Shown here one piece after another: positions 1 to 64,000 of a stretch of 64,000 nt of DNA. Both the position numbers and the translations under genes were made by a program. Under the pieces are notes generated by a model, which saw only the letters and a list, made by a program, of their open reading frames with translations, searched no databases and was not told the origin of the DNA. Source of the stretch: Parietaria judaica. Taxonomy: Eukaryota; Streptophyta; Magnoliopsida; Rosales; Urticaceae. Each line of letters begins with the position of its first letter. The first letter of the stretch is position 1. Where the stretch lies: contig OX940869.1 in assembly GCA_954871525.1 (NCBI GenBank), positions 11,245,001 to 11,309,000 of the forward strand, read 5' to 3'.

Positions 1-500
1 CCGCGTCTAGCGCCTTGACCTGGCGAGGGACGCCTCTGTGTCGACCTCGTAGGTGGCCGCGTCTAGCACGTTGACCTGGCGAGGGACGCCTTCGTGGACT
101 CGTCGAACAACCCCTCTCAGGCAAAACTCAATCCCTTGACCATTCCCAACTCTTATTTAAACCTTTCCTCCTAAGGAAGTAGGCGAATTTCTAGAAAGAG
201 AAAGTAGAGAGAGAAGCTCTGGAGGCAATTGTGAGTGAGGGTGGAAATGAAGAGGAGAATACTCCTATTTATAGGAAAATCAACTCCCTATAATTGCAGA
301 ATAAGGGGTCTGTGAATTTCTTCTCCTTCCTAGAGGGACTTCGACATGACTCCTCGCCATGGCGAGGGGCTCGCCAGGGGCCCGCCTGGGCGAGGTACCT
401 TTGACTTTCACTAATGGTGTTTGACTTTCCCTAATGGGCTTTTACTTTTCTTAATGGGCCTTGACTTTTGCCAAAGGAGGCCAATTTTTATATGTTCTTA
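1..500 (-). repeat. LTR-like fragment with internal short tandem repeat
   Basis: Positions 1-35 and 58-92 are near-identical copies of a GC-rich unit (CGCGTCTAGC..TTGACCTGGCGAGGGACGCC). The GAGG/GGCGAGG motif returns near 350-400. Read on the minus strand, 264-273 gives a TATA-like CTATAAATAG followed by a purine-rich leader, as in the U3/R part of a plant LTR. No coding domain and no element ends are visible, so this is a truncated LTR at best. Confidence 0.4.
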
Positions 501-1110
501 AAAATGCACATAACAAGAACTATAACGTGAAATTTACAATTCCGTGACTAGCAAGGCGATGTTTCCACCTAAGAAACAGCCACCATTAATAGATAAGAAT
601 AATCAAGCTTTTGGTTTCTTATAAAATTAGAGTTCTTTGAGATATATATTACATGGTATGTATTACTTAATTTAGGATCTTTTGTACTTTATATATACTT
701 TATTTGATTGTCAATGAGTGTGGATTATACTGTCTAATTATTTTCATGCACATCTTCTTATTCTTCTTCTAATTGTAATATGAATTTGTCGTTCTTTCAA
801 AAAATACAAATTCGATTCATTTTGTTTTCAAGCTCAATATTATATTCAAACTTCCTTTATTTATGTATGAACATATTAGCACATACACACGTCTTTGTAT
901 TTTGAGTGAAAGAAATTTATACACACTTCTATTTTCTTCTCCCTGCTGAGTCATGTCTTTATCTATGTCACATCTCCAATTAATACCCTAAACCCCATAA
1001 AATATTTATAAGGGCAAGAATTAAACGTATTTAAATAATCCAATTTTCATTCGATATACCACTCACAAGTCCCTTTCGATGATCTGTACTGTGCAAAGAC
1101 TCAGTTCGCT
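501..1110. other. AT-rich stretch without recognisable feature
   Basis: I see no coding potential, RNA gene or clear repeat here. The DNA is AT-rich non-coding sequence. Confidence 0.5.
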
Positions 1111-1159
1111 ACATGTGCTGGCCAAAAAATCTACACAAAATTTATAATACAATGTTTAT

Positions 1160-1345
1160 ATATTTAGATATTTACGGCAAAAGTACCAAGAAGTATTTCA
1201 TTATTTTCGACGTATTACAAATTTTATTTTATCGTGGCAAAAGTTTATGTTGTAAGTTCCAAATTTCTTCGACGGAACAATTTTTAGTTTTTTTTTTTTA
1301 AACTTTTGCCACGATAAAATAAAATTTGAAATATGCCACATATAA
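1160..1345. repeat. Hairpin-forming repeat next to a foldback element
   Basis: The segment near 1218-1240 (AATTTTATTTTATCGTGGCA) is complementary to 1306-1328, so about 90 bp lies between two inverted arms. The left arm is also a diverged copy of the terminal repeat of the element at 1348-1883: both contain a GGCAAAAGTA/ATAC start, a TCGTGG.AAAA block and CTGTAAGTTCCAAAT. It looks like a solo or older copy of the same foldback family. Confidence 0.55.
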
Positions 1346-1347
1346 AG

Positions 1348-1883
1348 AGTAAATACAGGCAAAAATACTTTGAAGTTACATAAAATTCTATGGCATATTC
1401 CTTATCCTATTTCGTCGTGGTAAAAATATCAAAAGTAACTTTTTCGTACTGTAAGTTCCAAATGGCTTCTGTTATGACGCATTCATCAAATGCCACTTGT
1501 GACATCTTTAAATGCCCACATATTCCATTTCTCCCGAATTTGAAGATGTTAACCCCGAAGTCAGAGTTTGTAACCCCACATTCGGGGTTAGCATCTCCGA
1601 CTTCGGTTTTGTTTTAGTAAATAAACTATATCCGACTTCGGGATTAGCATTAAAGACATCGGTTTTATTAACTCTATTGTCGGTGATACCAATCACAAAT
1701 TTGGAATACGCGAGCGTGTAAAAATGCGACACATGCATTTGACGGATGAGTCATAACAGAAGTCACATGAAAGTTACAGTGACATGAGAAAAATCACTTT
1801 TAGTATTTTTACCATGACAAAATAAGATTAGGAATACGCCGTGGAATTTTGTGTACTTCAAAGTACTTTTTTGTGTATTTACC
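1348..1883. mobile_element. Foldback/MULE-like non-autonomous element with about 155-bp inverted ends
   Basis: About 155 bp at 1348-1505 is an imperfect inverted copy of 1733-1883. Both arms start with GRGTAAATACA and contain a TACTTTGAAGT block, a CGTGGTAAAAAT-like block, CTTCTGTTATGAC and CATC.GTCAAATGC. The interior (1506-1732) repeats a CCGAAGTC/GACTTCGG motif several times and has no long ORF of its own. I found no convincing target duplication, so the exact ends are uncertain. The open frames across it are by-products of the palindrome. Confidence 0.65.
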
Positions 1884-2819
1884 CTTGTAGAGATATTTTG
1901 TAGTACTTTTGTTGCAAATATTCCTATATTGTATATGTCTACAAGTGTGCCAATGAAACACACCGTAGAGGAAATGGAAATTAATGACCATGATTCTCAA
2001 CCATGGAAATATAAACATAGACATGACTAGTTATTTTCGCACATGATTCTTCAAAGATTTACGAGTTGTTGGTTTGTGGGCAAAATCGATCTCTGTCCAG
2101 AGAACTTGCTCACGAAAACTATAGCAAGCCGTATTAGCAAAGGAAACCTAATCAGCTAGGTCATTGGATTTCATTCAGTAAGGGATGATATTAGCTATGA
2201 GATTAACGAAGCGAAAAATGTTGGAATGAGTCATTTGATTGGTCGCTTTTGGTGAGAGATATGTGTGGAGTGCAAGTCTATTTCGCTTGTTGAAATCGGA
2301 AGTCCAGGTGGCTTCTTAATTAAATTATAACGACAACGATATGTGAGCTAAACAATTCGGCCCCCAGCTAGTTTTGGGCGTGATCCGGTTCGAAAGCGGT
2401 GGGTTTCTGAAAAAAATAGTTAAAAATCGGGTATATTTGCTACTGTTGAGGGAAGAAAAAAAATCCAATTGAGTCCGATTGTAGAATGGTACTCAGCCGG
2501 ATTAAGTAAAATTATCGAACAAATAAATTTATTTTAATTTTGACTTTGGATTTGTAACGTTTGGGTTAGTTGATCGAATTGTTGATTGCTTCAACATGTC
2601 GACACATTGTCCTCAAGTGCGCCTTCTCGAGAAGTTCTCAAAATGTTATTTATATTGTAGATATATCAAACTTAAGTGTGAAGTTATTTTAGGAAAACTA
2701 CCGAAAAAGTATATGCATCTTGTAGACATAACTAATGTCAATCGATTCTGGATAAGCTTCAATTATAACAGAATTGTCAAGTCTTAAATTTCTGTTCTTA
2801 GGGATTATATTGCCTCAGA
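1884..2819. other. Non-coding stretch
   Basis: I see no recognisable gene or element. The short open frame at 2596-2787 has no motif and lies in AT-rich DNA. Confidence 0.4.
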
Positions 2820-3461
2820 ATTCGAATCCCGACATATGTTGGGTGTTTTTTGGGATTATTCTCAATCCTCCCGAGGAAGAAATCTCAGAATATCCTAGAA
2901 CGAATAATCTAGATTAAATATGAGAATAAAAATAAATTAGTTTTGATACTTTACCAGACTTTAGGTATTTTTTGCCAACGAGTAAGTTTTTATGCGATTT
3001 CTCTTACGTGCGATCGACTGCCTCGGATTCTGGATCAAAGCTCCACAAGTGTCGAGCCTCTATATTATCCACCACGTCGCTGCGGGAACGTCAATTGCGC
3101 GAAAATCACATTGTCGGTGATTGTATGATGACACGAAAGTGCACGGGGAGGAAGGCGAGGTCGCGGCTAGGGCTAGGGCTAGGGCTAGGGGGCAGCTCGA
3201 TTCTCTAGGGTTTAGAATGCTTGGATTTCTTTAATTATGAATAGACTTTGGGTATTTATAACCCACAGTCTAGAATGACCTAATGGGCTTTCGCCCATTA
3301 AATGGACTAGGCTCATTAAGTCATTATTAACTAATTAATACAATTAATTCAGTATCTCGTAATTTTTCCCTGGACCCAAGTGGGACCGTAACCCTTTATC
3401 GTAGCCGGGTCAAACCCAAAACACCCATTGGGCCCAATTCCCGATTCGGACATTTCCTACA
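2820..3461 (-). repeat. Ty1/copia LTR (3' LTR of the decayed minus-strand element)
   Basis: On the minus strand the LTR begins TGTAGGAAATG at 3461, directly after a polypurine-like tract (GTGGGATAT, 3462-3475). It then shows paired ATGGGC/GCCCAT blocks, AATTAATTA runs and a TATA-like TATAAATACCC near 3255. It ends near an AACACCCAAC block at 2835-2850. The same landmarks occur in the plus-strand copia LTR at 45421-46160. The run of AGGGCT units at 3168-3190 lies inside it. Confidence 0.65.
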
Positions 3462-3475
3462 ATATCCCACTTGCA

Positions 3476-4689
3476 CGAATGTCTCAGGATTGGCTATACC
3501 TCTTGCACATTCGTGCATAGAGGAGATCCCTAATGATGCTGGGATTGATTATACCTCTTGCACCATCATGATCAACTCCGCCTCGTGCTTCGATGTCACT
3601 AACGAAACTTGTTTTCGTTGTGAATTCCTCATCGTACTTCGTTTCCTTTGGTGAGTTCGGTGTGACTATATAGGATTTTGTAGTGTTAGCCGCAGATTCA
3701 ATAATCTACAAGAAGCGAATAACCTCTAGCAAGACATCATTTCTCACAATCTACTAAAATGCGTTGATCATTGATTAAAACTAATAACTAAACCTTTGTC
3801 GTTTTTCTCTTTATTAAATTTCATAATAACTTACTCTTTCTTAATCTTTACTACTCGGAATTGGACTTAGGCCATGGTTTGGCACATTCGTTATGTCGGT
3901 TTCTTGTTGCTTGTTTGTGGGAAAAGAGTATTGAACTACCAAAATTCAAACAGTTTCAACTTGTCTATGGCCACAGATTCCATACTCTTGTCATGCATGA
4001 GGCCCTGAGTGTATTGCTCTAATACTTAGGGAGATTATCATTTTCTTGAATTCTCATTCAACTCTACGAGGATCATGATACACCCAAGAATAATTTTTAT
4101 AACTTCCTAAGTTCCAAGAATCGTTTGACTGCAATCAAAGCAAATCACTAGCCATGTAGTGGACTCCTGGTTCCTTTCGAACTTTGGAATCTCTTATTAT
4201 AACTCTTGAGATATCAATGTCCTTTATAAACATAAGGTTAATGCCATGTGAATCTCTAAGAGTGTGATCTTTTCCAGCACTACTAGTTCATTTAACTAGT
4301 GCTTACATGTTTGAAGAATATCTCATAGATATTAAGGACTCTTCTTTTTCTTTCAAACATATACCACTCAATTTTGAGGTGTTACATATGTCCCCATTAA
4401 TTTCTTCTTGAAGGCCTCTTTGATTGGAGAAATTTTCGATAGTCATTTTTGACTTCTAAGGACGTCAATTTCTTTGTTGATATTAATATTATAAAATTAA
4501 CTTAACATATTGAAATCGACATGAAATGAAGAAACTACCTTTATTGAATTATAATTATGCTCAAACTTTAATGACGAAATTTGTTCTGGAACTGATACTA
4601 TAAATAAAATAAAAATAATAGTTCAACGTGTTATTATAGACTACATACATCTAGGTGTATGATCCTAATAGATTGAGTATGACGTATGT
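3476..4689. other. Spacer between copia RNase H remnant and LTR
   Basis: About 1.2 kb lies between the RNase H remnant and the polypurine tract of the minus-strand copia element. No reading frame or domain is visible. It probably represents a long 3' untranslated region of the element, or later insertions. Confidence 0.4.
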
Positions 4690-5185
4690 ACTTTTATTTC
4701 AAAAAAGCTTTGATCATCATGTTAGCCATGTTATCCTCTGTGTCTACTTTCCCCATCCAACATCCTTCCGATCAACGATGTCTCTGATGAGGTAGAATTT
4801 CTAAGTACGTGTTTTGTCGTTTAGTGTGATATTGTCGTGTGTTATAGCTCTGTTGTTGTCACAAAAGAGCTTCACTAGATCACCAACTCTAGGAACTACT
4901 TAGCGAGATCATAAATTAATTTCCTGATCTAGACAACCTCTTTAGCAGCATTTGATTTTGCTATATACTCAGCTTCAATGGTCGAATCTTCTACTGTAGC
5001 TTGTTTGCAGCTATTCCAAGTAGTTTTACCACCATGAAGACAGAACACATTCCGGTTTGCGAGTTAAAATCATCCTACTCAGTTTGGAAGCTTGCATCAG
5101 TATACCCAATGATGTAAACTGATTAGCGCTGCCATAAACAAGGGATCTATCTTTGGTCTTTTCCGTTGATTGGATGATTACATGA
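4690..5185 (-). pseudogene. Ty1/copia RNase H remnant
   Basis: Read on the minus strand, the broken frames give a copia RNase H domain in order. First comes a linker resembling LVYG..GYTDASFQTD, then a block of the type SWKSSKQ..V.DST.EAEYIA (seen here as TTWNSCKQATVEDSTIEAEY). Next are KEV.WIRK..DL and PI.LYCDNN.AI (seen as LVKLFCDNNRAI), and finally YHLIRDIVDR. Acidic residues of the domain (D of TDAS, E of EAEY, D of CDNN) can be found, but several frameshifts and stops separate the pieces. The rest of pol, protease and gag are missing: upstream the frame runs straight into an LTR-like block. Confidence 0.75.
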
Positions 5186-5420
5186 TCAGGGCACAGGGAG
5201 GAAGGCGAGTTCGAGGCTAGGGCTAAGGGCAACTCGAGTTTTCTAGGGTTTAGCTTAAGTTTGTCAATTTTGAATAGACTTTGGATATTTATAACTCATA
5301 TTCTAGAATGACCTAATGGGCTTTGGCCCATTAAATAGACCAAGCCCATTAGGTCATTATTAATTAATTACTATAATTAATTAATTACCTCATTGTAGTC
5401 AGGCCAGACCCGAAAAACCA
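5186..5420 (-). repeat. Second copia LTR fragment of the decayed element
   Basis: The fragment shares with 3130-3440 the motifs GAGGAAGGCGAG, AGGGCTA, TCTAGGGTTTAG and GAATAGACTTTGG.TATTTATAA. It also shares the ATGACCTAATGGGCTTT..CCCATTAAAT block and the ATTAATTA run. It lies immediately upstream (on the minus strand) of the RNase H remnant, consistent with a 5' LTR brought next to RNase H by a large internal deletion. Confidence 0.6.
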
Positions 5421-7452
5421 TGTAATGACCCATTTTATGAAAATAATGGTTCTAGACTGTTCATCCAATTTTTTTTTTATATTTATAGTAATAAGAAAAA
5501 AAAACATCTTAGATTGATAATGTATGTTTAACACAAAAGGTCAATGATATTTCCCCATAAACATAGCGAACAACTTAAAGTCGAATAACAAAAAATCGAA
5601 TAACAAAAAAGACGTTAGTAAAATACTTTAATTCATAAGAGAACTCCTCTAATGAGGTATAAAAAATAAGTTTCTAAAATCAAAATACGAAAAACGATAA
5701 ATTGCGGAAATATGGTATTAATGGTTGGTTCCACCACCTATGCAGATATATATGCCACGATGTTGGTTCAGCTTCATCCGCTCCTAACTTCCGACTGTTT
5801 TCTTCCATGAATCTACATTACAACTATAATGAGCTAATGCCCAGTACGTACAAGCTAATGTAATTCAAAGTAAATAAACAACTTAGAAGTCATATATCAA
5901 ATTATGTCGTAACATTTTGCACAACATCATATCAAACTCCACATAAGCTTAACATACGATCTTAAAACATATTATATAACAATAAAATATATTATATTAT
6001 CTTAAAGATTTCATAATATTCCATATACATATTCTTAACAGTTAACATAATTTTGGCACTGCGTACGTACCTTTGCGCGCAACCAACCGGAGATCGGGGG
6101 AGCTACCAAAACCGAATCATTCCCGCGGTATCATAACATATGATAATGAGACCTTAGTCGTCTCTGGTACAACGCTTTTAAAACTATTTCTTATCAAAAT
6201 CATATATTACGTATATATATATTCTTATTATAAAAATATACGTATCATTTTCACATCATATGAACATTATCGCCATGCTTAAATAAACAAAGATACTACA
6301 TGGATACAATCACACATAAATAACGCTCATACGAAATATATCAACCATACATAAGCATTATCAACTATAGATAAAACACACAATATTATTGTTGTGATGT
6401 AGGTGAGTACTTGTACGTAGTTTAGTCCTTCCGAATTATTTCCTAACGCGAGTTGGTGCCTGCAGAGCACGAGTTTCCTGATATTTAGCTTCCAATATAA
6501 ATCTCGGGCACTATATAACATAATTTCTCATTCAGTATCTACTCGTATACTAGTTCTATGATCCACTAAGTGGTTGTATTTCTTCCAAAACTAATAATGC
6601 TTAATACCCAGGGGCGGATCTAAGCCCAGCCCAAAGGGGGCTATAGTCCTCTCAACATTTTTGAAAAAGTCATTAGAGGATTAGGCCCAATATTAGTTAG
6701 CCCATCCAAAAAAATATATTTCAACCCCCCATATATGCCCAGATGTAAAATAGCCCAGAATCTCACCAAGTCCAACGCTTCAGCCCTAAAACGTTCCATC
6801 CTCTTTCACAAAGGGACCCACACACGGGGCCTCCCTCACGAGAACCCACTCACGCTTCAGCCCTAGCTCGACCTTGATTACTCTCTGCCCCTGCGCAGCG
6901 ACGCTCCGCCCTCGCGCTCTGACCTCCGCTTTGTCCTCACGCTCTGACTTTGCTCGCTGCTCACTCTTGCCCGACGCGTTGATGCCGGTATCGTTCCGTC
7001 ATTTGTGTTTCATATAAGCTCTCCTCTCTCAAGCTTGTCTCTGCTCAGACTCAGAGCCAGGTAATTTTATATTTTAAACCCCTAAGAATCTTAGGCTAAT
7101 ATCGTTAAATAGCATATATAAATTTGTGTGGGTATTGGGCAAGTATTATTCTTCACATTAACATATCTCAGTTTGACTTAGTGTGTTTGTTCTTGTAAAT
7201 TAAATTTTAAAATATTGGCGCAAGTATTATCTTCGTATCTGATAATATTTTGTGTGTTTATAATGGCATATTTTATTTGACACGGAATCATTCGCCGAAG
7301 TTCGGATCACCACAATCCACAGACCACAGTGCTGCATTAACTTAATTCACGGTTCGACACTTCGACTACTGATTAATATTCTAATTCAAGTATTTTTTTT
7401 TAAATTATTAGTTGTGGCATTTGAACTGAATTTATAATTTTATGGTTCTCTG

Positions 7453-9885
7453 ATGAAAACAATCGACAGATTCTTTAAGAGAAAGAATGTAGAGAAAAGA
7501 GATTGTGCTTCTAACGACGAAGACGTAATTCCTAAAGTACAAAAAATTGAAGAAGAGTTTGATATAAACAAAATACAACATGATCCGGGAGAACGGAAAC
7601 AAATATCGAAGTATCCACCTCACATACGAAATGAAGTTCGGAGAGCTTATATGAAATTTGGCCCGTTTCAACCCAAAGGCCCATATCTAAAAATTAAGAG
7701 CGGAAAACAGTCAAGAAAATTTCAAGAATCATGGTTCAAGTTATTTCCATCGTGGTTGGAATATTCCCCCGAAAAAAATGCAGTGTTTTGTCTGTCGTGT
7801 TTCTTATTCCGAAAAGAAAATGCACCTTCTGCAACCAATGCGTTCACAGTTACAGGATTTGACACGTGGAAAAAGGTGAGAAACGGAGCTAAATGTGCAT
7901 TCTTGACACATATTGGAAAAGATGCAAATTCAACTCATAATAAAGCCGAGAAAGCTTGGAAAGATCTTTTGGACCAATCATGTCATATTGCAAATAATTT
8001 TGAAAAATTTATGACACAAAACATCAAGGACAATTGAATTCGTTTGAAAACTACAATCGATGTCGTTCGTTGGCTTACGAAGCAAGGATTTGCTCTTAGT
8101 GGCCATGACAAGTCCGAGGCATCTTTGAATCGTGGAAATTTCTTGGAATTAAGAAGCTTGATCGCTAGCTATAATCCTCAAGTTGATGAAGTTTTGAAGA
8201 AATCTCCGGGCAATGCGATATATTATGCACCAAATGTTCAAAAAGAAATCCTACAAGTCGTGGGCAATAAAGTGAAGAAAAGTATTCGCGAAGAAATTGG
8301 TGATGCAAAGTATTGCTTATTGGTTGACGAAGCTCGGGATATTTCTAAAAAGGAGAAAATGCCTATTGTTTTGAGATACGTGGATGGAGATGGCTTCGTG
8401 CAGGAGCGCTTTTTTGGGTTGGTTCATATTAGAGATACAAAGGCTTTGACTTTGAGAGATAATATACTTGAGCTACTTTCTCGGCACAATCACGACGTTA
8501 TGTCTATCCGAGGGCAAGGATATGATGGTGCAAGTAACATGCGTGGGGAATTCAAGGGGTTACAAGCTTTAATATCGCAAGAGTGTCCGCAAGCTTATTT
8601 TGTCCATTGTTTTGCTCACCGTTTGCAATTGGCACTAGTTGCCGCATTGCGTGGCGTTAATCATGTCAATTGTTTCTTCATCAACTTAGGTCAGATTATC
8701 AATGTTGTTGATGAATCATTTAAGATAAGTGACAAATTGAAGGCTGCTAATGTCTCAAATGTTGAGTTTTTACTTGATATCGGGGAGCTTGAAAGTGGAA
8801 GTGGCCAAAATCAAATTGATTCTCTACAATGAGCTGGCGATACTCGATGGAGTTCTCATTTGAAATCGATTTCAAGCTTGCTCAAAATGTATAGAGCAAC
8901 TTGTGAAGTCTTAATGGTCCTTATTGAAGAAGGAGATGGTTAAGCCAAAATAGCTCACGAGAGCTTGACTTCGATTGAGTTTGTCTTTATTATGCATATC
9001 ATGTTGATAATTTTAGAGATTTTTGATACCTTATGTCAAGCTATCCAACTTCATTCTCAAGACATTTTAAATGCGATGGCACTTGTTTCGCGAACAAAAG
9101 AGGTTCTTCAAGAGTTGAGAGATGATGGGTGGGAAAAATTAGTGCATGATGTGAGACTTTTTTGTCAAAAGGTCTCATTGGAATTTCCGGATCTCACAGC
9201 TTTTCATAAGCCTAGAAGAGGAAAACCTCGCCATCAATAAGAAAAGATTACGGAGGAGCGTTACTACAAAGCAGGTATTTTAAAGAAAAAATTGTTAGTT
9301 ACATAAACATAAGTATATATAGGATTTTCAGTAAATATATTATGGTTGCATATATAGGATTGTCCAACGATGCATGCTTTCACACAAGTATTTTCTTTGT
9401 TATCTCTGTTAGGTATTTTCTTAGTAGCGATTGACACTCAATTGCACGAGCTTAACTACAGATTTAATGATAGTGCGACTGAATTTATGATTTTTAGTTC
9501 TGCTTTAGACCTGAGAGAGATGCGTCTATCATTTAAAGTTGATGATATTTGCAAATTGGTTCATAAATTCTATCCTTCCGACTTTATTGAATATGAATTG
9601 GTATAACTACGCCCACAAGTAGTCTAATTTGTGCAGGTTCTTAAACATTCAGAATTTCATGAATTGGAAACTCTTTCTGATCTATCTCAATGGATGGCAA
9701 AGACTAGATGGTCAAAGACATGCCCTCTTGTATATAAAGTGATTACTCTTGTTCTCACACTTCTGGTTTCTACTGCAACAACAGAGCGCTCTTTTTTTGC
9801 TATGAACATTGTGAAGAATACACGTCTAAACAGGATGGAAGATGACTTTTTGGCTGATAGTTTGCTTCTCTACATTGAGAAATAA
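7453..9885 (+). pseudogene. hAT transposase (TTF-type zinc finger, DUF4371, C-terminal dimerisation)
   Basis: All pieces lie in one reading frame, starting at ATG 7453. The N-terminal part (7453-8034) opens with MKTIDRFFKRK, as in this family. It contains a TTF-type zinc-finger region (YPPHIRNEVRRAYMKFGPFQ.. to FCLSCFLF). The DUF4371-like part (8038-8829) includes GQGYDGASNMRGEFKGLQ and YFVHCFAHRLQLAL. The C-terminal hAT dimerisation part is at 9637-9885 (LVSTATTERSFFAMNIVKNT). Stops break the frame at 8035-8037 (TGA), 8830-8832 (TGA), 8941-8943 (TAA) and 9238-9240 (TAA). A GT-AG intron of 138 bp fits at 9275-9412. A short interval at 9601-9636 also contains stops. There are no frameshifts, so decay is by point mutation and the copy looks fairly young. 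It cannot make a full transposase as written. Confidence 0.88.
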
Positions 9886-10124
9886 TTAGCGTTGCAAATT
9901 AGTACTGATTCTGTTATTGATGATTTTCGCAATATAAAGAAAGGCGCTCTCAGTTTTGATGTTTAGGTATGTGTTCTAACTTCTAACTTCATATTCAATA
10001 TATTTTTTTGGGCATTTGATTGCTTTAATAATTTGATGTTTATTGTAATTGTCCAGAACTTGGTTTTGATCATGCGAATTGGGATTTTTGGACAAAGAAA
10101 TAGAATCTGACGGTTAGTGAAGAC

Positions 10125-10275
10125 AAAATCCAATATATTTTGTAACTATTACCGTTGAATTGTCCGGTATATTTTGTAACTATTACCATCGAGTAATCTG
10201 GTATATTTTGTAACTATTACCATCGAGTAATCTGGTATATTTTGTAACTATTACTGTTGAATTATCTGGTATATA
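10125..10275 (+). repeat. Short tandem repeats inside the hAT 3' end
   Basis: Four to five units of about 36 bp repeat the pattern TATATTTTGTAACTATTACC followed by RTCGAGTAATCTGG or GTTGAATTNTCTGG. Such subterminal repeats are commonly transposase-binding regions in hAT elements; that role is inferred here. Confidence 0.7.
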
Positions 10276-10696
10276 TCTAATCAAAAAAATTTATAGCCCC
10301 CTCCAAAATGATTTTCTGGATCCGCCACTGGTAATACCTATTCATACTATAAAAAGAACCTAATAAAGAAAAAAACTATTGGATAGCATGTACATATGCA
10401 TGTTTATAAAAAAAATGCCCTATACATAGAACAGATGATATAGAAATGAAAAATATAGTTTACTATTGATAATGCATATATATACACACCTATATAACAT
10501 TAGGTTAGAAAAAATATATACATAACATTAGATAAGATATATATATATAGCTCGTTGAAAAAAAAATTAAGAAGCTTGTGTATAACTTGAAAAGTACTTT
10601 TTAACACATATGTAGGCCTAAATATGACCAAAAATAACTATTAGCATTTGTATTAAAAATAATCAACTTCTTTTTATATATATATATATACACACA

Positions 10697-11175
10697 CTCA
10701 TGATCGACCTGAAGGCAGATGAGGTAGGCTTAGGCCTATAATATTTTTTTGTTTACTGAAATGAGGGGCCTTCTAATTGGACGAAAGCCTGACAGAGCAA
10801 TTTCGCGTGGAGGTAAAAGGCCTACGGGTCGGAACTTCTTTTCTCGGAGAAGAAATAATGACGGTATCATGGAATAAGCATCGGCTAACTCTGTGCCAGC
10901 GGCCGCGGTAATACAGAGGATGCAAGTGTTATCCGGATGATTGGGCGTAAAGCGTATGTAGGTGGCCTTTTAAGTCCGCCGTCAAATCCCAGGGCTCAAC
11001 CCTGGACATGCGGTGGAAACTACCAAGCAGAAGTACAGTAGGGGCAGAGGGAATATAGTGTAACTATGGATACGAATGCAATAGAATTTTATTTGCATTA
11101 ATGAATAATTTACACGTATATGGGCCCCAAATAAGTCTTCGCCTAAGGCCTCGATAAACTGAGGGCCGGCTCTGT
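10697..11175. mobile_element. Possible degenerate TIR element carrying plastid DNA
   Basis: The right end, read inverted, is CAGAGCCGGCCCTCAG followed by AGGCCTTAGGCGAAG. The left end (CATGATCGACCTGAAGG..GTAGGCTTAGGCCT) is a weaker match. Copy 2 of the surrounding repeat lacks this block, so it is an insertion. Its class and exact ends are uncertain. Confidence 0.35.
10779..11054 (+). rRNA. Plastid 16S rRNA fragment in nuclear DNA (NUPT)
   Basis: About 275 bp reads as the 400-700 region of a plant chloroplast 16S rRNA. Landmarks are GACGAAAGCCTGACAGAGCA, GAGGTAAAAGGCC, GTGCCAGCGGCCGCGGTAAT, ATTGGGCGTAAAGCG and TAAGTCCGCCGTCAAATCCC. It ends at AGTAGGGGCAGAGGGAAT. Substitutions (GCGGCC for GCAGCC in the 530 loop) and one-base gaps show that it is no longer under rRNA constraint. 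Both ends stop abruptly in AT-rich DNA, so it is a transferred fragment and not a functional gene. Confidence 0.92.
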
Positions 11176-11539
11176 ATATACCCACAAAAGTCATAATAAA
11201 ATAAGCCTTACATATTAATAACCCAACTATTTTATAAAGACTTTTGCCAAAAAGAATATATTGATGATGGACGTGGTTTATAACACATGTATCTGAGTAA
11301 CCTTGAAAAAAAAAACTTATAACATGATGATTTATATATATATATATAAATATTTTTGTTCATATATCATTTCCAAGCTAAATCATTACTGTCCGCGATT
11401 ACTTTCTATGCTGCATGGAATGTTTGTGACTATTTCACACCGAAAAGGTATTTTCTTCACTAACTTGGTCTAAGCTATACACATATAACTTCATAAAATA
11501 GCTTCATGCATATGAAACATGAAAGCTCACCTTCTTCAT

Positions 11540-11880
11540 TCATAAATACCGGAGACGATCAAAGTTTTGATCTAAAATTGGCCTACGTCCTTTGGATCTC
11601 GATGTCGCGCTTCGAATCCCGTCGGTGCAGTTTGCGGTTTTGTCACCACACTCTGAGGACTTGACGATGCACTCCAAAACTCGCCGACACAGTTTGCGGT
11701 TCAGCCGCCGTGCTCCGGGAACTTGCCGATGGACTTCGGAACTCGCCGGTGCGCCTCGGAAACTCGCTGCGGCAACCATACGATTTCGGCTCTTGGAGAT
11801 ACATGGAAACGTAGGTCTTTTGAGTGATGGCGAATGGTTTCTTGAGAACTAAAGTATGAAGGAAAGAGCTCGGAAGGGAG
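11540..11880 (+). repeat. GC-rich repeat A, copy 1
   Basis: The block is built of degenerate units that read roughly CTCGCCGACACAGTTTGCGG / CACTCCGAGGACTTGCCGAT / GCACTCCGAAACTCGCCGGTG, and it ends CTCGCTGCGGCAACCATACG. Related blocks lie at 18780-19340 and 38500-38730. It forms the far end of repeat B. The open frames across it are side effects of its GC content. Confidence 0.6.
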
Positions 11881-11909
11881 AGAGGAATGAGGTAGAGAAA
11901 TAGGGTTAT

Positions 11910-12499
11910 TGATGCACGTGGAAGCTACAAAGATTGATGATCGATCTAGAAAACGGAAAAAGGATAGATAAAGTTACCGGATAATCGATCTTGATCGTTG
12001 ATTCAACGCACGAATACCCGATCAAAAAACATTCCTTCGCCTATTGATTCGTGCATGAAAGTCTAGACTATGGACATCCAATCACCGTTGATTCGCGCAC
12101 GAATACCGGCTCTCAGGCATCAAATTTGACACTCACTCACAAGGCTCTCGGTTTTGGAGACGAACTTAAAGTTACAATTTTTCATTTATCAAAGTCTTAC
12201 CATTACAAGACAACAATTGATGCTTATATAGTGCATTAACAAAATCCTAAACCACAAAATGACATGTAGTTTCTTTAAAATAAAAACGATAACAAAATAA
12301 TGTAAAACGACATAAAACTTAAACATAATAAAATATCCGTTCAAAAGACGAAGTCAGCTTTCAGTCCCTTTAGATCTAGTTTTGGCAGAAATCCTCCAGT
12401 ATTCTCGTAGCCAACGTCCCGAGCTTCGATTGATATGCGATTTGCACAAATCCGACGCTCGTGTGAAAAGATATGACCTGTCAAAGTTGGGGCTCTCGC
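11910..12499 (-). repeat. Truncated Ty3/gypsy LTR, minus orientation
   Basis: On the minus strand this segment matches the plus-strand LTR at 35650-36234. Shared features are CCCAACTTTGAC.GG.CATATCTTTTCAC, a purine tract before TTTTGTATTAGG, a TATA-like TATATAAGC, GAGAGCC..GTATTCGTGCG, and an end in TGCATCA at 11910. About 145 bp of the 5' end are missing, exactly where repeat B copy 2 begins, so one event truncated it. Confidence 0.75.
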
Positions 12500-13672
12500 T
12501 GTAACGATCCACTTTTCGGTCGCTACTTCTTAATCTTAAACTTATAAAATTTTCTATTTATAAGAAAATAAAGTTCTAAATTTGCCATCCGATTTTTTTA
12601 TAATACTAAGAACCATTTTAAGGTGTATGATGTGATCAAAACAGGATGGACAATTTAAACTCGAATAGCAAAATGTCATAGTACAATATACTTAAATACG
12701 TAAGGAAAATCCTCTATTGAGGTTTGAAAATAAGTTTCTTAGTTAAAATACGAAAAGGTGATAAATTGCGGAAAAATTCTTAGCGATCGGTTCCACCACC
12801 TATGCACCGTATATGCCGCAATGTCGGTTCCGCTCCATCCGCTCCTAAATCCCAACTGGTTTATTTCCTGGATCTACATCACAACTATAATGAGCTAACG
12901 CCCAGTACGTACAAACTTATATAACTCACAATAAACATACATGAAAATCATATATCATTTATGCTGTGACATTTCGCACAACATCATATTAAGACGTACA
13001 TAAACATAACATATCACCATAAAGTATATTATATCATCTTAAAACATATCATATCACCTTGAAATATATCATATCATTTTAAAATATATCATATCATTTT
13101 GAAATATCATAATATTTCATATACATATACTTAACATAATTTGGGCCCTGCGTACGTACCGTTGCGCGCAACCAACAACAAAATCGGGGGAGCTACCCTA
13201 ACCGAATTAATCCTGTGGCATCATAACATAACATAATGAGACCTTAGTCGTCTCTGGTACGACGCCTTAAAAACTTTTCTTGTAAAATAATACATTTACG
13301 TATACATATATTTTTATCGTAAAAATATACTTATCATTTGCATATCATATAAACCTTATCATCATGCTTTAATAAGCATCATACGTAACATATTAGCAGA
13401 CACATCACATAAAGTAATGGTCATAAAAAGCATATCAATAACATATAAGCATACATACTGTATACAAGCATATGTAACTATATATGCACACAATATTATT
13501 GTCGTGATGTAGGTGAGTACTTGTACGTACCTTAGTCATCGCAAAAAATATTTCCTAACGCAAGTTCTTGCCCGCGGAGCACTTATTTCTTCATATTTAG
13601 CTCTAAATATCAGTGTCCAGCACTAGACAACATAACTTCTCATAATAGTAAATGCTCATTAATAATCATATG

Positions 13673-14601
13673 TGTTGATGTGCAAATTCGTTCCTTAGAT
13701 AGGAGTTATAAGATCATTAATTAAATTAATGGTTCAAATTAATTTAAAACATAAGTCATGAATATAATTGAATATTTATGCAAAATGGGCTTATAAAATA
13801 CGAAGCCCAGAGGCCCAATGAACACTCGACTATGTTCAGGCCCAGACAGAACTAAAAGCCCACAAGGCAAGAAGCTCACCACGAGCAGAAAATGCCCAAA
13901 GGAAATCCGAACAGAGCCTTCCAAGGGAAGAAACCCCGAACTGAGCTCAAAGATCCTACTTCAAGACAAAAACCAACACTTGGTCAAAGTCCAAACATCA
14001 AACATATTAAACGACCTGAAGAACCCAAAAGCTCGCCCTGGGAAGAAATTGTCAACAAAGGGATCCGAGCAGAAACATACGAAACATCCGAGCACGAGCA
14101 GACCAAGTCAACCACCCCAATTCAAACCTCTGAATCCCGACCAGGAAAATCGCCACGATCCAAATTCAAATCCCACGACGACAAGTCAAAGTCCACCACT
14201 ACGCAAATCTCTCAGAACGTGGCCGACGTGTCAGCCCAACAACAAACCAAGCTCCGAACTCGAAGCTACCACCAACGTACACTTCCAACGGGCAAAAACT
14301 AGAAGCCTATAAAAGCAAGGAGACAACCCCATCATACGTACGCAAGCATTCATCCTAAGAGAAGAGTCTGTGAGATTTGTATTTTCAGAGTGTTTTCATC
14401 TTTTATTTTCGAACTACCAGAAATTGGCTTGTGGTTTCGGTTGATCACCTTTTCAAAGCAATAAACGTACAGAGTGTTGTATTTGTCACCGTCTAAATCA
14501 TTGACGACGCAGAGGTCAGAATCCACAAAAAACTCAGCAATATCAAATCGAAATCCCATTCAAAATTCACGTGACTGTTGGTGTGTAAAAACACGTCATC
14601 A
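13673..14601 (+). mobile_element. Solo LTR with 5-bp target duplication
   Basis: A 929-bp block starts TGTTGATGTG and ends CACGTCATCA. It is flanked on both sides by ATATG (13668-13672 and 14602-14606). It contains a TATA-like box and a downstream leader, but no primer-binding site, polypurine tract or second LTR. This is what unequal LTR-LTR recombination leaves. Size and layout suggest a Ty3/gypsy parent; the family is not determined. Open frames at 13818-14312 lie in U3 and have no domain. Confidence 0.88.
14308..14315 (+). promoter_or_regulatory. TATA-like box of the solo LTR
   Basis: TATAAAAG, preceded by a CA-rich U3 and followed by a leader of about 280 bp to the LTR end. The placement fits the LTR promoter. 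Confidence 0.6.
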
Positions 14602-14943
14602 ATATGATTCACTAAGCGGTTGTGTTTCTTTTGAACTTAATAATGCTTAGAACCTATTCATACTATCCAAAAATCAACATAACAGAGAACACGACTCTGT
14701 ACATATGCATGTTTATGAAAAGATTCCTATACTGACATACAATATAAATAAAAATAATAAAATATGGTCTATGCATATAAATATATATATAATATCAAAT
14801 AAGATAAATATATATTTATATATCTTATTTTCTCCAAAACACAGTTCTCTTTATTTTATTTTTTGTGTGTATATATATACTTTATATATCTATCGGCGGA
14901 AAAAATTTAGGTAACTTGTAGCTTAAAAACACTATGCAACCAT

Positions 14944-15527
14944 TGTTGGTTTCAATGGGAATGGATCTGCCAAAACAAAATAAACAACAAGAAACAAAGG
15001 ACAAAGAACGTTGGGAGAATTTTCTCAGATTAATGTCGAATGCAAAGAGAGCAAAAGTTACAAACTAAAGTCATAAAACTTGTATTTATAGAGAAAACTA
15101 GAAAGCTAAACCCTAGCTAAACTTCCTAAAATAAACTTAATCAAATATTTACAATTTACACGTTTCCTAACAGAATAGGAAACCAAATCATATCAAATCA
15201 GAAAGCCAGATCGAATCTCCAAACTTGCTCCTCAAGTTTGGTACCTTCCTGGAATAGTTCTTCTTGACTTCAGGCGTTTCTCGTTTTTGCTTGGGAGAAT
15301 CTTGCTAGGGTTCTCTTCTGCTAGGGGGGCATCTCTGCTCTCCCTCATCTCTGCTAAGGCTATCTCTGGTACGAGCATTCCTGGTCAGGTCCCTTCCTGC
15401 TGGGGGAAATCTCTGGTTGTAGGGAGATTTCCTGCTAGGGAGATTTCTGCTCGGCCCCTTCTCTGCTAGGGGAAACTTTGGTGGGGAGATCTTTGGTAGG
15501 GGTTGAGCCAAGTCAGGCTTAAACTCA
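14944..15527 (-). repeat. 3' LTR of the minus-strand copia element
   Basis: 584 bp, ending with CCAACA on the minus strand at 14944. The block AAATAAACTTAATCAAAT and everything above it reappear in the truncated 5' LTR at 17815-18223. A TATA-like CTATAAATAC lies on the minus strand near 15085. Confidence 0.85.
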
Positions 15528-17814
15528 TATTCTCCCTCGTAAGCTTGACTTGGGTCGAGGTTCTTCACTCCGAGCAGCTCTCTCATCTCCGCGAACTTAA
15601 CTCTTGCTAGAGCCTTGGTGAGTATGTCTGCCCGCTGCTCCTTTGTACTGAAAAACTCCACAATGGTCTTCCGCTTCTCCACACACTCGCGAATATAATG
15701 ATACCGAGTGTCTATGTGTTTGCTCAGACCATGAAACACTGGGTTCTTCATTAGTGCTATTGCGGACTTGTTGTCCACGTAGAATGTTACTGGCTTCTGC
15801 TCGTCTCCAGTCACTTCACTCAGCTTGACACGCTGTTGCGGTTACTGCCATGAACTCCGCTTCACATGAGGATAGAGCTACAGTCTTCTACTTTTGAGAT
15901 TGCCAGGTGATCAGGTTCCCGTTGAGGTAGAACGCCATCCCTCTGGTTCTTCTGCTCCCCTGCCTCTTCTATACTGGATCCTGTAGTCCGTCGTTCCCTT
16001 CACGTAGTGCAACATGTGCTTCACAGCCTGCTGGTGTACGCTTGTGGGCCTCTCCATATAACGACTGACTATCGCAACTGCATGGGAAATGTCTGGTCGG
16101 GTGTGAGTAAGATACCTCAGGAACCCGATAACGCGCATGTACTCCGTGGGATCCACTTTTTTTCCTTCAGCATCCTTCCCGAGCTTCATCTTGTGTTCTG
16201 ACCCATTCTCCACGAGCCTCTTGAACTTCTTGAAGACTTCAAAATCTCCATTATTCTCCTTGAGCGTGTAAATCCACATCCAGCGACTGTAGTCGTCAAC
16301 AAGTAGTAGGAAATACTTCTGGCTAGAGTTGCTGGGGTGATTGGACCACAGAGGTCCGCATGCACTAGTTGGAGAGGTCGTTCTGCTCGAAACTTGGCCT
16401 TGATCGGGGATGGCACTCGAGCCTGTTTCGCGATCATGCAACATTCGCATAGCTGGTTGGGTTGTTCAATCTTGGGAACCCCAAAGGCCATCTTCTTCTC
16501 TCCCATCATCTTGAGCGCGTATAAGTTTACGTGCCCAAGTCTCGCATGCCACAACCAGGCCGGGTCTGCTAAGGAAGCCATTAAGCAGTCAGGCTGGCCT
16601 GTCTCCAAGAGAATCTTGTGCAACCTGTTCGGCGTTCTCTTCACCTTCATCAGCAGGTTGCCACTTCTGTTCCACATCTTCAGATAGGGACCAGACATCA
16701 CCACTGTGTTGCCGATCTCTGTCATCTGTTCGAGGCTGATGATGTTGCTCTTCAGCGTTGGGATGTAGTACATCTGGGTCATGAGGCGTTAGTCCCCGTT
16801 CTTGCACACGAACAGGATGGACCCTCCGCCTCTAATTTCGATGATTGAACCGTCGCCGAATTTCACGCTCCCCGTGATCTTCTCATCGAGCTCTTCAAAC
16901 TTAGCTCGATCTCCTATCATGTGGTTGCTCGCGCCATTGTCTAGGTACCAGACATCGGTAGAGACTTTCTGCTCTCCGTCAACGAGGAGGTTCGCAATAA
17001 CCTTGTCCTCGATCAGGAACACCATCTTCGAGCATGTCTGCTCTCTACTCTCTAGTCTCTAGTGTCTGGTCTCTGCTCGGATTCTGAGCAGATCCGCTCT
17101 CTGCTCTCCGGGCAGGTCTGCTCCCTGCTCTCGTGGCAGGTCTGCTCTCTCTTACCTACGAGGATCGTCTCCTCGTCTTCTTGTCCGTCCAGGCTCACCT
17201 CCCGTTCGGCAAACATTAGAGCCGGCTGGTCTTCATTGAATCTCATCAAATTCGCTTCCTCTTTGTGGTTCTTGCTGCGGCACTCTGAAGAAAAGTGCCC
17301 AAGTTTCTAACAATTATAGCACTTCATTGTGCTCTTGTCTCTCATGGTCGTGCTTTCCTGACGGGGTGCACCACTTCCTCGACCTCGCGTGTCTTGACCT
17401 CGCCCTCGTCCATGACCTCTACCATGTCCTCGGCTGTCTCCGCTGTAGCTACTCCAACCAGAGGAGCTAGAAGAAAAGTCTGCTCCCCAGTTTTTCTTCT
17501 GTCTGGCCGTCCACTCCTCATGCGTGAGCAGGAGGTGCTTCTCCTCTTCTCTGTCACCGTAACCCCAAAGTCTCTCCTCGTGGTCTTTGAGGCGACCAAC
17601 AACCTCCTCGACCGTCATGGTCTTGAGGTCGCCGAAATGCTCAATCGATGTCACGATCTGCATGTACTTGTGTGGCACTACTCGGAGAAACTTCTTGACG
17701 ACGGTGCTCTCCTCCACCTTGTCTCTCAGCGAGCGTATGCCGGTCACAATGGAAGTGAATTTCAAGGCAAAGTCATCAATTGACTCGCCGTCCCTCATCC
17801 AAAGAACCTCCTAA
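15528..17814 (-). pseudogene. Ty1/copia gag-pol with internal deletions
   Basis: Read 3' to 5' on the given strand: gag (17798-17307) shows the UBN2-type core (MTVEEVVGRLKDHEER..WTARQK) and a GRGRG-rich tail. A zinc knuckle reads CYNC-stop-KLGHFSSEC, with a stop (near 17307) inside the knuckle. Protease has WYLDNGASNHM. The GAG-pre-integrase/integrase zinc region has LWHARLGHVN and CECCMIAKQ. A frameshift then leads to KYFLLLVDDYSRWMWIYTLK, the start of the integrase core. At about 16187 this frame passes straight into the end of reverse transcriptase (LGKDAEGKKVDPTEYMRVIG), so most of integrase and the RT palm with its catalytic YVDD are missing. A second junction near 15940 removes the LAGDxDDRKS region. 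RNase H (VTFYVDNKSAIAL, HIDTRYHYIRECV, EQRADILTKAL) closes the frame. The element is non-autonomous. Confidence 0.87.
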
Positions 17815-18223
17815 AATAAACTTAATCAAATCTTTACAATTTACACGTTTCCTAACAGAATGGAAAAGCAAATCATATCAAATCAAGAAGCCAAATCGAA
17901 TCTCCAAACTTGTTCCTCAAGTTTGGTACCTTCTTGGAATAGCTATTCTTCACTTCTGGCGTTTCCCGTTTCTGCTCAGGAGAATCCTGCTAGGGTCCTC
18001 TTTTGCTTGGGGGCATCTATGCTCTTTCTCATCTTTGCTAAGGCCATCTCCGGTATGAGCATTCCTGGTCGGGTCCCTTCCTGCTGGGAGAAATCTCTGG
18101 TCGGACCCATCTCTTGTGGGGGAATTCCTGCTAGGGAGATTTTTGCTCGGCCCCTTCTCTACTAGGGGAAACTTTGGTGGGGAGATCTCTGATAGGGGTT
18201 GAGTCAAGTCAGGCTTAAACTCA
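17815..18223 (-). repeat. Truncated 5' LTR of the minus-strand copia element
   Basis: Near copy of 15120-15527 (GGAGAATC.TGCTAGGGT.CTCTT, TCTCTGATAGGGGTTGAGTCAAG and so on). It breaks off at 17814, next to gag. Confidence 0.85.
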
Positions 18224-18779
18224 CAACCATATAAGCCTATATATGACCAAGAATAGCTATATGTATGTTATAAAATGACAGCCACTACTTCCATTACGTA
18301 TAAGATATTATTCATATATTTATCGGTATACATAGCATATGTATTTGAAAATAATCAACCTCTTTACACAAAAAGTTCCTTATAAAATAAGTATTTAACA
18401 ATTAATAAACCAACTTCTCTTATAAGGACTTCTCCATAAATAATATATCTATATATATATATATAGTAATGATGAATAAAATACCTTTGAAAATTTATAT
18501 CATGCAGATTCATTATATATATATATATATATATATTACCTTAAAGGATGACATCCCATTTCCACTAAACCATTGTATCCACCGTTTCTTTCTAATATTT
18601 GCTACGTGCATGCGATATTTCTAACGATTTTATGAAATATTTAATTATCATACTACATACTCTAAGACCTCAAATAACCTCCATATCCGTACCCTCAGAA
18701 TCTATATGCTCATTATATGTATAACAGAACCACAAATGAATATGACCCTATGCATGCATGTAAACGTTACATTATATAG

Positions 18780-19340
18780 ACGAGAAACTAGCTCACCACA
18801 AAAGGTCGTGAGTTCCTTCGCTCGCACCTTCCGAAAACGATCGTTTGCTATATCGAAGCCTCGCCAACACACGCCAATATGTTTCCTATCCTGCCGTTAC
18901 GTTTCGAACCTCGTCGAGATGATTTATGGTTTCGTCCCCGCAATACAAGAACTTGCCGAAGCACTCCGAAATTCGTCGATACGGTTTGCAATTTCGTCGC
19001 CGCACTCCGAGGACTCACCGATGCGCTCCGAAACTCGCCGACACAGTTCGCGGTTTTGTCGCGGCACTCCGGGAACTCGCCGATGGACTTCAGAACTTGC
19101 CGTTGCATTTCGGGAACATGCCAAAGTGTTACGGAACCTTGCCGACAAACTTTAGGACTCGCCGATCATCTTCGGAAAGTCGTTGCGGCAATTGTACGAG
19201 TTCAGGGCACAAAGATACATAAAACAGTAGGTATATGGAGTGATGGGCATAGATTTCTTCAGGACTCAAGTGTGAGTGAGGGACCTGAACTCGGAAGGGT
19301 TTGAAGGTAAGTGATGGAGATTAGAGAGATAAGCAGAGAA
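18780..19340 (+). repeat. GC-rich repeat A, copy 2
   Basis: Longer version of the block at 11540-11880, with the same CTCGCCGA..CGCTCCGAAA units, the same GTCGTTGCGGCAAT..ACGA exit and a shared CTCGGAAGG tail near 19290. Confidence 0.6.
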
Positions 19341-19978
19341 AGGGAGTTAAGAAGAGTGAGTAGCAAATGACTCAAAGACAATACCACACTACTACACCAC
19401 ACTACTACAAATATGAGATTATACTACGGAGCTTCCACTACGCAAGACAAAAAGCGTCGTTGGAATCATATATTCGACGATGGAAAATATTATGCGTAGT
19501 CGGAGTTAAAAAAAAAATAGAATTCCGACGACGCAAATTTTTATGTGTCGTCGGAATCATGTATTCGCCGCGGCAACTTAATATTTGCCGCGGCGAATGG
19601 TGTTCAACTACGCAAATATATGAGTGTCGTCTGGAGGGGTTGAAAATTCAAATATATGCCGCGGCGAATATTATGTTGCCGCGGCGGGTTATGTTTCCAA
19701 CTACGCATACATTAGTGTCGTCGGGATGGGAAACGACCTTCATGTCCAACGACACTTTTTAGTGTCGTTGGGGTTACTCGCCGCGGCGAATTTAAGTTTG
19801 CCGCGGCGAGAGTCGTGTTTTAACCCAAACAGGAGCCGAAATCCCTCATTTCGCACGAACCCTAAATTTCTCTTTCTCTCTCTCGCCTTCGCTCGCCGCC
19901 GCGACCTCGACCCATTCGCCGTCGCCCGCCTTCACCCGCCGTTTCCCGCCGTCGCTTGCCGTCGCCCACCGTCCAAAG

Positions 19979-20518
19979 GTTAGGCATGATCTCTTGGTGT
20001 TTTTGCTTGAATTTTTAGGATTTATCGATTTTTAGGGTTGAATAATGCTTTGGGTTTTTTTTTAATGATTTTATGCGATTTGGTTTGGATTTTATGCGAT
20101 TTTATGATTTTGAAATTGTGAATTTGATTAGGCTTTGAAATTGTGAGTATGTTTTGGAATTGTGAATTGTGATTAGGTTTAGGAATTGTGAATTGTGGTT
20201 AGGTTTTGAAATTGTGATTAGGTTTTGGAATTGTTAATTGTGATTAGGTTTAGGAATTGTGAATTGTGATTAGGTTTTGAAATTGTGCATAGGTTTTGGA
20301 ATTGTGAATCGTGATTAGGTTTTGAAATTGTGAATTGTGATTAGGTTTAGGAATTGTGAATTGTGATTAGGTTTTGAAATTGTTAATTAATTTTGCTTAG
20401 GAATTGTGATTAGGCCGATTTTTAATTATTGCGAATATATTTTGGTTTTAAAATTTAGTTTATGTTTTGGTTTGAATTCCGTGAAATGAATATATGCTAT
20501 ATTTTATTTTTTTTTCAG
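19979..20518 (+). repeat. Leader intron of CACTA ORF1 with tandem GTGATTAGGTTT repeats
   Basis: A GT follows CGTCCAAAG at 19978 and a TTTTTTTTTCAG ends at 20518, six bases before the ORF1 start codon, so this reads as a 540-bp leader intron. Its middle (20120-20420) is a degenerate tandem array of units like GAATTGTGATTAGGTTTTGAAATT. The inverted copy is at 34315-34620. Confidence 0.6.
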
Positions 20519-20524
20519 ATTTCA

Positions 20525-21814
20525 ATGGCGCCTAAAGTAAGACGGGGTGTTAGGAAAGAAACGGCGAAACGGGGAAAGCACTGGAATGTTGAAATGCCGG
20601 AAGACGAGGTCAATGAAACGGTTCCTCCGCCTCCGTCGCCGCATATGCCCTTAATGACGGAACCGGCAAAGAACCGTTACGCGAAGATATGCACGCGGAA
20701 ACTTTGCTCTGAGCGTGGTTTCACCGAATTACCGATCGCTTCAAATGCGGTGAATGACCTCGTCAACGCCAATTATCAACGCCGGGGTTGGCTAAATTAT
20801 ATGCTCGAGCCAAAGAACACGGCGTACACAAGCATGGTCCTCGAATTCTATGCGGCCCTCCCTGACAACGTCAAGGACGGGTTCGTGATTGTTCGAAATG
20901 TGCGCGTTCCCATCAGTCCGGAGGTCATAAATGCCTACTGTGGCACTCCGAATTATAGCGTAGAGGAGGATGAGCACAACCATTACCCGGGTGCTGAGGT
21001 CGAGTTGGACAAGGCATTTTACGACGACATCGATGCAACGATTGCGCAGCCCGGTGTGCAATGGCATTCAAGAGCTGGGGAATCACGCCTTGAGAAGAGC
21101 CAGTTGTCTTAGATCGGGAAAATTTGGATGTACTTCTTCGGTTTCCATCTTTACCCGCATCTTCACTTCACGGAGCTTCAGTTCGATTTTCTGAAGCTTA
21201 TCTACGCCGGCGCAAAAAGGTTGAACATCGATGTGGGTCGGGAGATCTTCCACCACATGAACCACGTCAACTACGACCACAAGAAGAGCTCATTGGGATT
21301 CCCTTTCCTTATTTCGGGTCTTTGCATGAATGCCGGGGTAAGTGTTATATAATACTAAACTATCATTTGATTAACTTGAATGTTGTTATTTTATTGATAC
21401 TAAATTTTATTGAATTTGATTGTTTAGGTCGAGGCATATGATCGCGAAATCACGTTTCCCAAAGGAGGTAATTTTGATGAGGCTTGGATAAGGAGTCTGA
21501 AGCCATCGGTGCTTGAAGCGCCACCTAGGCTCCAACCACTTGTGATTGGCGCCACCCCACCGGAGCAACAGTTTACATATGATGACATTCCCATGAAGGC
21601 GTTTATGGCTCACAGTCAGCGGGAAATGTACAACTACATGTGCTACGAACGCAGCTACCGGATGGCTCAAGATCCAAACTTCCAGCCACCAAATCCGTAT
21701 CCAGCTCCGGTTTGGCCAGCGAGGTATCCCGACTATTATCCCTTTCCCGGTGACGCAGGCGGATCCGGCAATGCAGGCGGCCACCACGAAGACGGAATTG
21801 ACGAAGACGCATGA
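20525..21814 (+). pseudogene. CACTA ORF1, PF20167-like 'putative plant transposon' protein (left copy)
   Basis: The chosen start is ATG 20525, just after a good 3' splice site; it gives MAPKVRRGVRKET. The core resembles the plant transposon protein domain once found next to retroelement genes: KNRYAKICTRKLCSERGFTE, then RRGWLNYM, VLEFYAALPDNVK and NVRVPISPEVINAYCGTPNY. A TAG at 21110-21112 interrupts the frame, which then continues as IGKIWMYFFGFHLYPHLHFT. A 90-bp GT-AG intron fits at 21338-21427, and the last exon ends at TGA 21812-21814 with a proline-rich tail. Function is unknown. It is not the DDE transposase. The same TAG is present in the right-hand copy, so it predates the duplication. 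Confidence 0.7.
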
Positions 21815-22059
21815 GGAACTGTTATTTTGTTATTTTTTCTTGAACAATTTTAAATTATGTTATTATTTTTTTTATTTTTGAACAATTTACTATGATTAGT
21901 TTTTGTTGTATTAGGTTTTTATAATTTCTTTGAACAATTTACAATGTTTAATTATTTTTTTTATTAACTTAATTATTTAAGTGTTGAAATAACAATTTAA
22001 AAAACAACTTAATTTCTGTCAAATACAACAATATTTGAAAATGTGAATTAAAATCTGCC

Positions 22060-22380
22060 ACGGCCATTTATCTAGTTGCCGCGGCTATGTTTCCAACGAC
22101 ACAAAAAAGTGTCGTCGTTAACAAATATTAGCCGCGGCACCCTAATATTTGCCGCGGCTACACTATGCGATAATATACCCGTAGCCTCTGTAATTTCTGA
22201 ACACAAATTGGCCGCGGCGAATAATATGTTGCCGCGGCTAATTTGTATCAGGATTAGCCGCGGCAAAATATGTTATGCCGCGGCATGTATTCTATACGAC
22301 GACACATATTAGTGTCGTCGTACAACTCGCCGCGGCAAGTTTAAGTTTGTCGCGGCGTGTTTCGGGAATTTTGACGACAC
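22060..22380 (+). repeat. CACTA subterminal-type repeat array (left arm) with deletion junction
   Basis: Repeated GCCGCGGC octamers alternate with a GACGACAC..GTGTCGTCG stem-loop motif. Around 22245 the sequence switches from matching 32588 upward to matching 27557 downward. This marks the loss of the block that on the right side contains Tnp2. Confidence 0.8.
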
Positions 22381-22864
22381 ATTCTATTTTGCTTCGTCGA
22401 ACCCCCAAATTTTCAATTTTTTTCCGCGTTATTTCAGTTTCCCTCCCTTTTTTCTATTTTTTCAGCTTTTTTCTTTCTCTTTCTCTCATTCTCCCTTCTC
22501 TCTTTTCTCTCTTTCTCTCATTCTCCCTTCTCTACTTTTCTCTTTTTCACCTTGTGCCGTCGCCGTCGCCGTTGCCGTGGAAGAGAACGCCGGCCATCAA
22601 CAAGTCTAGTCACGTTGATATTACATTGAACAAGGTTAGAATCTGAGCCCTAAATTGATATTACATTTTTAATGCATTTTTGTGTTAAAATAATATTGTT
22701 TATAGTTTATGTGATGATATTTTGATGATTTAGTGAATATCTCTTAATGTGTTCATGAATTTGTTGATGGTTTTTATTTTTTGTTGATTTGTGTTTTGGT
22801 TTGTTGGTGGGTTTATATTTTTCGAAATTTATTGATATATTTTTGTGGGTTCATGAACTTGTAG

Positions 22865-24877
22865 ATGAATTTTCGAGACGAATCACCCGAACGTGATGTA
22901 CGGGATCGAGAAGAATCACACGAACGTGAAATCAAACCCGATTAGCTTATTTTTATTTGCATTCGAAATTGTTGTATTGAACTAGTTTCTAAGATTTAGT
23001 TAATTATTTTATGGAGGTATAGACGAGAATGAATCAAAACCGAGAAGAAAACTAGAAGATCAAGGACAAAGAAAAGTGACTCTAATGAGAAGCATCAATG
23101 TATTGAAGCATAAGGGGGAAAAAGTTCATGTTAAATTTGATGAGAAAGAACAACCGGAAGGACAAGAAGGTGATTTTTTAGGTAGTTGGATTGGTGTGTT
23201 AGCTAGGGAATTCGCTCCAATAACTATTATCGATTGGAGAGATAAAAGTTATGCTAAGGTGAAAGAACGGATATGGAATGAAGTCAAACAAGCATTTGTA
23301 GTTCCGGGATGGTTCAAAAGAAAATGTTTATCAAGTGCCGCGACTTCGGCAAGACAATTCCGGCATGATCTCTCTACCCTAATCAATAAACATCCCAAGG
23401 GTAAAAGCATTTATGAGCGACCGGATATTGTTGAGAAGTACTACACGAGCATCACGGCCGAAGTATGGAAGGAATTTGTGGAAATTAGATTAAGTGAAAA
23501 GTTTGGGGAACTCTCGAAGCAAAATAAAGGTCATAGAGATCAAGTTGAATACCTCTCGAGAACGGGCCGAAATGGTTATCGGAAGATCGATCAACTACTA
23601 GTTAGGGTTCTAACTTTGTATTTTAATTTTATTTTATTTTATTGCCAAGAATCGAATAACATGTTTATTTTGTTTCTTAGCATGCCAAAAATGGACAATG
23701 GGCCACCTTACCCACACTTTGGTGCGTCACGAGGAAGAACCCCGATGGTTCATTAAAGGACTCAACTTTGGAGCCAATAATAGAGAAAATAGTAAGTACT
23801 TATATAATGTAGTGCAAATATAAGTAGTATATTTGATTCTCTTATAATTGTTGTTTTTTGTAGAACGAATATGCCACGCAAGAAGAAAATGGCGAGTTTG
23901 AACCCGATGAGGAAGTCGACGTATTGACAAGAGCGTTGGGAAAGAAAGATCATTCCGGACGAGTTCGGGGACAATCAAAATACGTCACAAAGCGAGCACA
24001 TCACCGAGCATCCAACTCAACGCCGAATCCCGTCGTTAAAAGCCTCCAAGCGGAAATTGAAGAAATGAAAGCGAAAAGCGAGGCGAAAGATGCGGCTTTG
24101 GAAGAATGGAAGTCAAAAATGGAACTATTTGTCCAACAATCAATTGCTCGAAATTTTGAAGGGAGTAACGATGCATGCTCCCGTGGCGGCACTCCGATTA
24201 GTCAACCGCTCGCACCGGTTACTCAACCCGTAGCTCCGGTTAGTTCGGGAAAAAAGACTAAGCCCGTATCGGTCGACAATGAAAGCGGTGTTGGCGGAAG
24301 GGGCTTGAAGGATGTACGACCGGCGGCCTCTCATCCAAAGACGCCCATTTCGGGTGATGGTGGCGTCGAATGTCTTCTCTACTCGGACGCTTTTGAAGAA
24401 TACGTCGCAAAGGGGAGGGCATATAAACGTTATATCCCGGGCGAGGAACCTTTTCTCAATAAAGAATGGGCGGGCGAATATACTCGGGTGTTAATTGAAG
24501 TGGTAGATGCTCCGATGCCTAATATTCCTCTCCCTATGGAAACGCAATGTATGGAATTTCTCGATGACGCGATCGGGAACTTAGTGCCTTGGCCGACAAG
24601 GTTAATCAAGAAAGTCGATTCCCAAGGTAGTCCATCTCTCATACCTAAGCCAAAAGAGGTTGCCAAAAGTGCACAAGATCCAAAAAAGATTAAGATGTCT
24701 ACCGTTGTTCCGGAATTGAGACCGTTGGCCGATTATGCCAACAATTATATGCTCGCACCAAATGCATTACTCGAAGTGAATCTTGATAAAAGTTTGGGTC
24801 AAGATTTAACTTATTTAACTTTCGATGATATGCGCGAATTTCTAATCTCCGAGGACTTGAATGTGTCGTTGGGATAA
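22865..24877 (+). CDS. CACTA Transposase_24/DUF8039-like protein (left copy)
   Basis: Four exons can be traced: 22865-22940, 23023-23600, 23681-23791 and 23864-24877, about 592 residues. Exon 2 carries the Ptta/En/Spm Transposase_24 pattern (NVLKHKGEKVHVKFDE, DFLGSWIGVLARE, IWNEVKQAFVVPGWFKRKCL, SRTGRNGYRKIDQLL). Exon 3 has NGQWATLPTLWCVTRKNPDG. Exon 4 has a probable coiled coil (SLQAEIEEMKAKSEAKDAAL) and a DUF8039-like block (CLLYSDAFEEYVAKGRAYKR.. to AIGNLVPWPTRLIKKV). The 3' end runs into the palindrome spacer and stops at 24875, so the natural C-terminus is lost. The first donor site is AT here but GT in the right copy, which would spoil splicing. Such proteins probably bind element DNA (TnpA-like); that role is inferred. 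Confidence 0.7.
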
Positions 24878-26937
24878 ATTTTCGCCGCGGCAACATTATA
24901 TTTGCCGCGGCCAATATTGACCCAAACTTTTATATTCACATTCAAGTCCTCGGAGATTAGAAATTCGCGCATATCATCGAAAGTTAAATAAGTTAAATCT
25001 TGACCCAAACTTTTATCAAGATTCACTTCGAGTAATGCATTTGGTGCGAGCATATAATTGTTGGCATAATCGGCCAACGGTCTCAATTCCGGGACAACGG
25101 TAGACATCTTAATCTTTTTTGGATCTTGTGCACTTTTGGCAACCTCTTTTGGCTTAGGTATGAGAGATGGACTACCTTGGGAATCGACTTTCTTGATTAA
25201 CCTTGTCGGCCAAGGCACTAAGTTCCCGATCGCGTCATCGAGAAATTCCATACATTGCGTTTCCATAGGGAGAGGAATATTAGGCATCGGAGCATCTACC
25301 ACTTCAATTAACACCCGAGTATATTCGCCCGCCCATTCTTTATTGAGAAAAGGTTCCTCGCCCGGGATATAACGTTTATATGCCCTCCCCTTTGCGACGT
25401 ATTCTTCAAAAGCGTCCGAGTAGAGAAGACATTCGACGCCACCATCACCCGAAATGGGCGTCTTTGGATGAGAGGCCGCCGGTCGTACATCCTTCAAGCC
25501 CCTTCCGCCAACACCGCTTTCATTGTCGACCGATACGGGCTTAGTCTTTTTTCCCGAACTAACCGGAGCGACGGGTTGAGTAACCGGTGCGAGCGGTTGA
25601 CTAATCGGAGTGCCGCCACGGGAGCATGCATCGTTACTCCCTTCAAAATTTCGAGCAATTGATTGTTGGACAAATAGTTCCATTTTTGACTTCCATTCTT
25701 CCAAAGCCGCATCTTTCGCCTCGCTTTTCGCTTTCATTTCTTCAATTTCCGCTTGGAGGCTTTTAACGACGGGATTCGGCGTTGAGTTGGATGCTCGGTG
25801 ATGTGCTCGCTTTGTGACGTATTTTGATTGTCCCCGAACTCGTCCGGAATGATCTTTCTTTCCCAACGCTCTTGTCAATACGTCGACTTCCTCATCGGGT
25901 TCAAACTCGCCATTTTCTTCTTGCGTGGCATATTCGTTCTACAAAAAACAACAATTATAAGAGAATCAAATATACTACTTATATTTGCACTACATTATAT
26001 AAGTACTTACTATTTTCTCTATTATTGGCTCCAAAGTTGAGTCCTTTAATGAACCATCGGGGTTCTTCCTCGTGACGCACCAAAGTGTGGGTAAGGTGGC
26101 CCATTGTCCATTTTTGGCATGCTAAGAAACAAAATAAACATGTTATTCGATTCTTGGCAATAAAATAAAATAAAATTAAAATACAAAGTTAGAACCCTAA
26201 CTAGTAGTTGATCGATCTTCCGATAACCATTTCGGCCCGTTCTCGAGAGGTATTCAACTTGATCTCTATGACCTTTATTTTGCTTCGAGAGTTCCCCAAA
26301 CTTTTCACTTAATCTAATTTCCACAAATTCCTTCCATACTTCGGCCGTGATGCTCGTGTAGTACTTCTCAACAATATCCGGTCGCTCATAAATGCTTTTA
26401 CCCTTGGGATGTTTATTGATTAGGGTAGAGAGATCATGCCGGAATTGTCTTGCCGAAGTCGCGGCACTTGATAAACATTTTCTTTTGAACCATCCCGGAA
26501 CTACAAATGCTTGTTTGACTTCATTCCATATCCGTTCTTTCACCTTAGCATAACTTTTATCTCTCCAATCGATAATAGTTATTGAAGCGAATTCCCTAGC
26601 TAACACACCAATCCAACTACCTAAAAAATCACCTTCTTGTCCTTCCGGTTGTTCTTTCTCATCAAATTTAACATGAACTTTTTCCCCCTTATGCTTCAAT
26701 ACATTGATGCTTCTCATTAGAGTCACTTTTCTTTGTCCTTGATCTTCTAGTTTTCTTCTCGGTTTTGATTCATTCTCGTCTATACCTCCATAAAATAATT
26801 AACTAAATCTTAGAAACTAGTTCAATACAACAATTTCGAATGCAAATAAAAATAAGCTAACCGGGTTTGATTTCACGTTCGTGTGATTCTTCTCGATCCC
26901 GTACATCACGTTCGGGTGATTCGTCTCGAAAATTCAT
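24811..26937 (-). CDS. CACTA Transposase_24/DUF8039-like protein (right copy)
   Basis: Inverted twin of the gene at 22865-24877, with exons at 26937-26862, 26779-26202, 26121-26011 and 25938-24811. Here the first donor site is an intact GT. The reading frame crosses the palindrome centre and ends in the opposite arm at 24811. The last 33 or so residues therefore come from spacer and antisense DNA, and the true C-terminus is missing. Domain content is the same as the left copy. One amino-acid difference is visible in the first block (FAPI to FASI). Within the element this gene lies downstream of Tnp2 on the same strand, as expected for a CACTA accessory protein. Confidence 0.7.
24864..24938. 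other. Spacer at the centre of the CACTA palindrome
   Basis: About 75 bp separates the inverted arms (GAGGACTTGAATGTG ends at 24863; its complement starts at 24939). It contains two GCCGCGGC-type subterminal motifs and a second GACCCAAACTTTTAT segment also found in the right arm near 25002. It looks like a scrap of element terminus trapped at the fold. Confidence 0.75.
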
Positions 26938-27557
26938 CTACAAGTTCATGAACCCACAAAAATATATCAATAAATTTCGAAAAATATAAACCCACCAACA
27001 AACCAAAACACAAATCAACAAAAATTAAAAACCATCAACAAATTCATGAACACATTAAGAGATATTCACTAAATCATCAAAATATCATCACATAAACTAT
27101 AAACAACATTATTTTAACACAAAAATGCATTAAAAATGTAATATCAATTTAGGGCTCAGATTCTAACCTTGTTCAATGTAATATCAACGTGACTAGACTT
27201 GTTGATGGCCGGCGTTCTCTTCCACGGCGACGGCGACGGCGACGGCACAAGGTGAAAAAGAGAAAAGGAGAGAAGGGAGAATGAGAGAAAGAGAGAAAAG
27301 AGAGAAGGGCCAATGAGAGAAAGAGAAAGAAAAAAGCTGAAAAAATAGAAAAAAGGGAGGGAAACTGAAATAACGCGGAAAAAAATCGAAAATTTGGGGG
27401 TTCGACGACACAAAATAGAATGTGTCGTCAAAATTCCCAAAACACGCCGCGGCAAACTTAAACTTGCCGCGGCGAGTTGTACGACGACACTAATATGTGT
27501 CGTCGTATAGAATACATGCCGCGGCATAACATATTTTGCCGCGGCTAATCCTGATAC
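24939..27557 (-). repeat. Inner inverted block of the CACTA palindrome (right side)
   Basis: Gap-free inverted match of 22245-24863 (coordinate sum 49802). It includes the Transposase_24-like gene and a pyrimidine/purine-rich leader (27245-27400, inverted copy of 22430-22560). Confidence 0.9.
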
Positions 27558-27780
27558 AAATAAACCCGTAGCCTCTGTAAAATTGGATGCAGGATTAGCC
27601 GCGGCACAATATTGTGTGCCGCGGCGACTATAACCAACGACACTTAAATGTATTGTCGTACAGCACACTTGCCGCGGCACAATATTGTGTGCCGCGGCAA
27701 ATTCTAGAAGAAACATACCCGTAGCTTTTGTTAAAATGGATGTAAATTTCGCCACGGCTAAAATAACAATGCCGCGGCTA
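27440..27780 (-). repeat. GCCGCGGC-rich array between the two CACTA genes
   Basis: Several GCCGCGGC motifs alternate with GTGTCGTCG stems and with a block containing CCCGTAGCYTYTGTWA. CACAATATTGTGTGCCGCGG appears twice. The part beyond 27557 has no counterpart in the left arm. Confidence 0.65.
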
Positions 27781-27929
27781 ATTTAGATCATTTTTTTATT
27801 TTCCATTTTTCACTTGAAAAAAAAAACCTCTTATTTTACTCTTAGTTTATATTATTACACTTTATTTAACTGAGTATAATTTATAATTAGTAAATGAACA
27901 CCACGAATGCATTGATTTCCCAAGTAAAA

Positions 27930-28330
27930 TTATGCAAAAAAGGGTTTTAGGATTTAGGGCTTAGGGTTAGGGTTAGGGTTAGGGTTTAACTAATTTAGGG
28001 TTTAGAGTTTAGGAACCAATTTTATTTAAACAAAAATTAATGCAAGAGTACATAATGAAATTATTTCCCAAGTAAAGGGTTTTACGGTTTTAGGGTTTAA
28101 GGTTTAGGGTTTAGGGTTTAGGGTTAGGGTTATGGTTTAACCATTTATTAAATTCTTAAACAACGAATTTTATTTAATCAAAAAATAATTTCAAGAGTAT
28201 ATAATTAAATTATTTCCGAAGTTTCCTTTTGCCAAAAAGGGTTTTAGGGTTTAGGGGTTAGGGTTAAGGTTAGGGTTACTTAGGGTTAGGGTTAAGGTTA
28301 AGGCCGTTAGCTAGGGTTCTAAACTTTTTC
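27930..28330 (+). repeat. Interstitial telomere-like repeats in three tandem units
   Basis: Three clusters of TTAGGG/TTTAGGG-type repeats (about 27945-28012, 28077-28137 and 28230-28320) sit in a degenerate tandem unit of 140-155 bp. The unit also contains a CCAAGTAAA or CCGAAGTTT block and an AA..TTTTATTTAA block. They lie just downstream of the Tnp2 gene inside the CACTA element. Confidence 0.8.
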
Positions 28331-28489
28331 ATTAAGTTACAAACTAATTATGTCAAACTTAGTGTTGACTAATTATATATAATGTTACAATAATAAACTA
28401 CATAAAAAAAATGTAAAAATATATCTCAAATTAACCACTATATTAAGTATAGGTACTTTTGCCGCTATTCTAAAAATATTTTTCAGAGA

Positions 28490-28625
28490 GATTTATAAGT
28501 CTGCCGCGGCATATCTTTATTAGCCGCGTCATAATATTTAATCCGACGACACTTTTTAGTGTCGTTGGAATGTTAGCCGCGGCAACTTGATAAGTCGCCG
28601 CGGCATGTTGAAAAAGTTGTTTTGT
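28490..28625. repeat. Short CCGCGGC/GTGTCGTTG motif cluster
   Basis: GCCGCGGCATATC, TTAGCCGCG, CCGACGACAC..GTGTCGTTGG, AGCCGCGGCAAC and CGCCGCGGCATG occur within 130 bp, about 200 bp downstream of the Tnp2 stop codon. Confidence 0.6.
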
Positions 28626-28824
28626 TTTTCTATCTTTTACACATTGAAAAAATTAAAAAAATCAACGGTAAGTACTTGCTTCTGACAATTTAACTTAAAT
28701 CACATCAGTAACTTATATTATGAAATAATAATAAATTTTTAATCATAAATAAAGTCATAAAACTACATTATTAAACAAGTAGAATGAAATAAAAAATTAT
28801 TATTAATATTGATAAGTGAATATT

Positions 28825-31800
28825 TCATTCAATTTCTGTTGACGGGATGTCTAGACGTCGCAACTTAGAAACTTCATCATCATCAAAGTTCTCGACCTCT
28901 TCAATGCTCGGTAGCTTCTTCGAGAATGGTGCGATGGTGGTTATGTCTACGGCTTCTTCGTTGGAATATTCTTCTACGTTTTTTGCCTTCACATGCACGA
29001 CAAGAGATAATTCTGGATCAATCGGGATGGAGACATAAAACACTTGAGTTGCTTGGGATGCCATTATAAATGAATCATTGGCGTAGCCCACTCGTCTAAA
29101 GTCAACGACTGTAATTCCGTCATCGTCAACTTTTACGTAGTTGTTGTCGGCCCATTTGCACTTAAACAATCCAACTCGCAAACCACAATAATCAAGCTCC
29201 CAGATATCTTCTACATATCCGTAGTAGCTCATAATAGCTTGTACTGGATTCTTATCCTTGGCCGACGCAACATGCATTCCTTCCGCAAATAACGTAACAC
29301 CGCTGTTTTGTACGGGGTGTTTTTCGTCTCTTCCCCTTGTGTAAAACGTGTACCCGTTAACGTACCATGATGTGAACCGGGTAACTACTTGTGAAGGGCC
29401 ACCGGAGATCTTCAATATTGTCTCATCATAATGCTTTCTCCTTTGATATAAATGTTCATCGAACCACTTTGGAAACGTACGGTTGTGCTCTTCTTGTAGC
29501 CATTTTACATTTTTTGACTTTTTCGGATAAATACGCCTCAACTCATTCATATGCACATCAATAAAGGGCTCCACACCGGTTGAATTGTGCAACACATATA
29601 GAACGGCTTGCTCCCATTCTTTTCGGTTGACAGTCGAAGGATTACCTGCGCATCAAAACATCAAAGATCAGTTATTATTTTAACGATATTTTTTATATAA
29701 TAAAATTATTAATTATTACTTGAGGATAAGCCTTTTGATTCCGCAATGGCGAGTTTAGGCACCCCAATCGGCGGAGTTTTCGCGCAATACTCAGCACAAA
29801 ATTCAACCGACTCCTCCGCCATATAACATTCGACAATGCTCCCTTCTGGCCGATTATAATTCTTCACGTACCCTTTCAAGACTTTCATATAACGCTCAAT
29901 CGGATACATCCATCGTAAAAATATGGGTCCACAAAACTTCACTTCTCGTACTAAGTGAACAGTTAAGTGTATCATGATGTCGAAAAATGACGGTGGAAAG
30001 AACGTCTCGAGCATGCATAGGGTTTTAACCAAGTCCGCCTGTATCTCGTCGAGTTCCAATGTCTTTACTGTTTTGGCACAGATTTTGTTGAAAAACTCAC
30101 ATAACTTGGAAATGGCATACCGAACTTCCTTTGACAAAAAACCTCGCAATGCAAGAGGAAGTATTTGTTGAAGCAACATATGACAATCGTGGGTCTTCAT
30201 TCCGATAAGTCTCAAATCCTTCATAGATACAAACCTCTTGTAGTTCGACGAATGACCTTCGGGAAATTTTATGGCCGCAAGCCATTCACAAAACTTCCTT
30301 CGTTCCGGTCGAGATAACGTGTGCACAGCCGGTGGTAGAAATGTTTTTTTTTCCTTGAGTCTCGGGATACAAGCCCGGTCTTATACCCAATTCAACGAGA
30401 TCTTCTCGAGCTTTCTTCCCGTCTTTTGTTTTATTTGGATCATCTAGCAAAGTACCGACAATCGACTCACACACATTTTTTTCAATGTGCATAACGTCCA
30501 AACAATGACGAACATAATGCGACTTCCAATACGGGAGCTCATAGAAAATTGATACTTTCTTGAACGGTTTATCTTCATACGACTTTTTCTTACCGCTTAA
30601 TTTTCTTTTTCCAAGCACTGGATAAGTCTCTTCGCAAATCAACTTATAGACAGCTTCGCCGTTCAAAATTCTTGGAGGTCTTCGAAATTCTTGATGTCTA
30701 TTAAACTTCTTCGCATTCTTCCTGTACGGGTGATGTAACGGTAAAAATCTCCTATGATCGAGAAAAACTGTCTTCTTCCCATGCTTCAACCGGGTCGAAC
30801 ATGTATCTTTGATGCAAACAGGACAACCAATTTTGCATTTAACTGAGTAACCTGACAAGTTCCCGTACGCCGGGAAGTCGTTGATTGTCCACATTAACAT
30901 TGCTTTTAATTTGAACTCTTCTTGTAGGTGCGCATCCATGACCGTCATTCCTTCTTCCCACATAATCTTCAAATCATCGGTCAATGGTGCCAAGTAAACA
31001 TCTATGTCATTTCCCGGTTGGCTCGGTCCCGAAATTAAAAGCGTCAACATTAAAAACTTCCGCTTCATACACAATTTCGTAGGGAGGTTGTAGTTGATGA
31101 GTATTACCGGCCAAACACTATATCGACTACTCATGTTCCCAAATGGATTCATCCCATCGGTGGCCAAACCGAGACGCAAATTCCTGTGATCTGCACTGAA
31201 TTCCGGATGATGGGCGTCAAAAGATTTCCACTGTACAGCATCAACGGGGCGTCTTATAACGCCATCTTTACTGCGGTTTTTTGAGTGCCAAATCATGTTC
31301 TTCGCGTGAGTGGGATTGTTAAACATGCGTTTAAACCGCGGCAACGGGGGAATGTACCGTAATACTTTTTGTGGAACCCCTTTGACACCGTCGTGAGGCT
31401 TCTTCCCTATCTTCCACCTTGACTCATTGCAGACCGGACATTCCATTAAATATTCATGCTTATTCCTATACAGTACGCAATCCTTTGGACATGCATGAAG
31501 CTTATCGAACTTCAAACCTAACAACCCCAAAGTCATTTTTGCGTCATACATGGATAAAGGCACTCTATTTCCCTCCGGAAGCACATCCCGAAGGGCTTCC
31601 AACAATTGCGTAAAGCTAGTATTTGACCAACCTCCTGCCGCCTTTAAATGAAATAACGTCACCAAAAACCCTACTTTCGAACTCTTACACCCATCAAACA
31701 AAGGAGCTTCTAAATCATCCACCATCGACTCAAATAACTCCGGTCTTCCCACAAAATCCTCTTCTGCGCATTTCATCAAACCGTCCACGTCATCCTCTTC

Positions 31801-32076
31801 GACGTCTTGTTCTTGTACATAATCATCGACTCTTCTACCACGAATTTTTTCCCCGTGAAAGTACCAATGATCATATGAACTCATTATACCAAACGCAAAT
31901 AAGTGCGATTCGACATCCTCCATAGATTTTGAAACTAAATTTCCACATATGATACATGGACACCGAATAAATTCTCCTCTTCTATACTTAAATTTAACAA
32001 GATCAAAAAACTCTTGAACACCTCTTCGGTAATCATCGCTCAATCTATTTGCTTTCATCCATTCTCTAGAAGCCAT
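28825..32076 (-). CDS. CACTA Tnp2-type transposase (frameshift in a homopolymer)
   Basis: This should catalyse excision and integration of the element. From the N-terminus (ATG at 32076): a transposase-associated domain (REWMKANRLSDDYRRGVQEF, FIRCPCIICGN). Next the Transposase_21/Tnp2 core (LATDGMNPFGNMSSRYSVWP, MDAHLQEEFKLKAMLMWTIN, DFPAYGNLSGYSVKCKIGCP, HCLDVMHIEKNVCESIVGTL). Then DUF4218 (30326-29720: THDCHMLLQQILPLALRG, FLRWMYPIERYMKVLKGYVK). A 74-bp GT-AG intron fits at 29646-29719. Exon 2 carries a DUF4216-like region (WYVNGYTFYTRGRDEKHPVQ) and ends at 28825. At 30344-30352 nine A residues (minus strand) stand where eight would keep the frame, so the core and DUF4218 are out of register. 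That single base may be mutation or sequencing error. Otherwise the gene looks intact. Confidence 0.88.
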
Positions 32077-32279
32077 AATGCAAATCTATTTAACAAGATC
32101 CAGAATTTTGAGAAATAATACCTTTCTTTCCCATAGACAAGCCGATAAGACAAAGCTAAAATCCTTCAACCAAGTCGCCTAAGTTGACTAAGTGTGAAAT
32201 GGATTGTGTATGTGGAGTGTATAGAGAAATAAGTGAAAGGAAATCCTAAATAAGAGTTATAAAATCTCAGATCTGCGAC

Positions 32280-32770
32280 ATCAGCCGCGGCACATTAAAT
32301 AATGCCGCGGCAGAACTTCTCAGACGACACTCTTTTGTGTCGTCGTACAACTCGCCGCGGCAAATATGAATTCACCACGGCTAAAACAACCTCAGAAATT
32401 ACAGAGGCTACGGGTTGTTTTTTCGCACAGTTTTGCCGCGGCAAACATATATTCGCCGCGGCAAAAAAAATTTGGCCGCGGCATATCACAGTTCGCCGCG
32501 GCTAAACAATGCTCAGAAATTACAGAGGCTACGGGTTGATTATCGCACAGTTTTAGCCGCGGCGAAAATATACTTGCCGCGGCTAACAAAAATTAGCCGC
32601 GGCAACATACTATTCGCCGCGGCCAATGTGTGCTCAGAAATTACAGAGGCTACGGGTATATTATCGCATAGTGTAGCCGCGGCGAATATTAGGGTGCCGC
32701 GGCTAATATTTGTTAACGACGACATTTTTTGTGTCGTTGGAAATATAGCCGCGGCAACTAGATAAATGGC
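32280..32770. repeat. CACTA array with three units of about 120 bp
   Basis: CTCAGAAATTACAGAGGCTA starts at about 32391, 32511 and 32632, so the period is about 120 bp. Between the starts lie four or so GCCGCGGC motifs per unit. A GACGACAC..GTGTCGTCG stem stands at 32323-32348. The array covers the region upstream of Tnp2 and probably holds accessory-protein binding sites and the promoter (inference). The left arm keeps only its outermost part. Confidence 0.8.
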
Positions 32771-35332
32771 CGTGGCAGATTTTAATTCACATTTTCAAAT
32801 ATTGTTGTATTTGACAGAAATTAAGTTGTTTTTTAAATTGTTATTTCAACACTTAAATAATTAAGTTAATAAAAAAAATAATTAAACATTGTAAATTGTT
32901 CAAAGAAATTATAAAAACCTAATACAACAAAAACTAATCATAGTAAATTGTTCAAAAATAAAAAAAATAATAACATAATTTAAAATTGTTCAAGAAAAAA
33001 TAACAAAATAACAGTTCCTCATGCGTCTTCGTCAATTCCGTCTTCGTGGTGGCCGCCTGCATTGCCGGATCCGCCTGCGTCACCGGGAAAGGGATAATAG
33101 TCGGGATACCTCGCTGGCCAAACCGGAGCTGGATACGGATTTGGTGGCTGGAAGTTTGGATCTTGAGCCATCCGGTAGCTGCGTTCGTAGCACATGTAGT
33201 TGTACATTTCCCGCTGACTGTGAGCCATAAACGCCCTCATGGGAATGTCATCATATGTAAACTGTTGCTCCGGTGGGGTGGCGCCAATCACAAGTGGTTG
33301 GAGCCTAGGTGGCGCTTCAAGCACCGATGGCTTCAGACTCCTTATCCAAGCCTCATCAAAATTACCTCCTTTGGGAAACGTGATTTCGCGATCATATGCC
33401 TCGACCTAAACAATCAAATTCAATAAAATTTATTATCAATAAAATAACAACATTCAAGTTAATCAAATGATAGTTTAGTATTATATAACACTTACCCCGG
33501 CATTCATGCAAAGACCCGAAATAAGGAAAGGGAATCCCAATGAGCTCTTCTTGTGGTCGTAGTTGACGTGGTTCATGTGGTGGAAGATCTCCCGACCCAC
33601 ATCGATGTTCAACCCTTTTGCGCCGGCGTAGATAAGCTTCAGAAAATCGAACTGAAGCTCCGTGAAGTGAAGATGCGGGTAAAGATGGAAACCGAAGAAG
33701 TACATCCAAATTTTCCCGATCTAAGACAACTGGCTCTTCTCAAGGCGTGATTCCCCAGCTCTTGAATGCCATTGCACACCGGGCTGCGCAATCGTTGCAT
33801 CGATGTCGTCGTAAAATGCCTTGTCCAACTCGACCTCAGCACCCGGGTAATGGTTGTGCTCATCCTCCTCTACGCTATAATTCGGAGTGCCACAGTAGGC
33901 ATTTATGACCTCCGGACTGATGGGAACGCGCACATTTCAAACAATCACGAACCCGTCCTTGACGTTGTCAGGGAGGGCCGCATAGAATTCGAGGACCATG
34001 CTTGTGTACGCCGTGTTCTTTGGCTCGAGCATATAATTTAGCCAACCCCGGCGTTGATAATTGGCGTTGACGAGGTCATTCACCGCATTTGAAGCGATCG
34101 GTAATTCGGTGAAACCACGCTCAGAGCAAAGTTTCCGCGTGCATATCTTCGCGTAACGGTTCTTTGCCGGTTCCGTCATTAAGGGCATATGCGGCGACGG
34201 AGGCGGAGGAACCGTTTCATTGAAAAAAATATAGCATATATTCATTTCACGGAATTCAAACCAAAACATAAACTAAATTTTAAAACCAAAATATATTCGC
34301 ATTAATTAAAAATCGGCCTAATCACAATTCCTAAACAAAATTAATTAACAATTTCAAAACCTAATCACAATTCACAACTCCTAAACCTAATCACAATTCA
34401 CAATTTCAAAACCTAATCACGATTCACAATTCCAAAACCTATGCACAATTTCAAAACCTAATCACAATTCACAATTCCTAAACCTAATCACAATTAACAA
34501 TTCCAAAACCTAATCACAATTTCAAAACCTAACCACAATTCACAATTCCTAAACCTAATCACAATTCACAATTCTAAAACATACTCACAATTTCAAAGCC
34601 TAATCAAATTCACAATTTCAAAATCATAAAATCGCATAAAATCCAAACCTAATCGCATAAAATCATTAAAAAAAACCCCAAAGCATTATTCAACCCTAAA
34701 AATCGATAAATCCTAAAAATTCAAGCAAAAACACCAAGAGATCATGCCTAACCTTTGGACGGCGGGCGACGGCAAGCGACGGCGGGAAACGGCGGGCGAA
34801 GGCGGGCGACGGCGAATGGGTCGAGGTCGCGGCGGCGAGCGAAGGCAAGAGAGAGAAAGAGAAATTTAGGGTTCGTGCGAAATGAGGGACTTCGGCTCCT
34901 GTTTGGGTAAAAACACGACTCTCGCCGCGGAAAACTTAAATTCGCCGCGGCGAGTCACCCCAACGACAGTAAAAAGTGTCGTTGGACATGAAGGTCGTTT
35001 TCCATCCCGACGACACTAATGTATGCGTAGTTGGAAACATAACCCGCCGCGGCAACATAATATTCGCCGCGGCATATATTTGAATTTTCAACCCCTCCAG
35101 ACGACACTCATATATTTGCGTAGTTGAACACCATTCGCCGCGGCAAATATTAAGTTGCCGCGGCGAATACATGATTCCGACGACACATAAAAATTTGCGT
35201 CGTCGGAATTCTATTTTTTTTTTTAACTCCGACTACGCATAATATTTTCCATCGTCGAATATATGATTCCAACGACGCTTTTTGTCTTGCGTAGTGGAAG
35301 CTCCGTAGTATAATCTCATATTTGTAGTAGTG
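32588..35332 (-). repeat. Outer inverted block of the CACTA palindrome (right side)
   Basis: Inverted match of 19400-22245. It has a 102-bp deletion relative to the left arm (the segment corresponding to about 20510-20617). Confidence 0.9.
33019..34269 (-). pseudogene. CACTA ORF1, PF20167-like protein (right copy)
   Basis: Inverted twin of 20525-21814. The 102-bp deletion removes the 3' splice site of the leader intron, the start codon and about 30 residues, so the frame now begins MFWFEFREMNICYIFFNETV. A CGA to TGA change just before the NVRVPISPEV block adds a stop (near 33934). The TAG after EKSQLS is shared with the left copy. The last exon (33324-33019) is intact. It cannot make the full protein. 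Confidence 0.75.
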
Positions 35333-35510
35333 AGAAACTCAGCCCCGATGAGCCACCCGAACCACCCAACGAAGCATGCTTGAATTCGAGGACGAATTCT
35401 TTCCGACCCGGTGAGAATGATGCGGGCATAAAGCGTCATTTGAAACACCTGAAGCCCAACGCCGCAACCCCGAATTCAAGGACGACTTCTTTCTATCCCG
35501 GAGAGAATGA
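35333..35510 (+). repeat. 3' end of a Ty3/gypsy element: two polypurine/LTR-start copies
   Basis: GAATTCGAGGACGAATTCTT..CCCGGTGAGAATGATGCGGG at about 35388-35430 and GAATTCAAGGACGACTTCTT..CCCGGAGAGAATGATGCGGG at about 35472-35515 are near copies 84 bp apart. They read like the LRT(N/T)SF.PGENDA end of a gypsy pol frame followed by the polypurine tract and the LTR start. The pol body is absent. Confidence 0.65.
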
Positions 35511-36234
35511 TGCGGGTACAATCCATTCCGAGAGGCGCTTGGAAGGAAAATCCCGGAAGATTGGAACGCGAGTTAGGACGAGGCATTCCGAGAAGAAGAG
35601 GCGCTCCGAGAGGCAACCCGGAAGAAAGTTCGGAGAAGGGGTTCCGCGAGAGACCCAACTTTGACCGGCCATATCTTTTCACTCGAGCGTCTTATTTGCG
35701 CAAATTGCATATCAAATCGAAGCTCAGGATGTTCACTACAAGACCATGGGAGGATTTCTGCCAAAACTGGATCTAAAGGGACTGAAAACGCTGACTTCGT
35801 CTTTTGAACGGAAATTTTATTGTGTTTAAGTTTTATGTCGTTTGCTTTATTTTGTTGTCATTTTATTTTTAAGAAACTACATGTCATTTTGTATTAGGTT
35901 TTCTTGATGCACTATATAAGCATCTCTTGTGTCTTGTAAGAGAGAGAGTTTGAATGAATGAAAAAAATGAAACTTTGTGTTTCTTTCCCCAAATCCGAGA
36001 GCCTCGTGAGCGAGCGTCGAGTTTGATGCCTAAGAGCCGGTATTCGTGCGCGAATCAACGGTGATTGGATGCCCGGAGTCTAGCATTCGTGCGTGAATCA
36101 ATAGGCGAAGGAAGGTTCTTTGATCGGGTATTCGTGTGCCGAATCAACGATCAAGATCAACTATCCGGTAACTTTATCTATCAATTTTAGTTTCTAGATC
36201 GACCATCGATCTTTTGTATTTTTCCGCTGCATCA
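35511..36234 (+). repeat. Ty3/gypsy LTR, plus orientation
   Basis: 724 bp, from TGCGGGTACA after the polypurine tract to TGCATCA at 36234. A TATA-like CTATATAAG is at 35912-35920. Its 3' four fifths match the minus-strand copy at 11910-12499, and its first part matches 37388-37640 (minus). The 5' flank is the pol remnant. Beyond 36234 no primer-binding site is recognisable. Confidence 0.75.
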
Positions 36235-36720
36235 GCATGCCGCATGTCGCATATACCGCATTTTTCGCATGGGCATACCGCATGCCGATGAGGTTTTCGA
36301 CGCATATTTGGTAAAAATATTTGAGTATTTAAGCAAGATATTTATATAGGTTCAAAACTACATATTTAATACATATAATTGTATACAACAAACACATTTG
36401 TAACTTAAATATGTAGGTGAAATGTATAATATTAAGTCACTTTATTAGTTGAAGTGTATAATATTAAGTCAAATTATTATGTGAAGTGAATATGTATGTT
36501 AATTAAGTGTGTAATATTAAGTGAATATGCATGTTAATTATATATGTATGTTAACAAATTTAATATTAGTTGAAGTGTATAATATTAAATGAATATGTAT
36601 ATTAAGTGTATATGTATGTTAGGTGAAGTTAATATGTATGTTAAGTGTATAATATTATTTGAAGTGTATAATATTAAGTTAAATTATTAGGTGAAGTGTA
36701 TAATTATTTTTGCCGAAAAT
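36235..36720. repeat. Low-complexity block: GCATGCCGCATG units, then AGTGTATAATATTAAGT repeats
   Basis: 36235-36300 contains several GCATGCCGCAT/TACCGCAT units. 36415-36700 is an array of short units around GAAGTGTATAATATTAAGT and GAATATGTATGTTAA. No coding sequence is visible. Confidence 0.6.
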
Positions 36721-36956
36721 TTAATTGGTATTTTTGCCGAAATCTACCAAAAATATAATTTTGTGCGAAATTCCAACCATTTTTTGCAATTTTTACTCAC
36801 AAAAACGAAAAACGATATTCCACCCATGTGCCCATGCGAATTTCGCGAAAAACGGTAAAAATCCAGCAAAGCGAAAGGATTTTCCTTTCGCATATCCTCG
36901 AAAAACGAAAATCGGTCGATATTTCCATGGAAAATCAGGAAATTTAACACCTTGAG

Positions 36957-38230
36957 ATAAGCTCAAACATGAGATTTTTCTTATCTCAAATTTTCCATCA
37001 CGTGGTTTTGATAAGATAAACCGATTTATTTAATTACTTGTCATAACTTTTATCATGACTAACATTAATTAATATATAACTAGGAAAAATGTCAATACTT
37101 AGTAGGGCAGCTAATGTTGAGGAGGTGAAGATTTCTTGCTGCACAAAGTAAAACTATATCTGTCCTTGGAAGCTGATTTTGTGGAGATGAGGGTTGCAAG
37201 AATGTGACATGTGTATTTGGTTTACATGGAAAACAATCTGGTAAATAAAAACTTAGGCACTTAGTACATATCGTGAACGTAAATACGTTAACATTAATAT
37301 CATCACTATTCTAAGCTTTATGTTAGACATAGGAATGTGTATTTTTACACTAATATTCATTGGGAATTAATAAGACATAACGGGTATTACACTCACGGAA
37401 GCCCTTCTCTGAACTTTCTTCTGGGTTCGCCTCTCGGAGCGTCTCTTCTTCTCGGAACGTCTCGTCCTAACTCGCATTCCAATCTTCCGGGATTTTCCTT
37501 CCAAGCGTCTCTCGGAACATCCATGAGTTATGCCCGTATCATTCTCTTCGGGATAGAAAGAATTCGTCCTCAAATTCAGGGCTGTACCGTCGGGCTTCGA
37601 GTGTTTCAAAGTACACGCTTTAGGCCCTCATCAGTTATGCAGACCGAGAGTGGTGTAGAACTTAAAACAATACGCTTTTCTTATAATAGGCTTAAAGATG
37701 AGATTTGCCTTATATCAAATCTTTCCTCACGTCATGGATATGACTTTGATAAGATATGACCATCTGTTTATTTTACTTGTCACAACTTTTATCAACAATA
37801 AACATTGTTTTAGAGTCACCAATAAACATTATTTAATATTTAACTAGGGACAAGTCAAAGCCTACGGTATGCTTTAGCAGCTAACACAAGGAGGTGAAGA
37901 TCTCTTTCTGCACAAAATCAAACTAGATCTTGCAAGCTGATTTTGTGGAGATAAGGGTTACAATGACGCGACATATGTATTTTGGCTTTCCATGGAAACA
38001 AATATGGCAAACAAGACTTAGGGACTTAATATATATACGTTGTGAGTGTAAATACGTTAACACCAATATCATCATTATTCTAAGATTGGGATTATGGATA
38101 TCACTGTACCCCTAAGCGTATATGTCAATCAAAATCACATATATACGGGAAACGTTTGTATGGAGCATAATCCTATAAAAAGAAAGAGATATAGAAATTA
38201 AGATGTATTTTTACACCAATGTTCATGGAA
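36957..38230 (+). repeat. Direct duplication of a segment of about 400 bp
   Basis: 36957-37387 and about 37690-38240 share, in order: ATGAGATTT.CTTAT, CATCACGT/CCTCACGTC, TTTGATAAGATA, ACTTGTCA.AACTTTTATCA, AGGAGGTGAAGAT, AAGCTGATTTTGTGGAGAT, TAAATACGTTAACA..AATATCATCA and a GACAT.A.GGGTATTA end. The first copy is followed by a gypsy LTR fragment. No ORF or domain is seen in either copy. Confidence 0.7.
37388..37640 (-). repeat. Gypsy LTR/polypurine fragment, minus orientation
   Basis: Read inverted, it contains GAATTTGAGGACGAATTCTT, CCCGAAGAGAATGATACGGG and AGACGCTTGGAAGGAAAATC. It then continues to GAAGAAAGTTC.GAGAAGGG.TTCCG, matching 35470-35655. The fragment stops after the first 130 bp of the LTR. 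Confidence 0.75.
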
Positions 38231-38320
38231 AATTAAGAAGACATGATGGGTATTATAAGCCACTTGGGCCCAATTCCCGATTTGGGTATTTCATGCAGCA
38301 TCTTCGTGCAAGTGGAAAAT

Positions 38321-38500
38321 TGTAGGAGTTTGTGACATAACTTCCCAAAGATTAGGTTACGATTAATTAGAGTACTAATTTTAACAATTGGGCTTGATTT
38401 AATATGACTCATAAAGCCCATTAATCATAAAACCCTATGCCTATAAATAAACATGATGAATCATACGAAAACCCTAAACATTCGTATTAGGCTAATCTCA
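38321..38500 (+). repeat. Copia LTR fragment
   Basis: A purine-rich GTGCAAGTGGAAAAT precedes TGTAGGAGTTTGTGAC, the same arrangement as the copia LTR start at 3461 (minus). It then shows the ATTGGGCTT..AAGCCCATTAATCAT block and a TATA-like CCTATAAATAAAC at 38440. Confidence 0.55.
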
Positions 38501-38730
38501 TGTTTGAGACAGAGAGAGAGAGAGAAAAATTTGCGATGGACTCCGGAACTCGCCGGTGCGTTTCGGGAACTTGCCGAAATGCTATGGAATCGTGCCGACG
38601 AACATTAGAGCTCGCCGATACGCAACAGAAACTCGCTGCGGCAACCGTACGAGATCGGATCTCTGAGATACGAAATAGGGTTATGCACAGTGATAGTGGT
38701 GTCGAACTTAAAGACAATACGCTTTCCCTA
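38500..38730 (+). repeat. GC-rich repeat A, copy 3
   Basis: The block GACTCCGGAACTCGCCGGTGCGTTTCGGGAACTTGCCGA.. to CTCGCTGCGGCAACCGTACGA closely matches parts of 11700-11790 and 19060-19200. A GAGAGAGAGAGAGA run precedes it. Confidence 0.6.
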
Positions 38731-38929
38731 TAGTAGGTTAATCCCACCATGTTATAATCGTGGGTGAGCTATTATTCCAACGAGGCGGCGAGGCTGCTTC
38801 TGACCTAGCTAGACGTGGTATTCCGTTAGTGACGTTGTGTACACGTTGTGATAGTCATCAATCTCCTGAGCCGCGAGGGCAAGAAATAGTAAGCTGTGAA
38901 GTCTCACATGGCCTGGGAAAGGGGATATG

Positions 38930-39194
38930 CAGATGAGACGTTCTCGAGACTGTGCATGTATGGTTGAAGAGGCCTAAAAGAATTGATTGGTACTACCTAT
39001 GTCAACAAGATGCATCTTCTTTTCGGTAGCTCGTTCAGCACTCCAAATATAAACATGCTTGGCTTGGAGCAATCCTGGATGGGTGACCTCCTGTGAGGTT
39101 TCTCGGGTAGCGTGCGAGTCAGGAGAAAGCATGCTGCAAAGATTTGTGTTGGCATGTGGGGACACTCATCAATTCAAGCAGATGGGGCGTTACA
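38930..39194 (+). mobile_element. Cassandra-type TRIM LTR with 5S rRNA-derived region
   Basis: The segment AACATGCTTGGCTTGGAGCA / ATCCTGGATGGGTGACCTCC is a 5S rRNA internal-promoter-like sequence. It is preceded by TTGGTACTACCTATGTCAAC..CTTTTCGGTAGCTCGTT and followed by a GTGTTGGCATGTGGGGACA block and the LTR end GGGGCGTTACA at 39194. This order is that of Cassandra elements, whose LTRs carry 5S promoter sequence. The 5' boundary is uncertain and no second LTR is visible. It is not a functional 5S gene because the first half of 5S is missing. Confidence 0.72.
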
Positions 39195-39423
39195 CACGTA
39201 AAGGCCGAACATTTGGGCGACTCATGGTCCAAGGCGGCGGTGATGCTTTAATCTCTAGTGGAAGCTTGGAAATCCGATTCATTGAAAAGCTTAAGGATTC
39301 GTCTAGAGAACTTATTGTCACTGTGTAAGTTTTAATTATATCGAGTTATCTAGATCAAAATATTCGAGGATTCAAAGAATTTCCGGTGTGATGAGAATAT
39401 CCTGGAAACTCGGATTGTACTAC

Positions 39424-39961
39424 TGATGCAGCGGAATTTAATAATTTTGTGTCCACATCCAAGAACACAAAACGAAGAACAAGCGATCGTGCTCGCATCC
39501 ACGAACACAATCAAAACTCTAACAAATTCACGTCCTCCACGTAAACAATCAGAGTAACTCAAGATCAACTAGAACAAGAGTGAATTTTGGTGAGCAAATA
39601 GACGCTCGTTTTCTGGTATTTTCATTCAAATTTCAAAACTGATCAAAAAAAAAAACAAAGGTTCGTACCTTATAATAAAGAAAGAAAACAGTTGAACTAT
39701 TCTCCCTAAATAAGTGCAACTATCTCTAAATAAAAGGGAATTAAAAAAAAACTAAGTCAGAGAACGTGTGCCACACGTGTGAAAAAGCATACTACGAACG
39801 CCGTGTCTTCTCCACCGCGACTTCCGTGGTTCCCCAGTTCCAGCCACTTTTTTGAGCCGCAACGCGGTGTTTTCGCCGCGCCATTTCCGGTTTGATCACT
39901 GGACAAATTTTCATCGCTCTTTTCACCGTGCTGTACCAGCTCTGTTTCCGGTGCTCCGTCA
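39424..39961 (-). repeat. 3' LTR of the gypsy element
   Basis: 538 bp; near copy of 44396-44955. The polypurine tract (minus-strand CCCGGGGAGAA, 39962-39972) adjoins it. It lacks the short CACGTGTGAATAA.. insertion seen near 44737-44790 in the other LTR. Confidence 0.88.
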
Positions 39962-42780
39962 TTCTCCCCGGGTAAGAAAAAATTTGTCCCCGAATTTTCA
40001 TCATCATCGGCATAAGGAACCAAATGTTTGATGTTGAAGATGCTTGCAATACGGATGTGTGGAGGAAGTTTAAGACGATAAGCATTGGAATTAATCTTCT
40101 CCACAATTTCCATTAGGCCAATCCTACGTGTAGCAAGTTTGTTGTAGTCCAAGGAATTGAACCGAACTTTTGTGAGAACAACCCACACTTTGTCTCCAAC
40201 ATTAAATTCCAGAGATCGTTTCTTCGTGTCTACAACAGCTTTATATTTAGTTGTCGCAACCTCCATGTTTTTACGAACAACTTTGTGTATATCTTGCAAA
40301 GACGAGACAAAATCTTTGGCTCTGGCATGAATAATGGCATTCTTGGGCAATGGCAGAAGGTCTAGAGGACCTTTTGGTAGAGTACTGTACACCACCTGGA
40401 ATGGATTGTAACTCGTACTCTTGTTATTAGTGTGATTATATGCGAATAAGGCTTGACAAAGTTTGAGATCCCAACTTTTAATGTTTTCACCAACCAAGCA
40501 TCGAAGCATGTTACCCAAAGATCGATTGACAACTTCGGTCTGTCCATCCGTCTGAGGGTGATAAGCGCTGCTAAACTTCAAACTTGTGTTGACCATTTTC
40601 CATAAGCTTCTCCAAAAGTGGCTAAGAAATTTTGTATCACGATCTGACACAATAAAATTAGGCAAGCCATGGAGTTTGTAAACTTCACGAAAAAAGAGTT
40701 GTGCCACATTAACCGCATCAGCCGTTCGTTTGCAACGAATAAAATGCGCCATTTTAGAGAAAGGGTCAACCACTACGAAGATTGAATCGTGACCCTTTTG
40801 TGTACGAGGAAGTCCTAATACGAAGTCCATGCTCAAGACTACCCATAGTTGTTCAGGAATGGGCAGAGGCAAGTAAAGTCTGGCATTTGACGTTGTCCCT
40901 TTGGAGGTTTGACAAACACGGCAATGATGGACAAATCGTTCAACTTCCTTACGCATCGTAGGCTAATAGTATGAAGCTTGAATCTACTTGAGCGTTTTGT
41001 CACGACCCGTATGTCCTTCACTGTGCAGTTCTTGGATAATTTTTAAGCACATACTACAATCTGGGATACATAATTGATTCTGTTTGAACAAGAACCCTTG
41101 CACCAGTTCATAGGTTGTATATTCACCAGCTTTGGTTATTTCCCACACATCAGAAAAAGAACTATAAGTGGCATATAGTTTTGGAACAAAATCAAGTCCA
41201 GGTACATCAACTCTTAGTTCGACAAGCAAGCTACGCTTTCGACTTAGCGCATCGGCGACTTTGTTCGTTACTCCCGACTGGTGCTTGAAAACGAACGTAA
41301 ACCCTTCAAGAAAATCCACCCATTTAGCGTGTCGTGAACAGATTTTGTCTTGGCGATGGAGGTGTTTTAGGTCCTCGTGATCGGTGTACAGTACAAATTC
41401 TTTTTGGAACAAATAGTGCCTCCAATGCTTTACGGCTTGAACCACGACGTAGAACTCCACATTATACGTGCTATAACGAAGTTTAGCGCCCGATAACTTC
41501 TCGCTATAGAACGCTACAAGTTTCCCATTTTGGCTCAAAACTGCACCAATCCTGACCTTGGATGCATCAGCGTGTAGCACAAACGGCTGTGTGAAATCAG
41601 GTAGTATCAAAATCGGGGATGTCGTGACCTTTGATTTGATTAAGTCGAATGTCGTGGCTGCTTCTTGTGTCCAACATAATTTTTTATCTTTCAAGCATGA
41701 AGTAATAGGTGCCATAATGGTGCTAAAGTGAGGGATAAAATGCCTATAAAAAGATGCAAGATCATGGAAACTTCGCACATCAGTAATTGACTTAGGAGTG
41801 GGTCAATTTTGAACAGGCGTTATCTTTGACTTGACAACTTTTAACCCATCCGCCGACACAACATAACTCAAAAAAAGTACCTCGCTTGTCCTGAAGACAC
41901 ATTTTTTAGTAGCCGCATAAAACCGTTCCTTGCGCAAAACTTGTAGTACTTCACGTAAGTGCTGGAGGTGCTCATCTAAGTTGGAACTATAAATGAGGAT
42001 GTCGTCGAAATAAACGACAACACACTTTCCAATAAAAGGTCGAAGAATTTGGTTCATTACCCGCATGAAGGTACTTGGTGTATTGGACAGCCCGAACGGC
42101 ATCACAAGCCATTTAAACAAGCCTTCACGAGTCTTGAATGTCGTTTTCCACTCATTGCCCATGCGGATTCTGATTTGGTGATACCTGCTTTTTAAATCCA
42201 GCTTGGTGAATATCCTGGCTCCACTCAATTGATCTAGCAAATCATCAAGTCGCAGAATAGGAAAACGATACCTTACTGTGATCTTATTGATCGCTCGACT
42301 ATCAACACACATGCGCCACACACCTTCTTTCTTCGGCGTTAACAAAGCAGGGACTGCACAAGGACTCAAACTTTCTCTTACGTGTCCTTTTGAGATTAAC
42401 TCTTCGAGTTGTCTCTGTAACTCTTCATGCTCGGAAGGACTCATGCGATAATGAGGTCGATTCGGTAGTGTCGCTCCAGGTACAAGGTCAATATGATGTT
42501 GAATATCCCGCAGCGGAGGCAGCTCGGTTGGTAATTCCTTTAGGAATACATTACGGAATTCAGCAATTAGTTCCGTAGCCTCCTCAGGTACATGTGTACA
42601 TCCTTGGGTCTCTTTGCTTACTAGTACAAAAACGACACCAGAGTCTTGGACCTCTTGATCAAATTGTGCAATTGTAAGCAACGATGGATTACTCAGTTTC
42701 GTTTGTTCCTGCATGTCTGATTTCTTTGGCAATAATATCAACTTAATGCCTTGAGCATAAATGTATATGTTTTCTCTTTA
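39962..42780 (-). pseudogene. Ty3/gypsy pol: reverse transcriptase, RNase H, integrase
   Basis: All parts lie in one frame. RT (42741-41806) shows [55 protein letters not shown] and the catalytic [12 protein letters not shown] stop at 41803-41805 follows. RNase H (41778-40987) has LHADASK..IGAVLSQ, YSEKLSGAKLRYSTYNVEFY, TDHEDLKHL and ADALSRKR. A TAG at 40984-40986 and another shortly after break the HH-CC finger region. Integrase (40956 onward) shows HHCRVCQTSKG, then the DDE residues in LSMDFVLGLP, VSDRDTKF and YHPQTDGQTEVVNRS. The frame ends with ASIFNIKHLVPY and NFFLPGENDGA just before the polypurine tract. I see no chromodomain. The lineage (CRM/Reina-like or other) cannot be settled by eye. 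Confidence 0.9.
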
Positions 42781-43195
42781 CCACTGTGAGTAACATCACG
42801 GTCATATAGTCATGGTCTTCCCAATAAAACATGGCATGCATCCATAGGAATAATATCACACCAAATTCTATCTTTGTAATGACTACCAATTGAAATGGGA
42901 ACTAATGCACGTTTAGAAATCGTCACCTTTTTTTCTTGTTACATCCACGCCAGTTTGTACGGTCTCGGGTGTGACTCGGGTTGTAATTGGAGTTTCTGAA
43001 CCGCTTCTAGCGCAATAAGGTTCTCACAGCTTCCTCCATCAATGACGAACTTGCATACTTTTCCCGAAATGGTACAAGTTGACTGAAAGATGCTCCGTCT
43101 CCGCCAATCTTCTTCGTCAACTCGAGGCGCTAGGAATGATAGACCATCAGAGCGAGGCTAACATCACCAGAAACAAACTCCTCTCATGATTCTGG
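42781..43195 (-). pseudogene. Ty3/gypsy protease region
   Basis: On the minus strand around 43090-43010 the text translates as TCTISGKVCKFVIDGGSCEN followed by LIALEAVQKL. This is the aspartic protease of gypsy elements with active-site D-G-G. Stops and a probable frame change separate it from gag and RT. Confidence 0.75.
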
Positions 43196-44357
43196 TTATT
43201 CGTCAGAACGATGCTCATCGTCGGTATCTTTGTCTTCATTTCCCTCTTCCACCTCGGCAAGAAGAACTCGTTTTCCACCCTTTATGCAGTCACGTTCACG
43301 ATGTCCCAATTCTACACAACCAAAACATTTGAGATTGTTTCCCACACTTGGTTTGTTGAATGATGGTGTAGCTTGTGGCTTTGAGTTTGGATTAGCTACT
43401 GCAGATCGGTTTCCGCTCGCATATATTCCCGGCCCACCACCACGAGAACTCCCTTCAGGTGTATTATTTGAGATACCCAAACTGCGAGAAAAATTAGAGA
43501 CGCCGGCGCTCGGTCGTCGTTGTTGCTTTTCGACTTGTAAGGCTTGTTGGTGAGCGGAAGAGACTAACACGGGATCAAGAATATTTACAATATCTTGAAT
43601 CTGTATCTTAAGGCCCTCCTATGTACCTCGCCACCATTTGGTCTTCAGTTTCTTGAAGCTCATTCCTGATCATGAGTTGGTAAAATTCCGTGGTGTACTC
43701 GTCCACTGAACGAACTCCTTGCTTTAGTGACTGTAGTTTCAGGTACATGATGCGTTGAAAATTATATGGGAGAATATTTCCACGCATGTGCTTCTTTAGT
43801 TTCTCCCATGAATTGATTTTTGGCTTGCCCAAGCGACTTCGACTCAGCTTTAATTGTTGCCACCATGCTATCGCTCTGTTTCGGAATCTGGTTGCTACAA
43901 GGGACACTCTTCTATCTTCTGGTACGTCTTTAAATTCAAGGATGTCTTCGACCGCCGCAATCCAATCCAAAAATTCTTCAGGTTGTAGACTTCCATGGAA
44001 TTCAGGAATCTCCGTGCGCATCCCGGATTCCCAATAACGCCGGTCTTCATTTTCCCTAGGTCGGTGTTGTTGTTCACGCATCCTCGCACGATCTCAGGGC
44101 TGCTCTTCGGCGTCTCCAAAATCGTCATAAATCGGGTTCCTTATCGTTTTCGGGATGGGTCTGCGATTAAGGTCATGATTATTGTGACCAACAAAGACCT
44201 ATGATACATGTTGTGTAATGCGGGCAATAACTGCTTCCATCCGATCGTTGAACATTCCCTCGATCTGGGCTTCAAGTCGCTGTTCTAGCCTCGCAAACTC
44301 CTCTTGGACGAAGATCTCATCAAGCGGTCCCTCCACTGGTTGTTTTCTCGGCGGCAT
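43196..44357 (-). pseudogene. Ty3/gypsy gag with CCHC zinc knuckle
   Basis: The start is ATG at 44357 (MPPRKQPVEGPLDEIF), 24 bp after the primer-binding site. Two in-frame stops follow before the retrotransposon gag domain (44081-43611: [60 protein letters not shown]). After a stop and frame change, 43570-43199 holds a serine- and proline-rich linker. It also holds the knuckle CFGCVELGHRERDC (CX2CX4HX4C) and an acidic tail. Gag would package element RNA; this copy cannot make the full protein. Confidence 0.85.
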
Positions 44358-44380
44358 GATTAAATCCAAGAGCTAACGCA

Positions 44381-44392
44381 GCTCTGATACCA
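44381..44392 (-). other. Primer-binding site (initiator tRNA-Met type)
   Basis: The minus strand reads TGGTATCAGAGC three bases inside the 5' LTR end. This is the usual complement of the plant initiator tRNA-Met 3' end. Confidence 0.85.
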
Positions 44393-44395
44393 AAC

Positions 44396-44955
44396 TGATG
44401 CAGCAGAACTTAATAGTTTTGTGTCCACATCCACGAACACAAAACGAAGAACAAGCGATCGTGCTCGCATCCACGAACACAATCAAAACTCTAAAAAATT
44501 CACGTTCTCCACGTAAAAAATCAGAGACACTCAAGATCAACTAGAACAAGAGCGAATTTTGGTGAGTAAATGGATGCTCGTTTTCTCGTGTTTTCATTCA
44601 AATTTCAAAACTGATCCAAAAAAACAAAGGTTCGTACATTATAATAAAGAAAGAAAACAGTTGAATTATTCTCCCTAAATAAGTGCAACTATCTTTAAAT
44701 AAAAGGGAATTAAAAAAAAACTAAGTCAAAGAACGTGTGAATAATAGGTGGAAGAAAATTGCACGATCCTCTCCATGAAATTATTCACACGTGTGAAAAA
44801 GCATATTACAAACGCCGTGTCTTCTCCACCGCGACTTCCGTGATTCTCTAGTTCGAGCCACTTGTTTGAGCGCGCCGTTTCCGGTTTGATCACTGGACAA
44901 ATTTTCATAACTGTTTTCACCGTGTTGTAACAGCTCCGTTTCCGGTGCTCCATCA
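44396..44955 (-). repeat. 5' LTR of the gypsy element
   Basis: 560 bp; it differs from the 3' LTR by scattered substitutions and by a short extra segment near 44737-44790 containing a second ..CACACGTGTGAA-type copy. This indicates an insertion that is not very recent. Confidence 0.88.
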
Positions 44956-45420
44956 ACTACTTACCATTTATTATCCTCTCAGATTATGGATTTGATTAAT
45001 TTTTACACTATTTGAATATACTATAATTATTGGATGTAAATGTATTGCACTTTCAAAATAATTTTGAAATTCGACGTATTATTGATGACGTAATTCTAAT
45101 TTATGTCGTTTCAATGTTGTCATTTTATACTATTCCCTTTATTTTTCATTGCAGGGCTTCTTTGTATTATCATTATTTTGGGTGATCACACTTTGAACGT
45201 CGTTTTTCAATTTTCCATGGATCATAATTTATGTGATTCATAGAATTCTAATGTCGTTTTGTCTGATGTTATTGTCGTTTAAATTTTTTATGTTCATATG
45301 ATATCGAGTTAATTTGAATCGATTCATCTTTTATATAACTATGTACTTTACTGATCATCACAATTAGATTAACCATACACGACAAGACAAATTATCCCCA
45401 CATGGATATGTCTTTTAACG

Positions 45421-46160
45421 GGTAGGAAATGTTTGAATCGAGATTTGAGTCCATTGGGTTTTTCGGGTTTTGACCTGACTACATTATTTGATAACGGGCC
45501 CACTTAGGCTCGTAAATTAATTATGACATTATTAATTAATTACATGAATTAATTAATAATGACCTAATGAGATTGAGCCCATTAACTGGGCCAAAAAAAA
45601 GCCTATTAGGTCATTTTATTTTGTGGGCTATAAATACCTGATTTTAGCTCATTAATGAAATAACCCTAAGCCAAATACAGAGAGAAAATATTCAGCCCCC
45701 TAGCTCAAGCTCCCCTGCGATTTTCTCCTCCCCGTGTTTCCGTCAGTTTGCTGTCCAAACACTGAGGATGACCTATTTGCCCGACGAACTGTTTTCTGGT
45801 CTCCAAGACGTTCCCGCAGCGATATGGTGGACAAAATAGAGGCACGAAAATTAACGTGCTACGATCCGCATCTTGGAAACAATCAGACACACGAAGATCG
45901 AGGATAATTCAACATTTTTTGCACAGTCGGTGAAAGTACCTAAAGTCTGGTAATGTGTCGAAATCGATTCTCTTAATTTTTGAAGTTAACTTAGATCTTT
46001 GTTTCGATGATATCCCATGTTTTCCGCCGCGGGATTGAGAAAAAATCATAGAAAAACCCAACATAACAGCCAGACAAGATCGCTAGGTCAACATATGCGC
46101 GCAGGAATTTGGGTCCACGAGGGGATCACTAGATTAATTAGGGTTTTCACCCATATTGTA
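45421..46160 (+). repeat. Ty1/copia LTR plus remnant of primer-binding site
   Basis: The segment GTAGGAAATGTTTGAATCG opens a block that parallels the LTR at 2820-3461 (minus). Shared parts are CCATTGGGTTTTTCGGG, paired ATTAATTA runs, AATGACCTAATGAG..CCCATTA, TATAAATACC at 45632, CCCTAAGCC and an AACCCAACATAA block near 46058. After CACCCATA a degenerate TTGTAATCAGAGCCC resembles the initiator-Met primer-binding site. It is a 5' LTR stub or solo LTR without coding DNA. Confidence 0.65.
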
Positions 46161-47760
46161 ATCAGAGCCCATTAGAGGTAAATAAGTATTATATATAATA
46201 GAGAAATTATAATGAGTAGCCATATTTATATGTTTACATTGCATTTTAACAAACTTAAAAGTTTTTATTTGCAAATAGCCAAACATTTGCTATTTTGTCA
46301 ATGATTAATATGACTATTTTTATAATGGTTAATATGGTCAATTGGCTATTTTACAAATATTAACGAAACATTGACTATTTTATCAATTTTAAACTATCAA
46401 GTTGGCTATTTAGATTAAGCTCCCTATATAATATAAGATGCCCTTCATTAGGGCATAACCAAGACTAACTGCGGACAACATTATCTCTGCAAATGCACAA
46501 TTCTCCAAAAACATTCTCATCATTTACTATTCTTGTATTAGAGAATCTAAGTTTGTACTTGAGTTTTTCTCCACACTTGTACAAGAGCATGATGAATCCA
46601 CGGAAATGAAAATCGATGAACTGACATTCACTCCCACTTGTCTTGTCATCTACTGTCTCTAATTATTTATTAATATGCGAACGATATTTAACAAAAATAC
46701 ACTGCCCTATTTCCGCCAAAAAACACTCTTAAAGTTGGCGTTATCATGTGTAAAGTCGTGACGGATTGGGACAATTTTCACCCTCTCACACTAACTAAAA
46801 TCTTAACCAATATGTATAATAATATATAATCAACTTCACCCAATTTCATTGTCATGAATATCAGACGATCCCAATAGTCTCAATCGATCAATACTGGCGT
46901 GGAGCTTTGGTGATAAAATAATAAGGCATGCTATTAATTTTTTGAAATATAAAAATGAGTTTGATTTGTCCTTGTGACGAGAGGTCTAAGTTTGTATTAT
47001 GCTTTGGAAGTACATGGCACGATGAACCAAGTCGAATTGAATTGTTACAATCAAACACTGAATTGATCAACGAATAAAACAGATCATACCGATTCTAATA
47101 TACATTAACTAATAACTCTGTGTTTTTGTCTGAAAAATACATATATACCGTAAATAGAATAAATTGGACAAAAATTGGCCGGCAAGACAACTTTCTTAAC
47201 TTATTCTTTACCCTAAGCTCTCTTTTTATCTAACTAATTAACAATATCCATGGTTATCACTTTTTTGTATTGTTTATAAGAAGATATACAACATAATTAC
47301 AATTACATATATATGATCCGGAGTTTAAAAAAAAAAAAAGATGTATAAAAATAAGGCTAATTGAATGGTTGAATATTTGAATTTGTATTTTTTAAGTCAC
47401 GAATTCGAACTCAGCAACCTATAAAAGATTCAAAAATACTAAAAAAAATGAAGAAAAAAATCAATAAAGGGCTAGTCCAATGAAGAAAAATTATAATTGC
47501 AAGACTCCGAAATTATTTCAGAGAATCACTAATTAATGTATTTGGCAAAAGATTTAATCAAGCAAGGAGTTATTATCTCCCTAAAGAAGGAGAATCACTG
47601 AAGTTTGAAAACAGTTTTTTCTTTGGCATTTTATAATCGAACTCAAAGTTCCTTTACTACAATGTTTGTCTTGTTTTGGCTCTTCAATTAAACTGTAAGA
47701 CAGTGACATTCCGTTTACGTACGTGGATATATATAACATAAGCATTGTTCATCATGTGAG
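46161..47760. other. AT-rich intergenic DNA upstream of the GRAS gene
   Basis: At 46200-46425 there are repeated GGCTATTT/AATAGCCA words in both orientations (GAGTAGCCATAT, AAATAGCCAAAC, AATTGGCTATTT, GTTGGCTATTTAG), suggesting an old hairpin MITE. The rest shows no gene or RNA that I can recognise. Confidence 0.45.
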
Positions 47761-47806
47761 TGAATAATCAACTCTCTCTCTCTCTGATTAAACCCTAGCT
47801 ACTTAA

Positions 47807-47823
47807 TCCTATAAATAAATAAG
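47807..47823 (+). promoter_or_regulatory. TATA box of the GRAS gene
   Basis: TCCTATAAATAAATAAG lies about 60 bp upstream of the start codon at 47877 and just after a CT microsatellite (47771-47785) of the kind common in plant core promoters. Confidence 0.6.
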
Positions 47824-47876
47824 TCCCACTCCTCTATCTGATAATATCATCACTATCAAAACCCTAATTCTCAGAC

Positions 47877-49212
47877 ATGAAATCCGAACTAAGAGCAATC
47901 AAGACAACAACGTCCCTCTCCCTCCAAAACCCTAATCCCTTCAACACCCCTCAAGCACGAACCACCCCGCTCGGCACGCTAAGCGGCTGCACTCAGCTCG
48001 GCAACCTCGATGGTGGGTGCATAGAGAAGCTCCTGCTCCACTGCGCCAGTGCCCTCGAGGCCAATGACGTCACTCTTGCCCAACAACGTCGCTTCCTCCA
48101 CCGGCGACCCCAACCAAAGGCTCCTTCTCTGGTTCCTGCGAGCCCTAATCTCGAGGGCCTCTAGGGTTTTCCCCAGCACGACAATGAATGGCCTAAACCC
48201 TAACGGTGTCGCCCAGAGGAGGCCCATGTCCGTGACCGAGCTAGCCGGGTACGTCGACCTTATCCCGTGGCACCGGTTCGGGTACTGCGCCGCAAATAGC
48301 GTGATCTTCAAGGCCGTCCAAGGGCGGGCAAAAGTTCACGTGTTGGATTTCAGTGTCACGCATTGTATGCAATGGCCAACTCTAATCGACGCTTTGGCCA
48401 AAAGGCCCGAAGGGCCTCCTTTGATTAGGGTTACCGTGCCTTCCTTTAGGCCGCAAGTCCCGCCTTTGCTCAACGTGTCATGCGAAGAAGTTGGTCTCCG
48501 TTTAGCAAAATTCTCAAAGTTTAGGGAAGTCCCTTTTGAGTTTAATGTCATTACTGAAGCAATAGATACTAATAAGATTTGTTCGAGCGAAGAATCTTAT
48601 TATAGCTTTCAGATTGAGCAGCTTTTGAGCAAACTAAACCCTTCCTCACTTAACCTACACGACGACGAGGCTGTAATCGTGAACTTCCAGAGCTGGCTCC
48701 GCTATCTACCCGACGAGCCAAGTCCAAGCCGTAGAAAAGACGGCAATCTCTCGTTACGTGATGCATTTCTCAACGCGATCAAAGGCCTAAACCCTAGAAT
48801 GATAGTGGCCGTCGATGAAGACGCCGAACTCACCGCACCAAGCCTGGCGTCACGGATAGCAACGTGCTTCAACTATCTATGGATACCCTTCGACGCGTTG
48901 GAGACGTTCTTGCCCAAAGAGAGCGGCCAGAGGCTCGAGTACGAATCCGACATCGGTCACAAGATAGAGAACGTCCTCGGCTTTGAAGGGGTACGGAGAA
49001 TAGAGAGACTCGAGTCTTGTGCGACGCTGTCGCGGCGGATGAGGAACGCCGGGTTCTCGAGCGTGCCGTTCTGCGAAGACACTGCCGCGGAGGTCAAGGG
49101 GTTGCTTGACGAGCACGCAAGCGGGTGGGGCATGAAGAGGGAAGAGGACGCCTTTGTACTCACATGGAAGGGCCACAATTCAGTGTTTGCCACTGCTTGG
49201 GTCCCAAGTTAG
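47877..49212 (+). CDS. SCL32: SCL32-like GRAS transcription factor (apparent 20-nt deletion)
   Basis: GRAS proteins are plant nuclear transcriptional regulators; SCL32 belongs to a small conserved branch. The start at 47877 gives MKSELRAIKTTTSLSL, as expected for this branch, and leads to GGCIEKLLLHCASALEANDV (leucine-rich repeat I). In the next frame the GRAS body continues: NNVASSTGDPNQRL, WFLRALISRAS, SVTELAGYVDLIPWHRFGYC, and the VHIID motif as VHVLDFSVTHCMQWPTLIDA. The PFYRE region follows, and the SAW end reads WGMKREEDAFVLTWKGHNSV..FATAWVPS. There is no intron. The frames meet at 48082-48086 (AACAA), where family members have a few more residues between TLAQQ and NNVAS. That fits loss of 20 nt between two AACAA repeats. 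The rest is undamaged, so this is a very young pseudogene or an assembly error. A downstream ATG at 48049 could start a protein without the N-terminus. Confidence 0.88.
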
Positions 49213-50839
49213 TTTTGGAGTTTACTATAATCGAACTTTAACGAATATGATCAAGTTGTTGTAGCCTAAAATGTCATAAATTGTGTTACCTTGCGATTGG
49301 ATCTATACGTATGTTTGAAACATTACTTTCATCGGTTGTCATTTGCCTCCTAATTTTAGTTTGTGACAACAACAAAAAAAGTGCATTGTCTCACTTGGCA
49401 TATATGGTAGGAAATGAAATGTCAACACGGGATTTATGCCCATTATTTTGGATTTGTATGTTGATTTTTAAAAGAACGAGATTTTCTCGAGTAATTATTA
49501 GCAGTGAGCGAGTTATCAGGATAATCGATAAATTATCAAGCTTGTAGGGCTTACCAATAAGTTATCCCTGGTAATCGTTGTCGTTTTATAATTTTCCATG
49601 GATAATAGATGGAAAACAGTCACTTTTCGATGAAATTTTTTAGTGCAATTTATCGATAATTGATGGATAATCGAGTCACTTTTCCATGAAATTTTTTAAT
49701 GCAATTTAACGGCATAAGTACCAAAAATGACCAAAATACCAATTTCAAGGTATTTCTTTGAATTTTTTGCGGATATTGAGTATTATTGTTATATAGTAAA
49801 GAATCATTTCAATTTTGCAGAAAATTATTCAGTATTTGTAGAGTTTGTTTGAAAATAGGTTTTGAATTTATTCTTTAACATTATGAATTTGATAAATTAA
49901 TCTTGATGAAATACTTTATAATTATGTGATGATAAAGATTTTTGTATAAATTTATTTATGTCATTTGAATTTGGTAGGTTGTATGCATATAACTTATAAC
50001 ATTTAAAATGTGAGTATGACATATTTTATTTAATAATGTATAGAATTCTCTTAGTCTTTTTTAGTTGTGGCAAAAGTATTTCTTTTTATATTATCCTTTT
50101 ACATACAAAGTATTTTGAAGACTAGAAAAATTGAGTGCAAATATGTGTAAAATATTTTATACGTTTTCAATCGATTAATCCATCGATAAGTTTTGATAAC
50201 GGTAGCGATATATTTTATAGGTTTTCCATTGATAAATCCATCGATAATCGATTAGCTCGTCGATCACGGCAGCCAATTTATCAGCAAAAACAATAACCAT
50301 GCATAGTACAAAAGTCCTCAAAAATTGGAGAAAATTAATAACGTAGATGAATGTAGCAGCAAATAAATTAATAACAATGGTTTTCTTCACGTACTTGAAT
50401 TGGAGATACAATTTTGTCTTGATATGTAAAAATGTTATATGTTAGACATGAAATGCCAAAAAAAAAAGAAAAAAAAAAGCAAACAAGAGACATATTGTAC
50501 CACATTATATTGTTATTAGATCTTTTGTATGAGACAAGTTGAGACAGGTCTTGAACATGTTTTTTGTTTTCTTTGCTCTCTCAAGAGTTATTACAATGCC
50601 CCTTGAATTTTCTATGTTGGTGCGATTAGCCTCTTGAACGTAAATTTTTGCCAGATCGATATGCCTTCTATTCTTTTCGATTGTTTGTGTGCAGTTTAAG
50701 CTTGTACGCAGTATATAACTTGCTCGACTTTGTTAATTAACTGCCTAATGCAATTAATTTATTATATTATAATTACTTTAGAAGGGGCGAACCCATAAAA
50801 TGTTATGAGTGAAGACGAAAAATACATAATATTGCGCGA
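49213..50839. other. Intergenic DNA with short repeats
   Basis: Two direct copies of CACTTTTCSATGAAATTTTTT..TGCAATTTA lie at about 49620-49652 and 49677-49709. A GGCATAAGTACCAAAAATG start at 49712 and an inverted CTTCAAAATACTTTG..ACTTTTGCC end at 50070-50115 suggest a diverged hairpin element related to that at 1348-1883. 50170-50260 repeats CGATTAATCCATCGATAA words. No gene is visible. Confidence 0.45.
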
Positions 50840-50844
50840 CAATT

Positions 50845-51053
50845 TGTGAACGTAAGCTCTGACGACATCATGGCTATACTTGCTATGCAAATTTTCTTGG
50901 TTATCACGCTAATGGACATTATAGTAATTTTGATGGAGCTTTCTCTAGCTATAAGAGCAGCCACTCCCCTTGTATTGTTCAAAACTCCAATCAAGAGAAA
51001 TATTTGCTCTTTGCCAATCGCTTTCGAGTGTCTCCGATAAAGCGATCCGGAGC
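50845..51053 (+). repeat. Truncated 5' LTR of the plus-strand copia element
   Basis: It matches the 3' LTR (GACATTATAGT, AGCTATAARAG.AGCCACTCCC, AACTCCAATCAAGAGAAATA) and then jumps to the GCTCTTTGCC.ATCGCTTTCGAG segment, skipping about 90 bp. Confidence 0.85.
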
Positions 51054-52635
51054 ATGGGAAGGGAAGAAACCTCATCTGGAGCATCTGTAGGTGTTTGGGT
51101 GCACCGCACATGTGAAGACTGTGGGACTACACCTCAAGAAGCTCGATGATCGGAGTCAGCCGATGGTGTACCTTGGCGCTGAGGAAGGGAGCAAGGCACA
51201 CAGGTTTTACGACCCCCCGACGCGGCAAAGTGCATGTCAGCAGAGACGCCGTGTTCGAAGAGGAGAAGAAGTGGGACTGGCGCAACGAGAATGGAGAGCC
51301 TGAACAAAACTCGGTGGAGTTCATACTCGAAGAGGAAGAGGTGGTCGAGCAGGAAGAGGGAGAAAGCCCCTTCCAAGGACAAGCAACGCCCAGTTCGATG
51401 GAAATCAATTCGCCTGGAATCATTACGACTGGAACCAGCTTACCACCAGGCTCGCCCAGCCCAGGATCAGGGATGATCACCCCGATCTCAGAGAAAGCTA
51501 GTTCGGGAGGAATTAGCTCGGGAGACTCTGTTGGACATGTGTCCTTAAACAAGCTGTTTTTCCCTGATTGTAAAAGATTTTGACCAAAATTGTTGAATAA
51601 AAGATGTTACTTGGTTTCAAGAAGTGCTCTCAGGAGCAAGCAGTCTACACGAGAAACTCAGGAGAGGAGGCCCTCATCGTCGATTTGTATGTCGACGACC
51701 TGATCGTGACTGGATCCAGTGCAGAAGGCATAATTGGATTCAAGAAGTAAATGATGAAGGAGTTCGAGATGAGCGACCTCAGACTACTCTCATACTACCT
51801 TTGTATAGAGGTCGATAAGAAGAAGGAATACATCACGGTAAGGCAGACAGCCTACGCGAAGAAGATTCTGAAGCAATTCAAGATGGCAGATTGCAACCCA
51901 AGCAAGTATCCAATGGAACCAAAGTTCAAGCTCGGGAATGATGCAGAACGAACCTCAGTGGATCCAACGGAGTATAGGCGTGTCATTGGGTGCTTCAGGT
52001 ACTTAACCTACACTCGACCTGACATCTTATATGCAGTTGGCTTTGTAAGTCGTCACATGGAAAAGCCTACTAGTCTACACCAGTAGGCTGTGAAGCACAT
52101 CCTTCGTTACGTGAAGGGAACGACGAACTACGAGATTAAGTACGGAAGAGGAAGTGGAGATGAAGAACTGGTCGGTTTTACCGACAGTGACCTAGCCGGT
52201 GATATTGATGATAGAAAGAGTACCGGAGGGATAGCATTTTATCTCAACGGGAATCTAATCGCCTAGCAGTCACAGAATCAGAAAATTGAAGCTATATCCT
52301 CCTGTGAAGCCGAGTTTATGGCAACGACCGCAATGTCGTGTCAAGTGTTATGGCTGAGAAACTTATTGAGTGAAGTGACCATAGCCGAGCAGAAACCAGT
52401 GACTCTCTACGTGGATAACAAGTCCGCTACCGCACTGATGAAGAACCTGGTGTTTCATGGACGCAACAACCACATCGACACTCGCTTTCACTTTATTCGT
52501 GAGTGTGTCGAAAAGCGACAGATCTTCGTGGAATTTGTCAGCATCAGAGAGCAACGAGCTGACATTCTCACCAAGGCTCTAGCAAGAGTCAAATTCGCGG
52601 AGATGCAAGAACTGCTCGGCGTGAAAAATCTTTAG
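51054..52635 (+). pseudogene. Ty1/copia pol remnant: integrase end, RT end, RNase H
   Basis: The integrase C-terminus reads FGCTAHVKTVGLHLKKLDDR, SQPMVYLGAEEGSKAHRFYD and HVSRDAVFEEEKKWDW, followed by a serine/proline/glycine-rich linker to about 51545. Most of RT is missing. At about 51640 the frame resumes with VYTRNSGEEALIVDLYVDDL (catalytic YVDD), then a TAA at 51748-51750. It continues with KEFEMSDLRLLSYYLCIEVD, PTEYRRVIGCFRYLTYTRPD and a stop at 52084-52086. RNase H has GFTDSDLAGDIDDRKSTGGI, a stop at 52264, IEAISSCEAEFMATTAMSCQ, VTLYVDNKSATAL and EQRADILTKAL, ending at 52635. It is non-functional through deletion and stops. Confidence 0.87.
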
Positions 52636-52659
52636 CCAAATCAAGCTTACGGGCGAGAA

Positions 52660-52950
52660 TGCGAACTTAAGCTCTCACGACGTTATGGCTATACTTGTTA
52701 TGCAAGTTTTCTTGGCTATCACGTTAATGGACATTATAGTGATTTAGATGGTGCTTTCTCTAGCTATAAAAGTAGCCACTCCCTGTATTGTTAAAAACTC
52801 CAATCAAGAGAAATATTATTCCTCACTCTCTCTTTTATCTCATTGCTTGTAAACTATCAGAGAGTGAGTGTGTCTATTGTCGTTTAAGTGCTCTTTGCCG
52901 ATCGCTTTCGAGCGTCTCCGATAATGCTATCCGAAGTTTGGGAACCAACA
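52660..52950 (+). repeat. 3' LTR of the plus-strand copia element
   Basis: 291 bp with a TATA-like GCTATAAAAG at 52762. It is preceded by a short purine tract (ACGGGCGAGAA, 52649-52659) and ends CCAACA. Confidence 0.87.
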
Positions 52951-52955
52951 CAATT

Positions 52956-53640
52956 GTCGTCTGTGAATTTTTATGAACTAAAAATAATTCTTTATAATCT
53001 CGTTATCGATACAATAAAATATATATTTCTTAATATATCATATAAATTATTGTTAGCAATTAATCTCAATTCTAGTACGTATTTGTTTGCACAAAATCTA
53101 CAAAATACAATAATTAAATATTTTGCTTATTTATCCATAATTATCTTATACTTAATTCTTAAAAAAATGGTGAATTATATATTTTTTTATAAAATTGTTG
53201 AATACTCAGTGATCCTATGATAAATTAATATTTGAATAACATGAATATGGAATAGTTCAATGATGTATTCGCTAAAATGTTTTTTTACTAACGGAGAGTT
53301 TAATAATACTTGTGAGATCTATTGAAATATATATATTAGTTATGACGGTTAGTATTTCTTTTTAACTTTTTAGTAATTTTTGTAGATTTGTCATTTGAAA
53401 ATACAAAACAAAGAAGAAGAAAAAAAATGCATGTTTTTTCTTATAGTAGGAGTTGAACATTGGACCTCCTATCAAAATGAAAAGTTACATTGAATCTATT
53501 TTCCACTACACTACAAAGAAAGTTAAAAAAAAAATGAGTAATCTTTAAATATTATTGATCGTGTAAATATATTAAAATATTAAAAATAATAGGCTCTAAA
53601 TCTCAGATTGAGTGGGGGCGGCGGATCCCGCTCGACCCAA
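52956..53640. other. AT-rich non-coding DNA
   Basis: No recognisable gene. Open frames here are runs of A/T-coded residues without domains. Confidence 0.45.
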
Positions 53641-53643
53641 TAT

Positions 53644-53833
53644 AAATTCGCCCCTGGAAACAATGATTCAAGAAGCATCATAAAATTCAACAAGACTAGG
53701 AAAGAAAATATTAATGAAAATATTTTCAAATACAATGTAAATTCGCCCTAGGAAACAATGATTCAAGAAGCATCATAAAATTCAACAAGACTGGGGAAAA
53801 ATATATTAATGAAAATATTTTCAAATACAATAT
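53644..53833 (+). repeat. Tandem duplication, 95-bp unit
   Basis: AAATTCGCCC.TGGAAACAAT and the following ATGATTCAAGAAGCATCATA occur twice at a distance of 95 bp (53644 and 53739), with only a few differences. Confidence 0.85.
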
Positions 53834-53930
53834 TTGCACATAAACTAACATTTTTTGTCATTTTTTAAGAGTTAATCTAGAAAAAAAAATTCAATACCTT
53901 TAAAAATTGGATTAGTAATTTTTAATTCTT

Positions 53931-54252
53931 TTCTTTTCCGGACAGAGTTCAATTTCTTTGGTTTTGTGTCCCTGTTGGTACCTCCGTCAAAATTTTCGTC
54001 CTCCATCGTCTACCCGGCGTCAAATTTTTGGTCTTGTATTCCAATTCTTTTTTTTACATTGACAAAGTTCATAAATTTTCACGGAAGTGAATGAAGAGAC
54101 AAAACCAGAGAATTGGAACTTTGTCCGGGTAAAAAAAAAAGGAATACAAAACCAAAAATTTGACGCCGGGTAGACGGTGGAGGACGAAAATTTTGACGGA
54201 GGTATCAATAGAGATACAAAACCAAAGAATTAGAACTTTGTCTGGGCAAGAA
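53931..54252. mobile_element. Hairpin MITE with about 110-bp arms
   Basis: 53931-54042 is the inverted complement of 54141-54252. Shared words include GGACAGAGTTC, ACCTCCGTCAAAATTTTCGT, CTACCCGGCGTCAAATTTTT and GGTCTTGTATTCC. The loop holds a further partial copy (GAATTGGAACTTTGTCCGGG). The outer ends may extend to about 53869 and 54300. There is no coding capacity. The superfamily is not clear. Confidence 0.7.
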
Positions 54253-54366
54253 AAAATTTGAAACTCACTGATCTATTAAAATTTTTGCCGGAATTAACTT
54301 TTTTAACACTGTGGTCTGTGGAGAAGGGTATTACTTTTTGTTTGAAATATGAAAAGGAAAAATAGT

Positions 54367-54373
54367 AAAAAAA
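54367..54373 (-). terminator. Pol III terminator of tRNA-Tyr
   Basis: A run of seven T residues on the minus strand starts directly after the discriminator base of the tRNA. Confidence 0.85.
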
Positions 54374-54464
54374 TCCGACCTACCGAATTCGAACCAGTGA
54401 CCTAAGGATTGCTGACAGAGTAACCAACTACAGTCCTCCGCTCTACCAACTGAGCTAAGGTCGG
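54374..54464 (-). tRNA. trnY-GUA: tRNA-Tyr(GTA) with an 18-nt intron
   Basis: The minus strand gives CCGACCTTAGCTCAGTTGGT (acceptor arm and D arm with A box), an anticodon stem GGAGGA/TCCTT around CTGTAG, and GGTTCGAATTCGGTAGGTCGG (B box and acceptor strand, with one pairing slip). The anticodon is GTA. An intron of about 18 nt (TTGGTTACTCTGTCAGCA) follows the G after the anticodon, the standard position for nuclear tRNA introns. Plant tRNA-Tyr genes regularly have such introns. The mature RNA is about 73 nt. Intact promoter boxes and a T-run indicate a functional gene. Confidence 0.93.
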
Positions 54465-55499
54465 TTTGTTGACTGATTCCGTCAACTATTTTTAATATCT
54501 TATATACTTTGCTTCCTAAGCTTAGTTTTCTTAATCAGATAAAGTCATAAAGGCCCAGTCGTTTTCAGCCCAAAATTGGTTTGTATTTTCAACTTGTTTA
54601 GCTAAAAGAAAAACAAATAAAATATATTTTCAACCAATTTTAATTACATAATACAAAAAGTTACCCGTTGTAGGTTAAAAAATTGCAATTCTTGAAAGTA
54701 ACGTTTCCTTTCTTTGTGAGATTAAAGAAGACGAAAAAAAAAAAAAAAGAAGCTAAAGTATTGTAAAAAAGCATAAAATTACTTTCACACGTGAGCTTGT
54801 TCTCTCACTCACGATCAAATTACATGCATTGTCAATTGTCACGCCCTAAAGCAAGGCAAAAAATAACTTTTGGCTCTTTACATGTTTAATCCCCCAAAAT
54901 AGAGCATTCGCCTAACATATTAATGTAGTATTTTCAAATCAGTCATGTCAAGTTAAACTAGTAAAAGTACATTGCATATGTATATGTACCATGATAATAA
55001 GATGGAAAACAATGGCCTCCGACATCGAAGTGTGTGAACTAATGTCTGAAAGCTCCGGGTATATCCGCGGCAAAAGCCCGCTATGATCCGCAGCCGCACG
55101 ACATAATGTAACCATGGAAAAAAATGATGAAAGAATCTGATATTTTATACAAAACTTTGAAGGAACACCTTCCAAAATGCAACATTTTGGCGACAAATTT
55201 CAAAATTTAAATATTTTAGTTTAAAAATTCAAAAGTATTTATATTTTCAATTAAATTAACTTTTAAATCATTAATATTTATAATGAATATTTTTAGATAC
55301 TATTATTTTATGAAAACTCTTCGATTATTGGTATATTCGTTATTAAATCATAGGGTTTAGAATTTAATAGCACTATGCTTAAAAATTGACCAACGTCAAA
55401 AAAAAAAAAAAACCACTTCACATTTGTTGACTGTTGATGGCGTTTTACACACTCAACAGTCACAAGGTTTGACCCTTTTTTTTAAAGAAAGAGGTTCGG
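54465..55499. other. Non-coding DNA
   Basis: I see no gene, RNA or clear element. Poly-A runs at 54737-54750 and 55400-55412 are the only low-complexity features of note. Confidence 0.4.
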
Positions 55500-56200
55500 T
55501 TTTTCCCGTTTAATAGCTAAGAACACTCATAGATGAAGACAATGTGATAGAAATGGTACTTGTCTATTGATATCCTTGTGAGTACATGGGTTTCTCTCCC
55601 TCTAGGTTTTCGAACCCCTTACAAATGAGGCTTATCTTGCCTTATATAGAGTTTACATTTGCTTTCTCACGCATTTTCGCCCTTTGTCGCATCCCATCAC
55701 ATGCTTCCCTAGGAGTGATTTTAGGAATGCATGGTTAACTCATGCTCTACATCATTTTAGGGTTGTTGGCCACACTGGGTAAGTGTGATCGGCATGGGCT
55801 CCATTAAATGTGCATCACATCAGTTGTCATTCGGCGCCGCACGCCCTGTTGTCGATGCTTGGCTTTTCCCTTCTCGCGAGGCCCGGGCCTTCCTCTCACC
55901 GACCGCACGATCCGTCGTCGTCGATTCCTCTCGTCGACCCTCGACTTTATGGCTGGTCGTCGTCGACGACTCTCCTTGTCGATCGTGACTGGTCGCCGTC
56001 GCCGATTCCTTTCGTCGACCATGATTGGTCTCCGTCGTCGATTCCCCTTGTCGACCTTCGACCCCATGTCCTGTTGTCGATCGACTCTGCACAATCTATC
56101 GTCGCCCTAGATTCCTCCCATCGACTCTTCTTATCGTCCTTAAACCCGTGCGTTGTTGAGGAGGGATCCGACCGGATCTGACTTTAATATTGACTCTGAA
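55500..56200 (-). repeat. LTR-like block with GTCGTCGA-rich degenerate repeats
   Basis: 55880-56130 is a degenerate repeat of about 45 bp built of TCGTCGAC / GACTGGTCGCCGTCG / GATTCCTTTCGTCGACC words. On the minus strand a TATA-like CTATATAAGG lies at 55641-55650, followed by a leader ending near 55510, as in an LTR. The overlapping open frames on both strands reflect the CG-rich repeat and encode no known protein. Confidence 0.4.
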
Positions 56201-57495
56201 TATGTAATCTTATCGCTTTAGTTAATTAAAGTTGTAATTTTGTCATGACTTTTCGCAATACTATATGTTTACATTATATTTAATTGCTTTTACACATTTT
56301 TATTTATTTATTTATTTATTCATAGAATTAATATCTTTAGCTAGACTTTAGGGTTTAGAGTTAGTTAGAGAGTACATTATATGAGTAATAAGTAATAACT
56401 TTTACTAAACGAAAAGGCAACTGTCTCCTTGAACGACGCCGTTTGGTACTCATCAGATGATTAGCAATGATTGTTAAAAAATCACACTGCCTTTGTTGAA
56501 GCATCATTTATTATGATGGAATTAAATGCACCTGATCATTCCTCATCTCCTTTTTCTAATTACAGAAAAAGGGTAGCAGTGTGAATAAAGAAGGTACCCA
56601 AGGTTAAAATAGTCATAAGAATTGCTGGACGGTTCACGCGAGTCCCTCTTTGCTGAGCTGCTTTGGATTTTTTTTTTTTTAGAAATCAAATAAATTTGGT
56701 ACTTTAACAGAAAAATATAATCATATTTTTACTATGAAAATGTAATTTAATATATACATTAGTATTTAGTTGTGTAATATAATTTAAATATGTTTAAATT
56801 TAGTATGTTAATTTTTATTAACTAGTAATCAAAAACTAAATCAATATTAAAAGTAGAACTTGAATAAATATTTGCCAAAACATAACTAATTGGACTTTTA
56901 TTTTACTAAACACTAAACTTCTAAAACTATTTTTTAATTATTTTTTTATTTATAATACCCTTGAGTTTTGTGACATTTTAAATGGTTTAGTTTTTTTTTT
57001 AAATTGTCTTAAATCAGGATTAAAATTGCCCAAATACTTTTTGAGATAATTTTAAAATCTTACAGTATAGTAGCATAAAAAGTCAATTAATAGTATTTTG
57101 GATAATTTATTCAAATTTTTCTATGAAAATCATTAAAAAAAATATCTCCGTTAGTTTAGAATTAAACGGACTAAATTACCACAAAATTATAAAGATACAA
57201 TTGATTTTTTTTGCTATATTATGTTGCATTTAAATGCAGATTTCAACTTAAATATTTGTCATTTATCATGAAATTTAAAATGAAAAATTTGAAACAAAGG
57301 GCATAACCAAGTATAGTATACCATTGCTTAGCGTGTAAAGCATGCAGACTGCTAAAACAGACTGATTTATCTTAATCCAATCCAAGTATACCATCGTTCG
57401 AGAACCATAATTATTTTATTCTAATCTAATGATTTTCGCTAAATTAAAAGTTGTGTCATCACTTATCAACATTTGTAATGCAATCGCATATTTAA
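56201..57495. other. AT-rich non-coding DNA
   Basis: Apart from long A/T runs, no gene or repeat family is recognisable. Confidence 0.45.
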
Positions 57496-57504
57496 TATTG
57501 ATTA

Positions 57505-57961
57505 GGGTTAATGACGGTGAAAATACTCAAAATTTGGTCAAAGAACCCCTTGTGTACCTAAAGTTTAAAAGTGATGGCAAAAGTAGCTAAAGCCGTATTT
57601 GGGGGTTGACCACTCCATTCTCATAACACGGTTAACTTACCCGTTAACTCTGGTCACGTGGACAAACGTGGGTTATTAACATAGCGATTTTTTGTCACGT
57701 GGACGAGCCCAATTAGGGATTTAATTCGTTGTATTGTCGTAAACGAGGCTGATGTGGGCTCGTCCACGTGACAAAAAATTCCCATGTCAGCAACCCACGT
57801 TGTCCACGTGGTCAGAGTTAACGGGTAAGTTAGCTGCGTTACGAGAATGGAGTGGTCAACGCCCCAAATGTGACTTTGAGTACTTTTGTCACTACTTTTA
57901 GACTTTGGGTACATCAGGAATTCTTTGACAAAACTTTAGGTATTTTCACCGTCATTAACCT
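57505..57961. mobile_element. Non-autonomous MULE (hairpin MITE) with 9-bp target duplication
   Basis: The ends are GGGTTAATGACGGTGAAAAT and, inverted, AGGTTAATGACGGTGAAAAT. TATTGATTA stands on both sides (57496-57504 and 57962-57970), a perfect 9-bp duplication as made by Mutator-like elements. The 457-bp element is almost one long hairpin: CTTTGACCA../..TTGACAAA, AATGGAGTGGTCAACGCC, TTAACGGGTAAGTTA and GTCCACGTG blocks all occur inverted. It has no coding capacity. Confidence 0.92.
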
Positions 57962-58167
57962 TATTGATTATGTTAAGTAAATATCATTACCACCTCCTAA
58001 TTAAATACTTCATAAGAGCATGGATTGAAAATTTTGTATCCGGTTTTGTCCCGCACTAGTTTTAAAAAAAAAATCTGAAAAATTTAGTCTAACCCAGGTT
58101 CTCAAACGAAAACCGAAACTGGGATGGAACCCGATCTTCCCGAATTTGGTTTTAAAACTAAATGTCG

Positions 58168-58392
58168 TTTTTATTTAGGGTTAATTGCGGCGAAAATACC
58201 CAACCTTTGGCCGTATTTTTTATTAGGTACTCAACCTCAATAAATGTAGGCAAAAGTACCTAACGTCGCACTTTTGTTGCCGACCAACTAACGTCGTTAG
58301 ACACCTGCCTACGTGGCCGTTAGGTTGTCTCATGTGGCGTGTCACGTGGCACAAGCCGCCATGTGGCCAAAGGTTGGGTATTTTCGCTGCCA
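58168..58392. mobile_element. Related short hairpin element
   Basis: It starts GGGTTAATTGCGGCGAAAAT, then ACCCAACCTTTGG; the inverted partner CCAAAGGTTGGGTATTTTCG lies at 58369-58388. The interior has CACGTGGCAC and GTCACGTGGC words. It belongs to the same GGGTTAAT..CGGYGAAAATACY family as 57505-57961 but is shorter and lacks a clear target duplication. Confidence 0.7.
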
Positions 58393-58399
58393 AGTGGCA

Positions 58400-59253
58400 T
58401 TTTTTTTCTTTCCCGCTGGCCCATATGTTTTAATTTTTTTTGACATATATCAAACATGATCAAATAATATTATAAAATATGTATTTATAAAAAGAATATG
58501 TTTTATTTTTTTAAATAATCAAATAATTGCTTAAAAAATTAGTTTTATTTTATTTTAAAAATTAATTTTTTCTTTACCGTGGCACATATTTTGATTTTTT
58601 TACATATGTCAGATATAATCAAATAATTTTATAAAATATGTATTTATAAAAAAAATATTTTAGTTTTTCATGTAGGAGTATTTTATAATTTTTAGATACA
58701 TGATTTTATTTAATATACACACATATGTCGTAAACTTTGTTTGATATTATAAAAAAATATTTAATATACACACATGTATCGTAAAATTTGTTTGATATTG
58801 TGAAAATAAGTAAAAATAATATTAAAAGAGCAAATAATTAACATATATATATGTGTGTGTGTGTGTGTATTGAATAACAATTGGGTTTATGTTTTCGAAT
58901 TTATTTTAGTGCCGAAAACATAAATTTTTGTATTTTTCACTTTAAAACAAAAAATAACGCTATTAAGGTTAAACACATTTTTACCAATCACCAAACTTTA
59001 AGTTTAAATTCAGTTTGAATCGAATTTGATATATATAAAAAATCTAATCATGCCTTAGTTTAATATATGTTATATGTCTTCAAAAATCATACCATGCCTT
59101 AATTTTAATACTAAAATGCCCATGATATCATATACAATAATATTTTAGTTTCAAAATTTTAAAATAATGTATTTAAAAATTATAAATTCCTACAATAAGA
59201 AAAACAAAAAATATTTTTTTATAAATACATATTTTATAAAATTATTTGGTTAT
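58400..59253. repeat. AT-rich DNA with internal direct repeats and a GT microsatellite
   Basis: Words such as ATCAAATAATNTTATAAAATAT / GTATTTATAAAAA occur near 58460-58500 and 58615-58655, and inverted near 59217-59248. A (GT)9 tract lies at 58852-58868. Nothing codes. Confidence 0.5.
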
Positions 59254-60115
59254 TGTTACGGGTAATTTCGGACAAATGATTTTTATGGTTTAATTGAAAG
59301 AGGAGTTATTTATTCTTAATTACATACTTCATCTTATATTAAATTAAATCATTTTCGAAATCCAAAATATTCGTTAGAGGCCCGTTTTCGTAAAATGGAG
59401 TGTCCAGATGATCCCAAAAATATCAAAATACCCAAAATTGATATAAAATTTGTGAAAAAACGGACTCGGGACGAGTCTGGGACCCTCCGGGACAGCCCAG
59501 GAGGGCCCCACCACGTGGCTGAGCACTGTGGGACCCACCAGGGACCCACCCGCTAGCGAGGACACGTGTCGCACAGGCAGTGGAGCCGCGTCGCTTCAGC
59601 AGTGTGGCGACGCGTGTCTCCCTCGCGTGGAGGGCTGACGTCAGCTCTGCTGACGTCAGCAGCTTGGGCTCCAAGCTTCCAAGCGAGCTCGCCGTCTTCT
59701 CCCCGCGCGTGAGGGCGCGTTGCTGCTCCGATCGCAGTGATTTTTGCGGCGTTGGATCGGCCACGTCCCGAGGATGCAAAAAACTATATTACTTTACCTC
59801 TAGAGCCTCCTGGATGAGGAGATAATTGCAAAACAAGACCCGGGTTTTTTCCTATAAATAGGGGTTCATCTTAAAGTTAACTCTGCGATCTTTTCCACGT
59901 GGAGACCGAATTTGTGTGGTGCCCGAACCTGTCATCAGGTAGTGTGTGGGCCCGCATCTGGTCCCGTGTCAGGAAAAAGATCCGATTGACTTTGATGTGC
60001 CAAGAGCCTAAACTCAAAGAGTCAAAGTCAATGAAAGTCAACAAACGACATTGGGCCCGGTCCAACACGAGTCTTTGGGCCACTACAGTGTGTGATCCAT
60101 TTTTCTGCATCAACA
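59254..60115 (+). repeat. 5' LTR of the Tat-like element
   Basis: 862 bp from TGTTACGGGTAATTTCGG to CTGCATCAACA. The U3 contains a GC-rich stretch (59460-59760), and a TATA box CCTATAAATA lies at 59851-59860. The LTR ends two or three bases before the primer-binding site. Confidence 0.82.
59851..59860 (+). promoter_or_regulatory. TATA box of the Tat-like LTR
   Basis: CCTATAAATA, about 255 bp upstream of the LTR end, followed by a GGGGTTCATCTT leader. Confidence 0.6.
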
Positions 60116-60118
60116 TTT

Positions 60119-60136
60119 TGGCGCTAAAAGGAGGGG
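60119..60136 (+). other. Primer-binding site (TGGCGC type)
   Basis: TGGCGCTAAAAGGAGGGG follows the LTR end by a few bases. Tat elements normally use a TGGCGCC.. site; this one is already diverged after six bases. Confidence 0.6.
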
Positions 60137-60189
60137 TACCACAAAAATATTAAGCCTCTGAGTACCCTTCTACCCAGTTTTCTTGAAAA

Positions 60190-61924
60190 AATCACGATGT
60201 CGAGATAAACGGAGGAAACGCTTTCCCGCCCGACGGAGAGCATCGCACTCAATACACGCGCGCAAGTCAAATCCCGCACGAGATACCTGCCCTGAGCGAG
60301 CACTCACCAAGGGCAGGGTGACGGGATTGAACGACTAGCCCGGCTGGAAGACAATGTCTTTCGGCTAACCGGCCTGATATCCAAACACTTCGGCGACGAA
60401 GACGCCAACCTCGAAGAAGGTGAGGAAGAATTCGACCCGGGAGAAGCCCTTGAGCTCGCCTAGCGTGAGCCACAGGCTGCACCACCTTTCCAAAATGACG
60501 CTCAGGAGCCGTCACAGTCACAAAGGACCGAACGCTCGGCCTTTGAGCGCCTCGGGGGCGAGAGTGGTGCCGAAAGGAGAAAGGCACGAAGGAACCGCCG
60601 CCGTCAAAAAATGTGCGTTCAAGACCGCCCTAGAAACAAGGAAGATTTCCGCCGACTTTTGGACCGCCGTAGCCAGAAAAGCGACCTGCGGCGACACATC
60701 GAAAGACGGAAAGATAGATCCTTTCAACAAAGGGACATGAAGGACGCTAACTCAGATACTTCAGGAAGCTCCCAGCACTCCACCACGCACAATACCGCAC
60801 GCGAAGTCAGAACGAACGTGATGCAACGTTTGGCGGCACCCCCACCAGACGCCACGTTGAAAGACGAAGTCCAGGCACTAAGAAGAGAGTTGCGAGAGCT
60901 TGCCATCGCTAGCAGCTCGAATCCCGCGACGAAAAGTATGGCGGAGGGAATCATCTCCCCTCTCGCCAGCCACCTGCTAGAGGAAGAACTTGTCGGAGAC
61001 CTCAGGTTCCCATTGAACCTCATCTACGACGGGACTGGCGACCCCACATATCACCTAGTGCAATACCAATTCTCAATGCGAGTCAAGAAGTGCTCACCTT
61101 CTACCGTATGTCAGGCGTTCTGCCTTACCCTCATGGGGCTCGCGTTCGAGTGGTATCAAAGACTTCCCAAGGGGTCGGTAGGATCATTCGACGAGCTAAA
61201 GGAGCGCGTCTTTTCTCGTTTCGCCAGCTCAATAACACAACGAAAAGGAAAGTCGTACCTTTGGTCTCTCAAACAGCGCAAGGAGGAAACCCTCCAAGCG
61301 TATTTGAAGAGATTCACAGAGGAGGCTAACAAGGTCGATAACTATACCGACGACGATGCAGTCACCGCAGTAATCGACGGTCTCCCAGTAAGCGAATTCA
61401 CACGCTCTCTGGTAAAAAAGAGGCCAGTCTCCATGGCTGAATTACTGGCAAGGGCAGCCGAGGACATTGCGGCAGACGAATACTTTGTCAGTAGGAATCA
61501 GGTGAGCCGCGATGAACTAAGCCGCCAGGATCAAAAAGGTCATCATGACGAATCCCAGAAAAAGAGGCAACATCCACAGTCGAACTCCGACGAACGTCAA
61601 CAACATCCCAAGCGGGCGGAGGGATTCCGAAGGAACGCGGAATACACTCCGCTGACCGCGTCCCCAGCCACGATTTATGGCCTCCACAGAGAAAAGTTTG
61701 ATCCCCCGCGACCACTGCCGAAGAAGACCAGCAAAGATAAAAGCCGATATTGCGAATACCATCAGGATCACGGCCACCTGACATCACAATGCTGGGAGTT
61801 GAAAAAACAAATCGAACGGCTTATTCAGGACGGGCAACTCAAAGAGTTTGTCAAGAAGCTTGTTGGCGGGAAACGGGAACACTGGCGAAACCTCGCCCTA
61901 GGAGGCCGAACGGACCCAGGATAA
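60190..61924 (+). pseudogene. Tat-type gag
   Basis: The N-terminal part is broken across frames: the first ATG at 60197 soon meets a stop, and a second frame runs 60420-60740. The main frame (60611-61924) contains the retrotransposon gag domain (PLNLIYDGTGDPTYHLVQYQ, FCLTLMGLAFEWYQRLPKGS, FDELKERVFSRFASSITQRK, WSLKQRKEETLQAYLKRFTE). A charged linker follows, then the knuckle-like CEYHQDHGHLTSQC (61751-61792), typical of Tat/Athila gag. It ends at TAA 61922-61924. The protein would bind and package element RNA. Confidence 0.85.
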
Positions 61925-62850
61925 CCGTCCAAACCAATCCTACCAAGACGAGGAACGAACAAAGGCGAAGACACCCCAATACCACATCGTATCCATAATC
62001 CTCGGTGGTCCAGAAATCGGGGATTCTAACAATAAACGAAAGAGGTACGCCCGGGCCCTGGAAGGCGATGGCAAGGGGCACCAGATCAATCTCGCAAGCC
62101 TGACCAGTCCAATCTCGGTGCTTCCCAGTCAAGCCATCACCTTCATCGAAGAAGAAGCTCGAAAGATCTCGCAGCCGCATAACGACGCCATTCGTAATAG
62201 AGACGGTGATCGCAAACAATCAGATAAAGAGAGTGTTAGTCGACAATGGGAGCTCAGCTGATGTAATCTTCAAAGAAACCTTGGACCGAATGAATAGGGG
62301 GATCTCGTCCCAACGCCCGTCAAAACTCCGCTCTATGGTTTCAACGGGAAACCAGTGTTTTCCGAAGGATCAATCGAGCTTCCAACGACGTATGGATCCG
62401 AGGAGGGAATTCGGGTGACCAAAATGATCAGATATCTTGTGGTCGACCAACAATCGGTCTACAACATCATCATGGGAAGACCGTCCCTCAACAAGCTCCA
62501 AGCTATCACTTCCACCTTCCACCTACTTGTGAAATTCCCGACAGAGAGGGGGGTAGGAGTCATTAAAGGAAGTCAACAGGAATCCAGAGCCTGCTATGTT
62601 CAAGGAACGAAAGCAAGGAGGGAAGGGTCGGTCGTACATGCGATCCAGCAAGCAAACGATGATACCATCGCCGATCTCGGGGGGGGGGGGGGGGGGGGGA
62701 TCATTCGACGAACTAGACCCCCGGGGAGAAAAATGCAAACCCACGATGGAGCTTTCCTCTGACGTAACGCAAGTCCCGATCGACGAGAGCAGGCCGGAGA
62801 GGACCATCTCCATCGGTGCCCAACTACCCGTCATGATCAAAACATAGCTG
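61925..62850 (+). pseudogene. Tat-type protease region
   Basis: Around 62206-62330 the frame reads IANNQIKRVLVDNGSSADVI, the aspartic protease active site D-N-G-S-S. A frameshift near 62345 continues as FSEGSIELPTTYGSEEGIRV and YNIIMGRPSLNKLQAITSTF, the rest of the protease fold. Two different frames are needed to read it, so the polyprotein is broken here. A 21-G run follows. Confidence 0.8.
62679..62699 (+). repeat. Run of 21 G residues
   Basis: Twenty-one consecutive G residues interrupt the linker between protease and RT. The length is likely to be unreliable in sequencing. Confidence 0.9.
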
Positions 62851-64000
62851 ATCTCTTTCTTGCGAGAGTTCAAAGACATTTTCGCCTGGTCTCATGTCAA
62901 CATGCCCGGCATAGACCCAGAGAACGCCGTTCACAGGCTCAATATCGAGAAGGAAAGGACGCCGAAAATACATCGTCGCCGGGCGTTCAACCCCGAAAGA
63001 TATCAAGCCATCAACGAAGAAGTCAACAAGCTCATCTCCGCCGAATTCATCAAGGAAGTCACGTACCCGGATTGGGTATCCAACGTCGTCATGGTCAAGA
63101 AACCTAACGGCAAGTGGCGGATCTGCATAGATTACTCCGATCTTAACACGGCCTGCCCAAAGGACTGCTTCCCGCTCCCGCGAATCGACCAACTAGTAGA
63201 CGCGACCGCCGGCCACCAACTCATGAGCATGATGGACGCGTACTCAGGCTACAACCAAATTCGGATGCACGAGCCAGACCAGATACACACGGCTTTCATC
63301 ACGGACCGCGGCCTCTACTGTTACAAGGTCATGTCGTTCAGACTCAAAAACGTTGGGGCCACCTACCAACGACTGGTCAACCGAATGTTTGCACCACTCA
63401 TCGGGAAGACCATGAAAGTTTACGTTGACGACATGATTGTCAAAAGTCTGAAGGAGACCGACCACGTCAGGGACCTTTGAGAGACATTTGTGCTTCTTCG
63501 GAGGTACCAGATGAAACTGAACCACACCAAGTGCGCATTCGGGGTTGAATCGGGGAAGTTTTTAGGATTCATTGTCAGCCAACGGGGAATCGAAGCGAAC
63601 CCGGAGAAGATCCGAGCTCTGATCGAGATGAAGAGCCCCCGAAAAATTAAGGAAGTACAAAGCCTTAATGGTCGCATCAACGCATTGGGGAGGTTCGTGT
63701 CAAAAGCCACAGATCGGTGCCAACCATTTTTTCAAGCCCTCAAAGGCGGGAAAAATTTTATCTGGGACGAAAAGTGCGAGGCGGCGTTCCAAGAACTGAA
63801 AACCTATCTCGGGACGCCGCCGCTGCTGTCAAAACCAAGGAGCGAGGAAGCCTTGTTCCTTTACCTCTCAATATCGACCAGGGCAGTCAACGCCGTGCTA
63901 GTTCGAGAAGAAGAAAAGAAACAATCACCGATCTACTATGTAAGCAAGGCCTTGCTCGATGCTGAGACACGCCATCCACAGATCGAGAAGCTAGCACTCG
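62851..64000 (+). pseudogene. Tat-type reverse transcriptase and RNase H (partial)
   Basis: RT: FAWSHVNMPGIDPENAVHRL, RRAFNPERYQAINEEVNKLI, MVKKPNGKWRICIDYSDLNT, CPKDCFPLPRIDQLVD, MSMMDAYSGYNQIRM and the catalytic VYVDDMIVKS. A TGA at 63478-63480 follows HVRDL. The same frame then continues with KLNHTKCAFGVESGKFLGFI, VSQRGIEANPEKIRAL, FFQALKGGKNFIWDEKCEAA and the RNase H start LFLYLSISTRAVNAVLVREE. The window ends at residue block HPQIEKLAL. Only one stop is visible in 1.1 kb, so decay of this part is light. Confidence 0.88.

Follow-up and report, generated by a model that had tools for sequence, protein, structure and literature searches.

The question of how a plant genome comes to identify a transposon as foreign in the first place is open; the best-known natural trigger of transposon silencing is Mu killer of maize. 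The 15.9-kb CACTA locus described here, found in Parietaria judaica within the window (the whole stretch of 64,000 nt that was analysed, from contig OX940869.1 of assembly GCA_954871525.1), raises the question of how a transposon becomes a giant palindrome and whether such a palindrome could act against its own family.

Architecture of the locus

The palindrome structure is confirmed: 19400–24863 is an inverted copy of 24939–27561 together with 32587–35332, and the innermost arm pair (22236–24865 / 24937–27566) extends over 2630 bp at 99% complementarity (Table 1). The earlier note had described an inverted duplication with two genes in both orientations and a spacer of about 75 bp; arm alignment upholds this with coordinates correct to within a few bases, copies of genes A and B in each arm, and 71 bp between the matched arms. 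Judged by this alignment, the arm match is no chance match. The same note called the arms almost identical, which is fair for an overall count of 40 substitutions in 5362 aligned bp and fails in that the divergence is uneven and the large deletions differ. Successive arm blocks carry 0/330, 16/778, 4/1479, 14/485, and 6/2290 substitutions, a clustering equalled in 13 of 20000 shuffles of all substitutions. The left arm is without the 5.0-kb transposase segment (27562–32586), which is single-copy in the locus; the right arm is without 102 bp that the left arm has at 20508–20609; and two 1-bp indels also separate the arms. At the left-arm deletion junction, the whole 241-bp query was matched at this locus only (40 of 291 candidates scored), with the second-ranked place matching over bases 1–165 at 90%, as in the undeleted right arm. 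A fold-back read artefact is an unlikely source of the palindrome, given that each arm has substitutions of its own and that the large deletions are not the same in the two.

Table 1. Features of the palindromic CACTA locus (window coordinates)
Feature	Position	Strand or orientation	Evidence or remark
Left flank CCA	19397..19399		differs from right flank
Left 5' end of CACTA element	19400..19729	+	CACTACTACAAATATGAG terminus, subterminal GCCGCGGC / CGACGACAC repeats
Arm pair, outermost	19400-19517 / 35215-35332	inverted	
Arm pair, further out	19508-20508 / 34223-35223	inverted	
Arm pair, further out	20610-22108 / 32725-34223	inverted	
Arm pair, further out	22104-22251 / 32583-32730	inverted	
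Gene A, left copy (Transposase_32, PF20167), two inferred exons	20525..21814	+	profile match
Left-arm junction of 5.0-kb transposase-segment deletion	22240..22241		arm alignment and host-genome search
Inner inverted repeat, left half (predicted hairpin stem, 2.6 kb)	22241..24863	+	
Gene B, left copy (Transposase_24, PF03004)	22865..24863	+	cut off at centre
Central spacer	24864..24937		composite of two copied pieces
Inner inverted repeat, right half (2.6 kb)	24939..27561	-	
Gene B, right copy	24939..26937	-	cut off within 3 bp of same point as left copy
TNP2-type transposase gene (Transposase_21, Transpos_assoc, DUF4218, DUF4216)	28828..32085	-	single copy, outside stem
Gene A, right copy	33022..34223	-	start codon and splice acceptor removed
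Right end of locus	34224..35332	-	second copy of same 5' end, not 3' end
Right flank AGA	35333..35335		inside dispersed repeat

CACTA terminal inverted repeats and a TNP2 transposase are present, and both ends of the locus stop exactly at CACTACTACA. The left end is the same 5' end as in full-length relatives, and in its block (19400–19729) the arms are identical save for one 1-bp indel. The relatives, of which nine were fetched from the host genome, place the parent as an 11.3–12.1-kb CACTA element whose 3' end is unlike its 5' end. A 3-bp target duplication accompanies six of the seven relatives covered at both ends (the seventh has lost its 5' end; the other two are not covered at the 3' end). 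In this they resemble CACTA (En/Spm) elements such as soybean Tgmt*, which, in the excerpted account (PMC2613891), likewise combine CACTA termini, TNP2 transposase, subterminal repeats, and such target duplications. In contrast, both ends of the present copy are 5' ends and a 3' end is missing; no 3-bp target-site duplication was found at it, since the flanking CCA and AGA differ. With neither a distinct 3' end nor a target-site duplication, the locus is a rearranged CACTA derivative, not an intact element. The left flank (19312–19386) has no other host-genome match in an empty-site search (7 of 7 candidates scored; 19387–19399 outside the query). On the other side, the flank belongs to a repeat dispersed in the host genome (40 of 175 candidates scored), read here as retrotransposon-like, the immediate upstream part of which (two copies compared) was not found left of the locus. 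A second AGA lies upstream of the left end at a distance of 21 bp, and the interval contains a 13-bp duplication of the terminus.

Coding capacity

Gene A carries a premature TAG at 21110 that is common to both copies and absent from seven relatives (the region being found in 7 of 9); for the left arm, the Transposase_32 match continues behind this stop. The start codon and splice acceptor of the right copy were taken by the 102-bp deletion at 34223/34224; with 40 of 181 candidates scored, no unbroken match across that deletion came from the 39 places besides this one. The left copy of gene B has lost its splice donor at 22941–22942, and the right copy is without the Peptidase_C48 exons of one full-length relative. 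Gene B runs past the arms' stop point in all nine relatives, and in the one followed further it continues into the Peptidase_C48 domain, which gene B here does not have. A protein search with one gene B exon returned none of 2308 candidates at E <= 0.001, and the spliced gene B returned one weak match at 23% identity (7996 candidates scored), from which its C-terminus could not be defined; host-genome relatives were used for this instead. The viral and bacterial collections yielded no useful relatives, and one match from them is likely a plant contaminant. The TNP2 transposase gene is frameshifted at a homopolymer near 30342–30350. All three genes are broken, and the locus is a protein-dead derivative.

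The centre and the origin of the palindrome

The spacer joins two copied pieces: 24917–24933 is an exact 17-bp copy of nearby gene B sequence (25000–25016 / 24786–24802), and 24863–24918 is a 56-bp unit of the parent element's 3' subterminal repeats, which relatives carry at 56/56 (two), 55/56 (three), and 53/53 (one), and which is absent from the two matches listed for a seventh. Both arms end at a single gene B position, to within 3 bp, and no second copy of the centre was found in the host genome (538.7 Mb, 87 contigs; 40 of 235 candidates scored). On this reading of its letters, the spacer is likely a template-switch, fold-back repair junction. Inverted duplications round a short spacer after double-strand breaks in yeast and cancer are attributed to fold-back priming in the portion of that literature at hand (PMC10622511), and templated fillers mark plant polymerase-theta end joining in an equally partial source (PMC10923293); the locus shares the former geometry and the latter type of filler. 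It differs from the yeast and cancer duplications in being confined to the transposon, with both outer limits lying exactly at the element's 5' termini.

In the proposed sequence of steps, the end left by a break inside gene B would first have used 17 bp of local sequence as its template, switched to the element's own 3' subterminal repeats for 56 bp, and finally, by pairing through CAC, copied gene B and then gene A in reverse. The outermost left end probably came from a different member of the family; such an origin would explain why the flank is unrelated and why a target duplication is missing. The fold-back step alone accounts neither for the unrelated flanks nor for an outer block without shared mutations.

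Whether the palindrome could instead have arisen as an assembly artefact, with two family copies joined via a shared subterminal repeat at the centre, is prompted by the repeat unit in the spacer, which is common in the family; against the locally templated 17-bp copy, the common end point of both arms, nine mutations found in the two arms only, and the large contigs of the assembly, this is very improbable. Still less credible, and already disfavoured, is a mobile unit whose two functional 5' ends would let the palindrome transpose whole. It would account for the exact CACTACTACA stops, and the upstream AGA with the duplicated terminus might be a disturbed target duplication; however, target duplications present in most relatives are absent here, no second centre appeared among the candidates scored, and nothing on the left corresponds to the upstream portion of the right-flank repeat. 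A self-amplifying foldback or MITE-like element was likewise rejected, the locus being single (40 of 235 candidates scored) and without a target duplication.

Relationship of the arms to each other and to the family

The trees differ by block. The arms are sisters in 20610–22088 (support 100/99, seven relatives) and in 22574–24863 (97/93, eight relatives); they are not sisters in 19400–20507 (3% of bootstrap trees, nine relatives) or in 22089–22573, beside the transposase deletion (10%, seven relatives). As traced by these trees, the arms are a mosaic, because sisterhood holds in the two inner blocks and neither in the outer block nor beside the deletion. Nine mutations are common to both arms only, every one in the two inner blocks (20636, 20735, 20860, 20890, 20940, 21110, 23696, 24282, and 24845), a placement that taken alone has P = 0.04. 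Methylation-driven decay behind the diverged blocks is not favoured, only 8 of 23 private changes there being C-to-T or G-to-A, in counts biased by block borders picked after the divergence was known.

The mosaic lends some weight to two separate insertions, tail-to-tail members or an inversion, which would have lost their 3' parts and then been homogenised by gene conversion. Such a history would fit the unrelated flanks, the missing target duplication, and the blocks in which the arms are not sisters, including the outer block, where 12 and 10 other copies outscore the partner arm. It is nevertheless less likely than not: the two arms break off at one gene B position to within 3 bp, the spacer reads as a single template-switch chain, the inner blocks are sisters, and the reciprocal inversion product (a CACTA 3' end fused to the upstream portion of the right-flank repeat) gave 0 matches at <=3 mismatches with a guessed query junction.

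The family is large, with at least 38 other copies at 96–98% identity to the gene A stretch of the left arm (40 places scored, both arms included; each family search scored 40 places out of 181–479 candidates). In the inner blocks, the lowest divergence between relatives is 0.27% and 0.44%; because relatives differ by so little, the family was plausibly still active around the time the palindrome arose, or later.

Predicted hairpin and possible silencing

The hairpin-forming geometry proposed by the earlier note agrees with the predicted fold, with a stem of 2.6 kb. In 24000–25802, 1730 of 1803 bases pair in arm register (within 1 base), and the fold energy is -1786 kcal/mol versus -418 kcal/mol for one control stretch of equal length. 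According to this model, a transcript across the centre would form a 2.6-kb hairpin, although AATAAA signals at 26133–26174 could end it ahead of the full stem. Among the 24-nt windows of stem B, 88.6% are perfect between the arms and 72.8–81.0% have an exact match in each of seven relatives, leaving ~19–27% without one. For 24-nt windows of the unpaired transposase segment, the matching share in these relatives is 58.6–76.7%, so agreement with relatives is not peculiar to the stem.

The two facing 5' ends are presumed promoters; alternatively, readthrough could enter from outside. Transcription from either source would yield a hairpin or convergent double-stranded RNA over the 5' end of the family as well as genes A and B, the hairpin is predicted to be cut into siRNAs matching full-length relatives, and these would likely feed RNA-directed DNA methylation of the family. 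The silencing role is a prediction drawn from structure. At slightly better than even confidence, the locus is taken to be a protein-dead CACTA derivative with two 5' ends, likely formed by fold-back repair in gene B, whose transcripts would fold into a 2.6-kb hairpin and give siRNAs matching relatives.

Plant transposons are mostly silent by default. This, the damage to all three genes, the position of the transposase outside the stem, and the many similar copies in the family are all compatible with a passive relic, the methylated and untranscribed repair scar of a dead transposon with no effect on relatives; this is a genuine possibility, held at well under even confidence. The extreme hairpin geometry of the predicted fold weighs against it, as do plant transposon inverted repeats for which an siRNA-generating role has been proposed (Mu killer in PMC3440606; CACTA terminal repeats of wheat in PMC2996936) and the correlation of maize transposon hairpin structure with small RNAs (PMC10760457), each as given in extracts of these papers. 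Where the preferred hairpin reading holds, the palindrome is probably not a complete off-switch for the family, judging from its layout, because the transposase gene lies outside the stem, and a family-wide shut-off is not evident, because at least 38 similar copies exist.

Comparison with Mu killer

Mu killer, in the available part of its description (PMC3440606), is an inverted duplication of MuDR in which the two TIRs derive from one and the same end of the element and two incomplete gene copies terminate in an inverted duplication (~1.3 kb of mudrA duplicated), its centre being the proposed source of a long hairpin homologous to autonomous relatives. The parallel drawn earlier stands for the same-end termini and the partial genes meeting inverted; it breaks down at the transposase, since mudrA lies within the inverted part of Mu killer and the TNP2 gene lies outside the stem here. 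The P. judaica locus is moreover a CACTA rather than a Mutator derivative and is larger, with its 2.6-kb inner stem and 15.9 kb overall. Its centre is sequenced, whereas that of Muk, by the same partial account (PMC3440606), could not be; silencing belongs to Mu killer, and the P. judaica locus is known from sequence alone. By analogy, a naturally occurring equivalent of Mu killer among CACTA elements, namely a non-coding fold-back palindrome with two 5' ends whose hairpin siRNAs against the 5' end and genes A/B would trans-silence the whole family without targeting the transposase coding region, is conceivable and unlikely. In a search of titles and abstracts covering part of the literature, mostly outside subscription journals, no palindromic CACTA silencing locus was found.

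The locus provides a fully sequenced inverted duplication in another superfamily; its repair junction can be read, its close relatives in the same genome number in the dozens, and nine marker variants are specific to it. Such a locus would allow a direct test of whether palindromes start silencing. Independent of silencing, the junction is a record of palindrome formation within a plant transposon.

Structure of the locus and its relatives

Self-comparison of the window pairs 22236-24865 with 24937-27566 as inner arms and 19400-22251 with 32583-35332, in four stretches, as outer arms, while base-by-base alignment gives 40 arm-to-arm substitutions in 5362 bp and two 1-bp indels, together with two larger differences: 102 bp deleted from the right arm, and the 5.0-kb transposase segment, which the left arm lacks. 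Both comparisons bear out the earlier note, which described a CACTA structure of 15.9 kb in which two blocks from the right side recur, inverted, as the left arm. The locus is a rearranged CACTA derivative with an architecture like that of Mu killer, the maize silencing locus, and its inverted-duplication structure is confirmed and extended.

The host genome (538.7 Mb, 87 contigs, the window being C19:11245001-11309000) was searched and nine relatives, i.e., other copies of the family, were fetched, seven of which are covered at both ends; the 3′ ends of c6_37.38 and c8_24.63 lie outside coverage. The seven indicate a parent form of 11.3-12.1 kb with the 5′ end CACTACTACAAATATGAG and the 3′ end CCCCTTTTTTGTAGTAGTG, flanked in six by a perfect 3-bp target duplication, the seventh lacking its 5′ end; in one relative read further (C19:15401000-15419000), a Peptidase_C48 domain is encoded behind gene B. 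The locus in the window carries this 5′ end twice, once at each side, and has no 3′ end; it is flanked by CCA on the left and AGA on the right. The transposase segment that the left arm lacks is also missing from two of the nine relatives, C6:37384000-37393999 (c6_37.38) and C8:24634000-24643999 (c8_24.63), with differing deletion end points.

In the host genome, no second place matching across the centre was found among the best 40 of 235 candidates, no other one-piece match across the right 102-bp deletion among the best 40 of 181, and no other whole-query match over the left deletion junction among the best 40 of 291; the next best matches to that junction cover bases 1-165 at 90%, like the undeleted right arm, because the repeats on either side resemble each other. 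The left flank (19312-19386) has no further match in the host genome. The right flank belongs to a dispersed repeat that we read as retrotransposon-like; the sequence adjoining it upstream in two other copies was not found left of the locus. A pattern search for the reciprocal product of an inversion found no match. The left terminus is spanned by a 13-bp tandem duplication, ACCACACTACTAC (19383-19409), possibly an end-joining filler or a disturbed target duplication.

Features of the locus and of the surrounding window
Feature	Position	Strand	Evidence
Gene A, left copy	20525-21814		Transposase_32
Gene A, right copy	33022-34223		Transposase_32
Gene B, left copy	22865-24863		Transposase_24; exons inferred
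Gene B, right copy	24939-26937		Transposase_24; exons inferred
Transposase gene, single copy	28828-32085		Transposase_21, Transpos_assoc, DUF4218, DUF4216
Small-subunit rRNA fragment, bacterial/organelle type (probably organelle DNA within the nuclear genome)	10606-11165	+	RF00177, 136 bits
tRNA-Tyr, anticodon gta	54374-54464	-	Rfam and ARAGORN
GRAS-domain ORF, 395 aa (plant regulatory gene)	48025-49209	+	E 3.3e-77
Retrotransposon (Gypsy type by our reading)	39422-44955		Minus-strand frames, one with integrase-type domains; end repeats ~82% similar

Origin of the arms and the centre

Divergence along the arms is uneven, only 13 of 20000 shuffles being equally so. In trees with the relatives, the arms are sisters in blocks 20610-22088 (support 100/99) and 22574-24863 (97/93), and are so in only 3% of bootstrap trees for 19400-20507 and 10% for 22089-22573. 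All nine derived changes exclusive to both arms fall within the two inner blocks, and shared to private changes stand at 9:10 there versus 0:23 in the diverged blocks (P = 0.0002, with block borders drawn after the divergence was seen); the position of the shared changes on its own gives P = 0.04. Genome-wide, the closest copy of 20611-21130 is the other arm at 99.8% (1 difference in 520), followed by 98% (best 40 of 216 candidates); for the outer block, at least 12 other copies outscore the right arm with the left query (best 40 of 479) and at least 10 outscore the left arm with the right query (best 40 of 342). We conclude that the inner parts of both arms are copies of a single element, the outer left end having probably been joined from another family member, or else that two family copies were later partly homogenised. 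The diverged stretches 19730-20507 and 22089-22573 each adjoin one private deletion (the 102 bp missing from the right arm and the left arm's loss of the transposase segment, respectively), as though arm-to-arm conversion had failed beside mismatched segments.

At the centre, the stop points of the two arms lie within 3 bp of each other, and gene B continues beyond them in all nine relatives. Starting at the right arm, the spacer opens with 17 bp copied exactly from gene B ~60 bp upstream, continues with 56 bp of the parent's 3′ subterminal repeats, a unit that lies 410 bp from the 3′ end in the relatives, or 334 bp in one of them, and ends in CAC, common to inverted gene B. The 56-bp unit is identical at 56/56 positions in two relatives, 55/56 in three and 53/53 in one; for the seventh, it is not among the two matches listed. 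Polymerase-theta end joining is described in an Arabidopsis source as leaving such templated fillers (PMC10923293), and fold-back priming at breaks is presented as one proposed route to inverted duplications (PMC10622511). We infer that this centre probably arose by templated filling and fold-back priming at a break inside gene B.

Coding capacity

Both copies of gene A carry a premature stop, absent from all seven relatives read there, and the right copy also lacks a start; both copies of gene B end abruptly at the centre, and the left one also lacks a splice donor, a change absent from all nine relatives. The transposase frame is shifted at a homopolymer, two relatives having open frames of 791 and 729 residues. 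Given this damage, no intact protein would be expected from the locus, judging from sequence. In a search of 5.8 billion proteins, the best relative of the first transposase ORF is 63% identical over 99%. A relative of plant TNP2 transposase, 46% identical, lies in a Candidatus Burkholderia humilis assembly (LFMX01000071.1, 5001-6758), likely as plant contamination.

Predicted hairpin RNA and possible silencing

The stretch 24000-25802 is predicted to fold into a single hairpin, in which 1730 of the 1803 bases pair in the register of the arms, give or take one base, at -1786 versus -418 kcal/mol for one control of equal length. In stem B, the inner 2.6-kb repeat, 88.6% of 24-nt windows are the same in both arms, and each of seven relatives has exact matches to 72.8-81.0% of the stem-B windows; the corresponding shares in these relatives are 65.9-75.5% for stem A and 58.6-76.7% for the unpaired transposase segment. 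On the + strand, AATAAA signals lie at 26133-26174 and might lead to a shorter transcript.

A strong silencing role is disfavoured by the transposase segment, which sits between the arms, outside the coverage of the stem, and would not form double-stranded RNA; by at least 38 further copies at 96-98% identity to 20611-21130; and by the low divergence among relatives in block 20610-22088 (only 0.27-1.55%). Even for Mu killer, the pattern of transcription goes beyond a simple hairpin, short antisense transcripts being described in silencing individuals (PMC3440606). Through their exact 24-nt matches, siRNAs predicted from the stems could act on gene A, gene B and the 5′ end of the relatives, and silencing by this locus would be plausible.
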